Shown here piece after piece: positions 1 to 64,000 of a stretch of DNA of 64,000 nucleotides (positions are counted from its first letter, which is position 1; each line of letters begins with the position of its first letter). The stretch covers positions 806,001-870,000 of the forward strand of contig NZ_CP038636.1 in NCBI RefSeq assembly GCF_004768545.1. The letters are read 5' to 3'. The position numbers and the translations under genes are program-made. The notes beneath the pieces were generated by a model, which made no database searches, was not told the origin of the DNA, and saw only the letters and a list, made by a program, of their open reading frames with translations. The DNA comes from Cupriavidus oxalaticus. Its GTDB lineage: Bacteria; Pseudomonadota; Gammaproteobacteria; Burkholderiales; Burkholderiaceae.

Positions 1-1175
1 TGCTCTTCATAGCGCAGCCCTTCCAGCTCCTTCAGCTCGCTGCGGATGCCCACGTCGCGGAAGTCCGGGCTCGGCCACAGTTCCGGGCGGATGATGCGCT
101 TGCCCGGCTTGCCGGACGGGTCGGGCTGCGTCAGCGCCGCCATGGCGGCCTGCATGGCTGCCCTGACGCGCTCGCGCAGGGCCTGCACCTGCTCCGCCGT
201 GACCAGGCCGCGCGCCTGCATGCGGTGCGCCAGCAGCTCGAGCGGGTCGCGCGCGCGCCACTGCTGTTCTTCTTCCTTGCTGCGATAGCCGAACGCGCTG
301 CCCGGGAACGGGCCGTTCTGGTGGAAGAAGCGATACACGTCCGCCTCGATCACGGCCGGGCCGTGGCCGGCGCGCATATGGGCCAGCGCCTGCTGCATCG
401 CCAGGTGCACGGCCAGCGGGTCCATGCCGTCGACCTTCCAGCTGCGGATGCCAAACCCCAGCCCGCGCGCCGACAGGCGCGGCTCGGCGGTCGATTCCGC
501 CACGGTGGTGGAGACCGCGTAGCCGTTGTTCTCGATGAAGAAGCACAACGGCAGCTTCCATGCGGCGGCCAGGTTCATCGTCTCCAGCACCGAGCCGATA
601 TTGACCGCGCCGTCGCCGAAGTAGGCCACGGCCACCGCGTCGGTGCCGGCATGCTTGTGCGCCCAGGCCGCGCCCGCCGCCAGCGGCACGCCGCCGCCGA
701 CGATGGCGTTGGTGCCTAGCGCGCCGGCCTCGGCCCATTGCAGGTGCATCGAGCCGCCGCGGCCCTTGCAGAAGCCCTGCGCCAGCCCGAGGATCTCCGC
801 CAGCGTGCGCTGCAGCAGCGTCTGCACGGGGGCGGAGAATGGCGCGTCCGGATCCAGCCCCTGCGGCGCCAGGTAGCCGAGGGCCTTGGAAAGGAACTGG
901 TGGTGGCCGCGGTGCGAGCCGTTGACCTGGTCGACACCGGTCAGGCCCACGATAGAGCCCGCCGCGCCGCCCTCCTGCCCGATGCTGGAGTGCGCCGGCC
1001 CGTGGACCAGGCCCTCGGCGGCCAGCTCCAGCACGGCTTCTTCAAAGCCGCGGATCAGGTGCATGTGGGTCAGCATGGTGCCCAGCAGGCCGGGGGCCGC
1101 GTTGGCCCAGTCTTCCTCCGTGGTGCGCAACTCGACCCAGTCGGCGCCGGGTTGCAGGGCGATGCATTCAGACAT
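1..1175 (-). CDS. Thiamine-dependent 2-oxo acid dehydrogenase-type E1, alpha part (3' end outside window)
   Basis: The reading frame starts at the ATG at 1175 and is still open at base 1 after about 391 codons. It has the E1-alpha fold: a GDGAVNIG thiamine-diphosphate motif followed by the FFIENNGYA segment around residues 185-220, and a HRGHH substrate-loop sequence near residue 90. It is already longer than a normal E1-alpha (about 330 residues) and continues into a linker (RSELKELEGLRYEE), which fits a fused alpha-beta E1. Such enzymes decarboxylate a 2-oxo acid or acetoin-like substrate and pass the acyl group to an E2 lipoamide partner; no E2 or E3 gene is visible here. It is the last seen gene of the Liv-type transporter operon, 63 bp after the SDR gene. 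The substrate is unknown. Confidence 0.8.
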   Translation of the reverse strand, partial: MSECIALQPGADWVELRTTEEDWANAAPGLLGTMLTHMHLIRGFEEAVLELAAEGLVHGPAHSSIGQEGGAAGSIVGLTGVDQVNGSHRGHHQFLSKALGYLAPQGLDPDAPFSAPVQTLLQRTLAEILGLAQGFCKGRGGSMHLQWAEAGALGTNAIVGGGVPLAAGAAWAHKHAGTDAVAVAYFGDGAVNIGSVLETMNLAAAWKLPLCFFIENNGYAVSTTVAESTAEPRLSARGLGFGIRSWKVDGMDPLAVHLAMQQALAHMRAGHGPAVIEADVYRFFHQNGPFPGSAFGYRSKEEEQQWRARDPLELLAHRMQARGLVTAEQVQALRERVRAAMQAAMAALTQPDPSGKPGKRIIRPELWPSPDFRDVGIRSELKELEGLRYEE

Positions 1176-1238
1176 GGAATAGTCCTTGGTTCAGGATGTT
1201 CGGATCGTGCGAGTCGTGCGAGTCGGGGCCGCCCGGGC

Positions 1239-2063
1239 TCAGAAGCCGTCGGCCGTCCAGCCGCCATCGGAGACCAGCGCGTGGCCGGTGATGAACGCGG
1301 CCGCGTCCGACGCCAGGAACAGCGCGACCTCGGCCATCTCCTCCGGCGTGCCGAAGCGGCGCAGCGGCGTGCGCGCCATCAGCGCCTCGGCGTCCAGCGC
1401 GCGGCGCTCGATCAGCGTGTCGGTCAGCGCGGTGCGCGTATAGCCCGGACAGACGGCATTGACGCGGATATTGTGCTGCGCCCATTCGGCCGCGAGCGAC
1501 TTGGTCAGCGACACCACGCCGGCCTTAGCCGCGCAGTAGGCCAGCCGGTTGGCGGACGACACCATGCCCCACATCGACGCCGTGCTCAGGATCACGCCGC
1601 CGTTCTGGCGGATCATGCGGCGCGCGGCGGCCTGAGTGCAGTAGAAGACGCCGGAGAGGTCGATATCGATGGTGCGGCGCCACTCGGCCGGCGTCAGTGC
1701 GATCGACGGCTTGTTCATCGAGATGCCTGCGTTGTTGAGCAGGATGTCGATGCGGCCGAAGCGCGCCTCGGCCTCTGCGCACGCGCGCTCGACCGCCTCG
1801 TCGTCGGTGATCGATGCCTGCACGGTCAGCACCTGCACGCCGGGGAAGGCCGCCTCGAGCTCGTTCCGGGTGGCGGCCAGCCCTTCGGCATCCAGGTCCA
1901 GCAGCACCAGCCGCGCGCCGTGGCGCGCGAAGCCGTGGGCCATGGCGCGGCCGATGCCGCTGGCGCCGCCGGTGTTGAGCACCACCTTGCCCTCCAGGCC
2001 CGGGTAGCGGGCCGGGGCAAACGCTTGCGCATCGGGAAATCCGGTAAGGGAAGGAGCGTTCAT
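1239..2063 (-). CDS. SDR-family oxidoreductase
   Basis: A 274-residue classical short-chain dehydrogenase. It has the cofactor motif TGGASGIG at about residues 31-38, NNAG near 107, a catalytic Ser in STASMWG, and the YCAAK active-site Tyr/Lys. The C-terminal SDGGWTADG is typical of the family. The start ATG at 2063 overlaps the stop of the upstream ABC ATPase gene (ATGA), so the two are translationally coupled. It probably uses NAD(P)H to oxidise or reduce a hydroxyl/keto compound brought in by the transporter. The substrate cannot be read from the sequence. Confidence 0.88.
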   Translation of the reverse strand: MNAPSLTGFPDAQAFAPARYPGLEGKVVLNTGGASGIGRAMAHGFARHGARLVLLDLDAEGLAATRNELEAAFPGVQVLTVQASITDDEAVERACAEAEARFGRIDILLNNAGISMNKPSIALTPAEWRRTIDIDLSGVFYCTQAAARRMIRQNGGVILSTASMWGMVSSANRLAYCAAKAGVVSLTKSLAAEWAQHNIRVNAVCPGYTRTALTDTLIERRALDAEALMARTPLRRFGTPEEMAEVALFLASDAAAFITGHALVSDGGWTADGF

Positions 2064-2776
2064 ACCGCGAGCCAGTCCTTGAGTAGTTGGGGGTTGGAGG
2101 TCAGTTGTTCGGGGGTGCCTTCAAACACGATGCGGCCGTGGCCCATCACGCAGACGCGGCTCGACACCTTGAGCGCGATGGCAAGCTTCTGCTCCACCAG
2201 CACCACCGAGACGCCGCGCCGGTGGATGTCGCGGACGGCTTCGCCGACCACGGCGACGATCTTGGGTGCCAGGCCTTCGGTGGGCTCGTCGATCAGCATC
2301 ACCAGCGGGTTGCCCAGCAGCGAGCGGCACATCGTCAGCATCTGCTGCTCGCCGCCGGACAGGCTGCCGGCCTTGGTATTGCGGCGTTCCTTCAGGCGCG
2401 GGAAGTAGTCGAACATCTGCGCCACGGTCCACTGCGGCGCGCCCTCTGGCGCGCGCTGCTCGCCCATGCGCAGGTTCTCGTCGACGGTCAGGTTGGCAAA
2501 CACCTCGCGCTCTTCGGGCACGTAGGCAATGCCGCTGCGGCAGATGGCATACGAGCGTGCGCCAGCCAGGTCGCGGCCGCGCAGGCGGATGTGTCCGGCC
2601 GACGGCGGCACCAGCCCCATGATCGCCTTGAGCGTGGTCGAGCGGCCGGCGCCGTTGCGGCCGAGCAGGCTCACGACCTCGCCCTGGCCGACCTGGAAGT
2701 CCACGCCATGCAGGATGTGGCTTTTGCCGTAGTGCGCGTGCAGCTTTTCCACCGACAGCAGCGGTGCGGGGTTCAT
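2060..2776 (-). CDS. LivF-type ABC transporter ATP-binding protein with altered Walker A
   Basis: A 238-residue ATPase of the branched-chain amino acid type (LivF subfamily), cytoplasmic, paired with the LivG-type protein encoded just upstream. The signature LSGGEQQML, Walker B MLIDEPTEGL and switch LVEQ are all present. The P-loop reads GRNGAGRST: the invariant Walker A lysine is arginine (codon 45, CGC at 2642-2644 read on the minus strand). This change normally cripples ATP binding or hydrolysis, so one site of the heterodimer may be inactive, or the base may be a sequencing error. Its start overlaps the stop of the upstream gene by 4 bp and its stop overlaps the SDR start by 4 bp. Confidence 0.92.
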   Translation of the reverse strand: MNPAPLLSVEKLHAHYGKSHILHGVDFQVGQGEVVSLLGRNGAGRSTTLKAIMGLVPPSAGHIRLRGRDLAGARSYAICRSGIAYVPEEREVFANLTVDENLRMGEQRAPEGAPQWTVAQMFDYFPRLKERRNTKAGSLSGGEQQMLTMCRSLLGNPLVMLIDEPTEGLAPKIVAVVGEAVRDIHRRGVSVVLVEQKLAIALKVSSRVCVMGHGRIVFEGTPEQLTSNPQLLKDWLAV

Positions 2777-3531
2777 ACGCTGACCTCCTCGCCCAGGTAG
2801 GCTTCCTTCACGCGGGCGTTGTTGCGGATTTCGTCGGGCGTGCCGGTGGCGACGATCTCGCCGTAGACCAGCACGCTGATGCGGTCGCTGAGCGAGAACA
2901 CCACGTCCATGTCGTGTTCCACGATCATCAGCGTGCGGCCCCGCGTGACCTCGCGGATCAGCCCCGCGGTGTAGCTGGTTTCCTCGTGCGACATGCCGGC
3001 CATGGGCTCGTCGAGCATGATCACCTGCGGATCGGACGCCAGCGTCATGGCGATCTCCAGCGAGCGCTGCTCCGAGTACGACAGCTCCCCGGCAATCACC
3101 TGCGCGCGGCGCGCGAGCCGCAACTGCTCCAGCAGGTGCGCGGCCTCCTCATTGACCGCGCGCGCCTTGTGGGCAAACTTCCACAGCGTGTACTGGAGGC
3201 CATGCCGGCGCATCAGCGCCAGGCGCAGGTTCTCGAACACGGTCAGGCCGGCGAAGATATTGGTGATCTGGAACGAACGGGCCAGGCCACGGCGGTTGAT
3301 GTCCTGCGGCGAGAGGCCATGGATCGGTTTGCCGCCGAGCAGGATCTCGCCGCGCGTGAGCGGCAGGCGCCCGGAGATCAGGTGGAACAGCGTGGACTTG
3401 CCGGCGCCGTTGGGGCCGATCAGCGCATGGCGCTCGCCCGGCACGATATCCAGGTCGACACCGCGGATGATGTCGACGTCGCCGAACGACTTGCGCAGCC
3501 CGCGCAGCGACAGGATGGGGGATGCGGTCAT
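2773..3531 (-). CDS. LivG-type ABC transporter ATP-binding protein
   Basis: A 252-residue ATPase of the LivG subfamily with an intact P-loop (GPNGAGKST, Lys near 45), signature LSYSEQRSLE, Walker B VIMLDEPMAGM and the conserved IVEHDMDVVF switch segment. The signature departs from LSGGQ, as is common in LivG proteins. It couples ATP hydrolysis to import by the LivH/LivM-type permeases. Its start overlaps the end of the LivM-type gene (ATGA) and its stop overlaps the start of the LivF-type gene. Confidence 0.93.
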   Translation of the reverse strand: MTASPILSLRGLRKSFGDVDIIRGVDLDIVPGERHALIGPNGAGKSTLFHLISGRLPLTRGEILLGGKPIHGLSPQDINRRGLARSFQITNIFAGLTVFENLRLALMRRHGLQYTLWKFAHKARAVNEEAAHLLEQLRLARRAQVIAGELSYSEQRSLEIAMTLASDPQVIMLDEPMAGMSHEETSYTAGLIREVTRGRTLMIVEHDMDVVFSLSDRISVLVYGEIVATGTPDEIRNNARVKEAYLGEEVSV

Positions 3532-4817
3532 GCGGGGTTCCTCCCGGCCTCGATGGCATCGCCGGCGGCGATGTCCGTGGTGTCAGCGTCCTCGCGCAGC
3601 CGCTGCCAGCGCTGGCTGGCACGGTGCGCCAGCAGTGCGCCCGCGCCGACCAGCACGGCGGGCGGCAGCCACGTCAGCGGCGACAGCGGCGCCCATTCGC
3701 GGCCGAACAGCGGGATCGGCGGCCAGCCCGCGCCACCATTGAGCGCGGCCAGCGCGCGATAGTCCTGCGAGAAGAAGCGCTGCAGCAGTTCGACGCCGAA
3801 CACGGTGCCGCCCGCCAGCAGCAGCGTGGCGGCGACGAACGCGACGGCGATCGGCAGCAGGCGGCGCGCGCCATAAATCTTGCTGCCCGCAACCCACCAG
3901 GTCAGCAGGCCCGAGATGCCGGCCGGCATGAACAGCATCACCAGCACGAACACGATGCCCTGGTACAGCAGCCACGAGCGCGTCAGGTCGGACACCGCAT
4001 AGCCGAAGAAGGTCATCAGCGCCGCGCCGAGCGCCGGCCCCAGGAAGACCTTGACGCCGCCGATATAGCTGTTGAGCACCACCGCCGCGGAGACGCCGGC
4101 GTCGAACACGACGTAGTTGGCGGCCTCCATGTTGATGGCCTGCAGGCCGCCGGCAATGCCCGAGAACATCGTGGAAATGGCGAACACCAGCACGCCGAGC
4201 CGATGGATGTCGTAGCCGAGGAAGCGCAGCCGGTTGGCGTTCTCGCGCAGGCCCAGCGTCAGGCGGCCGACCGGCGTCAGCGTGTACAGGTAGAGCAGCG
4301 CCAGCGACAGCAGCACCCAGGCCAGCGTCAGGTAGTAGACCTGGTTGCTGTCGCCGAAGGTCAGGCCCCAGGCCGGCATGCGCATGGTGGAGATGCCGGC
4401 TTCGCCGCCGAACCAGCTCTTGATATGCGGCGCCAGCGCATGCAGCAGCTCGGCCAGTGCCAGCGTGATCATGGCGAAGTAGACGCCGGTGCGCTTGGTG
4501 GCAAACCACCCGGCGACCAGGCCGATGGCAAGCCCGGCCGCGCCGCCTGCCAGCGGCAGCAGCGGCGTGGGCAGCAGGCCGTTGCCGCCCACGACGTTCA
4601 TGGCGTGGACCGTGGCAAATGCACCCACGCCAAAGTACGCGGCATGGCCGAACGAGAGCATGCCGCCCTGTCCGCTGAGCAGATTGAAGGCCATCGCGAA
4701 CAGCACCGCGATCAGCATCTGGATGGTGGCGTTGACCAGCGACGGCGACAGCACCGCGGGGGCGGCGACCAGCGCGGCAATGGCGAGCGCCAGCAGGATC
4801 GTGCGGGAATGACGCAT
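3528..4817 (-). CDS. LivM-type ABC permease with C-terminal extension
   Basis: I place the start at 4817 (MRHSRTILLAL), 2 bp after the stop of the LivH-type gene, giving 429 residues; an upstream in-frame ATG would overlap that gene. The core has the 8-10 hydrophobic segments and GQGGMLSFGHAAYFGVGAF loop typical of LivM inner-membrane permeases. After the usual end near residue 310 it carries about 100 further residues with two more hydrophobic stretches and a polar tail. Similar long LivM proteins are known, so this need not be a fusion. It forms the import channel with the LivH-type protein. Confidence 0.9.
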   Translation of the reverse strand: MRHSRTILLALAIAALVAAPAVLSPSLVNATIQMLIAVLFAMAFNLLSGQGGMLSFGHAAYFGVGAFATVHAMNVVGGNGLLPTPLLPLAGGAAGLAIGLVAGWFATKRTGVYFAMITLALAELLHALAPHIKSWFGGEAGISTMRMPAWGLTFGDSNQVYYLTLAWVLLSLALLYLYTLTPVGRLTLGLRENANRLRFLGYDIHRLGVLVFAISTMFSGIAGGLQAINMEAANYVVFDAGVSAAVVLNSYIGGVKVFLGPALGAALMTFFGYAVSDLTRSWLLYQGIVFVLVMLFMPAGISGLLTWWVAGSKIYGARRLLPIAVAFVAATLLLAGGTVFGVELLQRFFSQDYRALAALNGGAGWPPIPLFGREWAPLSPLTWLPPAVLVGAGALLAHRASQRWQRLREDADTTDIAAGDAIEAGRNPA

Positions 4818-4819
4818 GC

Positions 4820-5761
4820 TTACTCCTTTTCGCCCATCAGGCCGGACGGGCGGCACAACAGGATCAGCAACATCAGCGCGAAGGGGATCGTTGCCGACAG
4901 GCTGGACAGCTTGAGGGTCAGCAGCCCGCCTGCATCCCTGGCCCAGTCGCCCGCGCCCACCAGCGCCAGCAGGTCGGCCAGGCTGCGGTCGACGCCGACC
5001 GACAGCGCCGTCATCAGGCCGATCAGCAGCGAAGCCACCATGGCGCCCTCCAGGGAGCCGAGGCCGCCCACCACGACCACGACGAAAACCAGCACGCCCA
5101 GTTCCAGCGCCATGTTGGGGTTGGTGGTATAGAAGGCGCCCGCCACCGCCCCGGCCAGGCCGGCCAGCGCCGCGCCGATGCCGAACACGCCCATGAACAC
5201 CAGCGGCACGTTGTGGCCCAGCGCCTCGGCCATGCGCGGCTTATAGATGGCCGAGCGCACCACGATGCCGACGCGGGTGCGGGTCAGCAGCAGGTAGATG
5301 ACCACGAACATCGCGACGGCCACGATGCCCATGAAGACGCGGTAGAACGGGTAGGTTGACGCGCCCACGTGGAACGCGGCGAAATCCAGCGACGCGGGCA
5401 CCCGGTAGTCGACCGGGAAGTTGCCGAAGAACAGCTTGACCAGTTCGGCGATGATGAACGACAGGCCGAACGTGAGCAGCAGCTCGTGGGCATGGCCGTG
5501 GTGATGGACACGGCGCAGGAAAAAACGCTCCACGGCCACGCCGACCAGTCCCACCAGCAGCGGCGACACCACGATGGCGAGCCAGAAGCCGATCACGCCC
5601 TGCAGCGAAAAGGCAAGGTAGGCACCCAGCATGTAGAACGATGCATGGGCAAAGTTGAGCACGCCCATCATGCCGAAGATGAGCGTCAGGCCGGCGGAGA
5701 CCATGAACAGCAGCAGCCCGTAGATGGCGCCGTTGAGCAGCGAGACGATGAAGTATTCCAT
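4820..5761 (-). CDS. LivH-type ABC permease
   Basis: A 313-residue polytopic inner-membrane protein with the N-terminal NGAIYGLLLFMVSAGLTLIF-type segment, GVLNFAHASFYMLGAY loop and GGLGSLEGAMVASLLIGL motif of LivH permeases. It lies first among the membrane genes, 101 bp after the binding-protein gene, and is followed immediately by the LivM-type gene. Substrates of this family include branched-chain amino acids, amides, urea and aromatic acids, so the cargo is not set by the sequence. Confidence 0.92.
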   Translation of the reverse strand: MEYFIVSLLNGAIYGLLLFMVSAGLTLIFGMMGVLNFAHASFYMLGAYLAFSLQGVIGFWLAIVVSPLLVGLVGVAVERFFLRRVHHHGHAHELLLTFGLSFIIAELVKLFFGNFPVDYRVPASLDFAAFHVGASTYPFYRVFMGIVAVAMFVVIYLLLTRTRVGIVVRSAIYKPRMAEALGHNVPLVFMGVFGIGAALAGLAGAVAGAFYTTNPNMALELGVLVFVVVVVGGLGSLEGAMVASLLIGLMTALSVGVDRSLADLLALVGAGDWARDAGGLLTLKLSSLSATIPFALMLLILLCRPSGLMGEKE

Positions 5762-5862
5762 GTGCGCTTCCTGGGGACGAACCGGGCCGCCGCGCGCCGG
5801 GACCAGCCCGTGCGCGCGTGGCGGGTGCGGCCCGGACGGGCCGCGGACGCGGGGGAAGAGGC

Positions 5863-7110
5863 CTAGGCCGGGCGCTGCATCTTGCAGCTGGCCTGCGGCG
5901 GCGTGGCGGCTTCCGCGGCGGGGAAAGCCTTCACCGGCTTGAAGCCCATGTCGGTGCCGTCCACCTTGAACCTGGCATCCTTGCTGACCACCGACACCAC
6001 CATCGGCAGCAGCACCTGGTGGTCGTCGGCACGCATGCTCAGCTCACCCAGCGGCCCCTTGAGCGTGGCCTTCTCCAGCGACTTGGCCAGCGCGGTGACG
6101 TTGAGCTTGCCGCTCTCGGGCTTGACCGTCTTCAGGGCCTGGCCCAGCATCTCGATGCCGAACACCGCCTGCGACTCGACATAGGCGGGCAGATGCCCGG
6201 CCTTGGCTTTGAAGTCGTTGGCGAACTTCTCGCCCTCGGCGCCGCCCGCTTCCGCGTTGAACGGATGGGCGACATAGTGGCCGAGCGCCACCTCGCCGGC
6301 GTTGCCGAGATTGCCCGGCTGGTCCAGAAACACCGTGGCGAAGCGGGTCTTGAGGCCCGCCGCCTTGGTGGACTTCATCAGCAGCAGCAAGTCGTTCGAC
6401 CAGTTGCCGGTCATCGCGGTATCGGCCTTGGTCGCGGCGATCTTGGCCACGTAAGGCGAGAAGTCCTGCACCTTGTTGACGTCGTGCAGCGTCTTCTCCA
6501 CCACCTGGTAGCCGCCCGCGGCCGCGTCCTTGGCGATCGCCCTCTCCATGTCCATGCCCCAGGAATAGTTCTGGTTGATGGAGTACACGCGCGTGCCGAG
6601 CGCATTAAGCGGCTTCATCGCGCCGACCAGCGCCTTGACGCGGATCTCGGCGTTGGTGGCGAACTTGAAATGGTAGAAGTGGCACTTCTCGCCGGTCAGC
6701 TCGAGCGCTTCGCCGCCAACGTTGAGGAACAGGATCTCCTTGCCCGGATTGCGCAGGTTGTACTTGCGCACGTCCTCGGTCAGCTGGCCCGATACCGCCG
6801 ACGATGCGCCCTGGACCACGATCTGCACGCCATCGGCAATGGCGGCCTTGAGCTTGTCGGCGGCGCCGGCGGGACCACCCTGGTTGTCGTACTCCACCAG
6901 CTGCAGCGGTTCGCCGTTCCAGCCCCCGGCGGCATTGATCTTGTCGATCGCGTAGCGCGCAGCGGCACGGAACATCAGGCCGGTAGAGGCTTGCGGGCCG
7001 GACAGCGTCTCGACGATGGCAATCTTGACCGGAGCCGCGTTTGCGGCGCCCCCCAGCAGCGAAAGGGCCGCGCAAGCGACAAGACGACTGGGAATACGGC
7101 TACCGCTCAT
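5863..7110 (-). CDS. Periplasmic substrate-binding protein of Liv-type ABC transporter
   Basis: A 415-residue type I periplasmic binding protein. The N-terminus is a clear Sec signal peptide (basic start, hydrophobic core, cleavage near GGAANA-AP around residue 26), followed by VKIAIVETLSGPQ, the usual first strand of the fold. Being first in the operon and separated from the permease by 101 bp fits higher expression of the binding protein. Two FadR-like operators lie upstream. Together with the SDR and E1 genes it suggests uptake and oxidation of a small carbonyl, hydroxy or amino acid, but the ligand is unknown. Confidence 0.92.
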   Translation of the reverse strand: MSGSRIPSRLVACAALSLLGGAANAAPVKIAIVETLSGPQASTGLMFRAAARYAIDKINAAGGWNGEPLQLVEYDNQGGPAGAADKLKAAIADGVQIVVQGASSAVSGQLTEDVRKYNLRNPGKEILFLNVGGEALELTGEKCHFYHFKFATNAEIRVKALVGAMKPLNALGTRVYSINQNYSWGMDMERAIAKDAAAGGYQVVEKTLHDVNKVQDFSPYVAKIAATKADTAMTGNWSNDLLLLMKSTKAAGLKTRFATVFLDQPGNLGNAGEVALGHYVAHPFNAEAGGAEGEKFANDFKAKAGHLPAYVESQAVFGIEMLGQALKTVKPESGKLNVTALAKSLEKATLKGPLGELSMRADDHQVLLPMVVSVVSKDARFKVDGTDMGFKPVKAFPAAEAATPPQASCKMQRPA

Positions 7111-7160
7111 GGTTGTCTCCTATTGTGATGTTCTGGCGGAAGTGGCCTGACAACAATCAA

Positions 7161-7178
7161 AAGTGGTCAGACCAGTGG
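7161..7178. promoter_or_regulatory. FadR-like operator 1
   Basis: AAGTGGTCAGACCAGTGG closely matches the FadR consensus AACTGGTCnGACCAGTT and contains a perfect TGGTC-n-GACCA palindrome at 7164-7174. It lies about 50 bp upstream of the binding-protein start, where bound repressor would block the transporter operon. The adjacent FadR-family gene is the obvious candidate regulator. Confidence 0.7.
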
Positions 7179-7282
7179 AATATAAGAAGTCCGGCAAACA
7201 CAGTCAATGCCGTATTGGCGGATCTAGGGTTTCCACGGGGAAAGCAATTTCCCGGAATGTAGCGCGCGGGGCATGCTACATT

Positions 7283-7302
7283 AACCTGTAAGACCAGTTA
7301 CA
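7283..7302. promoter_or_regulatory. FadR-like operator 2
   Basis: Read on the minus strand this is AACTGGTCTTACAGGTT, one conserved and one degenerate half-site of the FadR consensus. It lies 48 bp upstream of the regulator start codon, so it may serve autoregulation. It shares the GACCAGT half-site with operator 1. Confidence 0.55.
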
Positions 7303-7349
7303 CACCGATCCATGCAAGGAACCGAGCGCCCGGCCGAGGGAGAAGAATC

Positions 7350-8111
7350 ATGACGTCGAGAGGATCTGCCCAAGTGCTGAAGACACCCAAACGCGCGGAA
7401 GGGACATCGTTCTACCCCGAGCCCAAGCACCTGCCCGACGAGATTGCGTCGCGGCTCACGCAAGCCATCCAGGCCGGCGAGTTCGCAATCGGCGACCGGC
7501 TGCCCAGCGAGCGCGATCTTTGCGAACAGTTCTCGTGCAGCCGCGCGGTGGTCCGCGAAGCCCTCTCGCAACTCAAGAGAGAGGGACTGGTCTCGTCACG
7601 GGCCGGCAGCGGCGTGTTTGTCACCGAGCGCAGCCAGAAGCAGGCATTTCGGATGCAGGACGTCACCATTGACGAGAAGGACTCGCTGGCCATGGTGATG
7701 GAACTGCTGGTGACGATCGAAGTGGCAGCAACCCGGTTCGCCGCCATGCGCCGCTCGCCGGAAGACCTCAAGCGCATCAAGCGCGCACTGATCGGAATGG
7801 AATACGAGATCGCCAACGACCGGCTGGGCGATGAGGAGGACTTTGCTTTCCACCAGGCGATCGTGGACGCCACGCACAACCCGCATTTCCGGGCGCTGTC
7901 GGAGCACCTGGAGCATGGGGCAAGGCGCGTCATCCGGCAGGCACGCAGCAACACCAAGGCGCAGCATGCAGACCTGATCGAGGCCGTGCAGCAAGAGCAC
8001 AAGGCCATCTATGACGCCATCGCCGCCGGCGATCCGGCGCGCGCTGCGGCAGCCGCGGAAATCCACCTGCGCAACGCCGCGGAACGGCTGAATATGTATC
8101 TGAAGGGTTGA
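7350..8111 (+). CDS. FadR/GntR-family transcriptional regulator
   Basis: A 253-residue regulator. The N-terminal winged helix (LPSERDLCEQFSCSRAVVREAL, about residues 50-72, then the GSGVFVTE wing) is followed by an all-helical FCD ligand domain (about 105-250) with the usual metal-site His/Asp residues. FCD regulators usually bind small organic acids and repress neighbouring catabolic operons. It is transcribed away from the Liv/SDR/E1 operon, and two FadR-like palindromes lie between them. The GAAGAA ribosome site precedes ATG 7350. The inducer is unknown. Confidence 0.92.
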   Translation: MTSRGSAQVLKTPKRAEGTSFYPEPKHLPDEIASRLTQAIQAGEFAIGDRLPSERDLCEQFSCSRAVVREALSQLKREGLVSSRAGSGVFVTERSQKQAFRMQDVTIDEKDSLAMVMELLVTIEVAATRFAAMRRSPEDLKRIKRALIGMEYEIANDRLGDEEDFAFHQAIVDATHNPHFRALSEHLEHGARRVIRQARSNTKAQHADLIEAVQQEHKAIYDAIAAGDPARAAAAAEIHLRNAAERLNMYLKG

Positions 8112-8447
8112 AGATTGCCAGCTGTGGGCGGCTCGCCGGCACTTCTATATACGGCGCGGGTTCCAGGCAGATTCCGAAGTGACAGAATTTGCGGGTCTCC
8201 GCACATTGTGTGACGGCCGAGTCAAGGCCTTTATTTCCGGCCGGTTTGGTCTACGTTGATCGTTTGAGGCAAGTTCTCGGTGGGATCGATCGTATTCTCG
8301 CCCGTGTGGGTAAGCTTCGTCTCCAGCGACGTGCAAGGGGAGACCATTACTGTCGAAGCCTGCAGTACAGTTCGCAGGGCACCGTGTCCGTGAGCCTTGA
8401 CGTTGCCGGCGCCCGTCAAGTTATTTCACTAAGATGAAATTATTTAA
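8112..8447. other. Non-coding or eroded stretch
   Basis: I see no convincing gene in these 336 bases. A minus-strand frame with a TTG start (8231-8419, 62 codons) has fairly normal codon use but no ribosome site and no recognisable family. Base composition becomes AT-richer towards 8430-8450, just before the toxin fragment, consistent with an insertion or deletion junction. Confidence 0.5.
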
Positions 8448-8756
8448 GTTCTGCGGCCAGTGAGGACGACCCACCCTATGGTCCTGTTGGAATTGGCTTG
8501 CGGGACACCCCCAGCCCCACGCGCCCGGACACTCGGCGACATCGGACTGCTGCAGCCCGCCAAGCAGGCGAGCCTGGCAGAGGTAATGGCGTTTATCGAA
8601 CTCGAGAAATTGTATGGACTGGGTTGCGGCCTGGTGGACGTCTCATTGCTGGCTTCCACTCTGATCACACCCGGTGCGCAGCTATGGACGCTGGACAAGC
8701 GTCTCGACGATTTGTCAGTGCGTTTTGGTGTGGCGCATCGGCCCAAGCTTCATTAG
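8448..8756 (+). pseudogene. Truncated VapC-type PIN-domain toxin
   Basis: Codons from 8448 match the middle and C-terminus of VapC-like PIN ribonucleases: HPMVLLELACG, the FIELEKLYGLGCGLVDVSLLAS block and LWTLDKRLDDL, ending at TAG 8756. The first 35 or so residues, with the first catalytic Asp (MILVDTSVW in relatives), are missing, and an in-frame stop sits at 8445. The acidic residues of the remaining part (Glu in LLEL, Asp in LVDV and TLDK) are kept. No antitoxin gene is visible upstream. It is probably a dead remnant, although a GTG start at 8460 keeps it formally open. Confidence 0.72.
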
Positions 8757-8776
8757 GTCGCGTGAAGCCAGCACGG

Positions 8777-8820
8777 GGTTGGTTGGTTGGTTGGTTGGTT
8801 GGTTGGTTGGTTGGTTGGTT
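8777..8820 (+). repeat. Tetranucleotide microsatellite (GGTT)11
   Basis: Eleven perfect GGTT units lie in a row, 20 bp after the stop of the truncated toxin. In one plus-strand frame they would encode WLVG repeats, but that frame has no other support. Long perfect tetranucleotide tracts are slippage-prone. Confidence 0.97.
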
Positions 8821-8879
8821 GAACGCTTGGACCGTAATTTTTCGCTGCTTTAGCGGTCACGGCGGGCCGAGCAAACGCG

Positions 8880-10316
8880 CTACCGGTCTTCTCCGGCCAC
8901 AGCCCGCCACGCGTTGACAATGCTCCCGGCCGCGAGGTCGATGTCCTCCTCCGTGGTGGCCCAGGAAATCACTGACATCCGCAGCACGGCCCGGCCCCTC
9001 CAGTCGGCACCGCCGACATAGCATTCACCCGCGGTTTGCACCCGTGCGACTACGGCACGGGTCAGGCGGTCGGCGGCGACGGGGTCTTCCTCCGGGCCGA
9101 AGCGCAGCAGCACCTGATTGAGCGAGATGCGGTTCAGCACGGCAATGCCGGCTTCCTGCCCCAGCCGCGCTGCCAGCCGGCGCGCCAGCCGGCAGTGCCG
9201 CGCTATCATCCCGGCAACACCGGTGCGTCCCAGGTGGCGCAGCATGGCCCAGGTGGCGAAGCCGCGCGCGCGGCGAGAGAGCTCCGGCACGTAGTGGGAG
9301 GGATCGCGCTCATCGCCATCCGCCAGCGGCAGGTAGCTGGCGGCGGCAGTCATGGCACGCCGGTGCGCCTCGGGGTGCGCGACGATGGCGTAGCCGCTGT
9401 CATAGGGGGCCTGCAGCCATTTGTGCCCGTCGGTCGCCCAGGAGTCCGCCGCCTCGAATCCGGCGGCCAGCGCCGCGGTTTCAGGGCAGGCCCTGGCCCA
9501 GAGGCCGAAGGCGCCGTCCACGTGCAGCCAGGCGCCGCGGGCGCGGATGGCAGGCAGCATCTGCGCGACCGGATCGAAGGCGCCGGTATGAATGTGGCCG
9601 GCCTGAGCGATCACGATGGCGGGGCCCGCACCGCCCGCCAGCGCGGCTTGCGCGTCAGCGGCACGCATGGCACCGTCACGGCCCGCCGGCACGCGCGACA
9701 CGCAAGCGCTACCGAAGCCGAGCAGGCGCAGCGCGGCGTAGACGGAGGTATGCGCCTCCGCGCCGATCAGCACCTGGATGCGCGGTGCGCCGAACAGGCC
9801 TTGCGTCTCGGCATCCCACCCGGCGCGCTGCAGTACCTGCGTGCGCGCAGCCGCGAGGCAGACGAAATTGGCCATGGTGGCGCCGGTGACGAAGCCGACC
9901 GAGGCGGTACCCGGCAGGCGCAGGATGTCGAGCAGCCAGCGGGCCGCGGTGTTTTCCGCTGCGGCGCCCGCAGGCGCGCCGCGATGGTTGGCGCAATTCT
10001 GTCCCCAGGCACTGGTCAGCCAGTCTGCGGCGACCCCGACCGGATGCGAGCCGCCGACCACCCAGCCGAAGAAGCGCGGGCCCGTGGTGGCGAGCAGGCC
10101 GGGCTCGGCCAGTGCGCGCAGGGCCTCGATGGTTTCGTCCGCCGGCGTGCCGGCTTCCGGGGTGGGCGCATCCCAGGCCTCGCGGCAGTCCGCATAGGAA
10201 GTGGCCGGCCACGTCCGCGCCGCGCCTGCCGCCTGGCGGTAGCGCGTGGCGGCGGCAGCCGCGCGGGCAAGCACATCGAGGTCTTCCGTTTCCCTGCACG
10301 ACATGCCGGCTTTCAA
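8880..10316 (-). CDS. PLP-dependent group II amino acid decarboxylase
   Basis: A 478-residue fold-type I enzyme of the aromatic/aspartate/glutamate decarboxylase family. The Schiff-base lysine is in TDGHKWLQAPYDSGYA (about residue 300); HVDGAFGLWA upstream supplies the Asp that contacts the pyridine nitrogen. It would release CO2 from an amino acid to form an amine; aromatic, 2,4-diaminobutyrate and glutamate activities all occur in the family and the sequence does not separate them. It is the last gene of the transporter, wHTH-like and 36-aa peptide operon. A start at the second Met (10304) is possible. Confidence 0.88.
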   Translation of the reverse strand: MKAGMSCRETEDLDVLARAAAAATRYRQAAGAARTWPATSYADCREAWDAPTPEAGTPADETIEALRALAEPGLLATTGPRFFGWVVGGSHPVGVAADWLTSAWGQNCANHRGAPAGAAAENTAARWLLDILRLPGTASVGFVTGATMANFVCLAAARTQVLQRAGWDAETQGLFGAPRIQVLIGAEAHTSVYAALRLLGFGSACVSRVPAGRDGAMRAADAQAALAGGAGPAIVIAQAGHIHTGAFDPVAQMLPAIRARGAWLHVDGAFGLWARACPETAALAAGFEAADSWATDGHKWLQAPYDSGYAIVAHPEAHRRAMTAAASYLPLADGDERDPSHYVPELSRRARGFATWAMLRHLGRTGVAGMIARHCRLARRLAARLGQEAGIAVLNRISLNQVLLRFGPEEDPVAADRLTRAVVARVQTAGECYVGGADWRGRAVLRMSVISWATTEEDIDLAAGSIVNAWRAVAGEDR

Positions 10317-10319
10317 TCT

Positions 10320-10430
10320 CTAGATCTTCGTCACGAACGTCCTGGCGTGGTACAGCGCGACCAGGCTCAACGCCGTGATGATGACAATGGCAAGCACATC
10401 GGCGCCCGCATAGCCCCAGAAATCCGACAT
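10320..10430 (-). CDS. 36-residue single-span membrane peptide
   Basis: A short gene with an ATG at 10430, an AGGAG ribosome site 8 bp upstream and a TAG stop at 10320-10322. The product starts MSDFWGYAGADVL, then has one hydrophobic helix (about residues 12-27, LAIVIITALSLVALY) and a basic tail (HARTFVTKI). It lies 3 bp from the decarboxylase start and 47 bp after the 91-codon gene, so it is clearly part of the operon. It may be a small partner of the EamA-type transporter. I do not recognise a family. Confidence 0.72.
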   Translation of the reverse strand: MSDFWGYAGADVLAIVIITALSLVALYHARTFVTKI

Positions 10431-10477
10431 GGCAATCTCCTAGTGTGTGGTTGCGCAGCACCGGTGCTGCGCCGCTG

Positions 10478-10753
10478 TCAAAGCAAGCCCGTGTCGCGCA
10501 TGCGCTGCCGGCCGAAATCGCTCAACCGGAAGCGGAATCGCATCTTGTCGGCGCAGGTGTCGAATTTCTCCTCCACGCTGGTGAGCAGCCCGCCCGAATA
10601 CAGGTCGGTCAGGATGACCCGCACGGATCCGGCCCAGTAGTTTCCCCCTTTGCCGTACTCCTGGCATACCGAGGCGGCGATATCGCTATCCCACATGCCG
10701 TCCGTCCCCGCGATCTGCTGCAGTATGAATCCCTTGATATGCACCTTCGCCAT
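10478..10753 (-). CDS. 91-residue protein, probable winged-helix fold
   Basis: ATG 10753 is preceded by GGAGATGAG. The product has no membrane segment or signal. Its pattern of one short helix (GFILQQIAG), a second helix (SDIAASVCQEYG), a third (VRVILTDLYSGGLL) and a beta wing ending in FRFRLSDFGRQRM resembles PadR-like winged-helix proteins, but sequence alone does not prove DNA binding. It sits between the transporter and the small membrane peptide. If it is a regulator it may act on this operon. Confidence 0.68.
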   Translation of the reverse strand: MAKVHIKGFILQQIAGTDGMWDSDIAASVCQEYGKGGNYWAGSVRVILTDLYSGGLLTSVEEKFDTCADKMRFRFRLSDFGRQRMRDTGLL

Positions 10754-10796
10754 CTCTCATCTCCGGATTGAGAACCACCCACATGTCCAGAACGGG

Positions 10797-11840
10797 TTAC
10801 AGCGCACGGACCACTTCGAGGACGTCGCTCTTCTCCGTGTACATCAGGAAAGCGCCCGATACCACCAGCGTCAGTCCCAGCAGGAAGTTCCACGCCGGGA
10901 ACTGCAGCGTGAACGCGGCCAGGAACACCACGGCGAAGGCGCCATAGAGCGCTGCGATGGCCTGGCCCCGGCCGACGCCGATCAGCGGAAAGGACTTGTA
11001 CCAGGACACGTAGCAGAAGCCGAACGTGATGCCCGCCAGCAGCAGCCAGGTCATCGCCTTCAGGTTCCAGGTCTGCGCCATCATGCGCATCACGTCGATG
11101 TCGCCGAACAGTGCCAGCGCCGGCAGGACCAGGCACAGCCAGTAGAGGGCCTCGGCAGTGAAGCGCACGGTGATGCCGCAGTCAGGATCGGTGACATCGA
11201 GCGCGCGCCCGGCAAGCGCCCCTTCGACGCCCCACCCCAGCGCCGCCATGGCGCCGCCGAGGTAGCCCAGCCACGACGTGTGCTTGCCGGACGCGCCGGA
11301 AAGCTCGCCGAGGATGCCGGGCGCGTAGATTGCCACGCCGCCGCCGATAATGACCAGGATGCCCAGCGCGGCACGCATCGTAATCTTCTCGTTGTACCAG
11401 ACGCGGGCGATGCTGGCGCCGACGATGGGATACAAGAGCCCGGCAATGGCGGCGAACACCGCGCCCACGTAGCCCATGGCAAGGAAGGAGCCGAAGATGG
11501 CCATCGGCCCACCGAAGATCGCCGCGGCAAAGTACCACTTGGAAATGCGCCGCACCTGGACCAGCGTGCGGCCGAAGTCCTTGAACTTGTCCAGCACGAT
11601 CAGCCAGAGGAAGAGGAACAGCAGCACCGAGAATGCGTTGAAGGTCGTGATAACCGCCGCCGCCGTCAGGAACTGGCGCGGGTTGGCCATGTCCATGGCG
11701 GCGAACGGCGCCTCCTTCCACACCGCGGCGCCGGGCACGTACCACGCACCCCACAAGACCGCACACCACAGCGCCCAGATAAAGCCCCAGCGGATGCTGC
11801 GGGCACGAAAACTCACCTTCGCTTGGCCGACGGTCGTCAT
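10797..11840 (-). CDS. EamA/DMT-superfamily transporter
   Basis: A 347-residue inner-membrane protein with about ten hydrophobic helices in two repeats, as in drug/metabolite transporters. I choose ATG 11840 because AGGAGG lies 6 bp upstream; a longer frame exists but has a polar, non-membrane start. Features include WCAVLWGAWYVPG in the first helix, GGPMAIFGSFLAMGYVGAV midway and a C-terminal pair of helices ending LMYTEKSDVLE. It heads the operon with the decarboxylase, so it may import the amino acid, export the amine or exchange the two. The perfect inverted repeat at 11927-11967 lies upstream. Confidence 0.85.
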   Translation of the reverse strand: MTTVGQAKVSFRARSIRWGFIWALWCAVLWGAWYVPGAAVWKEAPFAAMDMANPRQFLTAAAVITTFNAFSVLLFLFLWLIVLDKFKDFGRTLVQVRRISKWYFAAAIFGGPMAIFGSFLAMGYVGAVFAAIAGLLYPIVGASIARVWYNEKITMRAALGILVIIGGGVAIYAPGILGELSGASGKHTSWLGYLGGAMAALGWGVEGALAGRALDVTDPDCGITVRFTAEALYWLCLVLPALALFGDIDVMRMMAQTWNLKAMTWLLLAGITFGFCYVSWYKSFPLIGVGRGQAIAALYGAFAVVFLAAFTLQFPAWNFLLGLTLVVSGAFLMYTEKSDVLEVVRAL

Positions 11841-11926
11841 GAATCCTCCTGTGGTGGGCGCGTCGGAATGCACGCCTGATTCGAGCCTCATGTCCACATA
11901 CGGAAAGGACCGCACGAACATGTGCG

Positions 11927-11967
11927 TTGGATTATTGGAGGGGCGCGGGGCCGGCACAATAATCCAA
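11927..11967. promoter_or_regulatory. Perfect 11-bp inverted repeat upstream of transporter operon
   Basis: TTGGATTATTG (11927-11937) and CAATAATCCAA (11957-11967) are exact reverse complements separated by 19 GC-rich bases. The pair lies 87-127 bp upstream of the EamA-type start. The AT-rich arms stand out from the local base composition and no T-tract follows on either side, so an operator is more likely than a terminator. Candidate binders are the 91-aa wHTH-like protein or the NarL-type regulator encoded next door. Confidence 0.7.
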
Positions 11968-12106
11968 AGGAGAGATACCTACAAAGAGGCATGCGCGGCC
12001 GGCATACTTGGCGGAAAAATGCGCGTAGTGCGAGGGGACGAGAGCGCGAACGCCGCCGTGCCGCGCGGCGCGGCAGGCGGTGCTGACTTGCGCTGGGGGG
12101 ACTAGC

Positions 12107-12754
12107 TCAGTGCCGCGGCTTCTGCTGCCCGTGCCGCCAGACCACGGCTTCGAGACGGGAGTGAAGATTGAGCTTGGACAGCACGTGCTTGACGTGCACC
12201 TTGACGGTTCCAACGCTGATGCCGAGCTGGCGGGCGATGGTCTTGTTGCACAGGCCTTCCGCCAGGAAGTCCAGCACCTCGGACTCGCGGCTGGTCAGGT
12301 CAGCCTGGGCGGCGGGCACGCGCTGGTTGGACGCGACCACCTCCATCAGGCTGCCGGTCACGGAATCGCTCAGCACCGAGGCGCCATTCGCCGCGCGCCG
12401 CAGGCAGTCGCACAGGTCTTCCGGCTCCATGTCCTTGAGCAGGTAGCCATGCGCTCCGGCGCGCAGCGCGGAAACCACGTCGCGTTCGTTATCCGATACC
12501 GTCAGCATGATGAAGCGGGAGTCGACGTGCTTCTCGCGCAAGGCGCCGATGGTCTCGATGCCGCTCATGCCCGGCATGTTCAGGTCGATGAGGATGACAT
12601 CCGGCTGCATGCGCACTGCCATGTCCACGCCCTCCGCGCCGGAGGAGGCCTGGCCGACGACACGGAAGTCCTGGTCCATGCCGATGAGTTGCGCGAGACC
12701 CTTGCGGAACAAGGCGTGATCGTCGATGACCAGAACCGTGTTGCTCGTTTCCAT
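12107..12754 (-). CDS. NarL/FixJ-type response regulator
   Basis: A 215-residue regulator. The receiver domain has the acidic pair VIDDHALFRKG, phospho-acceptor Asp57 in DLNMPG and Lys in LLKDMEPEDL; a LuxR-type HTH follows (LTSRESEVLDFLAEGLCNKTIARQLGISVGTVKVHVKHVL, written here only as landmarks of residues 150-190). I choose ATG 12754 for its GGAGAC site; the frame is open further upstream but without domain content. It lies 193 bp downstream of the sensor kinase gene on the same strand and is its likely partner. Its targets may include the transporter-decarboxylase operon downstream. Confidence 0.9.
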   Translation of the reverse strand: METSNTVLVIDDHALFRKGLAQLIGMDQDFRVVGQASSGAEGVDMAVRMQPDVILIDLNMPGMSGIETIGALREKHVDSRFIMLTVSDNERDVVSALRAGAHGYLLKDMEPEDLCDCLRRAANGASVLSDSVTGSLMEVVASNQRVPAAQADLTSRESEVLDFLAEGLCNKTIARQLGISVGTVKVHVKHVLSKLNLHSRLEAVVWRHGQQKPRH

Positions 12755-12947
12755 GGCCGTTGTCTCCGTATTTTTTGCAGCCACGCTGCCGGTTCCTGAT
12801 CCGGCCTGATACTTCTGCGGGACGCATTGCCGCCTGTATCGGCGGTTGTTTGCGAGAGCAACGGAAATACTACCGGCATCCCCGGTTTTGGGGAAGGCGT
12901 CAGCGCATGCCAGCGCGACTGGGGTTTTCCCGATTGTGCGCTGACGC

Positions 12948-14573
12948 TCACCACTCAGGCTGCCGCACCGGACGGAATTGGACCGAAACGCAGGAGCCGC
13001 CGCCCGGCCTGGGACTGATCGACAACGCACCGTCCAGGCTCAATGCGCGCTCGCGCATGATGGCAGTGCCGTGCTGGTTGCGCGGATCCGCGGCCGGCTC
13101 GAAGCCCAGTCCATCGTCCTCGATGACGATGGCGATCGCGCCATTCTCCTCCGGCAGCAGCCTGACGGTGGCCTGCGATGCACCCGCGTGGCGCACGACA
13201 TTGGAGAGGGCCTCGCGCACGATCTGCACGATATGGAACTCTTCGTTGGCACTGAGCTGGCAGCCCTTGAGCCGGTTGTCCAGCGTCATGGCCACGCTGC
13301 TGCGCGCGCCATACTCATCAAGGGCCTCCTCCAGCGCCGCGGCCAGGCCCTGTACATTGATCTGCGTGCGGAACGTCGTGATCAGTTCGCGCAGCTTGCG
13401 ATAGGCGCCGTTCAGGCCGTCGCGCAGTTCTTCCGCGGTCGCCTCCAGGCCCTCGCGCGCGTCCCCTCGGTCGGCCAGGGTCTGCAGGCGGCTGACCTGG
13501 ATCTTCATGTAGGACAGCGACTGCGCCAGCGAGTCGTGCAGTTCGCGCGCCATGGCCGTGCGCTCCTCGATCAGCGCTACCCGGCGCCCTTCCTGCATGC
13601 GCCGGAAGTTGCCGATCGCCAGGGACAGGTGACGCCCGATCGCCTCGCCGATCTGGCTGCCTTGCGCCTGGCAGTCCTGCGCCGTCCGGAACAGCACGAA
13701 GAGATGCCCGTAGCGCTCCTTGCCGTCGCTGATCGGCACCGCGAGCCCGACCTCGGCGTGCCCGCCCTGCTCCGCCAGCTCGAACACCATGTGCGGGCCC
13801 GCCACCGTGAGCGCGCGCACACGCTCCACCTGCGCCCACCCCAGCTCCCCGGCGTGCACGACTTCCGGCAGTTCGAGCGCCTCGCTGGTCTCGTCGTCCA
13901 GGCAGATGCAGCAGGCGCGCGCCTGGAGCCCGCCGGCCACCGCCTCGCACACATTGCGCAAGGCCTGCGCCCCCAGCGACTCGCCGGACAGCGCTGTCAT
14001 CACCTGCTCGAGCAGGCTGAGCCAGCGGTCCTTGCGCTCCGCGGGAATGTCGCCTGCCGGCGCGCGCGCCTCACGCGCCTGGCGGCGCATCCCCAGGCCG
14101 ATCAGCACGCCACCGGCGGCCACGATCAGCAAGGCAATGCGGACCGCAATATCCACCCGCAAGTGGCGCTGCAAGGCCTCGGATACATCGACGGCCGCCT
14201 GCTCAAGCACCGGCATGGCTGCCGACACCGTACCGTAGGCATGGGCCTGCCCTTCGTCCGCCAGCCCCGCGCCGAATGGCGGGTCGGACAGCAGCCGGCG
14301 CGTTTCCGCCAGCCATTGGCGCCCCTCCCGTCCGGCTTCGTTGCGCTGGTCGAAGCCGCTGCCGCGCTGGCGCAATTCGGCCGCCTTGCTCAGGAAGCTC
14401 ACCGCCTCGCTGGACCAGGCCGCGGTCAGGATGGGTTGCACCATCAGCGCCAGCGCCGCCAGCGCCGCCACGGTGATCACCACGGCCCAGGCCCGCACCG
14501 CGCGCTGTTGCCGGGCAAGGAAAAGCAAGTATGATTGCGGGGCGCGTCTGCCGGGTACGGAATTGAGATTCAT
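12948..14573 (-). CDS. NarX-like sensor histidine kinase
   Basis: A 541-residue membrane kinase. The first membrane helix is near residues 28-50 and the second near 148-166, enclosing a periplasmic region of about 100 residues with a NarX-like helical character. A GAF-like cytoplasmic region follows (about 195-320, with a CCICLDDE segment). The dimerisation domain is HisKA_3 type (ERTAMARELHDSLAQSL, His near 343), followed by an ATPase domain with EALSNVVRHAG and EDDGLGF. I choose the MNLNS start at 14573 (AAGGTGA upstream). The signal sensed is unknown; the two Cys in the GAF region could bind a cofactor. Confidence 0.9.
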   Translation of the reverse strand: MNLNSVPGRRAPQSYLLFLARQQRAVRAWAVVITVAALAALALMVQPILTAAWSSEAVSFLSKAAELRQRGSGFDQRNEAGREGRQWLAETRRLLSDPPFGAGLADEGQAHAYGTVSAAMPVLEQAAVDVSEALQRHLRVDIAVRIALLIVAAGGVLIGLGMRRQAREARAPAGDIPAERKDRWLSLLEQVMTALSGESLGAQALRNVCEAVAGGLQARACCICLDDETSEALELPEVVHAGELGWAQVERVRALTVAGPHMVFELAEQGGHAEVGLAVPISDGKERYGHLFVLFRTAQDCQAQGSQIGEAIGRHLSLAIGNFRRMQEGRRVALIEERTAMARELHDSLAQSLSYMKIQVSRLQTLADRGDAREGLEATAEELRDGLNGAYRKLRELITTFRTQINVQGLAAALEEALDEYGARSSVAMTLDNRLKGCQLSANEEFHIVQIVREALSNVVRHAGASQATVRLLPEENGAIAIVIEDDGLGFEPAADPRNQHGTAIMRERALSLDGALSISPRPGGGSCVSVQFRPVRQPEW

Positions 14574-14737
14574 GGGTTCACCTTGGGTCGCAACGCGCAT
14601 TCAGCCCAGAGCGTTCGATTACCAGCATAACGAAGGAACGCGGGAATATAAAAGGAGACAAGCGCGGCCAGGGTCTGTTCGCATGCAAAGCGTACGCGCG
14701 TCTTGCATGCGGACAGGTTCCACGCGAGGGGAGCATC

Positions 14738-16999
14738 ATGCTGACCGTGTGGCTGTACCTGACCGGCGCAGCCGCTGCGTGCGGCTATGCCATCGGCGCC
14801 ACCATGGGCTGGCTGCCGTCCAGTACACCGCTTGCCGTGGCGTGCCTCGGCGGCGCGCTCGGCCTGGTGGTAGCGGCCGCGGCCACCAACCGGCGCGCGC
14901 CGGGCCGGCCTGCCGCCGCCGCGGTGCCGCGCCCCGGCGTTGGCCCGATCCCGCCCCTTCACGACTACCGTGCGCTGATCGACGGTCTCGAGGACATCGT
15001 CTTCGAGACCGACGCCGAGGCTGCCTTTGATTTCCTGAATCATGCCTGGAAGTCCATCACCATGCTGGATGTGCACGTCAGCTTGCACACGCCGCTGTTC
15101 CGCTACGTCCACCCGGACGAGCAGGCGCTCAACCGCGAGCAGTTTCTCACGATCCTCTCGCAGCATGGCGATGCCTGCCGCTACGAGACCCGCCTGATCC
15201 GCCATGACGGGCAGCAGCGCTGGGTGGAAGTCAGGCTGCGGCCACGCTTCGACGGGCACGGCCAGGTGAGCGGCACCACCGGCATGATGACCGACATCCA
15301 TTCCCGCAAACGCGCCGAAGACGTGCTGCGCGCACGCGACCGCAGCCTGTCGACCCTGCTGGACCATCTCCCGGGTATGGCCTTCCGCTGCCGCAACGAC
15401 CGCCGCTGGACCATGGAGTTCGTCAGCGATGGCTGCTTCGAACTGACCGGCCTGGAAGCGGTCGACCTGCTCAACCACCCGTCCTACGACGAACTGATCC
15501 ATCCTGAAGACCGCGCCTATGTCTGGGATTACGTGCAGAGCCAGCTCGAGCAGCGCAAGGCCTTCCACCTGCGCTACCGCATCCGCACGCGCGCCGGCCA
15601 GGAGAAATGGGTCGACGAGCGCAGCCGCGGGATCTACGCGGGCAACGGCACCCTGCTGGCGATCGAGGGCTTTATCTCCGACATCAGCAGCCAGAAGCGC
15701 GACGAGGAACGTGCCGAGCGGGAGCCGCTGCGCGACCGGCTCACCGGCCTGAAGAGCCGTGCCCTGCTGCTCGATCGCGTCGATCTTGCGCTGCAGTACG
15801 GCGCGACCTTCATGCTGCTGTGCCTGGACGTCGACAATCTCAAGCGGATCAACGAGCGGCACGGCCGCGCGTTTGGCGACCAGCTGCTGAGCCGGCTCGG
15901 GGAGCGGCTCGCGGCGTGGTGCGGGCCAGGCATCTCCGCCGGCCGCAGCGGCGGCGATGAGTTCGCCATTCTCGCGCTGGAAGCGCCAACCCGTGGCGAC
16001 GCGGCCGCCTGCGCCGAAGCCCCCGCCGGCTGCGCACCGGCAGACCGCCAGCTCGGTGGCGTCATCGCCGCGCTGACCCTGGTGGACACCATTGCCGGCA
16101 TGCTGGACACGCCCTTCGACCTCGACGGCACCTCGATTTCCATCAGCGCCAGGCTGGGCATTGCATTCAGCACCGAGGCCGGCACCGACGCCCGCGCCAT
16201 GCTGCGCGACGCGCTGCACGCCGTGTATTCGGCCCGCTGGCAGACCGCAAGCGGCACCGTGCGCTACGCCTTCGCCGGCGAGTCCGCCAGGCATGTCGCG
16301 CAAGCCTGGCGACGCTCGGCCAGTGAATTTGCGCGTGCCTGCGACACGCTGCGCCTGCAGGTCAGCCTGGCCCAGGTCAGGCCGCTCGGCGACAAGCCGG
16401 GCTGGGCCGAAGGCACGGCCTGCTGGCACAGCCCACGCGCCGGCCTGATTCCTGCCGAGCACATGTTCCTGCATGCGTGCCGCGCCGGCACGCTGCAGGC
16501 CGTGGTCGAGCGCTATCTGCTCGCCATCTTCGCAGAGGCCCGTCTTCATCTGAAGCCGCAGCAGCGCCTGTGCCTGTGCATCGATGTCGTACCGCTCGAT
16601 GCGGCCATACTGCAAGGGATACACGGCGCCTTGCTTGCCATCGCGGGCCAGCCCGGCGCCACCCGGGTCGACCTGCTCCTGCCGCAACAGGTCGACCCGG
16701 GACTGGCCGATCTCGAAGCCACGCTGGCCGGCCTGCGCAGCCGTGGCGTGCGTGTCGGCGTGGACCTTACCCCGGCCGCCAGTCGCGACGGCGAGCCCTT
16801 TCCCACGTGGGCCTTGCTCGCCGACTTCTGGCGCATCGGGGTCGACCAGGCCGCCATGGCACGGATCCGGCTCGAACGCCTGCTGCGGATTGCGGCACTG
16901 CACGACATCCCCGTGGTGGCCGCCGGCGATGCCGGCGCCTTTGGCAGCCGCCTCATCCACCGGGTTGGCGTGGCCGAGCCGATCGCGCCGGCCGCCTAG
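14738..16999 (+). CDS. Membrane PAS-PAS-GGDEF protein with degenerate EAL domain
   Basis: A 753-residue protein with two N-terminal membrane helices (residues 5-22 and 32-50), two PAS/PAC units (about 75-190 and 205-320; PAC ends MMTDIHSRKR and FISDISSQKR), a GGDEF domain (about 335-490) with an intact SGGDEF motif near 404, and a C-terminal region (about 520-753) that aligns in order with EAL phosphodiesterases. The EAL catalytic residues are not recognisable: the EXLXR start and the DDFGTGYSSL loop are replaced (VGVDLTPAASR). It is predicted to make c-di-GMP under PAS control, with the EAL region in a sensory role. It diverges from the kinase gene. Confidence 0.85.
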   Translation: MLTVWLYLTGAAAACGYAIGATMGWLPSSTPLAVACLGGALGLVVAAAATNRRAPGRPAAAAVPRPGVGPIPPLHDYRALIDGLEDIVFETDAEAAFDFLNHAWKSITMLDVHVSLHTPLFRYVHPDEQALNREQFLTILSQHGDACRYETRLIRHDGQQRWVEVRLRPRFDGHGQVSGTTGMMTDIHSRKRAEDVLRARDRSLSTLLDHLPGMAFRCRNDRRWTMEFVSDGCFELTGLEAVDLLNHPSYDELIHPEDRAYVWDYVQSQLEQRKAFHLRYRIRTRAGQEKWVDERSRGIYAGNGTLLAIEGFISDISSQKRDEERAEREPLRDRLTGLKSRALLLDRVDLALQYGATFMLLCLDVDNLKRINERHGRAFGDQLLSRLGERLAAWCGPGISAGRSGGDEFAILALEAPTRGDAAACAEAPAGCAPADRQLGGVIAALTLVDTIAGMLDTPFDLDGTSISISARLGIAFSTEAGTDARAMLRDALHAVYSARWQTASGTVRYAFAGESARHVAQAWRRSASEFARACDTLRLQVSLAQVRPLGDKPGWAEGTACWHSPRAGLIPAEHMFLHACRAGTLQAVVERYLLAIFAEARLHLKPQQRLCLCIDVVPLDAAILQGIHGALLAIAGQPGATRVDLLLPQQVDPGLADLEATLAGLRSRGVRVGVDLTPAASRDGEPFPTWALLADFWRIGVDQAAMARIRLERLLRIAALHDIPVVAAGDAGAFGSRLIHRVGVAEPIAPAA

Positions 17000-17032
17000 C
17001 CTGCCGCCGCCCCGCTCCATGGCAGCCAGTGC

Positions 17033-17830
17033 TCAGAACACGCGTTTCAGGCCGAGTATCCAGTGCGCGGTGCCCAGCCGCTTGCCGTCGGCCACCCACA
17101 GGCTGCGATCGGCATTCGTCCCCGTGTAGGCCAACGAGACGGTCCAGCCGGTGCCGAAGCTCTTGCTGACCACGGCGCGCCAGTCCGTATAGTTGAAGGC
17201 GCCGTAGTTGCGCACCCATTGCCGGCCCACATGCAGCCCCAGCACGAAGTCTTCCGGCAGCGGGACATCGGCGTTGAGCTCCAGGTAGCCGCTGCCATGC
17301 GAGCTGCCCTGGTTGGTCCCCATCGATGCGCTGTTGAAGCCGAAGAAGTCGGTCAGCGTGCTGGAGTATTTCAGGGTCACAAACTTCCAGCCGACCGCGC
17401 CGTACAGTTCCAGCGTGTTGTATTTCTCGTCCGAGCCCGGCAGCTTGGGGTTTTCCGGATAGTAGAACTGCAGCAGCCCGACATCAAAGCGCCAGTCGCC
17501 GAAGGACTTGGTAAAGCCGCCGTACAGGTCCATCTCAAGGCTGGCGCCGTTGATCGCCTTGCTGCTGACGTTGGTCGCCCAGACGCCAGCGTAGAGACCG
17601 CTATCGTGCGCGTAGTCGAAGCCGCCCTGCAAGGCAGGCCGGTCCTGCGTGTAGGTGATGCCGCGAAAGACGTAGTTGCTCATCAGCGCGACATTGGCGC
17701 TGAAGGTATGGGGGCTGGCGGGCGGCTTCGGCTCCTCCTGCGCGAAGACGCCTGGGGCCGCGCCTGCACCGCAGGCCAGCAAGCAACCCGAGGCGAAGGC
17801 CCTGGACCAGGATTGCGAGGACAGTTTCAT
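17033..17830 (-). CDS. TorF-family putative outer-membrane porin
   Basis: A 265-residue protein with a Sec signal peptide (MKLSSQSWSRAF, hydrophobic core ending ACGAGAAPGVFAQ, cut near residue 30). The mature part is rich in amphipathic beta strands (NVALMSNYVFRGITYTQDRPALQGGFDYAHDSGLYAGVWATN) like TorF/TIGR02001 proteins, and ends in an aromatic residue (RVF) as outer-membrane barrels do. It lies downstream of etfA on the same strand but is separated by 228 bp containing a GC-rich palindrome, so it may be independent of the trimethylamine operon. It converges with the GGDEF gene 33 bp away. Confidence 0.82.
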   Translation of the reverse strand: MKLSSQSWSRAFASGCLLACGAGAAPGVFAQEEPKPPASPHTFSANVALMSNYVFRGITYTQDRPALQGGFDYAHDSGLYAGVWATNVSSKAINGASLEMDLYGGFTKSFGDWRFDVGLLQFYYPENPKLPGSDEKYNTLELYGAVGWKFVTLKYSSTLTDFFGFNSASMGTNQGSSHGSGYLELNADVPLPEDFVLGLHVGRQWVRNYGAFNYTDWRAVVSKSFGTGWTVSLAYTGTNADRSLWVADGKRLGTAHWILGLKRVF

Positions 17831-17959
17831 GCTTGATCCTTGGCAAGGAATGTTTGCGCTGCATCGACTGCGTATTGTTGGTGGCGTACTGTTGGTGGCT
17901 TGTTGTTGCTCCCCATGCCGCGGCGCTCTGGTCCGGCTGGCGCCTTGCCATACCCCCCT

Positions 17960-17996
17960 CACCCGGGCCCTCTCCCATGCGGACGGAGGGCGGGTG
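17960..17996. terminator. GC-rich palindrome after the trimethylamine operon
   Basis: CACCCGGGCCCTC and GAGGGCGGGTG form an imperfect stem with a 13-nt loop. It resembles the CCCTCACCC...GGGTGAGGG repeats scattered between genes in many proteobacteria, and could act as a terminator or REP-like element. It lies between etfA and the porin gene. Confidence 0.5.
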
Positions 17997-18058
17997 CAAC
18001 CGGGCGAGGAAGGTCACCGCCGGCAGGTTCCCGCCGTCGGCTTGCTGCACCATCCACC

Positions 18059-19021
18059 TCAGAAATGGTTGCGCAGCTCCTTGCCGATATCGAAGATGTC
18101 GCCCACGATGCCGTACTTCGCAATCGTGAATATGGAAGCCTCGGGGTCGGTGTTGACGGCGATGATGGTGTCCACATGCTTCATGCCGGCCATGTGCTGG
18201 ACCGAACCCGAGATGCCCATCGCCACGTACAGCTTGCAGTTGGCGGCGGTCTTGCCCGACTGCCCCACCTGCCGCGACTTCGGCAGCCACCCCGAATCGG
18301 CGATCGGCCGCGAGCAGCCCAGCGTGGCGCCCACCGAATCCGACAGCTCCTTGAACTGCTCGACGTTGTCTTCCTCGCCCACGCCGCGTCCGATCGAGAG
18401 GATGAAGTCCGCGCCCGGGATGTCCACATCGTCGCCGCCGGCCGGCTCTTCGAAGGCCAGGTGCTGGCTGCGCGGCGCGACCTGCGGTGCCGCCTGGCTG
18501 GACACCGCCGGTGTCCCGGCCGCTTCCACGGGCTTGAACGAGCCCGGCCGTACCGTCAGCACCACGGTGGCGCGATCGGGGAACTCCATCTCGACGTTCA
18601 CCTTCTGGCCGTATCCGGAACGCGTGGCCACCCAGCCATCGCCATCGCGCTCGACCTTGAACACGTCGGTGGTAAAGCCATGGCCATCACGCACCGCCAG
18701 CGGCGCCGCATAGCCCAGCGTATCCACGCTATGCGGCAGCAAGACCAGCGACGGCTTGCCGGCAGCAATCAGCGCGCGCACCGACGCTTCATATACTTCC
18801 GGATCGAAGGCATCGTCCGCGCTTTGCACCGTCACGATCTCATCCACGCCCGCCAGTTTCAGCGCCTCGGCGTAGCGCCCCGGATCGGCGCCGATCACCG
18901 CCACCCGCACCGGCTGGCCGCTTGCCGCCTTCAGGCTGACGGCCAGGCCGACCAGTTCGCGGCTGACCGGACGCAGCTCGCCCTTGCGATGCTCACCTAC
19001 CACCAGAATGCCCGTCATCAT
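18059..19021 (-). CDS. etfA: Electron transfer flavoprotein alpha subunit
   Basis: A 320-residue FixB/EtfA protein. The C-terminal FAD domain has the diagnostic SRPIADSGWLPKSRQVGQSGKT block (about residues 225-246), GISGSVQHMAGM and INTDPEAS-type VNTDPEASIF. The middle segment ILSIGRGVGEEDN precedes it. With EtfB it accepts electrons from flavin dehydrogenases; here the likely donor is trimethylamine dehydrogenase from the same operon, whose known acceptor in Methylophilus is an ETF. Its start overlaps the end of etfB by 4 bp. Confidence 0.93.
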   Translation of the reverse strand: MMTGILVVGEHRKGELRPVSRELVGLAVSLKAASGQPVRVAVIGADPGRYAEALKLAGVDEIVTVQSADDAFDPEVYEASVRALIAAGKPSLVLLPHSVDTLGYAAPLAVRDGHGFTTDVFKVERDGDGWVATRSGYGQKVNVEMEFPDRATVVLTVRPGSFKPVEAAGTPAVSSQAAPQVAPRSQHLAFEEPAGGDDVDIPGADFILSIGRGVGEEDNVEQFKELSDSVGATLGCSRPIADSGWLPKSRQVGQSGKTAANCKLYVAMGISGSVQHMAGMKHVDTIIAVNTDPEASIFTIAKYGIVGDIFDIGKELRNHF

Positions 19022-19818
19022 GCTTCTCCCCTGTATTCCTTGATGATCTTTGCCAGTTGCGACGCCTGCTCGGCCGGGGTGCCCCCGATCATTTGCGCGC
19101 GGCCCTTCTCCGGCACGTACATGCGCCGCACCCGCGACAGGGAGCCCGCCGCACCAGCCTCGCCGGCGGCAAGGCCGATGTCTTCCGGCGACACCACTTC
19201 AATCGGCCGCGAGGCCGCCTGCTTGATGCCGCGCAAGGAGGCATAGCGCGGCGTGTTGATGCCGAGCTGCAGCGTGAGCACGGCGGGCGTGTCGATCTTC
19301 ACCGCGGCATAGGTGCCGCCTTCGAGCTCGCGCCGCACCGTTGCCTTGCCATCACCCGGGGTGTATTCCAGCGTCGCAACGACCGCCGCATGGGGCGCAT
19401 CCAGCAGCCCGGCGAGCGCCATGCCGGTCGCGCCGAATGCGTGGTCGGAAGCCTGCACGCCGGCAAACACCAGGTCGGCGGACTCGCGGCGTGCCAGCGC
19501 GGCCAGCACCCGCGCCACGGCGATGGGGTCGGATTCCTCCAGCGCATCGTCCCAGACGCGGATGGCGCGGTCGGCGCCCTTGGCCAGGCACTTGCGCAAC
19601 TCTTCGTCCGCGCTGTCCGGGCCCACCGTGGCCACGATCACCTCGATGCCCTCGCCGCCCGGCCCCTCCTTGAGGCGCATGGCCTCCTCCAGGGTGTAGT
19701 GGTCCCACTCGTTCAGGTCGTGCACCAGGAAGTCGGGATCGATGTCGCGGCCGTCGTCGCGAATCTCGAAGTCCTCGTCCAGCGTGGCCACCTGCTTGAT
19801 CGTCACCAGTATCTTCAT
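19018..19818 (-). CDS. etfB: Electron transfer flavoprotein beta subunit
   Basis: A 266-residue EtfB/FixA protein beginning MKILVTIKQVATLDEDFEI. It has the NEWDHYTLEEAMRLKE segment, FAGVQASDHAFGATG and the AMP-site region DTPAVLTLQLGINTPRYASLRGI. The frame is open upstream, but ATG 19818 overlaps the stop of the preceding repeat protein gene (ATGA), which marks the start. It pairs with EtfA downstream. Confidence 0.93.
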   Translation of the reverse strand: MKILVTIKQVATLDEDFEIRDDGRDIDPDFLVHDLNEWDHYTLEEAMRLKEGPGGEGIEVIVATVGPDSADEELRKCLAKGADRAIRVWDDALEESDPIAVARVLAALARRESADLVFAGVQASDHAFGATGMALAGLLDAPHAAVVATLEYTPGDGKATVRRELEGGTYAAVKIDTPAVLTLQLGINTPRYASLRGIKQAASRPIEVVSPEDIGLAAGEAGAAGSLSRVRRMYVPEKGRAQMIGGTPAEQASQLAKIIKEYRGEA

Positions 19819-21284
19819 ATCGTCTCCATCGTCTGCGCTGCTTGTTGTATGGCTCGCGGCATGGCCTGGCGCCGCGCCGGCGCCGCGCGCATGCCCGCCA
19901 GCCGGGCGAAATGGCCGAAGATGCGGAAGCGGACTTGCGCGTCGGGGTCGCCGCGCATGCGCCAACGGTCCGCGTCCGTCAGGTTGGGATGCTCGATCAC
20001 CATGGCGCGGTGCAAGGCGTAGCCGTCGTGACGCAGCACCAGCAGCACGCCACGCGGCGCCTTCCGGTTGAGGATCACGGCGCGGCGGACATCGGCGCTC
20101 GGGTGGGCCGCCAGCGTCGCCAGCCGCGCGGGCGAGGTGCCGGGATGACGTGCCACGCCCGCCAGTACGTCGACGTCCGTGCAGCGTGCAAGGCGGCGCA
20201 GCAGCGGCAACGGCAGGTCATCGCGGTAGGCCACGCCGGCCCGTACCCAGGCGACGGGATCCGCGCCCAGCCGCTCCAGCAGTCCCGCAGGACAGCCCGG
20301 GTGCCGCGCCGCGCAGCGCCGCACCTCTGGCTCTGGATCCGCTGCGGCCAGCACCAGCCAGTCCACCGGGCAGCCGGGGTTGCGTGCCACCGTGCGGCGC
20401 ACCCAGGGGTCGGTGTCCTCCAGCAGCCAGCCCGCCATGCGCGCCGCCAGGTCCTTGCGCCCCGCCACCGCGCGGCGCACACCGGCATCGCCGTCGAAGC
20501 AGCATGCCAGCAAGGCATCGGCGGGTATGGCCGGGTGCGCCGCTGCCGCACGACGTACGGCGGGATCGGCATCTGCCGCGAGCTGGCGCAGAAGCGTCCC
20601 CGGGGCCCGCGCCTGCTGCGCCAGGCAGCGCCGCTCCAGCGCCGATGCCGGCAATGCCTGCAGCAGGCTGTCCGGGCAATGCGGATGCAACAGGATCTGG
20701 GCTCGCACCGCTACGCCGTTGCCCTCGTCCCCCTCGTCCCCCTGGCCTGCATCGCGCCACAAAGCCTGCAAGGTGGCCTCGCCGGTGGCCGGGTTGATGG
20801 CCAGCAGCCGCTGCAGGACCGGCAAGTGCCGCTGCTGCAGCGCGGCCAGCACGTCCGCGGCGACGCCCGCGTTCTCGCACAGCGCGCACAGGATCTCCTC
20901 CTGCGCCGTGTCGTCGGCGATCTGCGCCAGCACCGCACGCGGCATATGCGCGTGCCGCGCCAGCAGCAGTCGCATGCGTTCGCTGCGCGCCCGCGGCCAG
21001 AGCGCAGCCAGGCAATCCGCTGGCGCGGCGGGATTGCGCGCGAGCCGCTGCCCGACCATGGCATCGTCGCGCGCTTCCGCACCCAGCCGCGCCAGCACGG
21101 GCGGCGCCACGAAGGCCGCAGATGCCAGCAGCAGCCGGTCGCGGCGCGCCTCGAACAGGCGCGGCGCCAGCCACTGCCGGTGCACCGCCGAGGCGTAGGG
21201 ATAGAGCGCGGCCGCGGGGTACGGCTCCGCGTCTTCCCGCGCGCGCCGCAGCAGCTCCATCCAGTGCCGACCGGTGAATTTCAT
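19815..21284 (-). CDS. Leucine-rich-variant/HEAT-like repeat protein
   Basis: A 489-residue soluble protein with no signal peptide or membrane helix. Residues 235-455 hold about nine units of a 22-25-residue repeat with the pattern D-x-x-V-R-R-x-V-A-x-x-P-x-x-P-x-x-x-L-x-x-L, for example DPAVRRAAAAHPAIP and DPWVRRTVARNPGCP; more degenerate units go back to about residue 60. This is typical of LRV or HEAT-like solenoids. I see no four-cysteine cluster of the LRV iron-sulfur type. It sits between the DgcB-like gene (11 bp) and etfB (4 bp overlap), so it probably serves ETF or Fe-S protein assembly or complex formation. Its function is unknown. Confidence 0.82.
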   Translation of the reverse strand: MKFTGRHWMELLRRAREDAEPYPAAALYPYASAVHRQWLAPRLFEARRDRLLLASAAFVAPPVLARLGAEARDDAMVGQRLARNPAAPADCLAALWPRARSERMRLLLARHAHMPRAVLAQIADDTAQEEILCALCENAGVAADVLAALQQRHLPVLQRLLAINPATGEATLQALWRDAGQGDEGDEGNGVAVRAQILLHPHCPDSLLQALPASALERRCLAQQARAPGTLLRQLAADADPAVRRAAAAHPAIPADALLACCFDGDAGVRRAVAGRKDLAARMAGWLLEDTDPWVRRTVARNPGCPVDWLVLAAADPEPEVRRCAARHPGCPAGLLERLGADPVAWVRAGVAYRDDLPLPLLRRLARCTDVDVLAGVARHPGTSPARLATLAAHPSADVRRAVILNRKAPRGVLLVLRHDGYALHRAMVIEHPNLTDADRWRMRGDPDAQVRFRIFGHFARLAGMRAAPARRQAMPRAIQQAAQTMETI

Positions 21285-21295
21285 CGCCGCGCGCC

Positions 21296-23506
21296 TCAGG
21301 CTTCCACCAGGCCGCCCTGCGGGCTGGCGGACCCGCCAGCACGCAGGGCGGCTGCACCGGCACCTGCACCGGCAACCTCGGCTTCCAGCGTGATGGGCTC
21401 GGCCAGCGCGTCGCGGATCATCTCGATCAGTTCTCGCACCACGAACTTGCCCTCATAGCCGCTGGTCTTGAGCGCGTCCTCGAACATGGTCAGGTCTTTG
21501 GGGCAGCAAACCACGAAGACTTCCAGCCCGTCGATGCCCGCCGCCTCACGCATGCGCAGCTGGGACGGCTTCTCGGCGCCGACCGGATCCGGCATCCAGA
21601 TGCGCCCGCCGCCGGCGCCGCAACAGAAGGAGTTGTCGCCATGGCGCGGCATCTCCACCAGTTCGCAGCCGATGCGCTTCAGGATTTCGCGCGGGCCGCC
21701 GTAGCCCTTGTTGAAACGGCCCAGGTGGCAGGGATCGTGCAGGGTCACGCGCAAATGCTGCGGCTGGCGCACCTTGAGCTGGCCCTGCTCCAGCATGCGC
21801 TGCACGAAGCTGGTGTAGTGCTCGATCTCATAGTTGCCGCCGAAGTCCGGATACTCGTTGCGGATGGTGTTGTAGGAATGCGGGTCCGTGGTCACGATGC
21901 GCTGGAACTGCACGGTGCCCAGCGTGGCGATATTGGTTTCGGCCAGCAGTTCGTAGAGCCCTTCCTCGCCCACGCGGCGCACGTCGTTGCCGGCATTCGA
22001 TTCCCCTTCGAACAGCAGGCCGAAATTGACGCCGGCCTCGTGCAGCAGGGTGGCGAAGGCCTGGCTGACCTTCTGGTTGCGCGGATCGAACGAGGCGTAG
22101 TCGCCCACGAACCACAGCACGTCCACCGGCTCCTTGCGCGCATCCTTGATCTGGAACGGCAGCGCCTTGGTCCAGGCCGCGCGCTTGCGCTTGGATTCCC
22201 CGAAGGAATTGCCAGTCTTGTGGATGGTCTGCAAGGTCTTCTGCAGCTGCGGCTCCATCTCGCCCTCTTCCACCAGCTTGCGGCGCATCTGCACGATGAT
22301 GGGTACATGCTCCACCGCCACCGGGCAGATCTCCACGCAGGCCATGCAGGTGCGGCACGACCACAGGGTCTCCATGAACACCTGGCCGCCATCCTTGCCG
22401 TGCGGGCTCAGCTTGACCTGCTCCGGCAAGGTGTTCTTCTGCAGGGCATCGTTGGCGAACTCGCGCAGCGAGAGGATCACGTCGCGCGGCGACAGCGGCG
22501 CCCCTGCGGCGCGCGCCGGGCAGGCTTCATGGCAGCGGCCGCACTTGGTGCAGGCATCGAGGTTGAGCAGATGCTTCCAGGTAAAGTCGGTGATGGTCGT
22601 ATAGCCCACCTTGTCGCCGGTGGCGGCCTGGCGCGGCAGGCGCTGCGCGGCCAGCGGATCGCGCAACATCAGCGAGCCGGCCGCGGTGAAGATGTGCTTG
22701 ACCTTCGTGAAGGGAATCAGCGCGATCAGGGTCAGCGCCAGCAAACCGTGGAACCACCACAGGCCGGTGCGCAGCAGCCCCGCCGCGGCGGCGCTCAGCC
22801 CGGCAGCGCGCAGGCCTTCGGCCAGCGCCGCGCCGAACGGCGACCACCACCGCAGCTCCCATACCTCCGGCCGCTGCTGCAGCCAGACCAGGCGGGCGGC
22901 CTCCAGCACGTAGCCGGTCGCGCCGATGACGATCAGTGTCCACAGGAAGGCCCAGTCCTCGCGGCGGTAGCCGCTGCGGTCGTAGCCGGGCTCGCCGGGC
23001 TTGCGGTCGGGGCGCGTGTAGTCCAGCTTGGGCGGCTTGATCCAGCCGCGCCGGACCATCATGTAGACGAGACCGCCGATCATGGCCACGCCGGCGCAAT
23101 CCAGTACCAGCGAGAACCACAGATAGAAATTCCCGTGCCAGAAGCTGATGCCGAACAGCTTGGCCGTGATGTCGTAGTCGAGCGTAATGGTTGCGGTGCC
23201 GATGAAGAGCAGCGCGAAACCATAGAAGATAAGCCGGTGCGCGCGCCCGGCGGCGGGATCGCGCCTGGCGATAGTGCGATGGCTCGCTACCGTGCGGCAC
23301 ATCTGCAGGAAGCGCTTGAACAGATCGAGCGGCGCGCCCAGGGGCTGGCCACGCCGGTACTTGCGCACCTGCACATAGGTGCCCCAGCAGAACACGCCGA
23401 TGGCGCCGAAGCCCACCAGGTAGAACAGCACGATGGCGTGGGACGAGAATCCTTCAAACAGGACCCGGGTGATCTGGAGCGGGTCGAACTTGTCTGCGGC
23501 GAACAT
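21296..23506 (-). CDS. DgcB-like membrane iron-sulfur oxidoreductase
   Basis: A 736-residue protein related to DgcB and HdrD/GlpC-type proteins. The N-terminal part (about residues 20-300) has five to six membrane helices with His residues, like NarI-type cytochrome subunits. Two 4Fe-4S motifs follow, CTKCGRCHEACP and CRTCMACVEICP, then a C-terminal CCG-type domain (HDPCHLGR, FCCGAGGGRIWM, VVCCPKDL). In Pseudomonas, DgcB takes part in dimethylglycine oxidation. Here it lies between tmd and etfBA, so it probably passes ETF electrons to quinone in place of the usual ETF-quinone oxidoreductase. I place the start at 23506 (MFAADKFDPLQ); upstream codons look non-coding. Confidence 0.87.
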   Translation of the reverse strand: MFAADKFDPLQITRVLFEGFSSHAIVLFYLVGFGAIGVFCWGTYVQVRKYRRGQPLGAPLDLFKRFLQMCRTVASHRTIARRDPAAGRAHRLIFYGFALLFIGTATITLDYDITAKLFGISFWHGNFYLWFSLVLDCAGVAMIGGLVYMMVRRGWIKPPKLDYTRPDRKPGEPGYDRSGYRREDWAFLWTLIVIGATGYVLEAARLVWLQQRPEVWELRWWSPFGAALAEGLRAAGLSAAAAGLLRTGLWWFHGLLALTLIALIPFTKVKHIFTAAGSLMLRDPLAAQRLPRQAATGDKVGYTTITDFTWKHLLNLDACTKCGRCHEACPARAAGAPLSPRDVILSLREFANDALQKNTLPEQVKLSPHGKDGGQVFMETLWSCRTCMACVEICPVAVEHVPIIVQMRRKLVEEGEMEPQLQKTLQTIHKTGNSFGESKRKRAAWTKALPFQIKDARKEPVDVLWFVGDYASFDPRNQKVSQAFATLLHEAGVNFGLLFEGESNAGNDVRRVGEEGLYELLAETNIATLGTVQFQRIVTTDPHSYNTIRNEYPDFGGNYEIEHYTSFVQRMLEQGQLKVRQPQHLRVTLHDPCHLGRFNKGYGGPREILKRIGCELVEMPRHGDNSFCCGAGGGRIWMPDPVGAEKPSQLRMREAAGIDGLEVFVVCCPKDLTMFEDALKTSGYEGKFVVRELIEMIRDALAEPITLEAEVAGAGAGAAALRAGGSASPQGGLVEA

Positions 23507-23610
23507 GGCGGCTTCCGTCTGGGTCGATGCGTGGAGGAGCGGCGGGGCGCGGCGGGGCGCGGCGCGACGAGGAGGGCCAGGCACAGCCTGCCTGGCCCTC
23601 CCCCCGCGGA

Positions 23611-26965
<3,355 letters not shown>

Positions 26966-26981
26966 CGCGCTTCCTCGCCTC

Positions 26982-27944
26982 CTAGATGGCCAGCACCACG
27001 CGCTGGCAGCGCGCCCGCGAGACGCAGGGCATGAGCTTGCGTCCGCCCGCCCGTTCCTCGGCGGAGAGATAGTGATCGCGATGCAGCAGTTCGCCGTCGG
27101 TCTCCAGCACCTCGAGTTCGCACTGCCCGCAGGCACCGCCGCGGCACAGGTAAGGCGCCCTGACGCCGGCCGCCTCGATGGCTTCCAGCAGGCTGACCTC
27201 GCTGCCGACCTGCACGGTGATGCCGCTGCGCGCCAGCACCGCCTCGAACGGGACGCCGGGCTGCGGCGCGAGAAACTGCTCCCAATGCACGTGGCCGTCC
27301 GACCACCCCGCCGCGCGCGCCGCCTGGCGCACGGCGTCGATCATGCCGGCCGGCCCGCACACGTAGACATCGGTGCCGAGCGGCTGCCCCGCCAGCACCG
27401 TGGCGAAGTCGAGCTGATTGCCGCCCTCGTCCACGTAGAGATGCAGCTTGCTGCCGGCGATCCGCTGCAGCGCGACGGCGAAGCCGGCATGTTCCTGGCT
27501 GCGCACGGCGTAGTGCAGCTCGTAGGCCGCATCGAGCCGCTCCAGCTCCGCCAGGTGCGAAAAGAATGGCGTGATGCCGATGCCGCCCGCGATCAGGATG
27601 TGCTTGCGCCGGGTCTTGAGCAGCGGAAAGAGATTGACCGGCGCGGACACGCGCAGCACCGAGCCGACCGTGACCCGTTCATGCATGTGGCGCGAGCCGC
27701 CGCGCCCTTCGTCCACGCGGCGCACACCGATCTGGTAGTGGTCACCGTCCCAGGGCGAACTCATCAGCGAGTACGGATTGCGGTGCAGCCGGTCGTGGCC
27801 TTGCATCTCCACCACGATATGGCTGCCGCCGGAGAAGCGCGGCAGCGCGCCGCCGTCGGCATGCTGCAGGGTGAAGCGCTTGATCAGCGGCGTCACCGGC
27901 TCGATCTCTGCCACGCGCACCGGAATGGATTCCTGCGGTTTCAT
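26982..27944 (-). CDS. PDR/VanB-family flavin and 2Fe-2S reductase (dimethylamine monooxygenase component)
   Basis: A 320-residue oxidoreductase: an N-terminal flavin-binding barrel with RNPYSLMSSPWDGD (residues 55-68), an NAD-binding domain with ILIAGGIGITPFFSHL and VYVCGPAGMIDAV, and a C-terminal plant-type 2Fe-2S domain with CRGGACGQCELEVLE and a distal Cys in LMPCVSRA. It would pass NAD(P)H electrons to the heme subunit encoded next. Its start overlaps the stop of the preceding small gene by 4 bp. The order matches the dmm dimethylamine monooxygenase set. Confidence 0.88.
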   Translation of the reverse strand: MKPQESIPVRVAEIEPVTPLIKRFTLQHADGGALPRFSGGSHIVVEMQGHDRLHRNPYSLMSSPWDGDHYQIGVRRVDEGRGGSRHMHERVTVGSVLRVSAPVNLFPLLKTRRKHILIAGGIGITPFFSHLAELERLDAAYELHYAVRSQEHAGFAVALQRIAGSKLHLYVDEGGNQLDFATVLAGQPLGTDVYVCGPAGMIDAVRQAARAAGWSDGHVHWEQFLAPQPGVPFEAVLARSGITVQVGSEVSLLEAIEAAGVRAPYLCRGGACGQCELEVLETDGELLHRDHYLSAEERAGGRKLMPCVSRARCQRVVLAI

Positions 27945-28522
27945 GCTGCCCCCGGGGTTTCCGCGTCGGCCATCACACCCATGAAGGCGGCGAGCCGGCG
28001 CGAATAGTGATCCCGCACCAGCAGCGTGCGGCCACAGCCCGCGCAAGGCGCCAGGCTGCCGCTCACCGCCGCGTTGCAGGTGTGGCAATGGATGCAGTAC
28101 ACACGGCGCGCCGCGGCCGGGGCCACGTGCTCGCATTGCATCTCGTCGGGATCGAGCCCATGCTGCTCGGCGCTCCGGCTCGCCTGGGCAAGGAAGTCCT
28201 CGTCGCCGGCGGCGTAGAAGCGCAGCCCCATCGGCTGGCGCGCCAGGGCCTGCGCCAGCGCCGCGAGCAATGCGTTCCCGGATGCGGCGATGGTGGCGCC
28301 GGGCCACGCCGCGCGCACGCCTTCGGCAAGGTCGGCGCTGGCCGCGGGGGCGTACAGCAGCTCGCATGCCGACGCCGCGGAGCCCGCCCGGCTGGCCTGC
28401 GCGGCCAGGCGCAGCAGGGCCTCTGCGCCCGCCCCGCACGCCACCGCCAGGTGCGTGTGCCCGCTGCGGTCGAACTGCAGTGCGCGGTACACCGGCATGC
28501 TCTTGATCCCTGTCACCAGCAT
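27941..28522 (-). CDS. Small cysteine-rich subunit, DmmA-family-like
   Basis: A 193-residue protein. Residues 1-140 are an Ala-rich alpha/beta region reminiscent of a ferredoxin-reductase nucleotide-binding half (LRFYAAGDEDFLAQASR), and the C-terminus (about 140-175) has a Cys/His cluster CIHCHTCNAAVSGSLAPCAGCGRTLLVRDHYSRR in which Cys pairs could bind zinc or an Fe-S centre. Genes of this kind accompany dimethylamine monooxygenase genes. It lies between the GcvT-like gene (26 bp) and the reductase (4 bp overlap). The start MLVTGIKS at 28522 has an AGGAG site upstream. Confidence 0.78.
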   Translation of the reverse strand: MLVTGIKSMPVYRALQFDRSGHTHLAVACGAGAEALLRLAAQASRAGSAASACELLYAPAASADLAEGVRAAWPGATIAASGNALLAALAQALARQPMGLRFYAAGDEDFLAQASRSAEQHGLDPDEMQCEHVAPAAARRVYCIHCHTCNAAVSGSLAPCAGCGRTLLVRDHYSRRLAAFMGVMADAETPGAA

Positions 28523-28548
28523 GGCAAGCTCCTTTGCCCCGGGGCCGT

Positions 28549-29664
28549 TCAGGCCGCCTTGATCTGCGTGCGCAGGCGCTGCGGATCGTAGAACGGCGTC
28601 TTGGTCACGGTGGCCACATGTGCGCCCGTGCTGTCGCGGATCTCGACCCTGGTGCCCAGTGCCTTGTACGCCGGCTTCAGGTGCACCAGCGCCAGCGACT
28701 GCATCAGGTAGCGGCTGAAGGTGGCGCTGGTGACGACGCCCGCTTCCTTGCCGTCGACGAAGATCCTGGCCCCGGCCTCGACCGCGCGATCGAGCCGCAC
28801 CGCCACGCCGGCCTGGGAAAAGCGCTCCTTGCCCCGGGCCGCCAGCAGCGCTGCCTTGCCCACGTAGTCGCCGGCCTTGTCGGAGTCGATGGCCCAGCCG
28901 AGGTTGACCTCCCACGGCGTGGTGTCGCCCTCGGGCATGTCGAAGGGGTAGAACAGCAGCGCCGCCTCGATCCGCGCCAGTTCCAGCGAATCCCAGGAGC
29001 ACGGAATCAGCCCGTGCGGCTTGCCCGCTTCGAGGATGGCGTCCCAAAGCGCCACGGCATCCGCCGCTGCGCAGGAGATCTCGAAACCCTCCTCGCCCGA
29101 GTAGCCGCCGCGGGAAATCACGATCTTGCGGCCGAACAGCGTGGTTTCGCGGTGGGCGAAGTAAGGCAGCGTGGCCAGGTCGATGCCGATATGCGCCTTC
29201 AGGATCGCAGCCGAGCGCGGCCCTTGCAGCGAGAGCATATGGACGTCGAAGTCCTGCTCCCACTGCATGTCGCGGCCTTGCGAGAGCGCGGCCAGCTTCT
29301 GCTGCGTGTCACCGCTGCCGTGCGACAGGCGGTACTGGTTCTCGCCGTCGCAGATCACCATCAGGTCGTCGCTGACGGCGCCCTTCTCGTCGACCACCGC
29401 TGCCAGGCGCGCCGTGCCCGGGCGCAGCCGGCGCACGTCGATCGGGACCATCCTGTCGATCACCGCGGCGGCGTCCGGCCCCCACACCCTGACAATGTTC
29501 AGGCCGCTGATGTCATAGAGGCCTGCCGCAGTGCGCACCGCCACCACTTCGTCCTGCGGATCGCGCTGGTAACGCCAGGGAATCGGCATGTCGTTCCAGG
29601 TGTCGCCGTCCAGCTTCGAGCCAAGCTCGCGGTGTCGTACGTTCAGGATGGACTCTCGGGTCAT
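28549..29664 (-). CDS. GcvT-like folate-dependent C1 transferase
   Basis: A 371-residue aminomethyltransferase-fold protein with the VRTAAGLYDISGLNIVRVWGPDA N-terminus, GYSGEEGFEI motif, and KPYFIGR-like VGKAALLA segment of GcvT. In dmmDABC clusters a GcvT-like partner is proposed to place the one-carbon unit released from DMA on tetrahydrofolate as methylene-THF. I choose ATG 29664, preceded by CGGAGAC; MRRQP at 29679 is an alternative. It is first in the operon, which runs on to etfA about 11.6 kb away. It gives folate-linked assimilation a supply separate from the methanopterin route. Confidence 0.85.
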   Translation of the reverse strand: MTRESILNVRHRELGSKLDGDTWNDMPIPWRYQRDPQDEVVAVRTAAGLYDISGLNIVRVWGPDAAAVIDRMVPIDVRRLRPGTARLAAVVDEKGAVSDDLMVICDGENQYRLSHGSGDTQQKLAALSQGRDMQWEQDFDVHMLSLQGPRSAAILKAHIGIDLATLPYFAHRETTLFGRKIVISRGGYSGEEGFEISCAAADAVALWDAILEAGKPHGLIPCSWDSLELARIEAALLFYPFDMPEGDTTPWEVNLGWAIDSDKAGDYVGKAALLAARGKERFSQAGVAVRLDRAVEAGARIFVDGKEAGVVTSATFSRYLMQSLALVHLKPAYKALGTRVEIRDSTGAHVATVTKTPFYDPQRLRTQIKAA

Positions 29665-29706
29665 CGGTTGTCTCCGCATGGGTTCGGTGTGTCTGGCGGA
29701 GTATGG

Positions 29707-29757
29707 TTGGCACCTACCCCCCCAACAATTTCCCCTTGGCACTACCTCCTAGGTAGT
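29707..29757. promoter_or_regulatory. Direct repeats and inverted repeat in the dmm/tmd control region
   Basis: Two TTGGCAC direct repeats lie at 29707-29713 and 29736-29742, each followed by TACC. An inverted repeat, ACTACCT-CCT-AGGTAGT, spans 29741-29757 with perfect 7-bp arms. They occupy the gap between the GcvT-like gene and the divergent sigma-54 activator, so they are good candidates for activator binding. No convincing -24/-12 promoter (TGGCAC-N5-TTGC) was found; a weak minus-strand match lies at 29769-29783. Confidence 0.6.
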
Positions 29758-29878
29758 AGCGGTACCCCGTGCAAACCCTGGCCCCGACCGGGCTACCGCC
29801 TATTGGGTATTGCCCGGGCCCGGCCCCGTTGCGCAGACTCCATCCCAAGCCAGTGCGCAAGCCCAGCAGGAGGAAGAC

Positions 29879-32068
<2,190 letters not shown>

Positions 32069-32086
32069 CCTAGCGGGCTATCGACC

Positions 32087-33124
32087 ATGCACAAGATTGC
32101 CACCTCACCGCATCGCAGCCAGCCCGCCGGCGCCATCGGCATCCGCGCCAACGGCCGGCTGCACCTGGGCTTTCTCGACCCCGGCGCCACGCTGGGCCGG
32201 CGCTTCGGCAGCCTCGGCCTCGCGATCGAGGGGCCGGCCACCGTCCTGGACCTGGCGCCCGCAGCGCAGGACCGGATCACCGCGCTCCACCCTGCCGCGC
32301 AAGCGGAACTGCCGCGCGTGAGCGCCTGGCTGGAGCGGCTGCGGCAGGCCAGCGGCATGCGCCGGCCGCTTGCGCTGCGGCTGCACGAGGTGCTGCCCGC
32401 GCATGCCGGCTTCGGCTCCGGCACCCAGCTCGCACTGGCCCTTGGCCGGGCCTATGCCGAGTGCCACGCGTTGCCGTGGTCCGGCGCGGAGATTGCCCGC
32501 ATCCTGGAGCGCGGCGGCCGCTCCGGCGTGGGCATCGCGGCGTTCGAGCATGGCGGCCTGCTGCTGGACGGTGGACCGCGCGGCGCGGGCACCGTGCCGC
32601 CGCTGACGGCGCGCTTCGGGTTCCCGTCCGACTGGCGCATCGTGCTGCTGCTGGACGACAGTCGCACCGGCCTGCACGGCGCAGCGGAGAAGGAGGCCAT
32701 CCAGGCCCTGCCGCCCTTCCCCAGGCCGCTGGCCGCGGAGCTCTGCCACCGCGTGCTGATGCAGATCCTGCCGGCGGCCGCCGAGCAGGAGTTCGCCCCG
32801 TTCGCGCAGGGCCTGAACCAGTTGCAGCAAGTCATCGGCAACTACTTCGCGCCAGCCCAGGGCGGGGTCTACAGCAGCCCGGCGGTTGCGCGCGTGCTGG
32901 ACTGGGTCACGCGGCAGGCCGGCAGCGATGCGGTTGCGGTGGGCCAGAGTTCGTGGGGGCCGACCGGCTTTGCCATCGTGCCGTCGCAGGCGGCCGCCGA
33001 GCAAGCCGTGGCCGGCGCGCGCGCGGCGGGCCTGTTGCCGGGCTGCCTGGAGGCGCGCATCGTGCGCGGCGCCAACCATGGCGCCGGCAGCGTGCTGCCG
33101 GCGCAGCATCGCAGCGCGGCCTGA
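32087..33124 (+). CDS. Beta-ribofuranosylaminobenzene 5'-phosphate synthase-like (GHMP family)
   Basis: A 345-residue GHMP-superfamily protein. The GHMP ATP-like motif region is HAGFGSGTQLALALG (about residues 106-120), preceded by RLHLGFLDPGATLGRRFGS, and a C-terminal GQSSWGPTGFAIV segment matches motif 3. The family member MptG condenses 4-hydroxybenzoate or pABA with PRPP as the first committed step joining the arylamine to ribose in methanopterin synthesis. It starts 18 bp after the activator stop and heads the H4MPT cluster. Three tandem decamers follow it. Confidence 0.87.
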   Translation: MHKIATSPHRSQPAGAIGIRANGRLHLGFLDPGATLGRRFGSLGLAIEGPATVLDLAPAAQDRITALHPAAQAELPRVSAWLERLRQASGMRRPLALRLHEVLPAHAGFGSGTQLALALGRAYAECHALPWSGAEIARILERGGRSGVGIAAFEHGGLLLDGGPRGAGTVPPLTARFGFPSDWRIVLLLDDSRTGLHGAAEKEAIQALPPFPRPLAAELCHRVLMQILPAAAEQEFAPFAQGLNQLQQVIGNYFAPAQGGVYSSPAVARVLDWVTRQAGSDAVAVGQSSWGPTGFAIVPSQAAAEQAVAGARAAGLLPGCLEARIVRGANHGAGSVLPAQHRSAA

Positions 33125-33155
33125 AGCAACCAGAAGCAACCAGAAGCAACCAGAA
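33125..33155 (+). repeat. Short tandem decamer repeat
   Basis: Three near-perfect copies of AAGCAACCAG lie in a row between the RFAP synthase-like gene and mtdB, starting just after the stop codon, with a fourth partly matching copy (AAACGAACTG). The gap is only 81 bp; no promoter is obvious. Confidence 0.85.
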
Positions 33156-33205
33156 ACGAACTGAAGCGGCCAGGCCGCACCGAACCCTATCCGAGCGAGA
33201 TCCCC

Positions 33206-34111
33206 ATGGCACGCCCCTGCATCCTGCATATGTTCACGCCTGGCCGCCAGGCCAGCCCGTTCGACGTCAATATGGCCATCGACGCCGGCTTTGACCACGT
33301 CGTGCCCTATGCAGAAGTCGGGCCCGCCAATGTCGCCGCGATGACGCAGGACGCGATCTTCTCGCGCGGGCCCAAGGGCGTGGCCAATACCGGCATCTTC
33401 ATCGGCGGCCGCGACGTGATGGTGGCTGCCGACATGCTCGACCTCGCGCGCCAGTCCATGGTCCCGCCCTTTGCGGTATCGGTCTTCGCCGACCCCAGCG
33501 GCTCCTATACCACCGCGGCGGCACTGGTGGCCTCGGTGGAGCGCCAGTTGCGCAAGGCGCATGGCAGCGACTTCACCGGCAAGCGGGTGCTGGTGCTTGG
33601 CGGCAGCGGCGCGGTCGGGCGCGTGGCCGGCGCACTGGCCTCGCAGCTCGGCGCCCGGGTCTGGCTGTCGAATCGCGTCGACGACGAACAGGCCGTGCGC
33701 ACCAGCCAGGAAACCAATGCGCGCTTCCAGGCGCAGACCCAGGGCATCCTGATCCGCACCACAGAAGCGCTGCGCGCCGCACTGGCCGAAGCCGATATCG
33801 TGTTCGCCACCGCCAGCGCTGGCGTGCAGGTCATGAGCGAAGCGGACCGGGACGCCGCCGGCAGGCTGCTGGTGGCAGCGGACGTGAACGCGGTGCCGCC
33901 CGCCGGCATCGCCGGCGTTGAGGTGATGGACGACGGCAAGCGCATCGGCACAGCGGCCGCGGTGGGCGTGGGCGCGCTTGCCATCGGCAATATCAAGTAT
34001 CAGGTCCAGCACCGGCTCTTTCTCGCCATGCGCGAAGCGACCACGCCGGTCTACCTGGGCTTCCCCGAAGCCATGGCAATGGCGCGCGCGGTGGCTGCGG
34101 AATTGCCCTGA
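33206..34111 (+). CDS. mtdB: Methylene-tetrahydromethanopterin dehydrogenase
   Basis: A 301-residue NAD(P)-dependent dehydrogenase of the MtdB/MtdA family. It oxidises methylene-H4MPT to methenyl-H4MPT, the first oxidation step after formaldehyde binds the cofactor. The N-terminal region has HMFTPGRQASPFDVNMAIDAGFD, typical of the family; the Rossmann motif VLVLGGSGAVGRVAG lies at residues 129-143. SNRVDDEQA follows the second strand. The neighbours on both sides are methanopterin genes, which supports MtdB over the folate-linked MtdA. Confidence 0.92.
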   Translation: MARPCILHMFTPGRQASPFDVNMAIDAGFDHVVPYAEVGPANVAAMTQDAIFSRGPKGVANTGIFIGGRDVMVAADMLDLARQSMVPPFAVSVFADPSGSYTTAAALVASVERQLRKAHGSDFTGKRVLVLGGSGAVGRVAGALASQLGARVWLSNRVDDEQAVRTSQETNARFQAQTQGILIRTTEALRAALAEADIVFATASAGVQVMSEADRDAAGRLLVAADVNAVPPAGIAGVEVMDDGKRIGTAAAVGVGALAIGNIKYQVQHRLFLAMREATTPVYLGFPEAMAMARAVAAELP

Positions 34112-35317
34112 GACAGGAACGCAAGACCATGCCCAATGCCCCCATGCTCATCGCCGCCGGACTATCGGCCCGCATGATGGCCGAGTCGGCCGCGCAGGCC
34201 GGGCTGCCCGTGATCGCGCTGGACGTGTTCGGCGATACCGACACGCGCCATGCCGCCTGCCATTGGGAGCCGCTGGGCGGTCCCGACGCGCTGTCGATCG
34301 ACCCGGAGCGCCTGCTGGCCGCGCTGCGGCGCCTGCGCGCCAGCCACCCGCTGCTGGGATGGATCGCGGGCGGCGGCTTCGAGCACCAGCCCGGGCTGAT
34401 CGAGGCAGCGCACGCCATCGTGCCCCTGCTGGGCAATGGCGCCGCAACCGTGCGCACCGTCAAGCAGCCCGCCAGCTTCTTCCGGCTGCTCGATGCACTT
34501 GGCATCGCCCATCCGCCTACCCGCCTGAACCCGCCACCGTGCGGCGAGGGCTGGCTGAGCAAGCGCGTTGGCGGCACCGGTGGCTGGCATATCCGGCCGC
34601 TGTACCAGGCATCCGCCAGCGCCAGCGCCGGCGAGGCGCAGTATTACCAGCAGCGCGTAGCGGGCCAGTCCATGTCCGCGCTGTTCCTGGCGAACGGCAG
34701 CGAGGCGCGCATGGTGGGCGTCAGCCGCCAGCATACGGCCGGCGAAATCGGCGCATGCGGCAGTGCGGACGTGCCCGACGAAGCCACCTCGTTCCTCTTC
34801 TGCGGCGCCAGCGGACCGACGGCGCTGAAACCGGCCACGGCCAACCGCCTGGGCGAGATCGTCCACGCCATCGTGCGCGAGACGGGCCTGGTCGGGCTAA
34901 ACAGCATCGACTTCCTGCTCGACGCGGACGAGATCGCCGTGCTCGAAATCAACCCGCGGCTATCCGCGACCATGGCGCTTTACGCCGATGCCTTCGCCGG
35001 CGGCCTGGTGCAGGCCCATCTGCAGGCGTGCCGGGGGATCTTGCCTCCGCCGCTCCCGGCGCCCCTGCCAGCGGCTGGCACAAGCCCCCTGCGCGGCTTC
35101 CACACCGTCTTCGCCGCGCGCGCGGCCCACATTGGCACAGCGCTCGCCGCAGACCTGATGCGAACCGGCTGGTGCCACGATATTCCGCCGCCGGGCACCG
35201 CCGTCGACCGCGGCAACCCCATTTGCACGGTCTTCGTCGAAGCCGCGACCGCAGGCTCCCTCGCCATCCTCCTGCAGCAGCGGCATGCGCAAATCCACCA
35301 CCGACTCGAGGCTCATC

Positions 35318-36388
<1,071 letters not shown>

Positions 36389-36389
36389 G

Positions 36390-37424
36390 ATGCGGCCCAC
36401 CTCTCTTCCCCCACCCTCCGTGGCCGGCACGGCGCAAGGGCTGCGGGTCGCCATCATGACCGACGAGCGCGGCTGGCACACCACCAGGCTCAAGCGCGCC
36501 TTGCGCGCGCGCGGTTGCGAGGGTCACTGCGTGGACCTGGCCGACTGCCGCATCGACACCACCTGGGCCTGGCACGGCCTGGCGATCCCCGGCTACGGCC
36601 GCGGCCTGCCGGACGCCGTGATCGTGCGCGGCGTCGCGGGCGGCAGCTTCGAGCAGGTGACGCTGCGCCTGGGCATCCTGCACGCGCTGCGCGAGCTCGG
36701 CGTTCCCGTGTACAACGACGCGCGTGCCATCGAGCGCAGCGTAGACAAGGGCATGACCAGTTTCCTGCTGCACCTGGCCGGGATTCCGACGCCGGCCACC
36801 TGGGTCAGCGAATCGGTGCCGCAGGCCCGGCGTACGGTGATGCGCGAAAGCGCGGCGGGGCGGGCGCTGGTGCTAAAACCCCTGTTCGGCTCGCAAGGCA
36901 AGGGCCTGCAGCGCATCGGCGCGCTGGCGACGGGACATGCGCCGCTGCCCGCGCTGTCGCCGTACCGGCACGTGGCGTATCTGCAGCGCTTCGTACCGGC
37001 GCCGGCGGCCAGCGACGGTGCCAGCGACGGTGCCAGTGCCAGGCCAGGCTTCGACTGGCGTGTGCTGGTGGTTGGTGGCCAGGCGGTGGCAGCCATGCGC
37101 CGCGTCAGCGATCACTGGGTTCACAACGTGGCGCAAGGCGCGCAGTGTGAGCATGCCGAGATTTCGCCCGCGCTGGCCGCGCTGGCGATACGCGCCACCG
37201 AGGCACTCGGTCTGGATTACGCCGGGGTGGACCTGGTGCCTGCCGCCGGCGCTCGCGCAGGCGAGGCAGGCGCACTCGTGATCGAGGTCAACGGCGTCGC
37301 CGCCTGGCGCGGCCTGCAGTCCGTCACCGAAGGCGACATCGCCGGCCTGCTGGTGGACGACCTGCTGGGCCGCAAGCTGCCCGCCGCCCGTGCGTGCGCG
37401 AAGCGTGCAGGAGCCCTGGCATGA
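36390..37424 (+). CDS. RimK-type ATP-grasp ligase of the H4MPT cluster
   Basis: A 344-residue ATP-grasp enzyme. Key parts are SVDKGMTSFLLHLAGIPTPATW (about 112-133), the ATP-binding lysine strand ALVLKPLFGSQGKGLQRI (about 157-174), and metal ligands in LDYAGVDLVP and VIEVNGVAAWRG. RimK relatives attach glutamate; in methanogens MptN adds glutamate to H4MPT. A side-chain ligase for the bacterial methanopterin analogue is therefore a fair guess. It starts 1 bp after mch and its stop overlaps the next start (ATGA). Confidence 0.83.
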   Translation: MRPTSLPPPSVAGTAQGLRVAIMTDERGWHTTRLKRALRARGCEGHCVDLADCRIDTTWAWHGLAIPGYGRGLPDAVIVRGVAGGSFEQVTLRLGILHALRELGVPVYNDARAIERSVDKGMTSFLLHLAGIPTPATWVSESVPQARRTVMRESAAGRALVLKPLFGSQGKGLQRIGALATGHAPLPALSPYRHVAYLQRFVPAPAASDGASDGASARPGFDWRVLVVGGQAVAAMRRVSDHWVHNVAQGAQCEHAEISPALAALAIRATEALGLDYAGVDLVPAAGARAGEAGALVIEVNGVAAWRGLQSVTEGDIAGLLVDDLLGRKLPAARACAKRAGALA

Positions 37425-38350
37425 TGGCCGCGCGCGGGCACGACCGCGCCGGCGCCGCGTCGGCCGCCTTTCTCTGGGCCTGCACGCTCGACGTGGCGGT
37501 GGCCAAGCCGGGCAATGTCAGCCTGTGTGCGCCGGGCCACGGCATGACCGCGCGGCTGTTCCTGGACAGCGCCGCCGCGGCCGCGCCGCCACTGACCGAC
37601 ACCATGCTGGCGGTCGGCGCACGGATCGAGCGCGCGGTGTCCGCCACGCAGGCGGTCGCGCGCTGCAACACCAATCTCGGCATCCTGCTGCTGTGCGCGC
37701 CGATCGCTGCCGCCATGGAAGGCACGCCACCGCGCGACGCCGAAGCCCTGCGCCAGCGGCTGGAGACCGTCCTGGCTGGCCTGACCGTGGCCGATGCGCA
37801 GGCGGCCTACCGCGCCATTGCCCAGGCCAATCCGGCCGGCCTGGGCGCGGCGCCCGAGCAGGATGTGGCAGCACCGCCGACGGTGGACCTGCGCGCTGCC
37901 ATGCGCCTGGCCGCCATGCGCGACAGCGTCGCGCGCCAGTATGCCAATGGCTATGCCGACCTGTTCGCCCTCGGGCTGACGGTACTGCGTCGCCACCTGG
38001 CGAGCCACGGCCCCTGGCCGGCGCGGCTGCAACGCGCGGTCACGGCGGTGTACCTGGCCTTCCTGGCCCGCTTTCCGGATTCGCATATCGCGCGCAAGCA
38101 TGGGCTGGCCGCGGCCAGGAACGTCAGCTACAAGGCGCGCCTGTTGCATCGGCGCCTCGAAGCCGGCCAGGTCATCCCGCGCGAGGAGCTGGCCCGATGG
38201 GACCGGCTGCTGAAGACCGACGGGCTCAATCCCGGCACCACCGCCGACCTGACGGTGGCCAGCGCGATGATCGCCGGCTGTCTCGACCCGGCGCTATGCG
38301 CGCTGTCCGCGGCTTCGCCGGCACTGGCAACGTCCGCTGTCGGCCTGTAG
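37421..38350 (+). CDS. CitG-like triphosphoribosyl-dephospho-CoA synthase family protein
   Basis: A 309-residue all-helical protein of the CitG/MdcB family, with the metal/nucleotide motifs AKPGNVSLCAPGHGM (residues 28-42) and NTNLGILLLCAPIAAA (86-101), and DSHIARKHG plus LNPGTTADLTVASAM near the C-terminus. True CitG makes the citrate lyase prosthetic-group precursor from ATP and dephospho-CoA. In C1 clusters the same fold may transfer a ribosyl or nucleotidyl group in cofactor synthesis. ATG 37421 overlaps the previous stop and has AGGAG upstream. Confidence 0.82.
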   Translation: MMAARGHDRAGAASAAFLWACTLDVAVAKPGNVSLCAPGHGMTARLFLDSAAAAAPPLTDTMLAVGARIERAVSATQAVARCNTNLGILLLCAPIAAAMEGTPPRDAEALRQRLETVLAGLTVADAQAAYRAIAQANPAGLGAAPEQDVAAPPTVDLRAAMRLAAMRDSVARQYANGYADLFALGLTVLRRHLASHGPWPARLQRAVTAVYLAFLARFPDSHIARKHGLAAARNVSYKARLLHRRLEAGQVIPREELARWDRLLKTDGLNPGTTADLTVASAMIAGCLDPALCALSAASPALATSAVGL

Positions 38351-38385
38351 TCCATGTAGTTGACGGTAGTCACCGGTGGTCCCAG

Positions 38386-38416
38386 TACCCGCGCCGGCAC
38401 CGCTGCGGCGCGGGTA
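38386..38416. terminator. Bidirectional hairpin between convergent genes
   Basis: TACCCGCGCCG (38386-38396) and CGGCGCGGGTA (38406-38416) form a perfect 11-bp stem with a 9-nt loop, placed between the ends of the CitG-like and FolB-like genes. Position and stability suggest a shared terminator, though no clear T-tract follows. Confidence 0.72.
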
Positions 38417-38431
38417 GCCGCCCCGGATGCC

Positions 38432-38962
38432 TCAGGCGGACATCGCGCCCGGGCTCGGCCAGCCGAGTCCCTGCTCCCTGACAGCCAGCCGATCGTCCCG
38501 GCGCCGCTCGATGGCCACGCCGACCGCGCTCACATCGTCGAACTTCCTCGGCTTCACCACGACCACGCGCACCCAGTGGGCGCCGAAGTCTTCCAGCAGC
38601 AGTTGCGCCACACGCTCGGCAAAGGCTTCCAGCAAGCGCAGGCCATGCGTGGCCATCAGCTCGCGCAAGGCCGCGCGCACCTTGCCGTAGTCGATGGTGT
38701 CGCCGATCCGGTCCGTGCTGCAGGCGGCGCTGCGCGCGAGCCCGGCGGTGAGGTCGATGCGGATGGGCTGCGGCGTGTGCAGCTCGCCGTCATCGATGCC
38801 GATCACCGTCTGGCCCTCGAAACCCTCGATAAAGATCAGGTCCATGGCGCCGCTGGTGGCACCGCTGGTGACACCCATATACTGCCCGGCCATCGGTCCC
38901 GCCTGCCCCGCCCGGTTGAACTCCGCGGTCGCGGCCGCCACCATCATGTCGTCTCGCTTCAT
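38432..38962 (-). CDS. Dihydroneopterin aldolase-like (FolB family) protein
   Basis: The FolB-like fold starts at MDLIFIEGFEGQTVIGI and includes an IDYGKVRAALRELM helix, LLEAFAERVAQLLLEDF and VRVVVVKPRKFDDVSAVGVAIER. I place the start at 38962 (176 residues) because GGGAGG precedes it; a start at 38845 (137 residues) would fit the domain better but has no ribosome site. The extra N-terminus contains a TSGATSGAM repeat. It may make the pterin part of H4MPT or folate. It faces the CitG-like gene across a hairpin. Confidence 0.8.
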   Translation of the reverse strand: MKRDDMMVAAATAEFNRAGQAGPMAGQYMGVTSGATSGAMDLIFIEGFEGQTVIGIDDGELHTPQPIRIDLTAGLARSAACSTDRIGDTIDYGKVRAALRELMATHGLRLLEAFAERVAQLLLEDFGAHWVRVVVVKPRKFDDVSAVGVAIERRRDDRLAVREQGLGWPSPGAMSA

Positions 38963-39229
38963 CAGGCCTCCCTGCCGTGCAATGGCTGCGCGGCCGGCGG
39001 CCGCTCCCACGACCTCTCACGCAAATAGCAGGCCACGCGCAGCCGGCAGCGCCGCGGTGACCCGCAGTGCCAGCCATGCCGCCCGCGCGCGGGCACCCGC
39101 TGTAGCGCGCCTGCGCATCTGCGCACCGCGGCCACGTCACAGACTGTCCCGGCCGCGGGACAGTCGCGCCGGCGCAATGACCCGCGCAGGCCCCGAAAGG
39201 CCGTCGCATCAAGGCCGGCCGCACCAGGC

Positions 39230-39943
39230 ATGACTCCTGCGATCACTGCGCCCAGACCGATCATCCCGACAATACGCGCCTTGTCCCTACCATTCGCCCT
39301 GCCATCCGCCGTGCTCCGTCCCGCGACCGAAGGCCCGGCCCTGCCCGGCACGGACGACACCGACGGGCACCCCGCCCAGGCCGGCGGCGGGCCCCGCTTC
39401 GCCTGGGCCGTCACGGGCTCCGGCCATTTCCTGGAAGAAAGCCTGGCGCTGGCTGCCGCGCTGCCGGATGTGGACCTCTTCCTGTCGCGCGCGGCCGAGG
39501 AAGTACTGGCCATCTACGACATTCCGCTCGCAGCGCTGAAAGCGCGCTTTCGCGTGTTCCGCGACAAGACCGCCAGCGCGGCGCCGGTTGGCATGCTGTA
39601 CGGGCACCGCTACCACACCACGGTGATCGCGCCGGCCACCAGCAATACCGTCGCCAAATGCGGGTTCGGCATCTCGGACACGCTGCCCACCAATATCTTT
39701 GCCCAGGCCGGCAAGCTCGGCATCCCCGGCCTGGTGTTCGCGTGCGATACCGAACCCGTGGTGGTGACCAAGGGCCCGCAGGGCTGGCTCAAGCTGCACC
39801 CCCGCAATATCGAACTGGAGAACGTGGAGCGGCTGCGCCGCATCGACCATTGCCAGGTGGCCTGCTCCATCGGCGAGTTGCGCGCGGCGCTGGATCAACG
39901 ACTGAGAGCACTGTCACTGACATGGAACACATCGTCTTTCTGA
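39230..39943 (+). CDS. Archaeal-type flavoprotein (dihydromethanopterin reductase-like)
   Basis: A 237-residue protein whose residues 55-230 match the FMN-binding flavoprotein fold: FAWAVTGSGHFLEESL near 55-70, APATSNTVAKCGFGISDTLPTNIFAQAGK near 130-158, VFACDTEP and LHPRNIELENVERL. Relatives in methanotrophs and methylotrophs (AfpA, DmrB types) reduce dihydromethanopterin or have unknown roles. The first 50 residues are Pro/Ala-rich and unlike the family, and the ATG at 39230 has no strong ribosome site, so the true start may be downstream. It overlaps the next gene by 22 bp. Confidence 0.78.
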   Translation: MTPAITAPRPIIPTIRALSLPFALPSAVLRPATEGPALPGTDDTDGHPAQAGGGPRFAWAVTGSGHFLEESLALAAALPDVDLFLSRAAEEVLAIYDIPLAALKARFRVFRDKTASAAPVGMLYGHRYHTTVIAPATSNTVAKCGFGISDTLPTNIFAQAGKLGIPGLVFACDTEPVVVTKGPQGWLKLHPRNIELENVERLRRIDHCQVACSIGELRAALDQRLRALSLTWNTSSF

Positions 39944-41307
39944 CCGGGCGCCTGGCCGAGAAAGGCCTGGAGCGGGTGCTGCGCAGCCTGGAGCCCGCGC
40001 CGTTCACCTGGGAAATCCGCGAGATCGGCCTGCAGGTAGCCGCGCTGATGACCGCCGACATGGTGCGCCGGCGGGTGGCGGCGCCGGTGGCGGCAGACCG
40101 TATCGTGGTGCCCGGGCGCTGCCGCGGCGACCTGGACGAGCTCTCCCGCCACTACGGCATGCCGGTCGAGCGCGGGCCGGAAGACCTCAAGGACCTGCCC
40201 GGGTTCTTCAATCGCAAGGCGCGGCCCGTGGATTTGTCCCGGCATGACATCGCGATCTTTGCCGAGATCGTTGACGCACCGCAACTCGACATCGCGGGCA
40301 TCTGCGCACGCGCGTACCGCCACCGCGCCGAGGGCGCCGACGTGATCGACCTGGGCTGCCTGCCCGCCACCGCATTCCCCCACCTGGAAGACGCCGTGCG
40401 CGCGCTCAAGGCCCAAGGCTTCCAGGTCAGCGTCGATTCCATGAATACCGACGAGCTGCTGCGTGGCGGCCGCGCCGGCGCGGACTACCTGCTCAGCCTG
40501 TCGCTCGATACCCTGTGGGTGGCCGACGAAGTCGCCGCGACGCCCATCCTCGTGCCCAGCCAGCCCGGGGACGAACGCTCGCTCCATGCCGCCGTCGAAG
40601 CCATGCAGGCGCGCGGACGCGCCTACATCGCCGACGCCATCCTCGATCCGATTCCGTTCGGACTGCTGGCATCGCTGGGGCGCTACGAGCGCCTGCGCCA
40701 GCGCTTCGCCGATGCGCCCATCATGCTCGGCATCGGCAACCTGACCGAGCTGACCGAGGCCGACACCGGCGGCATCAACGCGCTCCTGATGGGCATTGCG
40801 GTGGAGCTGCGCGCGTCGGCGGTGCTGACCACCCAGGTCAGCGGCCACGCACGCCGCGCCATCCGCGAAGCCGACGTGGCGCGCCGCATGATGTATGCCG
40901 CGCGCGAGCAGCGCTCGCTGCCCAAGGGCCTCACCGACGAGATGATGTCCCTGCACGCGCGCGATCCCTATCCCGACACGGCCGAGGAGATCGCCGAGAC
41001 CGCCAGCGCCATCCGCGATCCGAACTTCCGCGTGCAGGTCTCCGAGCAGGGCATCCACGCCTACAACCGCGACGGCCACCACGTGGCCGCCGACCCCTTT
41101 GCGCTGTTCCCGCGCCTGCAGCTCGAGCATGACGGCAACCATGCCTTCTACATGGGGGTGGAACTGGCCCGCGCCGAGGTCGCCTGGCGCCTGGGCAAGC
41201 GCTACGTGCAGGACCAGTCGCTGGACTGGGGCTGCGCCGTCGGGCGCGAGGCGCAGAACCTGGCCGAATGGTGCGCGCCGGGCACCACCATGCGCAAGCG
41301 CGCCTAG
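39922..41307 (+). CDS. Dihydropteroate synthase-related protein
   Basis: A 461-residue protein. Residues 1-130 are a methylotroph-specific N-terminal domain (MEHIVFLTGRLAEKGLERVL); residues 130-400 form a TIM-barrel with DHPS-like features: EIVDAPQLD, GADVIDLGCLP, VSVDSMNTDELL, YIADAILDPIP and GIGNLTELTEADTGGINALLMGIA. It belongs to the DHPS-like proteins found in H4MPT gene sets and probably joins the pterin and ribofuranosyl-arylamine halves or a related step. The start was set at the MEHIVF Met because upstream codons belong to the preceding gene. Confidence 0.83.
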   Translation: MEHIVFLTGRLAEKGLERVLRSLEPAPFTWEIREIGLQVAALMTADMVRRRVAAPVAADRIVVPGRCRGDLDELSRHYGMPVERGPEDLKDLPGFFNRKARPVDLSRHDIAIFAEIVDAPQLDIAGICARAYRHRAEGADVIDLGCLPATAFPHLEDAVRALKAQGFQVSVDSMNTDELLRGGRAGADYLLSLSLDTLWVADEVAATPILVPSQPGDERSLHAAVEAMQARGRAYIADAILDPIPFGLLASLGRYERLRQRFADAPIMLGIGNLTELTEADTGGINALLMGIAVELRASAVLTTQVSGHARRAIREADVARRMMYAAREQRSLPKGLTDEMMSLHARDPYPDTAEEIAETASAIRDPNFRVQVSEQGIHAYNRDGHHVAADPFALFPRLQLEHDGNHAFYMGVELARAEVAWRLGKRYVQDQSLDWGCAVGREAQNLAEWCAPGTTMRKRA

Positions 41308-41320
41308 CGGACATCACAGC

Positions 41321-41902
41321 ATGAACGACCTCATCTACGAAACCATCGTCACCACGGTCTCGGCCGCGGGCCGGCCGCATATCGCACCGATGGGCGTGCG
41401 CCACCGTGGCGACGACATCGTGCTGATGCCCTTCCGGCCATCCACCACCTACGACAATATCGTCGGCACCGGCGCCGCCGTGGTCAACCTGACCAACGAC
41501 GTGCGCGTCTTCGCCGGCTGCCTCACCGGCCGCCACCGCTGGCCCACCGTCGCGGCCGAGCGCATCCGCGGCGTGCGGCTGGCCGGCGCCCTGAGCCACC
41601 TCGAACTGCGCCTGCGCGACGAAGGCGGTGACCCCAACCGTCCCACGCTGCGCATGGCACGCGTGTACCAGTGCCGCCACGGCGACTTTCCCGGCTTCAA
41701 CCGTGCCCAGGCCGCTGTCATCGAAGCCGCGGTGCTGGTCAGTCGCCTGCACATGCTTGCACCCGACAAGATCGCCCGCGAAATGGCCTACCTGCAGATC
41801 GCCATCGACAAGACCGCCGGCCCCGCCGAACACGAGGCATGGCAGTGGCTGCGCGAGCGGATCGACGCGCACAACGCTGCCTCCCTGGAGACCACACCAT
41901 GA
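41321..41902 (+). CDS. DUF447 family protein
   Basis: A 193-residue member of DUF447, a flavin-reductase-like split-barrel family otherwise mainly archaeal. It starts MNDLIYETIVTTVSAAGRPH, then HIAPMGVRHRGDDIVLMPF and VNLTNDVRVFAGCL, and ends with a helical region (IEAAVLVSRLHML). It is constantly linked to methanopterin and methanofuran genes in methylotrophs. Its reaction is unknown. It starts 13 bp after the DHPS-like gene and its stop overlaps mfnB (ATGA). Confidence 0.83.
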   Translation: MNDLIYETIVTTVSAAGRPHIAPMGVRHRGDDIVLMPFRPSTTYDNIVGTGAAVVNLTNDVRVFAGCLTGRHRWPTVAAERIRGVRLAGALSHLELRLRDEGGDPNRPTLRMARVYQCRHGDFPGFNRAQAAVIEAAVLVSRLHMLAPDKIAREMAYLQIAIDKTAGPAEHEAWQWLRERIDAHNAASLETTP

Positions 41903-42603
41903 CCGCCCTGCTCACCAGCGTACGCAATGTGGAAGAAGCCCTGGAAGCCGCCCGGGCCGGCGCCGACCTGATCGATCTCAAGGAACCCAGGGCCGGCGCG
42001 CTCGGCGCGCTGCCCGCGCAGACCGTGTGCGAGGTCGTCCGGGCCGTGCGCACGCGCTGGCCTAACCGCCTGCTGAGCGCCACCATCGGCGACCTCGCGC
42101 CAGCCGAGCATGCACTCATGGTGCTGATGGCCAACACCATCGGCAGGTGCGGCGTCGACTACGTCAAGGTCGGCGTCGCCCCCGGCCCGCACGCACGCGA
42201 AGCCCTGGGGCAACTGGCCGGCCTGCCCTGGCAGGTGGTGCCGGTATTCCTGGCCGACGATGGCGTCGACCTCGCGCTGGTCGAAGCCGCCTGCGCGCTG
42301 GGCTTTCCGGCGGTGATGGCGGACACGGCCGACAAGCGCTCCGGCACCCTGTTCGACTGCACGGACATGGCAACGCTGCGCGCCATGGTCGGGCTTGCCG
42401 GGCGGCATGGCATCAAGGTGGGGATGGCGGGATCGTTGCGGCTTGAGCATCTGCCACGACTGCGGGCGCTCGGGCCGGACTTCGCCGGCTTCCGTGGCGC
42501 GCTGTGCGACAGCGGGCGCGGCGGCAGGCTTGACCCCGCAAAGGTGGCCGCGTTGCGGGCCGGACTGAACCTGGCCGCGGGACTGGAGGCGCAGGCGGCC
42601 TGA
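41899..42603 (+). CDS. mfnB: (5-formylfuran-3-yl)methyl phosphate synthase
   Basis: A 234-residue TIM-barrel protein (former DUF556). In archaea MfnB joins two glyceraldehyde-3-phosphate molecules into the furan phosphate precursor of methanofuran. The probable Schiff-base lysine is Lys28 in DLIDLKEPRAGALGAL, and a second lysine is in MADTADKRSGTLFD; VDYVKVGVAPG and IKVGMAGSLRLEHL form later strands. The start at 41899 overlaps the DUF447 stop. Confidence 0.9.
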   Translation: MTALLTSVRNVEEALEAARAGADLIDLKEPRAGALGALPAQTVCEVVRAVRTRWPNRLLSATIGDLAPAEHALMVLMANTIGRCGVDYVKVGVAPGPHAREALGQLAGLPWQVVPVFLADDGVDLALVEAACALGFPAVMADTADKRSGTLFDCTDMATLRAMVGLAGRHGIKVGMAGSLRLEHLPRLRALGPDFAGFRGALCDSGRGGRLDPAKVAALRAGLNLAAGLEAQAA

Positions 42604-42664
42604 GCGTTTGCGGCCTCGCCCAGGGGCATTGGTCCCCGTGAACCAACACCGGAGAACGACAACC

Positions 42665-43204
42665 ATGACCGCGACTTCCATGTCTTTCGTGCCCTTCGAC
42701 CAACGGCAACTGCGCGATGTGCTCGGCACGTTCGTCACCGGGGTGACCGTGGTCACCACGCGCGATGCCGACGGCGTCGCCCACGGCGTCACCGTCAACG
42801 CCTTCAGCTCGGTCTCGCTGGAGCCACCGCTGATCCTGTGGAGCCAGGCCATCGCCTCGCGCAGCTACCCCGCCTTTCGCGACAGCCCTCGCTTTGCCGT
42901 CAACATCCTGGCGCACGACCAGATCGGCTTGTCCCAACACTTCGCGCGCTCGCGCGAAGACAAGTTCCATGGCATCGCCCATCACTGCGGGCTGGGCGAA
43001 GTGCCGATCCTCGAAGGCGTGGCCGCCCATCTGGAATGCGTGCAGGTGGCGGCGTATCCCGGTGGCGACCATGTGGTCTATATCGGCCGTGTGGAGCGCA
43101 TCGGCCGCTCCGGGCGGGCACCGCTGGCTTTCGGGCATGGGGAATACCAGGTGGTGCGGGCGGCACAGGCCGTGCAGGCCGCGCAAGCTGCTCAGGCGGC
43201 CTGA
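42665..43204 (+). CDS. Flavin reductase domain protein
   Basis: A 179-residue flavin-reductase-like split barrel: LRDVLGTFVTGVTVVTTRD (residues 16-34), VNAFSSVSLEPPLILWSQ, FAVNILAHDQIGLSQHFA and HVVYIGRVE. Such proteins supply reduced FMN to monooxygenases or bind flavin themselves. The C-terminus has a VQAAQAAQAA repeat. It is the last plus-strand gene of this block and its end overlaps the mfnE-like gene on the other strand by 13 bp. A possible partner is the flavoprotein encoded at 39230, but this is a guess. Confidence 0.84.
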   Translation: MTATSMSFVPFDQRQLRDVLGTFVTGVTVVTTRDADGVAHGVTVNAFSSVSLEPPLILWSQAIASRSYPAFRDSPRFAVNILAHDQIGLSQHFARSREDKFHGIAHHCGLGEVPILEGVAAHLECVQVAAYPGGDHVVYIGRVERIGRSGRAPLAFGHGEYQVVRAAQAVQAAQAAQAA

Positions 43205-43782
43205 TTTTCTCGCAACCACGCGCACAGGCGGTCCAGCTCCTGCTTGTGCAGGATCTCCACCGCGCAGGCGGCAGCGCGTGCGCAGGCCGTGAAGCCGCGA
43301 TCCAGCACGCCGGCCCGCACATACTGGTCCAGGCTCAGTCCCGGCGCGACCTCGCACGACTTCACCAGGACCAGCCGCTGCGCGCCAAGCCGCTCGCTCA
43401 GGCAGGCCGCGATGCTGTCCGATGTCGCATCCCAGTTGGTCATGGCGTCCGGCTGCGCACGCAGCAGCGCGTAGGGCGTCCACAGCGCGGCGCCGCCCTG
43501 GCGCAGGACCGTGCGGATCTCGTCGTCGCCGGTGGCCAGGGTCAGGCGCGGGCACAGCGCATGCAGCATCAGCGCGTACTGGACCATGGCCAGCACGGCC
43601 ATATTGTGCGCGGGCAGGTCGCCGAAACCCCACCGCGCCTGGTAGTCCCGCACCTGGTCGGCAAAGCCGCCGCCGCCGGGCACGATCACCACGCGCCCGC
43701 GGCCCAGTTCGGAAAGCTGTTGCAGCCAGTCGGGCAGCAGCGGGTCGCGGCCAAGGCTGCCGCCGATCTTGACTACGACCAT
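43192..43782 (-). CDS. Amino acid kinase-fold protein, MfnE-like
   Basis: A 196-residue small member of the amino-acid-kinase fold: MVVVKIGGSLG at the start, VVIVPGGGGFADQVRDYQ near 32-49, AHNMAVLAMVQYALML and a KSCEVAPGLSL segment. In archaea MfnE phosphorylates the aminomethylfuran phosphate to a diphosphate during methanofuran synthesis. It is third in the minus-strand operon after MfnD- and MfnF-like genes; its start overlaps the preceding gene by 10 bp. Confidence 0.83.
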   Translation of the reverse strand: MVVVKIGGSLGRDPLLPDWLQQLSELGRGRVVIVPGGGGFADQVRDYQARWGFGDLPAHNMAVLAMVQYALMLHALCPRLTLATGDDEIRTVLRQGGAALWTPYALLRAQPDAMTNWDATSDSIAACLSERLGAQRLVLVKSCEVAPGLSLDQYVRAGVLDRGFTACARAAACAVEILHKQELDRLCAWLRENQAA

Positions 43783-44906
43783 GAAGCCTCCGTTCCTGCT
43801 GGTTCGGCACCGGCCTGCCGGCACCGCAAAGTCATCTCCCGTGTCCTGACCCCACGGCCCGCCTCGCGGTCCTGCCATCGCAGCACCGCCACCGCGACAC
43901 TGGGCGCACAGACCTGAGCCCATTCCGCGTGCTCGGGCGCGATGCCGGCCAGCGCCTCGAAGGCGCGATAGGGCCGGGCCAGCCGCACCGCCAGCTCGCG
44001 CGCCAGGAAGCGCCCGCAGCCGGCGCCGATCAGCGGCGCATCCGCGGGCAGGCCCACGCCATCCGCTACCCGCCGCAGGTTGACGGCCAGCTCGTCGAGC
44101 TGGGCCCGCCGCCATGCGTGGGCAAACGCCAGCCACGCCGCCGGCGCGGCGTCGCGCGCATCGCGGCCGATCATCCTGGCCAGGCGCTGGCGCGTCGCCG
44201 CATCGGTCTTGGGGCCGCCGTCCGCACTCGGGTGGGGATCATGCTCGGCCGGCAGTTCGCCGGTCAGCCGATAGACGTCAGCGGTGGTGGCGAACAGCTC
44301 GTTCATGACGTTGTACTCGGTGCCTTCGAAGGCAATGCGTCGGGCCAGCGCACACAGCGGCGTGCGCGCCGCGCCCAGGTAGACCAGTTCGCCGGAAGCG
44401 AGCCGGCCGGCATCGTCCCGGCCTTGCGCCCTGACCTTGCCATCCACGATGGGAATCAGGTCGCTGGTCGTGGTGCCGATGTCCACCAGCATGCCTTGGT
44501 CCGTGCATGCCGCCGCCAGGCTGGCGCTTGCCATCCAGTTGGCCGACGCGATATGCGCCCAGTCACGCGACACCCGTGCCTGCTCGCGCCAGCCCGCGGC
44601 GCCGGCAAAGAACGCCACGCGCGCGCCGAAGCGGCGCGACATGGCTTGCGCGAGCGCCTCCACGCCGGCCTGCCGGTGTGGGAACAGGTCGGCCATCTCA
44701 CCGGTCATGGTGACGGCATGGCCCGCCCGCATGGCGTCGGGCCAGCGCCGGCACGCCAGCGCCAGGACCTCGTCGAGCCGATGCAGCCCCTGCCACAGGG
44801 GACAGGGCCATTGGACGACGTCCCGCACGGCGCCATCCTCCAGCCGCGTCGCCTTGATATTCGCGCCGCCCAGGTCCCAGCCAAGGATGACACGATCAGC
44901 GGCCAT
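43773..44906 (-). CDS. Hydantoinase/oxoprolinase-fold protein, MfnF-like
   Basis: A 377-residue protein of the acetate-kinase-like superfamily. Phosphate-binding loops are ILGWDLGGANIKATRLEDG at the N-terminus and LVDIGTTTSDLIPI near 135-149; GAGCGRFLARELA occurs near 300. In methanogens MfnF couples the furan diphosphate to glutamyl-tyramine, and methylotrophs carry this relative as a C1-pathway protein. The start at 44906 overlaps the upstream gene by 11 bp. Confidence 0.83.
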   Translation of the reverse strand: MAADRVILGWDLGGANIKATRLEDGAVRDVVQWPCPLWQGLHRLDEVLALACRRWPDAMRAGHAVTMTGEMADLFPHRQAGVEALAQAMSRRFGARVAFFAGAAGWREQARVSRDWAHIASANWMASASLAAACTDQGMLVDIGTTTSDLIPIVDGKVRAQGRDDAGRLASGELVYLGAARTPLCALARRIAFEGTEYNVMNELFATTADVYRLTGELPAEHDPHPSADGGPKTDAATRQRLARMIGRDARDAAPAAWLAFAHAWRRAQLDELAVNLRRVADGVGLPADAPLIGAGCGRFLARELAVRLARPYRAFEALAGIAPEHAEWAQVCAPSVAVAVLRWQDREAGRGVRTREMTLRCRQAGAEPAGTEASWS

Positions 44907-45897
44907 GCGAGGCTCCGTCGGTCTCCAGGCGCTCGGCCCGGACCTGATGCCCGGCCAGCAGTTCGCAGGCCAGGTTGCGGCCGAGCGCGGCGGACAGGCC
45001 GGCATAGGCGCAGGTCACGCGCGGGTTCACCTCGATCACCACCGGCCCGCGTTCGGGATGCCAGACCAGGTCGATGCCGACAAAGCCGCGCAGCCCCGGC
45101 ATGCCGCCACGCAGGCGCGCGGCAAGTTCGGCAAGCAGTTGCCCCGCGCGCCCATTGCGTTCGATGGCATTGGGCAGCACGCCATCGTCGTGCACCTGGC
45201 CGCGAGCATCGATGCGAATGCGCTGGCGGTTCACGCTCAGGAGTTCCACCTCGCCCGGCCCGCACAGCAGGGACAGGCTGATCGGCTCGCCTTCCACCCA
45301 CGGCTCGAGCACCACCGGTTCGCCGCCGGCGAGGCGCCGCAGCCAGGCTTCGTGGGCGGCGTCGAAGCCGTCGTAGGCATGGGTTGCCACCGAGCCGGCG
45401 CCGTCATCGGGTTTGACCACCCAGCGCCCGGCCTCGGGCTGGCGCGCCTGGCCATCGTCCCAGGGCCGGGTCGCGGCAATGCCTAGTGCGCCGAAGTGCT
45501 GGGCGGTGGCGCGCTTGCTGGTGGCCAGCGCAATGGCGCCGGCGTCACAACCGAGCCAGCGGGCCTCGCCCACCATGTAGTGCAGGCCCAGCAGCACGCC
45601 ATCGGACTCCGGCGCCACGATCCAGCTCACGTCGTGGCAGGCAGCCTGCCGACGCACGAAGGCCGGCGCATCCTCATCGGGCGCGCGCATACAGCAGACC
45701 ACCTTGCTCGTGCCACGGCAGGCAGGCAACGGCTCGCCGGGCAGCACCGCGCAGGTCACGCTCACATCGCCGATGCGTGCCAGGTCGGCAATCATGGCAT
45801 CGCGCATGGCACGGCCCTGGCCCAGCAGTTGTGGCATGGCGTCGGCCTCGGTCTCGCCGCCGCTGATATATTCGTAGACGAACACTCGCGTCATCAT
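44896..45897 (-). CDS. ATP-grasp ligase, tyramine-glutamate ligase (MfnD)-like
   Basis: A 333-residue ATP-grasp protein starting MMTRVFVYEYISGG, a hallmark of this subfamily. WVVKPDDGAGSVATHAYDGF (about residues 172-191) carries the ATP-binding lysine, and GFVGIDLVWH plus VIEVNPRVTCAYAGL carry metal ligands. MfnD adds glutamate to tyramine in methanofuran synthesis. It opens the minus-strand operon with MfnF- and MfnE-like genes. ATG 45897 is preceded by GGAGACGG, which lies only 9 bp from the start of the divergent HisA-like gene. Confidence 0.83.
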   Translation of the reverse strand: MMTRVFVYEYISGGETEADAMPQLLGQGRAMRDAMIADLARIGDVSVTCAVLPGEPLPACRGTSKVVCCMRAPDEDAPAFVRRQAACHDVSWIVAPESDGVLLGLHYMVGEARWLGCDAGAIALATSKRATAQHFGALGIAATRPWDDGQARQPEAGRWVVKPDDGAGSVATHAYDGFDAAHEAWLRRLAGGEPVVLEPWVEGEPISLSLLCGPGEVELLSVNRQRIRIDARGQVHDDGVLPNAIERNGRAGQLLAELAARLRGGMPGLRGFVGIDLVWHPERGPVVIEVNPRVTCAYAGLSAALGRNLACELLAGHQVRAERLETDGASHGR

Positions 45898-45906
45898 TCC
45901 GTCTCC

Positions 45907-46689
45907 ATGCACATCATCCCCGTCATCGACCTTCTCGGCGGCTGCGCCGTCCATGCGGTGCGCGGCCAGCGCGACCAGTACCGCCCCATCGCCTCGCGCT
46001 TGTGTGCCGGCAGCGATCCCGTGACGGTGGCGCGGGCCATGCTCGCGTACTGCGCGAGCCGCACGCTCTACGTCGCGGACCTCGACGCGATCACCGGCAA
46101 GGGTCTCCAGCAGGAAGCGCTGCAGTCCTTATGCCGGGCTTTGCCTGGCGTAACGCTCTGGCTGGACGCGGGCTTTGCCGACGCGGCGGCGGCAGCCTGC
46201 GCCATTTCCGCGCTCGCAACGCAGCAACATGGCGGCGCGCGGGTGATACCCGTGTTCGGCAGCGAATCCTTGTCGGATCCGCCCGCACCTGCCCACGTGG
46301 GCGCCGCCGTGCCGCCGTTCGACGCATGGCCCGGCGCCCCGCTTTCGCTTGACCGGCGCCACGGCATGCCGCTGGGCAGCGCCGCCTGGTGGCAAGCCAG
46401 TGCGGCATGGCCGGCGCAACTCATCGTGATGGCGCTGGACCGGGTCGGAGCCTTCGAAGGCCCTGACCTGGAAACGCTTGCCGCCATCCGCACGCAGGCG
46501 GGCGCGGCGCGCAAGCTGATCGGCGCGGGCGGCATCCGCCATGCAGCCGATCTCGCCGCCGCCGCGCGGGCCGGGGCCAGCGCCTGGCTGGTCGCATCCG
46601 CCATCCACGATCTCCTTATTGAACCTGCAGAACCTGCAGAACCCGCAGAACCCGCCGAGCCGGCCGCCCCGGGAGGCCAGTCCACCTGA
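45907..46689 (+). CDS. HisA-like TIM-barrel protein of the C1 cluster
   Basis: A 260-residue HisA/HisF-superfamily barrel: IIPVIDLLGGCAVHAVRGQRDQYRPI at the N-terminus, LYVADLDAITG near 57-67 and AGGIRHAADLAAAARAGASAWLVASAIH near 205-232. The Asp residues at the two phosphate-binding ends are kept, but the cluster context points to a role in methanofuran or methanopterin synthesis and not in histidine synthesis. The tail is an EPAEPAEP repeat. The start has no visible Shine-Dalgarno site and is 9 bp from the opposite gene start. Confidence 0.83.
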   Translation: MHIIPVIDLLGGCAVHAVRGQRDQYRPIASRLCAGSDPVTVARAMLAYCASRTLYVADLDAITGKGLQQEALQSLCRALPGVTLWLDAGFADAAAAACAISALATQQHGGARVIPVFGSESLSDPPAPAHVGAAVPPFDAWPGAPLSLDRRHGMPLGSAAWWQASAAWPAQLIVMALDRVGAFEGPDLETLAAIRTQAGAARKLIGAGGIRHAADLAAAARAGASAWLVASAIHDLLIEPAEPAEPAEPAEPAAPGGQST

Positions 46690-46701
46690 GCGGTACCGCC
46701 C

Positions 46702-46732
46702 GGCATGGGCAGGCATAAACACGTTCCATGCC
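46702..46732. promoter_or_regulatory. Inverted repeat upstream of fhc genes
   Basis: GGCATGG (46702-46708) and CCATGCC (46726-46732) are exact reverse complements with a 17-nt AT-richer spacer, starting 12 bp after the HisA-like stop and about 220 bp before fhcB. It could be an operator for the fhc operon or a weak terminator. Confidence 0.35.
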
Positions 46733-46949
46733 AGCACCGTGCGCCGCTCCAGCACACGCTGCGTGCGCCGCGCGCCTGCTCACAGGGTGACAACTTGCCC
46801 CGCCTCCGGAGCACTGGCTGTGCCGCGGCCGGTGCCGGATGAAGATGCCGCCGGGACCCCGGGACGACGCAGAGACCACCGTGGCGGGCGCCCGGCGCTC
46901 CGGCCACGGCATAGGGCCGCGGCTGGCACACGCTTTGCAGAACAGGGAC

Positions 46950-48353
46950 ATGGCACTCGCACCCGACCCCTCCCTCCAAGCAGCCAGTCGCACCGCAGGC
47001 CCTCCCGCGGCCATGACCGACTGGACCTGTCCGTTTTGCGCACTGCTGTGCGACGGCCTCAGCGTCACGCAAGCCGCGGGCAAGGCACCGGCGCTGGCCG
47101 GCGACGCCTGCCCGCGCGCCACACGGGCGCTGGCGGCGTTCGACCCGCAGGCTGCCGCTACCGGGCCTTGCGCCGACGGCCGCGCGGTGGCGCTGCCGCA
47201 GGCGCTCGACACCGCCGCGCGCCTGCTCGCCGCCAGCCGGCGCCCGCTGTTCGGCGGACTGGCAACCGACGTGGCGGGCGCACGCGCACTCTACGCGCTG
47301 GCCAACCAGTGCGCCGCCGTGCTCGACCACGCGCATGGCGACGCCATGACGGCCAGCCTGCGCGCGCTGCAGGATCGCGGCGCCTTTACCACCACGCTGG
47401 CCGAGGTGCGCGCACGCGCCGACCTGATCGTGTGCATCGGCACCCAGCCTTCGCACAAGCACCCCGAGTTCTTCCGGCGCTGCGGCCTGGCCGAGGCGGA
47501 GCAGGCCTGCGCGCGCGAGATCGTGTTCGTGGGCACGCCGGTCGATGCGGCTGCGGCGGCGCTGCCGGATGCGCGCTGCGGCGCGATCGACCTGCCCGGG
47601 AACCTGGATCTTTATCAGGCGGTGGCGCTGCTCAACGCGCTGTGCCGGCCACGTGCGCTGCCGGATCACGGCATCGCGCCGGCGCCGCTGCGCGCGCTTG
47701 CCGACAAGCTGCGCGCGGCGCGCTATGCGGTGCTGGTCTGGACGCCCTCGACGCTGGTCGGGCTCCCCGGCGGCAAGCACGCCGCGCTGCTGATCGAAAG
47801 CATCCACCACCTGATCAAGACACTGAACCGCAGCACGCGCGCGGGTGGGCTTTCGCTCGGCGGCGATGACGGCGGCAATACCGTCAACCAGGCGCTCACC
47901 TGGCTGTCCGGACTGCCGCTGCGCACGCAGGTGCATCGCCAGGGGCTCGATCACGATCCGCATGGCCAAGCGGGCGCCCGCCTGCTGCGCGAGCGCAGTG
48001 TCGATGCCTTGCTCTGGGTCGCCAGCTTCACGCCGGACCTGCCGCCGCCCGCCAGCGCGCTGCCCACCGTGGTGCTCGGGCACCCCGCGCTGGCGGCGTC
48101 GATGGCAGACCGGCACGGCGTCTTCATCCCGGTGGCGACGCCAGGGATTGGCGCGGCTGGCCACCTGTTTCGCACCGATGGCGGCATCGTGCTGCCGCTG
48201 CGTCCGCTGCGCGAAGACGGCCTGCCCACCGTGGCCGAGGTAGCGACGCAACTGCTGGTGCGGATAACGCGGATACGGCCGGCCGACGCGGCCGCGGCGC
48301 TCCCCGTCCCCCCGGTCCCTCCAGCCCCCTCAAGCACGGAGTCCGCATCATGA
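46950..48353 (+). CDS. fhcB: Formyltransferase/hydrolase complex subunit B
   Basis: I choose ATG 46950 (467 residues); 46839 and 47013 are alternatives. The protein is related to FwdB/FmdB of formylmethanofuran dehydrogenase. The N-terminal CPFCALLCDGL and a later Cys in GDACPRA keep a C-x2-C-x3-C...C pattern like the 4Fe-4S site. The segment where archaeal enzymes carry the tungsten/molybdenum-ligating Cys reads LDHAHGDAMTAS and lacks it, as in other bacterial FhcB. It is thus probably structural in the Fhc complex, which converts formyl-H4MPT to formate. Its stop overlaps fhcA (ATGA). Confidence 0.87.
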   Translation: MALAPDPSLQAASRTAGPPAAMTDWTCPFCALLCDGLSVTQAAGKAPALAGDACPRATRALAAFDPQAAATGPCADGRAVALPQALDTAARLLAASRRPLFGGLATDVAGARALYALANQCAAVLDHAHGDAMTASLRALQDRGAFTTTLAEVRARADLIVCIGTQPSHKHPEFFRRCGLAEAEQACAREIVFVGTPVDAAAAALPDARCGAIDLPGNLDLYQAVALLNALCRPRALPDHGIAPAPLRALADKLRAARYAVLVWTPSTLVGLPGGKHAALLIESIHHLIKTLNRSTRAGGLSLGGDDGGNTVNQALTWLSGLPLRTQVHRQGLDHDPHGQAGARLLRERSVDALLWVASFTPDLPPPASALPTVVLGHPALAASMADRHGVFIPVATPGIGAAGHLFRTDGGIVLPLRPLREDGLPTVAEVATQLLVRITRIRPADAAAALPVPPVPPAPSSTESAS

Positions 48354-50032
48354 GCACACTGCGCCTCCATGGCGGACGGGTGTTCGACCCGCAGCATGGC
48401 ATCGACGGCAAGCGCGCCGACCTCTACATCCGCGACGGCCGGATTGTCGACGAGCCACCGGGCAGCCCGGCAGAGCGCGAGATCGACGTGGGCGGCATGG
48501 TGGTCATGGCCGGCGGCATCGACATGCACTCGCATATCGGCGGCGGCAAGGTCAACCTCGCGCGCATGCTGCTGCCCGAAGACCATCGCGACCGCCCGGG
48601 TCCTGCGGGGCCCCTCGAGCTGGCCTCCTGCGGCGGCTGTACGCCAGGCACGCTGGCCACCGGCTACCGCTATGCGCAGATGGGCTATACCGCCGCCTTC
48701 GAACCGGCGATGATGGCCTCGAACGCACGCCAGACGCATTTCGAGATGGGAGACACGCCCATCATCGACCACGGCGCCTACGTCATGCTGGGCAACGACG
48801 AGCTGTTCCTGCGCATGCTGGCGGAAGGCACGGACTTTGAACGCATCCGCGACTACGTGGGCTGGACCATCAACGCCAGCAAGGCGCTCGGCGTGAAGGT
48901 GGTCAACCCGGGCGGCATCTCCGCCTTCAAGTTCAACCAGCGCAAGCTCGATGTCGACGGCCACCACGAGCACTACCGCATCAGCCCGCGCGATGTGCTG
49001 CGCACGCTCGGCAGGGCCCTGACCGAACTGCGCGTGCCACACCCGCTGCATATCCACGCCAGCAACCTCGGCGTGCCCGGCAATATCGAATCGACGCTGG
49101 CCACCATCGATGCGCTGGAAGGCCTGCCTGGCCACCTGACCCATATCCAGTTCCACAGCTACGGCGCCGACGGGCCGCGCAAGTTCTCGTCCGCGGCGCT
49201 GCGCATCACCGAGGCTGTCAACGCCAATCCGAATATCTCGATCGACGTCGGCCAGATCATCTTCGGCCAGACCGTCACCGCATCGGGCGACACCATGATG
49301 CAGGTAAAGAATGCCGACTTCGCGCAGCCGCGCAAATGGATAGGCGCCGATATCGAGTGCGACGCGGGCTGCGGCGTAGTCCCGTTCCGCTACCGCGAGC
49401 AGAGCTATGTCAATGCGCTGCAGTGGGCCATCGGACTGGAGGTTTTCCTGACGGTCAGGAACCCCTGGCAGGTCACGCTGACCACCGACCACCCCAATGG
49501 CGGCCCCTTCACCAGCTATCCGCACCTGATCCGCCTGCTGATGGACAAGTCCTTCCGCGATGAACAGCTCGCGCGGCTGCACCCCGAGGTGGCGGCAAAC
49601 TGCGCGTTGCCGGACATCAGGCGCGAGCTGAGCCTCTACGAGATCGCCGTGCTGACCCGGGCCGGGCCGGCGCGTCTGCTGGGCCTGCGCGACCGCGGCC
49701 ACCTGGGCGCGGGCGCGGCCGCCGACATCGCGATCTATCGCGAAGACGCCAACCGCGAAACCATGTTCAGCGCGCCGGAGTATGTGTTCAAGGACGGCAC
49801 GCTGGTGGCGCGCGCCGGGCAGATCGTGGCGACACCAGCGGGCGGCACGCATTTCGTCGAGCCTGAGTATGACACTGGCATCGAGAAGACGCTGCGCAAA
49901 TACAGCGACCAGCATCTCGCGCTCGACTTCGGCAACGCCGCCATTGGCCATGACGAGCTGTGCAGCTGCTGCCGGGGCGGCAGGCTGCTGCCGGCCGCGT
50001 GCGATCCGCTGCAGCGGCAGGATGGCGCATGA
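48350..50032 (+). CDS. fhcA: Formyltransferase/hydrolase complex subunit A
   Basis: A 560-residue amidohydrolase-fold subunit. It hydrolyses N-formylmethanofuran (methylofuran in bacteria) to formate. Metal-site landmarks are MAGGIDMHSHIGGGK (residues 50-64), the lysine region ALGVKVVNPGGISAFK, HPLHIHASNLGVPGN, HLTHIQFHSYGADG and LTTDHPNGGPFTSYP. The length and motifs are close to FwdA/FmdA and bacterial FhcA. Confidence 0.94.
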   Translation: MSTLRLHGGRVFDPQHGIDGKRADLYIRDGRIVDEPPGSPAEREIDVGGMVVMAGGIDMHSHIGGGKVNLARMLLPEDHRDRPGPAGPLELASCGGCTPGTLATGYRYAQMGYTAAFEPAMMASNARQTHFEMGDTPIIDHGAYVMLGNDELFLRMLAEGTDFERIRDYVGWTINASKALGVKVVNPGGISAFKFNQRKLDVDGHHEHYRISPRDVLRTLGRALTELRVPHPLHIHASNLGVPGNIESTLATIDALEGLPGHLTHIQFHSYGADGPRKFSSAALRITEAVNANPNISIDVGQIIFGQTVTASGDTMMQVKNADFAQPRKWIGADIECDAGCGVVPFRYREQSYVNALQWAIGLEVFLTVRNPWQVTLTTDHPNGGPFTSYPHLIRLLMDKSFRDEQLARLHPEVAANCALPDIRRELSLYEIAVLTRAGPARLLGLRDRGHLGAGAAADIAIYREDANRETMFSAPEYVFKDGTLVARAGQIVATPAGGTHFVEPEYDTGIEKTLRKYSDQHLALDFGNAAIGHDELCSCCRGGRLLPAACDPLQRQDGA

Positions 50033-50111
50033 ACCAGGCCGGGACGATGCGGCGCGGCGCCGGCGCCGGCGTGTAAGACGAAGCGCTGGCCACCTTCCAG
50101 GAAACCTTTGC

Positions 50112-51026
50112 ATGCAGATCAACGGAATCGCCATCGACGACACCTTCGCGGAAGCCTTTCCGATGAAGGCGACCCGCCTGCTGGTCACGGCACACAACCT
50201 TGCCTGGGCGCGCCATGCCGCCCAGGCGATGACCGGCTTTGCCACGTCGGTGATCGCCTGCGGCTGCGAGGCCGGCATCGAGCGCGAGCTGGCGCCGGCC
50301 GACACGCCCGACGGCCGGCCCGGCGTGGCGGTGCTGCTGTTCGCGGTGTCGGGCAAGGAGCTGGCCAAGCAAGTGGAGCGCCGTGTCGGCCAGTGCGTGC
50401 TGACCTGCCCCACCACTGCGGTGTACGCGGGGCTGCGCGAAGGCGAGCCGATCGCGCTGGGCAAGAACCTGCGCTTCTTCGGCGACGGCTGGCAGATCGC
50501 CAAGATGATCGACGGCGTGCGCTATTGGCGGGTACCGGTCATGGACGGCGAATTCGTCTGCCAGGAAACCACCCCGGTGATCAAGGCGGTGGGCGGCGGC
50601 AACCTGCTGATGCTGGCGCGTGATACCGACGGCGCGCTGGCCGCGGCCGAGGCCGCGGTGACGGCAATGCGCCGGCTGCCCAATATCATCCTGCCCTTTC
50701 CGGGAGGCGTGGTGCGCTCGGGCTCCAAGGTCGGCGCCAGGTACGCCGGCATGCATGCCTCGACCAACGATGCCTTCTGCCCAAGCCTGGCCGGGCTGGT
50801 GGCGGGCAGCGAGCTCGCCCCGCCGGTGCGCTGCGTGCTGGAAATCGTGATAGATGGCCTGGCCGAGGCCGACGTGGCCGCAGCCATGCGGGCCGGTATC
50901 GACGCGCTGGTCTCGGACGGCGCGGCAAAAGGGCTCGTGCGTGTGTCGGCCGGCAACTACGGCGGCAAGCTGGGACCCTATCATTTTCACCTGCATCGGC
51001 TTGCGGGCCAGGGAGAACGGGCATGA
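50112..51026 (+). CDS. fhcD: Formylmethanofuran:H4MPT formyltransferase
   Basis: A 304-residue Ftr-type protein that moves the formyl group between tetrahydromethanopterin and methanofuran. Landmarks are the MQINGIAIDDTFAEAFPMKATR start, CGCEAGIE, VLTCPTTAVYAGL, GDGWQIAK, LPFPGGVVRSGSKVG and AGNYGGKLGPYHFHL. The ATG at 50112 agrees with the family N-terminus; the 79-bp gap after fhcA is the largest in this operon. Its stop overlaps fhcC. Confidence 0.94.
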   Translation: MQINGIAIDDTFAEAFPMKATRLLVTAHNLAWARHAAQAMTGFATSVIACGCEAGIERELAPADTPDGRPGVAVLLFAVSGKELAKQVERRVGQCVLTCPTTAVYAGLREGEPIALGKNLRFFGDGWQIAKMIDGVRYWRVPVMDGEFVCQETTPVIKAVGGGNLLMLARDTDGALAAAEAAVTAMRRLPNIILPFPGGVVRSGSKVGARYAGMHASTNDAFCPSLAGLVAGSELAPPVRCVLEIVIDGLAEADVAAAMRAGIDALVSDGAAKGLVRVSAGNYGGKLGPYHFHLHRLAGQGERA

Positions 51027-51853
51027 GCGGCATGAGCGGCGTCACCTTGCGCCTCGCCAGCGCGCCGGCGCTGCGCGTTGACCTGCGCCACCTGGCGCCC
51101 GCCAGCCTGGCCGGGCTGGCGCCGGATGCCGTGGCGCGCCTGCCGCTATGGCATGGCAGCGAAGCCATCACGGTGGGCGACCTGTTCACCGTCCATGCCC
51201 ACGTCGCATCCGGGAACACGCCCAGTCTTGCCTTTGAAGGCGACCTGAGCCGCTTCGACCGCATCGGCTGGCAGATGGCGGGCGGCAGCCTGCGCGTCGA
51301 CGGCAACGCCGGCGATTTCCTTGCCTGCGGCATGCAGGCCGGCAGCCTGCGCGTGAGCGGCCACGCCGGCGACTTCGCCGCGGCGGCGATGGCGGGAGGC
51401 GAGGTGGCCATCGGCGGCAATGCCGGAGACTTCGCGGCCGCGGCGCTGCCCGGCGACATGGACGGCATGCGCGGCGGCACGCTCGATATTCGCGGCGATG
51501 CGGGCGACCGCCTGGGCGACCGCATGCGGCGCGGCACGGTGCTGGTGGCAGGCAGCGCCGGCGATTTCGCCGCTTCGCGCATGGTGGCGGGTACCATGGC
51601 GATCGCCGGCGCGGTCGGCGACCACCTGGCCTATGGCCTGCGGCGCGGCACCGTCGTGCTGCTCGGCACCGGCCCGCGCGAGCGCGCCACCTTCGTGCGT
51701 ACCGACAGCAATCTCGATGTATTCTGGGCCCTGCTTGCACGCAGCCTGGCCCGCGCCGGCGGGCCGTTCGCACCGCTGCCGGCATTGCGGCCGCGCCGTT
51801 TCGTTGGAGATGTAGCGGTGGATGGCCGGGGGGAATTGCTGGTGTTCGAGTAG
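51023..51853 (+). CDS. fhcC: Formyltransferase/hydrolase complex subunit C
   Basis: A 276-residue protein with the right-handed beta-helix of FwdC and glutamate synthase alpha C-terminal domains: repeated G-x-x-G-D-F units (GNAGDFLACGM, GHAGDFAAAAM, GNAGDFAAAAL, GSAGDFAASRM) spaced about 19-20 residues apart between residues 90 and 200. It is the scaffold of the Fhc complex. It is last in the fhcBADC order and overlaps fhcD by 4 bp. Confidence 0.92.
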   Translation: MSGMSGVTLRLASAPALRVDLRHLAPASLAGLAPDAVARLPLWHGSEAITVGDLFTVHAHVASGNTPSLAFEGDLSRFDRIGWQMAGGSLRVDGNAGDFLACGMQAGSLRVSGHAGDFAAAAMAGGEVAIGGNAGDFAAAALPGDMDGMRGGTLDIRGDAGDRLGDRMRRGTVLVAGSAGDFAASRMVAGTMAIAGAVGDHLAYGLRRGTVVLLGTGPRERATFVRTDSNLDVFWALLARSLARAGGPFAPLPALRPRRFVGDVAVDGRGELLVFE

Positions 51854-51934
51854 CTCGCTGCCGGATCCAACGACATCGGGACAGCATGGCGCCGCCACGT
51901 CCGCGCAAGGGACCGGGGCGGGAGCCAGGCCTTA

Positions 51935-51972
51935 TCATGTCGCTTGATGTCGTCGCTTGATGTCGTCGCTTG
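51935..51972 (+). repeat. Tandem 13-bp repeat
   Basis: Three copies of a (GTC)GTCGCTTGAT unit lie in tandem (the first shortened by 3 bases, the last ending GTT), in the 189-bp gap between fhcC and the HAD phosphatase gene. No gene product is implied. Confidence 0.85.
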
Positions 51973-52042
51973 TTCTGGCCGCCTGCTCCCGGCACCCTCT
52001 GATCCCTTTCCACTCAATCTCAGCCATTTCCCGGCATTTCCC

Positions 52043-52732
52043 ATGCAGCTCGCACTATTCGACCTCGACCACACCCTGGTGCCCTTCGACAGCGGCTCCA
52101 CCTGGCTGCGCTTCCTGATGCAGCGCGGCGTACTCGACGAGGCGGAATTCGCACCCCAGAACCAGCGCTTCGCGCAGGACTACATGGAAGGCAAGCTCGA
52201 CATCCACGCCTTCCAGCGCTTCTGCATGTCGTTCCTCGCGCGCTTCGAGCGCAAGGAACTGCAGGCCTGGCGCAGCGAGTTCATCGCCGCGATCGCCGAC
52301 CGCATCCCGGCGCCGGCGCGGCAACTGGTGGCGCAGCATCGCGACGCCGGCGACCTGTGCTGCATCGTGACGGCGACCAACGACTTCGTCGCGCGCGGCT
52401 TCACCGATGCCTTTGGCGTGGAGCACCTGGTGGCTTCGCAGGCCGCCACCATCGGCGCGGGGCCGCTGGCCCAATTCAGCGGCGAGATGGTCGGCGTGCC
52501 TAGCTTCGGCGCCGGCAAGGTGGAGCGGGTGACGGACTGGCTCGCGACGCTGGGACGCCGCTGGGAGGATTTCGAGCGCACCGTCTTCTATTCGGACTCG
52601 CTCAACGACCTGCCCCTGTTGCAGCACGTCAGCCACCCCATCGTGGTGGCACCTGATCCCCGCCTGCGCGCCATCGCGCAGGAGCGGGGCTGGCCGATCG
52701 CAGAAGCGGCCGCGCCGCTCGTGCTGGCCTGA
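52043..52732 (+). CDS. HAD-family phosphatase (SerB-like)
   Basis: A 229-residue HAD hydrolase of subfamily IB. Motif I is LFDLDHTLVPFD (nucleophile Asp8), motif II Thr in CCIVTATND near 112, motif III Lys in GAGKVERV, motif IV YSDSLNDLPLL. The helical cap (residues 15-95) is typical of histidinol-phosphate or phosphoserine phosphatase-like enzymes. It converges with the phosphoribulokinase gene 6 bp away. It may act on a phosphorylated C1-cofactor intermediate, but the position alone does not show this. Confidence 0.88.
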   Translation: MQLALFDLDHTLVPFDSGSTWLRFLMQRGVLDEAEFAPQNQRFAQDYMEGKLDIHAFQRFCMSFLARFERKELQAWRSEFIAAIADRIPAPARQLVAQHRDAGDLCCIVTATNDFVARGFTDAFGVEHLVASQAATIGAGPLAQFSGEMVGVPSFGAGKVERVTDWLATLGRRWEDFERTVFYSDSLNDLPLLQHVSHPIVVAPDPRLRAIAQERGWPIAEAAAPLVLA

Positions 52733-52738
52733 GCGTCC

Positions 52739-53617
52739 TTACAGCGCGGCGCGCTTGCTGCGCTCAATCATGCGCAGCACGAAGGGCGTGAAGATAAGCT
52801 GCATCGCCAGTTCCATCTTGCCACCAGGAACCACGATGGTATTGGCGCGTGACATGAAAGAGCCGTGCACCATGCTCAGCAGGTACTGGAAGTCGATGCC
52901 TCGTGGATTGGCGAAGCGGATCACCACCATGCTTTCGTCCGGCGCCGGGATCTCGCGGGCGATAAAGGGATTGGAGGTGTCCACGCAGGGCACGCGCTGG
53001 AAGTTCACGTGGGTGCGCGAGAACTGCGGGCAGATGTAGTTCACATAGTCCGGCATGCGCCGCAGGATGGTGTCGGTCACCGCTTCGGTGGTGTACCCGC
53101 GCTGCTTCTTGTCGCGCCACAGCTTCTGGATCCACTCCAGGTTGATCACGGGCACCACGCCGATCAACAGGTCCGGGTAGCGCGCCACGTTGACCTCGCC
53201 GGCCACCACGCCGCCGTGCAAGCCTTCATAGAAGAGCAACTCGGTGCCGTCTGGCAACGGCTCCCAGGCGGTAAAGGTGCCCGCCTCCTGGCCGCATGCC
53301 GTCGCCTCTTCCTCGCTGTGCAGGTAGCGGCGGCGGGAGCCGTTGCCGCATTCCGCATAGGTGCGGAACAGGTTCTCCAACTCGCCGAAGAGATTGGTGT
53401 CGGGACCGAAATGGCTGAAGTTATTGTTCCCGCTGCGCTCCGCCTCGGCCAGCTTGACCTTCATCTCGGCGCGATTGTAACGGTGAAAGCTGTCGCCCTC
53501 GATCAGTATGGACTTCACGCCTTCGCGGCGGAAGATACTCTCGAAGGTGCGGGTGACGGACGTGGTGCCGGCGCCGGAGGAGCCCGTGATGGCAATGATG
53601 GGATGACGTGCCGACAT
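52739..53617 (-). CDS. cbbP: Phosphoribulokinase
   Basis: A 292-residue proteobacterial-type PRK. It phosphorylates ribulose 5-phosphate to RuBP for the Calvin cycle. The P-loop reads GSSGAGTTSVT as usual in this class; EGDSFHRYNRAEM holds the catalytic Asp, FYEGLHGGVV follows, and RDKKQRGYTTEAVTDTILRRM contains the Lys/Arg substrate residues. No RuBisCO or other cbb gene is in the window, so it is an orphan here. A 22-codon ORF with a strong ribosome site ends 10 bp upstream. Confidence 0.92.
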   Translation of the reverse strand: MSARHPIIAITGSSGAGTTSVTRTFESIFRREGVKSILIEGDSFHRYNRAEMKVKLAEAERSGNNNFSHFGPDTNLFGELENLFRTYAECGNGSRRRYLHSEEEATACGQEAGTFTAWEPLPDGTELLFYEGLHGGVVAGEVNVARYPDLLIGVVPVINLEWIQKLWRDKKQRGYTTEAVTDTILRRMPDYVNYICPQFSRTHVNFQRVPCVDTSNPFIAREIPAPDESMVVIRFANPRGIDFQYLLSMVHGSFMSRANTIVVPGGKMELAMQLIFTPFVLRMIERSKRAAL

Positions 53618-53627
53618 GGCGATGGAC

Positions 53628-53696
53628 TCAGGCGCGCTCGGTCACGGCAGCAACGCCTTCAATCGGGCACGTCCTGATACTTTGGACTTCGGACAT
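53628..53696 (-). CDS. 22-codon ORF upstream of phosphoribulokinase gene
   Basis: ATG 53696 is preceded by GAGGAGA at 7 bp, a much better ribosome site than most in the window. The product starts MSEVQSIRTCPIEGV, has one Cys and ends TERA before TGA 53628; 10 bp separate it from the kinase start. It could be a leader peptide coupling translation to the kinase, or a small functional protein. It lacks the Glu-x3-Tyr of PqqA. I recognise no family. Confidence 0.45.
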   Translation of the reverse strand: MSEVQSIRTCPIEGVAAVTERA

Positions 53697-54263
53697 GGCA
53701 GGTCTCCTCGTTTTCTTGCCTTGTGTTCTTGCTTCGTCTGGCGCAGTGTCCGGCGCATCCCGGCCTAGCGGGCTGAGCGCGATGCTGCGATCCCGCATCC
53801 ATGGCTGCGGAGCGCTTCGATCTGCAAGAATTGCGCCACGGCACTTTACTGTTGCGCTAGTCGGGTCGCACATCCGTACCATGGCCGCGGCTATGCTCAA
53901 GCCGCCCTTGTCCACGCCGGCCTGACGGTCGCACTGACGATCATGCAGTGGTGTCGGTCCGCATGGGCAGCGGCCTGCTTTTACTGCACACAGTGTCACT
54001 GGAATTGCGCATCCCGTAAGGCACGCTACCTGACGTGGACCGCACGAAGCCCAATGCGTCCAGTCCACCTGGAATGTCAAGCCACGCACCGCACGCGCAG
54101 CATCCCTGCATACAACAGCGGCCCGCTGCTTCGCTCGATTTGGGCTTGCGAGGAGTCGCCCGAGGGGAATCGACCTGACGCCAGCCAGCATTTGCACGGT
54201 TGTAGGTCGAGCTTGGCGATTAATTGCGTTTTTATTTTGGCGTGCGACGTGACAGCCACCACA
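53697..54263. other. Eroded intergenic stretch
   Basis: About 570 bp without a convincing gene. Frames on both strands are short or have no family resemblance, and GC content is lower than in neighbouring genes. The part next to 53696 should hold the promoter of the phosphoribulokinase unit. The right part adjoins the broken integrase, so it is probably degraded mobile DNA. Confidence 0.55.
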
Positions 54264-54788
54264 ATGGGCGCTTCTTCTGCCGGCGCGGTGCCCAGGGAAC
54301 CGAGCGCTGGTGGCTGGAGGTTGACCGGCAAAGGCAACAAGACCCGGCTGGTGCCGGCCACCGATGAGCTGATTGCCGAGCTAGCGCGCTACCGCCGCGC
54401 GCACGCGTTGCCGCCGACCCCGCAGTTCGGGGAGACGCGTCCACTGGTGCCGCCGGTGATTGGAAGAGCGGGCAGCGAGAAACCGCTGTCACGCGGTGCG
54501 CTGCACCTGATCCGGAAAGAGGTGTTTGGCATGGCCGCGGGGCGCCTGCGGGCGCGCGGCCCAGAATGGGAACCGCAAGCTGCGGTACTGGCCAGCGCCT
54601 CGGCGCACTAGCTGCGCCACACCGCCGGGTCGCTCATGACCGACCAGCAGGTCGACCTGCGCTTCGTGCGCGACAACTTTGGGCACAGATCGCTGTCGAC
54701 GACGAGCGGCTACCTGCACAGCGAGGAGGATGCGCGCCATGAAGCCACGCAAGGGCGGCACCGGATTGGCTGGGGCACTAAGAAATAG
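54264..54788 (+). pseudogene. Tyrosine recombinase (phage integrase) remnant
   Basis: The C-terminal catalytic half of a XerC/D-like recombinase can be read as WWLEV|TGKGNKTRLVPATDELI...SAH*LRHTAGSLM...VRDNFGHRSLSTTSGYLH...GTKK. One extra base near 54323 shifts the frame between LEV and TGKG, and TGG has become TAG at 54609-54611 inside the catalytic HWLRHT box. The N-terminal domain is missing. The His-x-x-Arg and GH boxes and the Tyr nucleophile (SGYLH) survive in the reading frame after the stop. It is a dead gene. Confidence 0.82.
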
Positions 54789-54929
54789 CTGGTCGACGGC
54801 ATATTTCATCATCGTGAAACTCTGGTGGGCAGCAACAGGCGCGCTATGATGGCCCCCTGTCGTCTCACCGGTGTTGCAACCGGCCTGCCACACATTGGGA
54901 TTCGCCATTTGTTGAACTCCGTAATCAAC

Positions 54930-55125
54930 GAGTGCTCATCACCGGCGGCAGCCGCAGCATCGGCCTCTCTTGCGCGGCCGGCTTTCTGCGTGAGGGAGCG
55001 CGCGTAGCCATCGTTTCGCGCAACGCCGGAAATACTGGCAACGGACTGCGCCACGTTGGCCGAAGACTTGGGCGAATTTTCCAAGGACGTGGTCGCGGTA
55101 TCCGCCGATCTGACGCAGCGTAGAG
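54930..55125 (+). pseudogene. Fragment of an SDR dehydrogenase gene
   Basis: Codons from 54930 give VLITGGSRSIGLSCAAGFLREGARVAIVSRNA, a Rossmann TGGSRxIG start. One frame shift near 55028 leads to CATLAEDLGEFSKDVVAVSADLTQ, the expected continuation. The similarity ends about 60 residues in, before the catalytic Tyr-x3-Lys. The 5' end is also cut. It is a remnant beside the integrase remnant. Confidence 0.78.
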
Positions 55126-55200
55126 ACCGTCGCGAGTTTCTCGGCCGGCTAGGACGGCTGGCTGAAGCCAAACCCCAAGGGGGTCTAACGCTCCCAGCGC

Positions 55201-56721
55201 TTACGCTGAACGTCGCCCCCTCGACGGACCTTTATCACCAAGGCAGCCAAGCAGGATTTCGAACGCAGGCCCGATCTCCTCCTCTGGCACACCCGCATAG
55301 CCCAGCAGCAGTCCACGCTGCACCACATTGCCCAGGAAATAGCGTGACAAGGGCCTCACCAAGATGCCGCGACGGCCGGCCTCCTGCGCAATGGCGACGT
55401 CGTCCGCATCGTCCGGCAGGCACAGGACCAGGTGCAACCCCGCGTTGCTGCCATACCGGTGCAGTGCATTGGCCCCGAGATAGCGCTCAATCAGGTCCGC
55501 GAGGATGGCGCGGCGACGACCATACAGCAGCCGCATCCTGCGGATGTGGGCAGCAAAGTCACCTGCGTGCATGAACTCAGCCACGGTGGCTTGCGTCACC
55601 AGGTGGCCGGCGCGGTACAGTTCTGAATGCGCGGTCTGGAAGGCATCAGCCAGGGTCCGTGGCAATACCATGTAGCCCATGCGCAGGCCGGGGAACAGCG
55701 TCTTGCTGAACGTACCAATGTAGATGACCGGAGCCTCCGTCTGCATGCCCTGCAGTGACGGAATCGGATGCCCGGAAAAACGGAATTCGCTGTCATAGTC
55801 GTCTTCGACGATCCAGCTACCGTGGCTGCGGGCATATTCGAGAAGCGCCCGCCGCCGGTTCAGGCTCATCACGGCACCGAGCGGATACTGGTGCGACGGC
55901 GTTACGAAGATAAACCTGGGTGCCGGGCATGGCCCACTGTGGTGCTGCGCCGGAATCGTCAGGCCTTCCTCGTCGACGGGCACCGGCACCATGTGGATGC
56001 CGCTCATCTGCAGCAAGCCGCGAATCCCCCAGTAGCTGGGCTCCTCCACCCACGCCTGTTCACCCGGCATCCCGAGCAACCGGACCACCAAATCGATGCC
56101 CTGATGGATGCCCTCGGTAATCAACACCTGCGAAGCATCGCATTGCACCGACCGCGCTACCCTCAAATGCGCGGCTACAGCTTCGCGCAAGGCAGGCAGG
56201 CCTCCGCCATGGCAATAACTGAGCCACGCGGGCACCGGATTGCGCCATAGGCGCGCCGCAATCTGGGCGTAGCGCCTGCGCGGGAAGCGCGTCACGTCCG
56301 GCACGCCAGGCATGAAAGCCCCCCACTGCGATGGCGATGCCGACGCGTTGGCCAGCAATTCGGCGCCGCGCGGCGACAGCCCTGGCATCGATGGGGCCTG
56401 TGCACTCTTTGCCTCGGCAGCCTTGGCATTGAGATATGCCTCTGGCGCGGTGGCGGCAACAAAAGTGCCGCTGCCGGTGCGAGCGTGTACATAGCCTTCA
56501 GCCAGCAGTTGCTCATACGCAAACATCACCGTATTGCGCGATAGCCCAAGTTCGGCCGCAAGGTCACGTGAGGGCGGCAGGCGGGTCTGCGGACCGAGGC
56601 TGCCATCGAGGATGGCAGCGCGGATGCATTCGTAGAGGCTGCGGTTGATCGGCCTCGCAAGCGCTGCCGGGCCCTCCGGTCCCAGGCGCTGAAGGAGCAG
56701 GTCGCCACAGATCGATCTCAA
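55201..56721 (-). CDS. MocR-family regulator (GabR-like)
   Basis: A 506-residue MocR protein: a GntR-type winged helix (residues 20-90, LPPSRDLAAELGLSRNTVMFAYEQL, then GSGTFVA) joined to an aminotransferase domain (about 120-480) with the PLP lysine in IYIGTFSKTLFPGLRMGY. GabR proteins activate gabT/gabD in response to GABA plus PLP and repress themselves. It diverges from gabTD. The start is a TTG at 56719-56721 directly abutting one arm of the inverted repeat. Its ligand is probably GABA or a related amine. Confidence 0.9.
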   Translation of the reverse strand: MRSICGDLLLQRLGPEGPAALARPINRSLYECIRAAILDGSLGPQTRLPPSRDLAAELGLSRNTVMFAYEQLLAEGYVHARTGSGTFVAATAPEAYLNAKAAEAKSAQAPSMPGLSPRGAELLANASASPSQWGAFMPGVPDVTRFPRRRYAQIAARLWRNPVPAWLSYCHGGGLPALREAVAAHLRVARSVQCDASQVLITEGIHQGIDLVVRLLGMPGEQAWVEEPSYWGIRGLLQMSGIHMVPVPVDEEGLTIPAQHHSGPCPAPRFIFVTPSHQYPLGAVMSLNRRRALLEYARSHGSWIVEDDYDSEFRFSGHPIPSLQGMQTEAPVIYIGTFSKTLFPGLRMGYMVLPRTLADAFQTAHSELYRAGHLVTQATVAEFMHAGDFAAHIRRMRLLYGRRRAILADLIERYLGANALHRYGSNAGLHLVLCLPDDADDVAIAQEAGRRGILVRPLSRYFLGNVVQRGLLLGYAGVPEEEIGPAFEILLGCLGDKGPSRGRRSA

Positions 56722-56767
56722 TTGGCACCATCGCTTTTATCAATGCGGAACTAGATTGTAGTGCCAA
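56722..56767. promoter_or_regulatory. Inverted repeat in MocR-gabT control region
   Basis: TTGGCAC (56722-56728) and GTGCCAA (56761-56767) are exact inverted copies separated by 32 bp. MocR regulators typically bind two spaced repeats close to their own promoter. The left arm sits next to the MocR start codon, which suits self-repression, and the right arm lies about 100 bp upstream of gabT. Confidence 0.6.
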
Positions 56768-56866
56768 AGCAGGTTGAAATGCAGCATCGTCGCGACCGAG
56801 CACCGCGACGTGTCGATCCGGCCGGAGCCCATCATTCCGGCCGTACAAGAACGAAGGAGAGAGCAC

Positions 56867-58141
56867 TTGAAGAATCTCGAACTAAACCAGCGCCGCGCCC
56901 TCGCCACGCCGCGCGGCGTCGCTGTGATGTGTGACTTCTATGCAGAGCTTGCCGAGAATGCAACGCTGTGGGACGTGGAAGGCCGCGAATATACCGACTT
57001 TGCCTGCGGCATTGCCGTACTCAACACCGGCCATCGCCATCCGCGTGTGATACATGCGGTGGCCTCGCAGCTCCAGCGCTTTACCCACACGGCCTACCAG
57101 ATCGTGCCATATGAAAGCTACGTCAGCCTGGCTGAGCGCATCAACGCACTGGTGCCGATCGGCGGCCTGAAGAAGACCGCGCTGTTCACTACCGGCGCTG
57201 AAGCGGTGGAAAACGCCATCAAGATCGCCAGGGCGCATACCGGGCGCGCAGGCGTCATAGCATTCTCCGGCGGCTTCCATGGCCGAACCCTGCTCGGCAT
57301 GGCGCTGACCGGAAAGGTTGCGCCTTACAAGGTCGGCTTCGGCCCGTTCCCGGCGGACGTGTATCACGCGCCGTTCCCCTGCGAACTCCACGGCGTGAGT
57401 TCCGAAAAGTCGATGCAGGCGCTGGAGTCCCTGTTCAAGACCGATGTGGATCCGCAGCGCGTCGCCGCCATCATCATTGAGCCCGTCCAGGGCGAGGGTG
57501 GCTTCCACCCGGCACCGATGGACTTCATGCAAAAGCTTCGCGTGCTGTGCGACCGGCACGGCATCCTGCTGCTCGCCGACGAAGTGCAGACGGGATTCGC
57601 CCGCACGGGCAAGATGTTCGCGATGTCGCACTACACGGTGCAGCCAGATCTGATCACCATGGCCAAGAGCCTCGCCGGCGGCATGCCACTCTCCGCGGTC
57701 TGTGGCCGTGCCGAGGTCATGGATGCAGCGCTCCCCGGAGGTCTGGGCGGCACCTACGCTGGCAACCCGTTGGCGGTAGCTGCCGCGCATGCCGTGATCG
57801 ATGTTATCGAGGAAGAACGGCTATGTGAGCGCGCCACGGCGCTGGGCAAGCAACTGAAGTCAGCGCTGGAGCAAGCCGCCGACGGCTGCCCGGCGATCGC
57901 TGATATCCGTGGGCTAGGCTCGATGATCGCGGTGGAGTTCCATGACCCCGAAACCGGCGAGCCGAGCGCGGAGATTGCCAAACTGGTACAGCAGCGCGCC
58001 CTCGCCGCCGGACTGATCCTGCTGAGTTGCGGCACGTATGGCAACACGATCCGCTTCCTCTATCCACTCACCATCCCGCAAGCACAATTCGATGCCGCAC
58101 TCGCGGTGCTGACGCAAGTGCTGGCCGGGCTGGCCGGATAA
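56867..58141 (+). CDS. gabT: 4-aminobutyrate aminotransferase
   Basis: A 424-residue class III aminotransferase that converts GABA and 2-oxoglutarate to succinate semialdehyde and glutamate. Landmarks are TGAEAVENAIKIAR, FSGGFHGRT, LLADEVQTGFARTGKMF and the PLP lysine in ITMAKSLAGGMPLSAV. I choose the TTG start at 56867 because AAGGAGA lies 6 bp upstream and the size fits the family. The longer frame from 56774 is unlikely. It is followed by gabD at 12 bp. Confidence 0.92.
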   Translation: MKNLELNQRRALATPRGVAVMCDFYAELAENATLWDVEGREYTDFACGIAVLNTGHRHPRVIHAVASQLQRFTHTAYQIVPYESYVSLAERINALVPIGGLKKTALFTTGAEAVENAIKIARAHTGRAGVIAFSGGFHGRTLLGMALTGKVAPYKVGFGPFPADVYHAPFPCELHGVSSEKSMQALESLFKTDVDPQRVAAIIIEPVQGEGGFHPAPMDFMQKLRVLCDRHGILLLADEVQTGFARTGKMFAMSHYTVQPDLITMAKSLAGGMPLSAVCGRAEVMDAALPGGLGGTYAGNPLAVAAAHAVIDVIEEERLCERATALGKQLKSALEQAADGCPAIADIRGLGSMIAVEFHDPETGEPSAEIAKLVQQRALAAGLILLSCGTYGNTIRFLYPLTIPQAQFDAALAVLTQVLAGLAG

Positions 58142-58153
58142 AGGGGGAAAACC

Positions 58154-59605
58154 ATGCGACTCCAACAACCCGCACTGCTGTGCAATGCCTGCCTGATCGA
58201 CGGCGAATGGGCACAAGCCGCGAGCGGTGCCGTGCTGCATGTACATAACCCGGCCACGCACGAGCTGGTTGGCACCGTCCCGGACTGCGGCGCTGCAGAG
58301 ACGCAGCAGGCAGTAGATGCCGCGGCTCGCGCGCTACCGGCCTGGCGCGACCTGACCGGCAAGGCCCGCGCCGCGGTGCTGCGACGCTGGGCCGACCTGA
58401 TGCTGGCCCATCAGGAGGACCTGGCGCAGATCATGACCGCCGAGCAAGGCAAGCCGCTCGCGGAGGCGCGCGGCGAAGTCGCCTACGCGGCGTCCTTCCT
58501 GGAATGGTTCGGCGAAGAGGCCAAGCGCGTCGATGGCGATGTCCTGTCAAGCCCGCGTCCCAGCCAGAGGCTGCTTGTGCTGCGCCAGCCAGTAGGCGTT
58601 TGCGCGGCGATCACGCCCTGGAACTTCCCGGCTGCCATGATCACCCGCAAGGCCGGCCCTGCGCTTGCAGCGGGATGCACGATGATCGTGAAGCCAGCGG
58701 AGCAGACGCCGCTGACCGCCCTGGCGCTCGCCGTGCTGGCCCAGGAAGCCGGCGTGCCGCGCGGGGTACTGCAGGTGGTCACCGGCGACCCCGTGCAGAT
58801 CGGCAACGTACTCTGCGCAAGCCCGGTGGTGCGCAAGCTGAGCTTCACCGGCTCGACCGCCATCGGCAAGCTGCTGATGTCGCAATGCGCCGGCACCGTC
58901 AAGAAGCTGTCGCTGGAACTCGGTGGCAACGCACCCTTGATCGTGTTTGATGATGCAGACCTGGACCGCGCCGTCGATGGCATACTGGCGTCGAAGTTCC
59001 GCAACAGCGGCCAGACCTGCGTTTGCGCCAATCGCGTCTATGTCCATGAGTCCATCTATGATGAGGTGGCAAGCCGGCTGGTCCGGGCCGTTGGCGCGCT
59101 GTCGGTAGGCCATGGCATCGACCGCGGTGTAACGCAAGGCCCTCTGATCGATGCTGATGCCGTCGCCAAGGTGGAAGGCCATATCGCCGATGCGGTCAGG
59201 CATGGCGCCCGCGTGTTGATCGGTGGCCGGCGCCACGCGCTTGGAGGCACCTTCTTCGAACCTACTGTGCTGGCCAATGCCACCGCAGGCATGCGGGTCG
59301 CGCGCGAGGAAACCTTCGGTCCGCTTGCCCCCCTGTTCCGGTTCCGGGACGACCAGGAAGTTATCGCGATGGCCAATGACACCGAATCCGGGCTCGCCGC
59401 TTACTTCTTCTCTCGGGACATCGGCAGGATATGGCGCGTGGCTGAGGCCCTGGAATACGGCATGGTCGGCATCAATACCGGACTGATCTCGAACGAAGTC
59501 GCACCATTCGGCGGCGTCAAGCAATCCGGGCTTGGGCGCGAAGGCTCGCGCTATGGCATTGATGAGTACCTGGAAATGAAGTACCTCTGTATGGACTTCG
59601 ACTGA
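58154..59605 (+). CDS. gabD: Succinate-semialdehyde dehydrogenase
   Basis: A 483-residue NAD(P)-dependent aldehyde dehydrogenase. The general-base Glu lies in LELGGNAPLIV and the nucleophile in SGQTCVCANRVYV (about residue 287); cofactor contacts are TPWNFPAAMITRK and GSTAIGKLL. The position directly after gabT shows it completes GABA degradation to succinate. A weak hairpin (GCCGAC...GTCGGC, 59628-59659) follows. Confidence 0.94.
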   Translation: MRLQQPALLCNACLIDGEWAQAASGAVLHVHNPATHELVGTVPDCGAAETQQAVDAAARALPAWRDLTGKARAAVLRRWADLMLAHQEDLAQIMTAEQGKPLAEARGEVAYAASFLEWFGEEAKRVDGDVLSSPRPSQRLLVLRQPVGVCAAITPWNFPAAMITRKAGPALAAGCTMIVKPAEQTPLTALALAVLAQEAGVPRGVLQVVTGDPVQIGNVLCASPVVRKLSFTGSTAIGKLLMSQCAGTVKKLSLELGGNAPLIVFDDADLDRAVDGILASKFRNSGQTCVCANRVYVHESIYDEVASRLVRAVGALSVGHGIDRGVTQGPLIDADAVAKVEGHIADAVRHGARVLIGGRRHALGGTFFEPTVLANATAGMRVAREETFGPLAPLFRFRDDQEVIAMANDTESGLAAYFFSRDIGRIWRVAEALEYGMVGINTGLISNEVAPFGGVKQSGLGREGSRYGIDEYLEMKYLCMDFD

Positions 59606-59888
59606 CACCCAGCCAGCAAATACCGATGCCGACGGCCGCAACACAGCCGGTCTGTCGGCAAGCGGAACCGATCGCTTTCTCGCCACCGTGATGCCGGCCG
59701 CAGGAAGCGACCTCATCTTCGGACAGGCGCGGACGCACGCCATCCCTCCAGATGCCACGTGCCGGTTCCATCAACTATTCCGGATTGGCTCTTTTTGGGA
59801 CTTCGGATGTTCCTTAAGCTAATCAGGCATCTACCCCCGACTTGACCGGAACGAGTCAAGCCTTCACACAGTTCAACGAGGAAAATCC

Positions 59889-60161
59889 ATGTCGAATTCT
59901 GGTGGCGCCCTGCGCGAAATTGACAGCCTGATGGTCCCCCCCACCACTGCCGCCGGCGAGCCGGCAGCTTCACCGGGAAAGATTGAAGAACGCCTGAAGA
60001 AGGCGAAGAAGAAGGTCGCGGACGTGCAGTACGTTGTCGTGGAAAAAAGCCGCCACACGGCCCGCGTCGCAGACGACTATGTTCATGAACGCCCCTGGAC
60101 AGCCATCGGCGTCGCCGCCGCCGTCGGCGTACTCATCGGCTGGCTTATCGACAGGAGATAA
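59889..60161 (+). CDS. DUF883 (ElaB/YqjD-like) membrane-anchored protein
   Basis: A 90-residue protein: Lys-rich amphipathic middle (KIEERLKKAKKKVADVQY), TARVADDYVHERPW, and a C-terminal membrane helix (TAIGVAAAVGVLIGWLI) ending in RR. This matches DUF883 proteins, some of which bind ribosomes at the inner membrane in stationary phase. ACGAGGA precedes the start. It is probably monocistronic. Confidence 0.9.
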   Translation: MSNSGGALREIDSLMVPPTTAAGEPAASPGKIEERLKKAKKKVADVQYVVVEKSRHTARVADDYVHERPWTAIGVAAAVGVLIGWLIDRR

Positions 60162-60276
60162 GCGCGGGCACTATCCACGATACAACTGACCCCGACAGCA
60201 AACCAGAACCGGATACTGCCGGGCTTCCGGCACTCCAGCCAGGGCATTACCTGCTGCCTGAACCGCGAGAAGAATC

Positions 60277-61398
60277 ATGAACCGATTTGCCCGTTTCACC
60301 CTGCTCAATAGCCTGCTGCTTGCTGCCAGCCTAACAAGCGGCACGGCCCATGCCCAGCTTGCCCCCGCCACCGTCGCGGCCGACCATGCAAGCATTGCCG
60401 GCCAGGCGCGCAAGGCCAATATCGTCATTGTCGGCACGGGTGGAACCATCGCCGGCGCCGGTGCTGCTGCCACCAATACCGCGGCCTATCAGTCGGCCGT
60501 AGTGCCGGTGGACAAGATCATCGCCTCGGTGCCAGAAATCTCCAAAGTGGCCAATGTCAAGGGCGAACAGGTGTTCCAGATCGGCTCGGAGAGCTTCAAT
60601 AACGAACGCCTGCTCAAGCTTGGCAAGCGCGTTTCCGCGCTGCTGAAGCAGCCAGACGTGGACGGCGTCGTGATCACCCACGGCACGGACACCATCGAGG
60701 AAACTGCCTACTTTCTCAACCTCACGATGAAGAGCGAAAAGCCGGTGGTGGTGGTTGGCTCGATGCGTCCCGGCACGGCGCTGGGTGCCGATGGCGCGCT
60801 CAATTTGTACGATGCCGTGCTGGTAGCTTCGAGCCCCGAGGCGAGAGGCAAGGGTACGCTGGTGGTGCTGAACGACGAAATCCACACCGGTCGCGACGTC
60901 ACCAAAGCCAACACATTCAAGGTCGAGACATTTCATTCCCCGTTCGGACCACTGGGTTACGTGGTCGAGGGCCGTAGCTTGTTCTTCCGCCTGCCCGCGC
61001 GCCCACATACCGTGCAGACCGAATGGGACATCGACAAGATCGACAAGCTGCCCGAGGTCGCGGTGGTATATGCCTATGGCAACGTCAACCCCGCAAGTGT
61101 AGAGGCGGCAGTCAGGCACGGCGCAAAGGCGATCGTCTATGCCGCCACCGGCAACGGCAGCGTGGGCGACTACATGGTCGAGCCGCTCAAGGCCGCTCGC
61201 GCAAAGGGGGTCCAGATCGTGCGCGCGTCGCGCACCGGCGGTGGCGTGGTGGTCCGCAACGCAGAGCAACCTGATGACAAGTACGGCTGGCTCGTGACTG
61301 ATGACCAGATCGCGCAAAAGGCCCGCATCCTAATGGCTCTGGCGCTGACCAGTACCAGCGACGACAAGGAACTGCAGAAAATCTTCTGGAAGTACTGA
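60277..61398 (+). CDS. ansB: Periplasmic type II asparaginase
   Basis: A 373-residue L-asparaginase II / glutaminase-asparaginase family enzyme. A signal peptide is clear (MNRFARFTLLNSLLLAASLTSG... cut after AHA near residue 27). Catalytic threonines are in GTGGTIAGAG (about 51-60) and THGTDTIEETAYFL (about 136-149), with VVGSMRPGTALGADG after. It deamidates asparagine, and perhaps glutamine, in the periplasm. The aspartase gene nearby could take the product on to fumarate. Confidence 0.9.
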   Translation: MNRFARFTLLNSLLLAASLTSGTAHAQLAPATVAADHASIAGQARKANIVIVGTGGTIAGAGAAATNTAAYQSAVVPVDKIIASVPEISKVANVKGEQVFQIGSESFNNERLLKLGKRVSALLKQPDVDGVVITHGTDTIEETAYFLNLTMKSEKPVVVVGSMRPGTALGADGALNLYDAVLVASSPEARGKGTLVVLNDEIHTGRDVTKANTFKVETFHSPFGPLGYVVEGRSLFFRLPARPHTVQTEWDIDKIDKLPEVAVVYAYGNVNPASVEAAVRHGAKAIVYAATGNGSVGDYMVEPLKAARAKGVQIVRASRTGGGVVVRNAEQPDDKYGWLVTDDQIAQKARILMALALTSTSDDKELQKIFWKY

Positions 61399-61414
61399 GA
61401 TTGCCGCTGTCGCC

Positions 61415-61441
61415 ATGCTTGCCCGCGCAGCGGGCAAGCAT
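61415..61441. terminator. Perfect hairpin between asparaginase and LysR genes
   Basis: ATGCTTGCCCGC (61415-61426) and GCGGGCAAGCAT (61430-61441) form a 12-bp perfect stem with a 3-nt loop between two convergent genes. It is a probable bidirectional terminator, although no long T-tract follows. Confidence 0.8.
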
Positions 61442-61485
61442 ATTCGCATGATACAGGCGCGGGACCCGGCAATCGACAGGCCAGG

Positions 61486-62454
61486 CTACGACCGCACGCC
61501 CCATCCCCCAATTTCCGCGGGCTTGCCGGCCGCCATCAACTTCGGCCCGGCTGCGTGGCTGAGAAAGGTCCAGAGTTCATCGACCAGCGGCTTTGACGAG
61601 GCTGCCGAGCGGTATAGCCGAATGTCCAGGCTCGTCGCCCAGGCAGCGGGCCCCGCCACCACCAGCGTGCCAGCATTCAATTCGTCGGCGACGCAGCTTT
61701 CGGGAAGCCAGCCAACGCCATGTCCCGCCACGACCATGGCTTTCAGCGCCTCGGACATATGCGTCTCGAAGCAACGCTGCAGCGCGTATGGCTGCGGTGC
61801 ATTGAGCAAGATCATCTCGACCACGTTGCCAAGGAACGCACCCGATGAGTACGCCATGAAGGGCAACGGCTTGCCACTGGTTCCAGGCAAGCGGAAGATC
61901 GGCTCGCCATGCTCGTCCGGCGCGGAAAACGGCAAGATCCGCTCCACCCCCAGCATCAGGAACGGAAAGCTATTCGGGTCGAGCAGGATTGGCAGATGCT
62001 GATGGTGGTATCCCAGCAGGATGTCACAGTCATCGTCCACCAGTTGCTGGACGCCCTCCGGCACGTTTACGGCATGCACGCAGGCGCTCAACACACCAAA
62101 GCGATCGTGCAGCGATTTGAGCCAGGTAGGGAAGAAAGTGAATACCAGGGTATGCGCGACTGAAAAGCGAATGACCTTGTCTTTATCGCCCAGCGGCTGG
62201 CGGCTGCTGAGCAATGCGCGTGCTGCGTACGCGTCACGCAACAGGTCCGCGGCCAGGCGCCGGAACAGCCAGCCCGCCGTCGTCAGCGTTGCCGGGTGCA
62301 CGCTCCGGTCTACCAGGCTGATGCCCAGCCATTCTTCGAGCGCCATGATGCGACGGCTGAGCGCCGACTGAGTGATATGGCGGTCGCCTGCGGCACGCGA
62401 GAAGCTGCGCGTTTCAGCCAAGCACAGGAAGTCTTCAAGCCACTTGATTTCCAT
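61486..62454 (-). CDS. LysR-family transcriptional regulator
   Basis: A 322-residue LysR protein starting MEIKWLEDFLCLAETRSFSRAA, with HTH residues up to about 60 (ITQSALSRRIMALEEWLG). The effector domain includes VDDDCDILLGYHHQH and GHGVGWLPESCV. A Met six codons upstream (62472) is a possible start. Its target may be the divergent aspA, 311 bp away, or the asparaginase gene. I did not find a clear T-N11-A box. Confidence 0.88.
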   Translation of the reverse strand: MEIKWLEDFLCLAETRSFSRAAGDRHITQSALSRRIMALEEWLGISLVDRSVHPATLTTAGWLFRRLAADLLRDAYAARALLSSRQPLGDKDKVIRFSVAHTLVFTFFPTWLKSLHDRFGVLSACVHAVNVPEGVQQLVDDDCDILLGYHHQHLPILLDPNSFPFLMLGVERILPFSAPDEHGEPIFRLPGTSGKPLPFMAYSSGAFLGNVVEMILLNAPQPYALQRCFETHMSEALKAMVVAGHGVGWLPESCVADELNAGTLVVAGPAAWATSLDIRLYRSAASSKPLVDELWTFLSHAAGPKLMAAGKPAEIGGWGVRS

Positions 62455-62765
62455 GATGGAACTACTCGACATCGGGTTGGGACGCGCGGTCTATGGCTCA
62501 TCATACGGCAAGGCATACTCGCGCAAATCGGTGGAACCCCGATAGTCCGATGCTAAATTCGCGGCCCCCTATTCCAAAATCGCAACATCTCTTTGCCGCC
62601 CTGGCCAGTCAGCGTAGCGCCCCGCTCGCGCCGGGAACTGCCTTTCCCTGCCGGCATGCGAATCTCGCCGCGCCTGATGACAAATTCGCATGACGTTCGT
62701 AAGCCGCCATGGCAATGCATAAGCTTGGCCTCCTCTCATGACGCCCTTTGGCGAGGAGCACACCG

Positions 62766-64000
62766 ATGACCGCCGGACCCTTCAGAACCGAACATGATCT
62801 CCTGGGCGATCGCAACGTCCCAGCCGATGCCTACTACGGTGTGCATACCCTGCGCGCAGTGGAGAACTTCCCGATTACCGGCACGCCGATCTCCATCTAC
62901 CCGGAGCTCATCAAGGCACTGGCCTACATCAAGCAGGCCGCCGCGCTGGCCAACCATGAGCTTGGCCTGCTCGACGATGAGCGCTGCGATGCCATCGTCA
63001 CGGCGTGTGCCGAACTCGTCGGCGGCAAACTGCATGAGCAATTCGTGGTCGATGTGATCCAGGGCGGCGCCGGGACCTCGACCAACATGAACGCCAACGA
63101 AGTCATCGCCAATCGCGCGCTGGAATTGCTGGGGCACGAGAAAGGCCAGTACCAATTCCTACACCCGAACGAGCAGGTCAATATCGGGCAGAGCACCAAT
63201 GACGTCTATCCGTCCGCACTGAAGATCGCGACGTGGTTCGGCATTCTGGGGCTGGTGGATGCCATGGGCGTGCTGCGCCGCGCCTTCGAACAGAAGGCCG
63301 ATGAATTCAAGCATGTCCTGAAAATGGGGCGCACCCAGTTGCAGGATGCCGTACCCATGACGCTGGGCCAGGAGTTCAGCACGTATGCCGTGATGCTTGG
63401 TGAAGACGAGGAGCGACTGCGCGAAGCCGCCCTGCTGATCTGCGAAATCAACATGGGTGCAACCGCGATCGGCACCGGTATTACCGCGCACCCGGACTAC
63501 GCGCCGCTGATCCTGAAACGGCTCAGGGAAATCACCGGCATTCCGCTCGTGACGGCCCCTAACCTGATTGAGGCGACCCAAGACTGCGGCGCGTTCGTGC
63601 AACTGTCAGGTGTGCTAAAGCGCGTGGCGGTCAAGCTGTCGAAGACCTGCAACGACCTGCGCCTGCTTTCCAGCGGCCCGCGAGCCGGCCTGGGCGAAAT
63701 CAACCTGCCGCCGATGCAGGCGGGGTCGAGCATCATGCCCGGCAAGGTGAATCCCGTCATCCCCGAAGTGGTCAACCAGATCGCATTCGAGGTGATCGGC
63801 AATGACATCACGGTCAGCTTCGCCGCGGAAGCGGGCCAGCTGCAACTCAACGCCTTCGAGCCAATCATCGCGCACAGCCTCTTCAAGAGCGTGAGCCATC
63901 TGCGCAACGGCTGCCTGACCCTGGCGGAGCGCTGCGTCAGCGGCATCACCGCCAATGAAGAGCGCCTGCGGGCCACGGTCGAGAACTCCATTGGCATCGT
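62766..64000 (+). CDS. aspA: Aspartate ammonia-lyase (3' end outside window)
   Basis: The frame is open from ATG 62766 to the window end (about 411 codons of a usual 470). Landmarks are EHDLLGDRNVPADAYYGVHT, the GGAGTSTNMNANEVIANRA segment, NIGQSTNDVYPSALK, the EINMGATAIGTG strand and the fumarase/aspartase signature GSSIMPGKVNP near residue 323. It converts aspartate to fumarate and ammonia. CGAGGAG precedes the start. Confidence 0.93.
   Translation, partial: MTAGPFRTEHDLLGDRNVPADAYYGVHTLRAVENFPITGTPISIYPELIKALAYIKQAAALANHELGLLDDERCDAIVTACAELVGGKLHEQFVVDVIQGGAGTSTNMNANEVIANRALELLGHEKGQYQFLHPNEQVNIGQSTNDVYPSALKIATWFGILGLVDAMGVLRRAFEQKADEFKHVLKMGRTQLQDAVPMTLGQEFSTYAVMLGEDEERLREAALLICEINMGATAIGTGITAHPDYAPLILKRLREITGIPLVTAPNLIEATQDCGAFVQLSGVLKRVAVKLSKTCNDLRLLSSGPRAGLGEINLPPMQAGSSIMPGKVNPVIPEVVNQIAFEVIGNDITVSFAAEAGQLQLNAFEPIIAHSLFKSVSHLRNGCLTLAERCVSGITANEERLRATVENSIGI

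Follow-up and report, generated by a model that had tools for sequence, protein, structure and literature searches.

Nine closely packed minus-strand genes in the window, a 64,000-nucleotide stretch of Cupriavidus oxalaticus DNA, very probably encode a two-step route for trimethylamine (TMA) demethylation. Trimethylamine dehydrogenase (TMADH) would convert TMA to dimethylamine (DMA) and formaldehyde, its electrons passing to the co-encoded electron transfer flavoprotein (ETF) and on to quinone, probably through a membrane Fe-S protein. DmmABC would then convert DMA, with NAD(P)H and O2, to monomethylamine (MMA) and a second formaldehyde. Formaldehyde would be bound on folate by a GcvT-like protein and/or oxidized by the tetrahydromethanopterin (H4MPT) pathway, whose genes lie just downstream of the operon. 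The reading of an earlier note on this DNA, TMADH followed by a dmm-type oxygenase, is well supported by the sequence.

That note had placed tmd, the dmm set, the ETF genes and a membrane Fe-S protein gene in one packed operon; all were found there at full length, between 18059 and 29679 (window coordinates), with inter-gene gaps of -4 to +118 bases (Table 1). Its gene list missed the leucine-rich repeat variant (LRV) protein, whose gene separates that of the Fe-S protein from etfB, and its operon end at 29664 is an alternative GcvT start; the gene may begin at 29679 instead, as in Table 1.

Table 1. Predicted features of the operon and its surroundings (window coordinates)
Feature	Position	Strand	Domains or matches
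GcvT-like (aminomethyltransferase folate-binding) protein, 376 aa	28549..29679	-	PF01571 (GCV_T), PF08669 (GCV_T_C)
dmmA, small Cys-rich DMA monooxygenase subunit, 193 aa	27941..28522	-	PF22290, PF22289 (DmmA-like N and C domains)
dmmB, NAD(P)/flavin/2Fe-2S reductase (PDR/VanB type), 320 aa	26982..27944	-	PF00970, PF00175, PF00111
dmmC (DUF3445/HODM alpha), haem-dependent oxidative N-demethylase, 347 aa	25922..26965	-	PF11927
tmd, TMADH, 730 aa	23611..25803	-	PDB 1djn match; residue tags Y60/S74/W105
Membrane Fe-S protein (QmoC-like membrane part, 4Fe-4S, CCG domain), 736 aa	21296..23506	-	PF02754, PF13237
LRV protein, 489 aa	19815..21284	-	PF01816
etfB, ETF beta subunit	19018..19818	-	PF01012
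etfA, ETF alpha subunit	18059..19021	-	PF01012, PF00766
TorF-family putative porin	17033..17830	-	PF09694/TIGR02001
PAS-GGDEF signalling protein	14738..16999	+	PF08447, PF00990
NarX/NarL-like pair: sensor kinase 12948-14573, response regulator about 12107-13030 (start unsure)	12107..14573	-	
Divergent sigma-54-dependent activator with GAF domain, candidate regulator	29879..32068	+	PF00158, PF01590, PF02954

Predicted activities of the operon proteins

The flavoprotein aligned with TMADH of Methylophilus methylotrophus (PDB 1djn) over 728/728 residues (1431 bits) and had the full-length FMN/4Fe-4S/second nucleotide-binding architecture (PF00724, PF22620, PF07992). All flavin, Fe-S and substrate-pocket positions checked were conserved: Cys30, presumably the flavin link; cysteines 345, 348, 351 and 364, presumably those of the Fe-S cluster; and Tyr169/His172/Asp267 and Trp264/Trp355. 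The cofactor and pocket residues were the same in the M. methylotrophus enzyme. The protein, encoded by the only full-length TMADH-family gene in the window's genome, is predicted to oxidize TMA to DMA with ETF as acceptor, and the ETF genes adjoin.

The membrane Fe-S protein had TfrB- and QmoC-like stretches whose scores were below the curated cut-offs. Its combination of membrane, 4Fe-4S and CCG domains, encoded beside ETF genes, is that expected of an Fe-S-type ETF:quinone oxidoreductase. It is probably such an enzyme, the quinone step being read from domain content that scored below cut-off. A homologue was found in 56/57 long TMADH loci (flanked by 9 kb or more on each side), and the LRV protein in 45/57. 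A 4Fe-4S motif was looked for in the LRV protein, and none was apparent on reading its sequence.

The sole PDB match of DmmC (E up to 1) was 5lte, a haem-dependent oxidative N-demethylase, with 504 bits over nearly the whole length; DmmC was also the only PF11927 match in the window's genome. DmmA carried both DmmA-like Pfam domains, and DmmB carried 2Fe-2S, NAD- and FAD-binding domains. The three thus comprise the haem subunit, DmmA-like protein and NAD(P)/2Fe-2S reductase of a DMA monooxygenase (DmmABC/HODM), and their predicted activity is NAD(P)H- and O2-dependent demethylation of DMA. According to PMC5520151 and PMC4543880, dmmABC acts on DMA in Ruegeria pomeroyi and Paracoccus aminophilus. 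The DmmDABC systems of Ruegeria, Paracoccus and Methylocella have DmmA, DmmB and DmmC in the same order as the window. In R. pomeroyi and P. aminophilus, as described in these papers, DMA comes from Tmm and Tdm, whereas in the window it would come from TMADH.

Affiliation of the GcvT-like protein

The earlier note had filed the GcvT partner with the DMA step. It may be an ordinary DmmD of the DMA monooxygenase set, dmmABC and gcvT having moved together, a possibility that we regard as real but doubtful. The window protein has the GCV_T folate-binding domains of DmmD (PF01571, PF08669), and the order gcvT-dmmA-dmmB-dmmC is the dmmDABC order of Rhizobium etli and Paracoccus alcaliphilus. Two dmm regions with no TMADH match, those of Aquabacterium olei (12.7 kb) and Hyphomicrobium zavarzinii (4 kb), also encoded a GcvT from the same clade as the window protein. 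However, in a tree of 38 chosen rows, Ruegeria DmmD not among them, the window GcvT was sister to the tmd-linked GcvT of Azoarcus sp. KH32C (99/97) inside a clade of 22 rows (100/99), and the canonical DmmD proteins of Rhizobium, P. alcaliphilus and C. metallidurans formed a separate clade.

The Azoarcus gene lies directly before tmd on plasmid pAZKH (NC_020548.1), in the order gcvT-tmd-FeS-LRV-etfB-etfA-torF, which matches the window apart from dmm: dmmABC was not found in 30 kb, whereas the window has it. Beyond torF, both have an opposite-strand PAS protein, a sensor kinase, NarL and a DMT transporter. In Paraburkholderia, gcvT and tmd shared a strand, opposite to that of the dmm genes. Five of the 57 long tmd loci encoded a GcvT with 48% identity or more to the window protein but neither DmmC nor DmmB. 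Because the sister GcvT belongs to a dmm-free tmd operon of Azoarcus, the window GcvT may belong to the TMADH module; a DmmD-like role stays compatible with the tree. The filing with the DMA step is thus weakened but keeps some standing.

Pairing of tmd with dmm in other genomes

The usual picture pairs TMADH with DMA dehydrogenase and assigns DMA monooxygenase to the Tmm/Tdm route. Across the genomes analysed, TMADH occurred more often with DMA monooxygenase than with a DMA dehydrogenase (Dmd)-type paralogue, and this holds for a strain of the model TMADH species. Full DmmC was present in 40/49 other TMADH genomes, picked from the loci most like the window's in a scan that kept 80 of 323 TMADH relatives. 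A Dmd-type paralogue (65-67%) was present in 10/49, with up to 22 candidates scored per genome, fewer than the first-look totals in some large genomes. The earlier note had proposed a search for tmd beside dmm-like genes, and such linkage does recur: of the 40 genomes with DmmC, 33 had it no more than 15 kb from tmd. DmmC or DmmB was found in 36/57 long TMADH loci; dmm-bearing loci spanned Methylophilaceae, Methylophaga, Zoogloea, Paraburkholderia and others, and the linkage took three or more layouts.

The same note held that Methylophilus uses TMADH with DMA dehydrogenase. M. methylotrophus DSM 46235 contradicts this: it has DmmC near tmd, a single TMADH-family gene at E 1e-150 and no Dmd-type paralogue. 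Its Fe-S protein, LRV and ETF genes adjoin tmd, as in the window. Its dmm genes lie downstream of etfA, whereas dmmABC of the window is flanked by gcvT and tmd. Unlike the window, the 22 kb M. methylotrophus locus yielded no GcvT. The Cupriavidus basilensis GW210010_S58 locus has dmmA-dmmB-dmmC-tmd-FeS-LRV-etfB-etfA collinear with the window (TMADH 96%, DmmC 87%); no GcvT was found on its 9.7 kb contig, where, unlike in the window, the gene was possibly cut off. The tmd-dmmC stretch was present in 2/60 genomes of the window's genus, and the unit is therefore an accessory trait in the genus.

The pairing is real, yet frequent in related bacteria, and the novelty argument is weaker than first stated. 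"Little described" may be a fair term for the route; our literature search found no paper joining TMADH with DMA monooxygenase, although early M. methylotrophus biochemistry could escape it. The counts above (40/49; 36/57) speak against any peculiarity of Burkholderiales.

In the DmmC tree, from which 9 near-duplicate Paraburkholderia rows and matches shorter than 280 residues were left out, the window DmmC stood apart from its Paraburkholderia counterpart despite 88-90% identity between the TMADHs, which suggests that the two tmd + dmm sets were assembled separately. Linkage to tmd was gained or lost repeatedly across this tree (one locus, L124, with dmmC 14.8 kb from tmd, is "unlinked" in the tree and inside the 15 kb linkage count). 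Such turnover would suit a DmmABC that deals with DMA of outside origin, such as that derived from N,N-dimethyl compounds, and merely shares the TMADH transcript. The frequency of dmm without tmd points the same way: 148 plasmid records had a DmmC match vs 6 with a TMADH match of at least 60%, and the six dmm plasmid regions opened gave no TMADH match at E 1e-5. We nevertheless consider separate purposes highly improbable. DMA is the product of TMADH, tmd-dmm linkage recurs in its several layouts, and the window's genome yielded no DMA dehydrogenase paralogue, its next-best TMADH match covering residues 8-230 only (36%).

The substrate of the flavoprotein was considered from positions 60, 74 and 105. 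Y60/S74/W105 occurred in 87/87 TMADH-like rows, window included, and Q60/T74/F105 in 9/9 rows of the 65% clade, which is probably Dmd. This assignment has a partial basis in the Methylobacillus sp. MM3 genome paper, which lists both dmd and tmd. The three positions may serve as residue tags to tell TMADH from Dmd-type proteins. It is very unlikely that the protein has some other amine (DMA, histamine or dimethylglycine) as its main substrate and that the operon is not a TMA pathway: the family does include histamine dehydrogenases as well as the Dmd-type paralogues, but the histamine dehydrogenase match was 537 bits vs 1431 for TMADH, and the residues, of TMADH type at all three positions, argue against both identities.

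Predicted oxygen demand, fate of MMA and neighbouring genes

In the two-step route, the first step would be O2-free and give electrons, and the second would consume O2 and reductant. DMA should accumulate when O2 is short, because the second step needs O2 and the first does not. This pairing alters how much O2 and NAD(P)H the use of TMA is predicted to cost, and DMA release is expected at low O2. A lumped label such as "dmd-tmd", as in PMC8399692, can mask which enzyme does the DMA step.

Five routes for MMA were sought in the window's near-complete genome. GmaS gave at best 193.6 bits vs a cut-off of 469.6, with none at 1e-90, and searches for an MgsC-type protein (best match 34%), a MauB family protein, a copper amine oxidase and a quinohaemoprotein amine dehydrogenase were negative. 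In the controls, GmaS was detected in 18/20 genomes at 1e-90 (17 above cut-off), PF06433 in 12/20 (above 500 bits in only 3 of these), MgsC of at least 71% in 3/5, copper amine oxidase in 1/5 and PF09098 in 2/12. In C. basilensis, GmaS, MgsC-type protein, copper amine oxidase and PF09098 were likewise not found; a PF06433 match of 157 bits (572 in M. methylotrophus) makes the absence less clear there. For a complete pathway of TMA catabolism, the apparent lack of all five sought routes is unexpected.

We suggest a broader, speculative model. In this lineage, TMADH would work with a dedicated formaldehyde-capturing folate GcvT, and the Cupriavidus version would be a partial demethylator that delivers two C1 units to the adjacent H4MPT pathway and releases MMA for use by other organisms or by an MMA enzyme not yet described. 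The route would stop at DMA without O2, so nitrate-respiring lineages would keep DMA dehydrogenase instead or as well.

Homologues of the sigma-54-dependent activator (56-59%) were found in Paraburkholderia and Caballeronia tmd loci except one (L015). A sigma-54 promoter upstream of gcvT was sought and rejected, with zero matches in the gcvT-regulator gap; the whole window had 51 motif matches (up to two mismatches) vs a shuffle mean of 39.7, and 51 was reached in 3/100 shuffles. The sensor kinase matched the C-terminal part of NarQ/NarX models below cut-off, and its gene order was the same in Azoarcus KH32C. A homologue of the PAS-GGDEF protein (57%) is also encoded beside the Azoarcus module. 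The TorF-family porin gene lies 228 bases past etfA and follows etfA in Azoarcus KH32C too; it is possibly linked to the operon.

Gene content of the operon and identity of its enzymes

The earlier note had placed a trimethylamine dehydrogenase (TMADH) gene, tmd, and a dimethylamine (DMA) monooxygenase set, dmmABC, in one operon. Gene content, order and strand confirmed this observation. The genes named were correct, but the list omitted one encoding a leucine-rich repeat variant (LRV) protein, so that the operon comprises nine genes in the window. Adjacent genes share 4 bases in three cases and stand 11 to 26 bases apart in another three; the largest intergenic gaps (104 and 118 bases) flank tmd on both sides. 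A TorF-family porin gene lies 228 bases beyond etfA, the last gene.

Features of the operon and the adjoining region of the window
Feature	Coordinates	Strand	Content
Operon	29679 to 18059	minus	gcvT-like, dmmA, dmmB, dmmC (DUF3445), tmd, membrane Fe-S protein, LRV protein, etfB, etfA
LRV protein gene	19815-21284	minus	leucine-rich repeat variant protein
Tetrahydromethanopterin C1-oxidation/cofactor cluster, adjoining the operon	32087-51853		RFAP synthase, MtdB-type, Mch, MptN-like ligase, CitG-like, FolB, dihydropteroate-synthase-like, FhcB-like, FhcA, FTR, GXGXG protein
Phosphoribulokinase-family gene, beside the cluster	52739-53617

The flavoprotein aligned with TMADH (PDB 1djn) over all 728 given residues at 1431 bits; the score against histamine dehydrogenase (6de6) was 537 bits. 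It keeps Cys30, the four Fe-S cysteines, Tyr169, His172, Trp264, Asp267, Trp355 and Tyr442, all of which we take to have roles in TMADH. At PDB positions 60, 74 and 105, Y, S and W were found in all 87 TMADH-like rows taken from the loci (the window and rows at least 70% identical), whereas all 9 rows of the 65% clade had Q, T and F. Two loci, L043 (tmd copy from about 12239) and L070 (tmd from about 10001), encode TMADH-like proteins with His172 changed to Asp and Asp267 to Asn. The tree joins the two proteins as a starred pair, and each genome has a second TMADH on the same contig; the pair possibly has an altered substrate.

The sole match of the DUF3445 protein among solved structures was 5lte, a haem-dependent oxidative N-demethylase, and DmmA and DmmB contain the expected domains. 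In E. coli, dmmABC alone converts DMA to monomethylamine, MMA (PMC5520151); Paracoccus aminophilus no longer grows on DMA when dmm is mutated (PMC4543880).

Proposed pathway and the fate of its products

TMADH converts trimethylamine (TMA) to DMA and formaldehyde, with electrons passing to ETF. The window's enzyme would likewise yield DMA and formaldehyde and reduce the ETF of the operon. The membrane Fe-S protein, likely the ETF:quinone link, resembles QmoC in its membrane part and TfrB in its Fe-S part, both at scores below curated cut-offs. DmmABC would then act on DMA at the expense of NAD(P)H and O2.

Two candidate sinks exist for the formaldehyde. One is the GcvT-like folate protein; loading of folate with formaldehyde by the GcvT-type DmmD has been proposed for R. 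pomeroyi (PMC5520151). The other is the tetrahydromethanopterin pathway. Curated cut-offs were reached in the cluster for the RFAP synthase family, for Mch and for formylmethanofuran dehydrogenase A. Scores fell short of them for formylmethanofuran dehydrogenase B, for the MptN-like ligase (scored as MptN) and for the dihydropteroate-synthase-like protein; the MtdB-type domain and FTR were Pfam matches.

Searches of the window's genome (7 contigs, rated 100% complete) for MMA routes found no GmaS over the cut-off and no MgsC-type, MauB family, copper amine oxidase or quinohaemoprotein amine dehydrogenase match. The same searches did match in other TMADH genomes. MMA would be either released or handled by an enzyme outside these five kinds.

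Recurrence of the tmd-dmm pairing

Scanning genome contigs with an alignment of 12 TMADH rows confirmed 323 relatives; the best 80 were kept, and in 57 of these tmd is flanked by 9 kb or more on each side. DmmC or DmmB lay inside 36 of the 57 loci, and a second TMADH-family gene (60-70% identical) inside 7. The Fe-S protein and EtfB were each present in 56 and the LRV protein in 45, where its gene usually separates that of the Fe-S protein from etfB.

Fifty loci chosen among the best 80 gave 49 genomes for whole-genome searches. Full DmmC (at least 59% identity) was found in 40, weak fragments alone in 3 and none in 6; in 33 of the 40, DmmC was within 15 kb of tmd on the same contig. Ten genomes carry a TMADH paralogue at 65-67% identity, which we read as a putative DMA dehydrogenase (Dmd). 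DmmC without Dmd occurred in 32 genomes, both in 8, Dmd without full DmmC in 2 and neither in 7; because ranking was by similarity to the TMADH of the window, longer contigs were preferred when the 50 were picked, and several genomes are close relatives (Paraburkholderia, Methylotenera, Methylophaga), all these fractions describe the sampled set, not all TMADH bearers. Methylophilus methylotrophus DSM 46235 belongs to the DmmC-without-Dmd group; a Methylophilus comparison gives "dmd-tmd" as a single label (PMC8399692). The genome paper of Methylobacillus sp. MM3 lists dmd and tmd (PMC6256518), and this strain also has DmmC about 10.5 kb from tmd.

The design that the earlier note had considered possibly little-described in a Burkholderiales organism most likely functions as it stated, but it recurs widely. 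When the tmd-dmmC DNA (3352 bases) was compared with 60 genomes of the genus, full-length matches among those listed came from two, the window's own and G055 (89% identity); the others listed were short (about 40 to 200 bases). Literature searches found no paper joining "trimethylamine dehydrogenase" with "dimethylamine monooxygenase" or "dmmABC"; most subscription journals lay outside the search, and the pairing may be published. The analysis contributes the pairing counts and points to a likely separate assembly of the layouts, a possible connection of GcvT with TMADH and a gap at the MMA step.

Close to tmd, two genomes carry short DmmC fragments: G013 (contig C59, 48 residues) and G032 (contig C111, 35 residues). 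Whole-genome searches found no full DmmC in either. Both fragments may be relics of lost dmm genes; that of G032 is weak (E 1.5e-4), and G032 carries a Dmd-type paralogue. Zoogloea dura has two DmmC genes near tmd, about 9 kb apart, with 67% and 61% identity to the DmmC of the window.

Assembly of the operon and the GcvT-like protein

In the TMADH tree (quick method), the window and C. basilensis were sister to Azoarcus KH32C (95), followed by Paraburkholderia and Caballeronia (98). The window again stood beside Azoarcus KH32C in the GcvT tree (99/97), and Paraburkholderia and Caballeronia followed (100/100). Azoarcus KH32C has gcvT immediately before tmd, and no dmm genes were found within 30 kb; its flanks are those of the window (TorF porin, PAS protein on the opposite strand, sensor kinase, NarL, DMT transporter). 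In the DmmC tree, which is weakly supported at its deep forks, C. basilensis pairs with the window, and this pair joins neither Paraburkholderia nor Zoogloea DmmC; the label "tmd-linked" needs six changes, four of them forced by starred branches. The dmm genes are divergent in Paraburkholderia and downstream of etfA in Methylophilus, Methylotenera and Methylophaga, whereas dmmABC of the window lies between gcvT and tmd. These gene orders and trees are read most simply as an insertion of dmmABC between gcvT and tmd in the Cupriavidus line, independent of those two groups; separate assembly of the window operon and the other tmd-dmm layouts is likely.

The window's GcvT falls outside the clade formed by DmmD from the dmm operons of Rhizobium etli, Paracoccus alcaliphilus and C. 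metallidurans, and a link of this GcvT with TMADH is possible. However, in Aquabacterium olei and Hyphomicrobium zavarzinii a GcvT of the window's clade stands in dmm regions where TMADH had no match, which counts against a strict link with tmd.

On plasmid p1 of C. metallidurans BS1, typed as conjugative, a dmmA-dmmB-dmmC-gcvT set adjoins GlnT and MgsC-type genes, with no TMADH match in the region covered. Plasmid-borne DmmC homologues are common (148 records, including 95 from Rhizobium and 20 from Acinetobacter).
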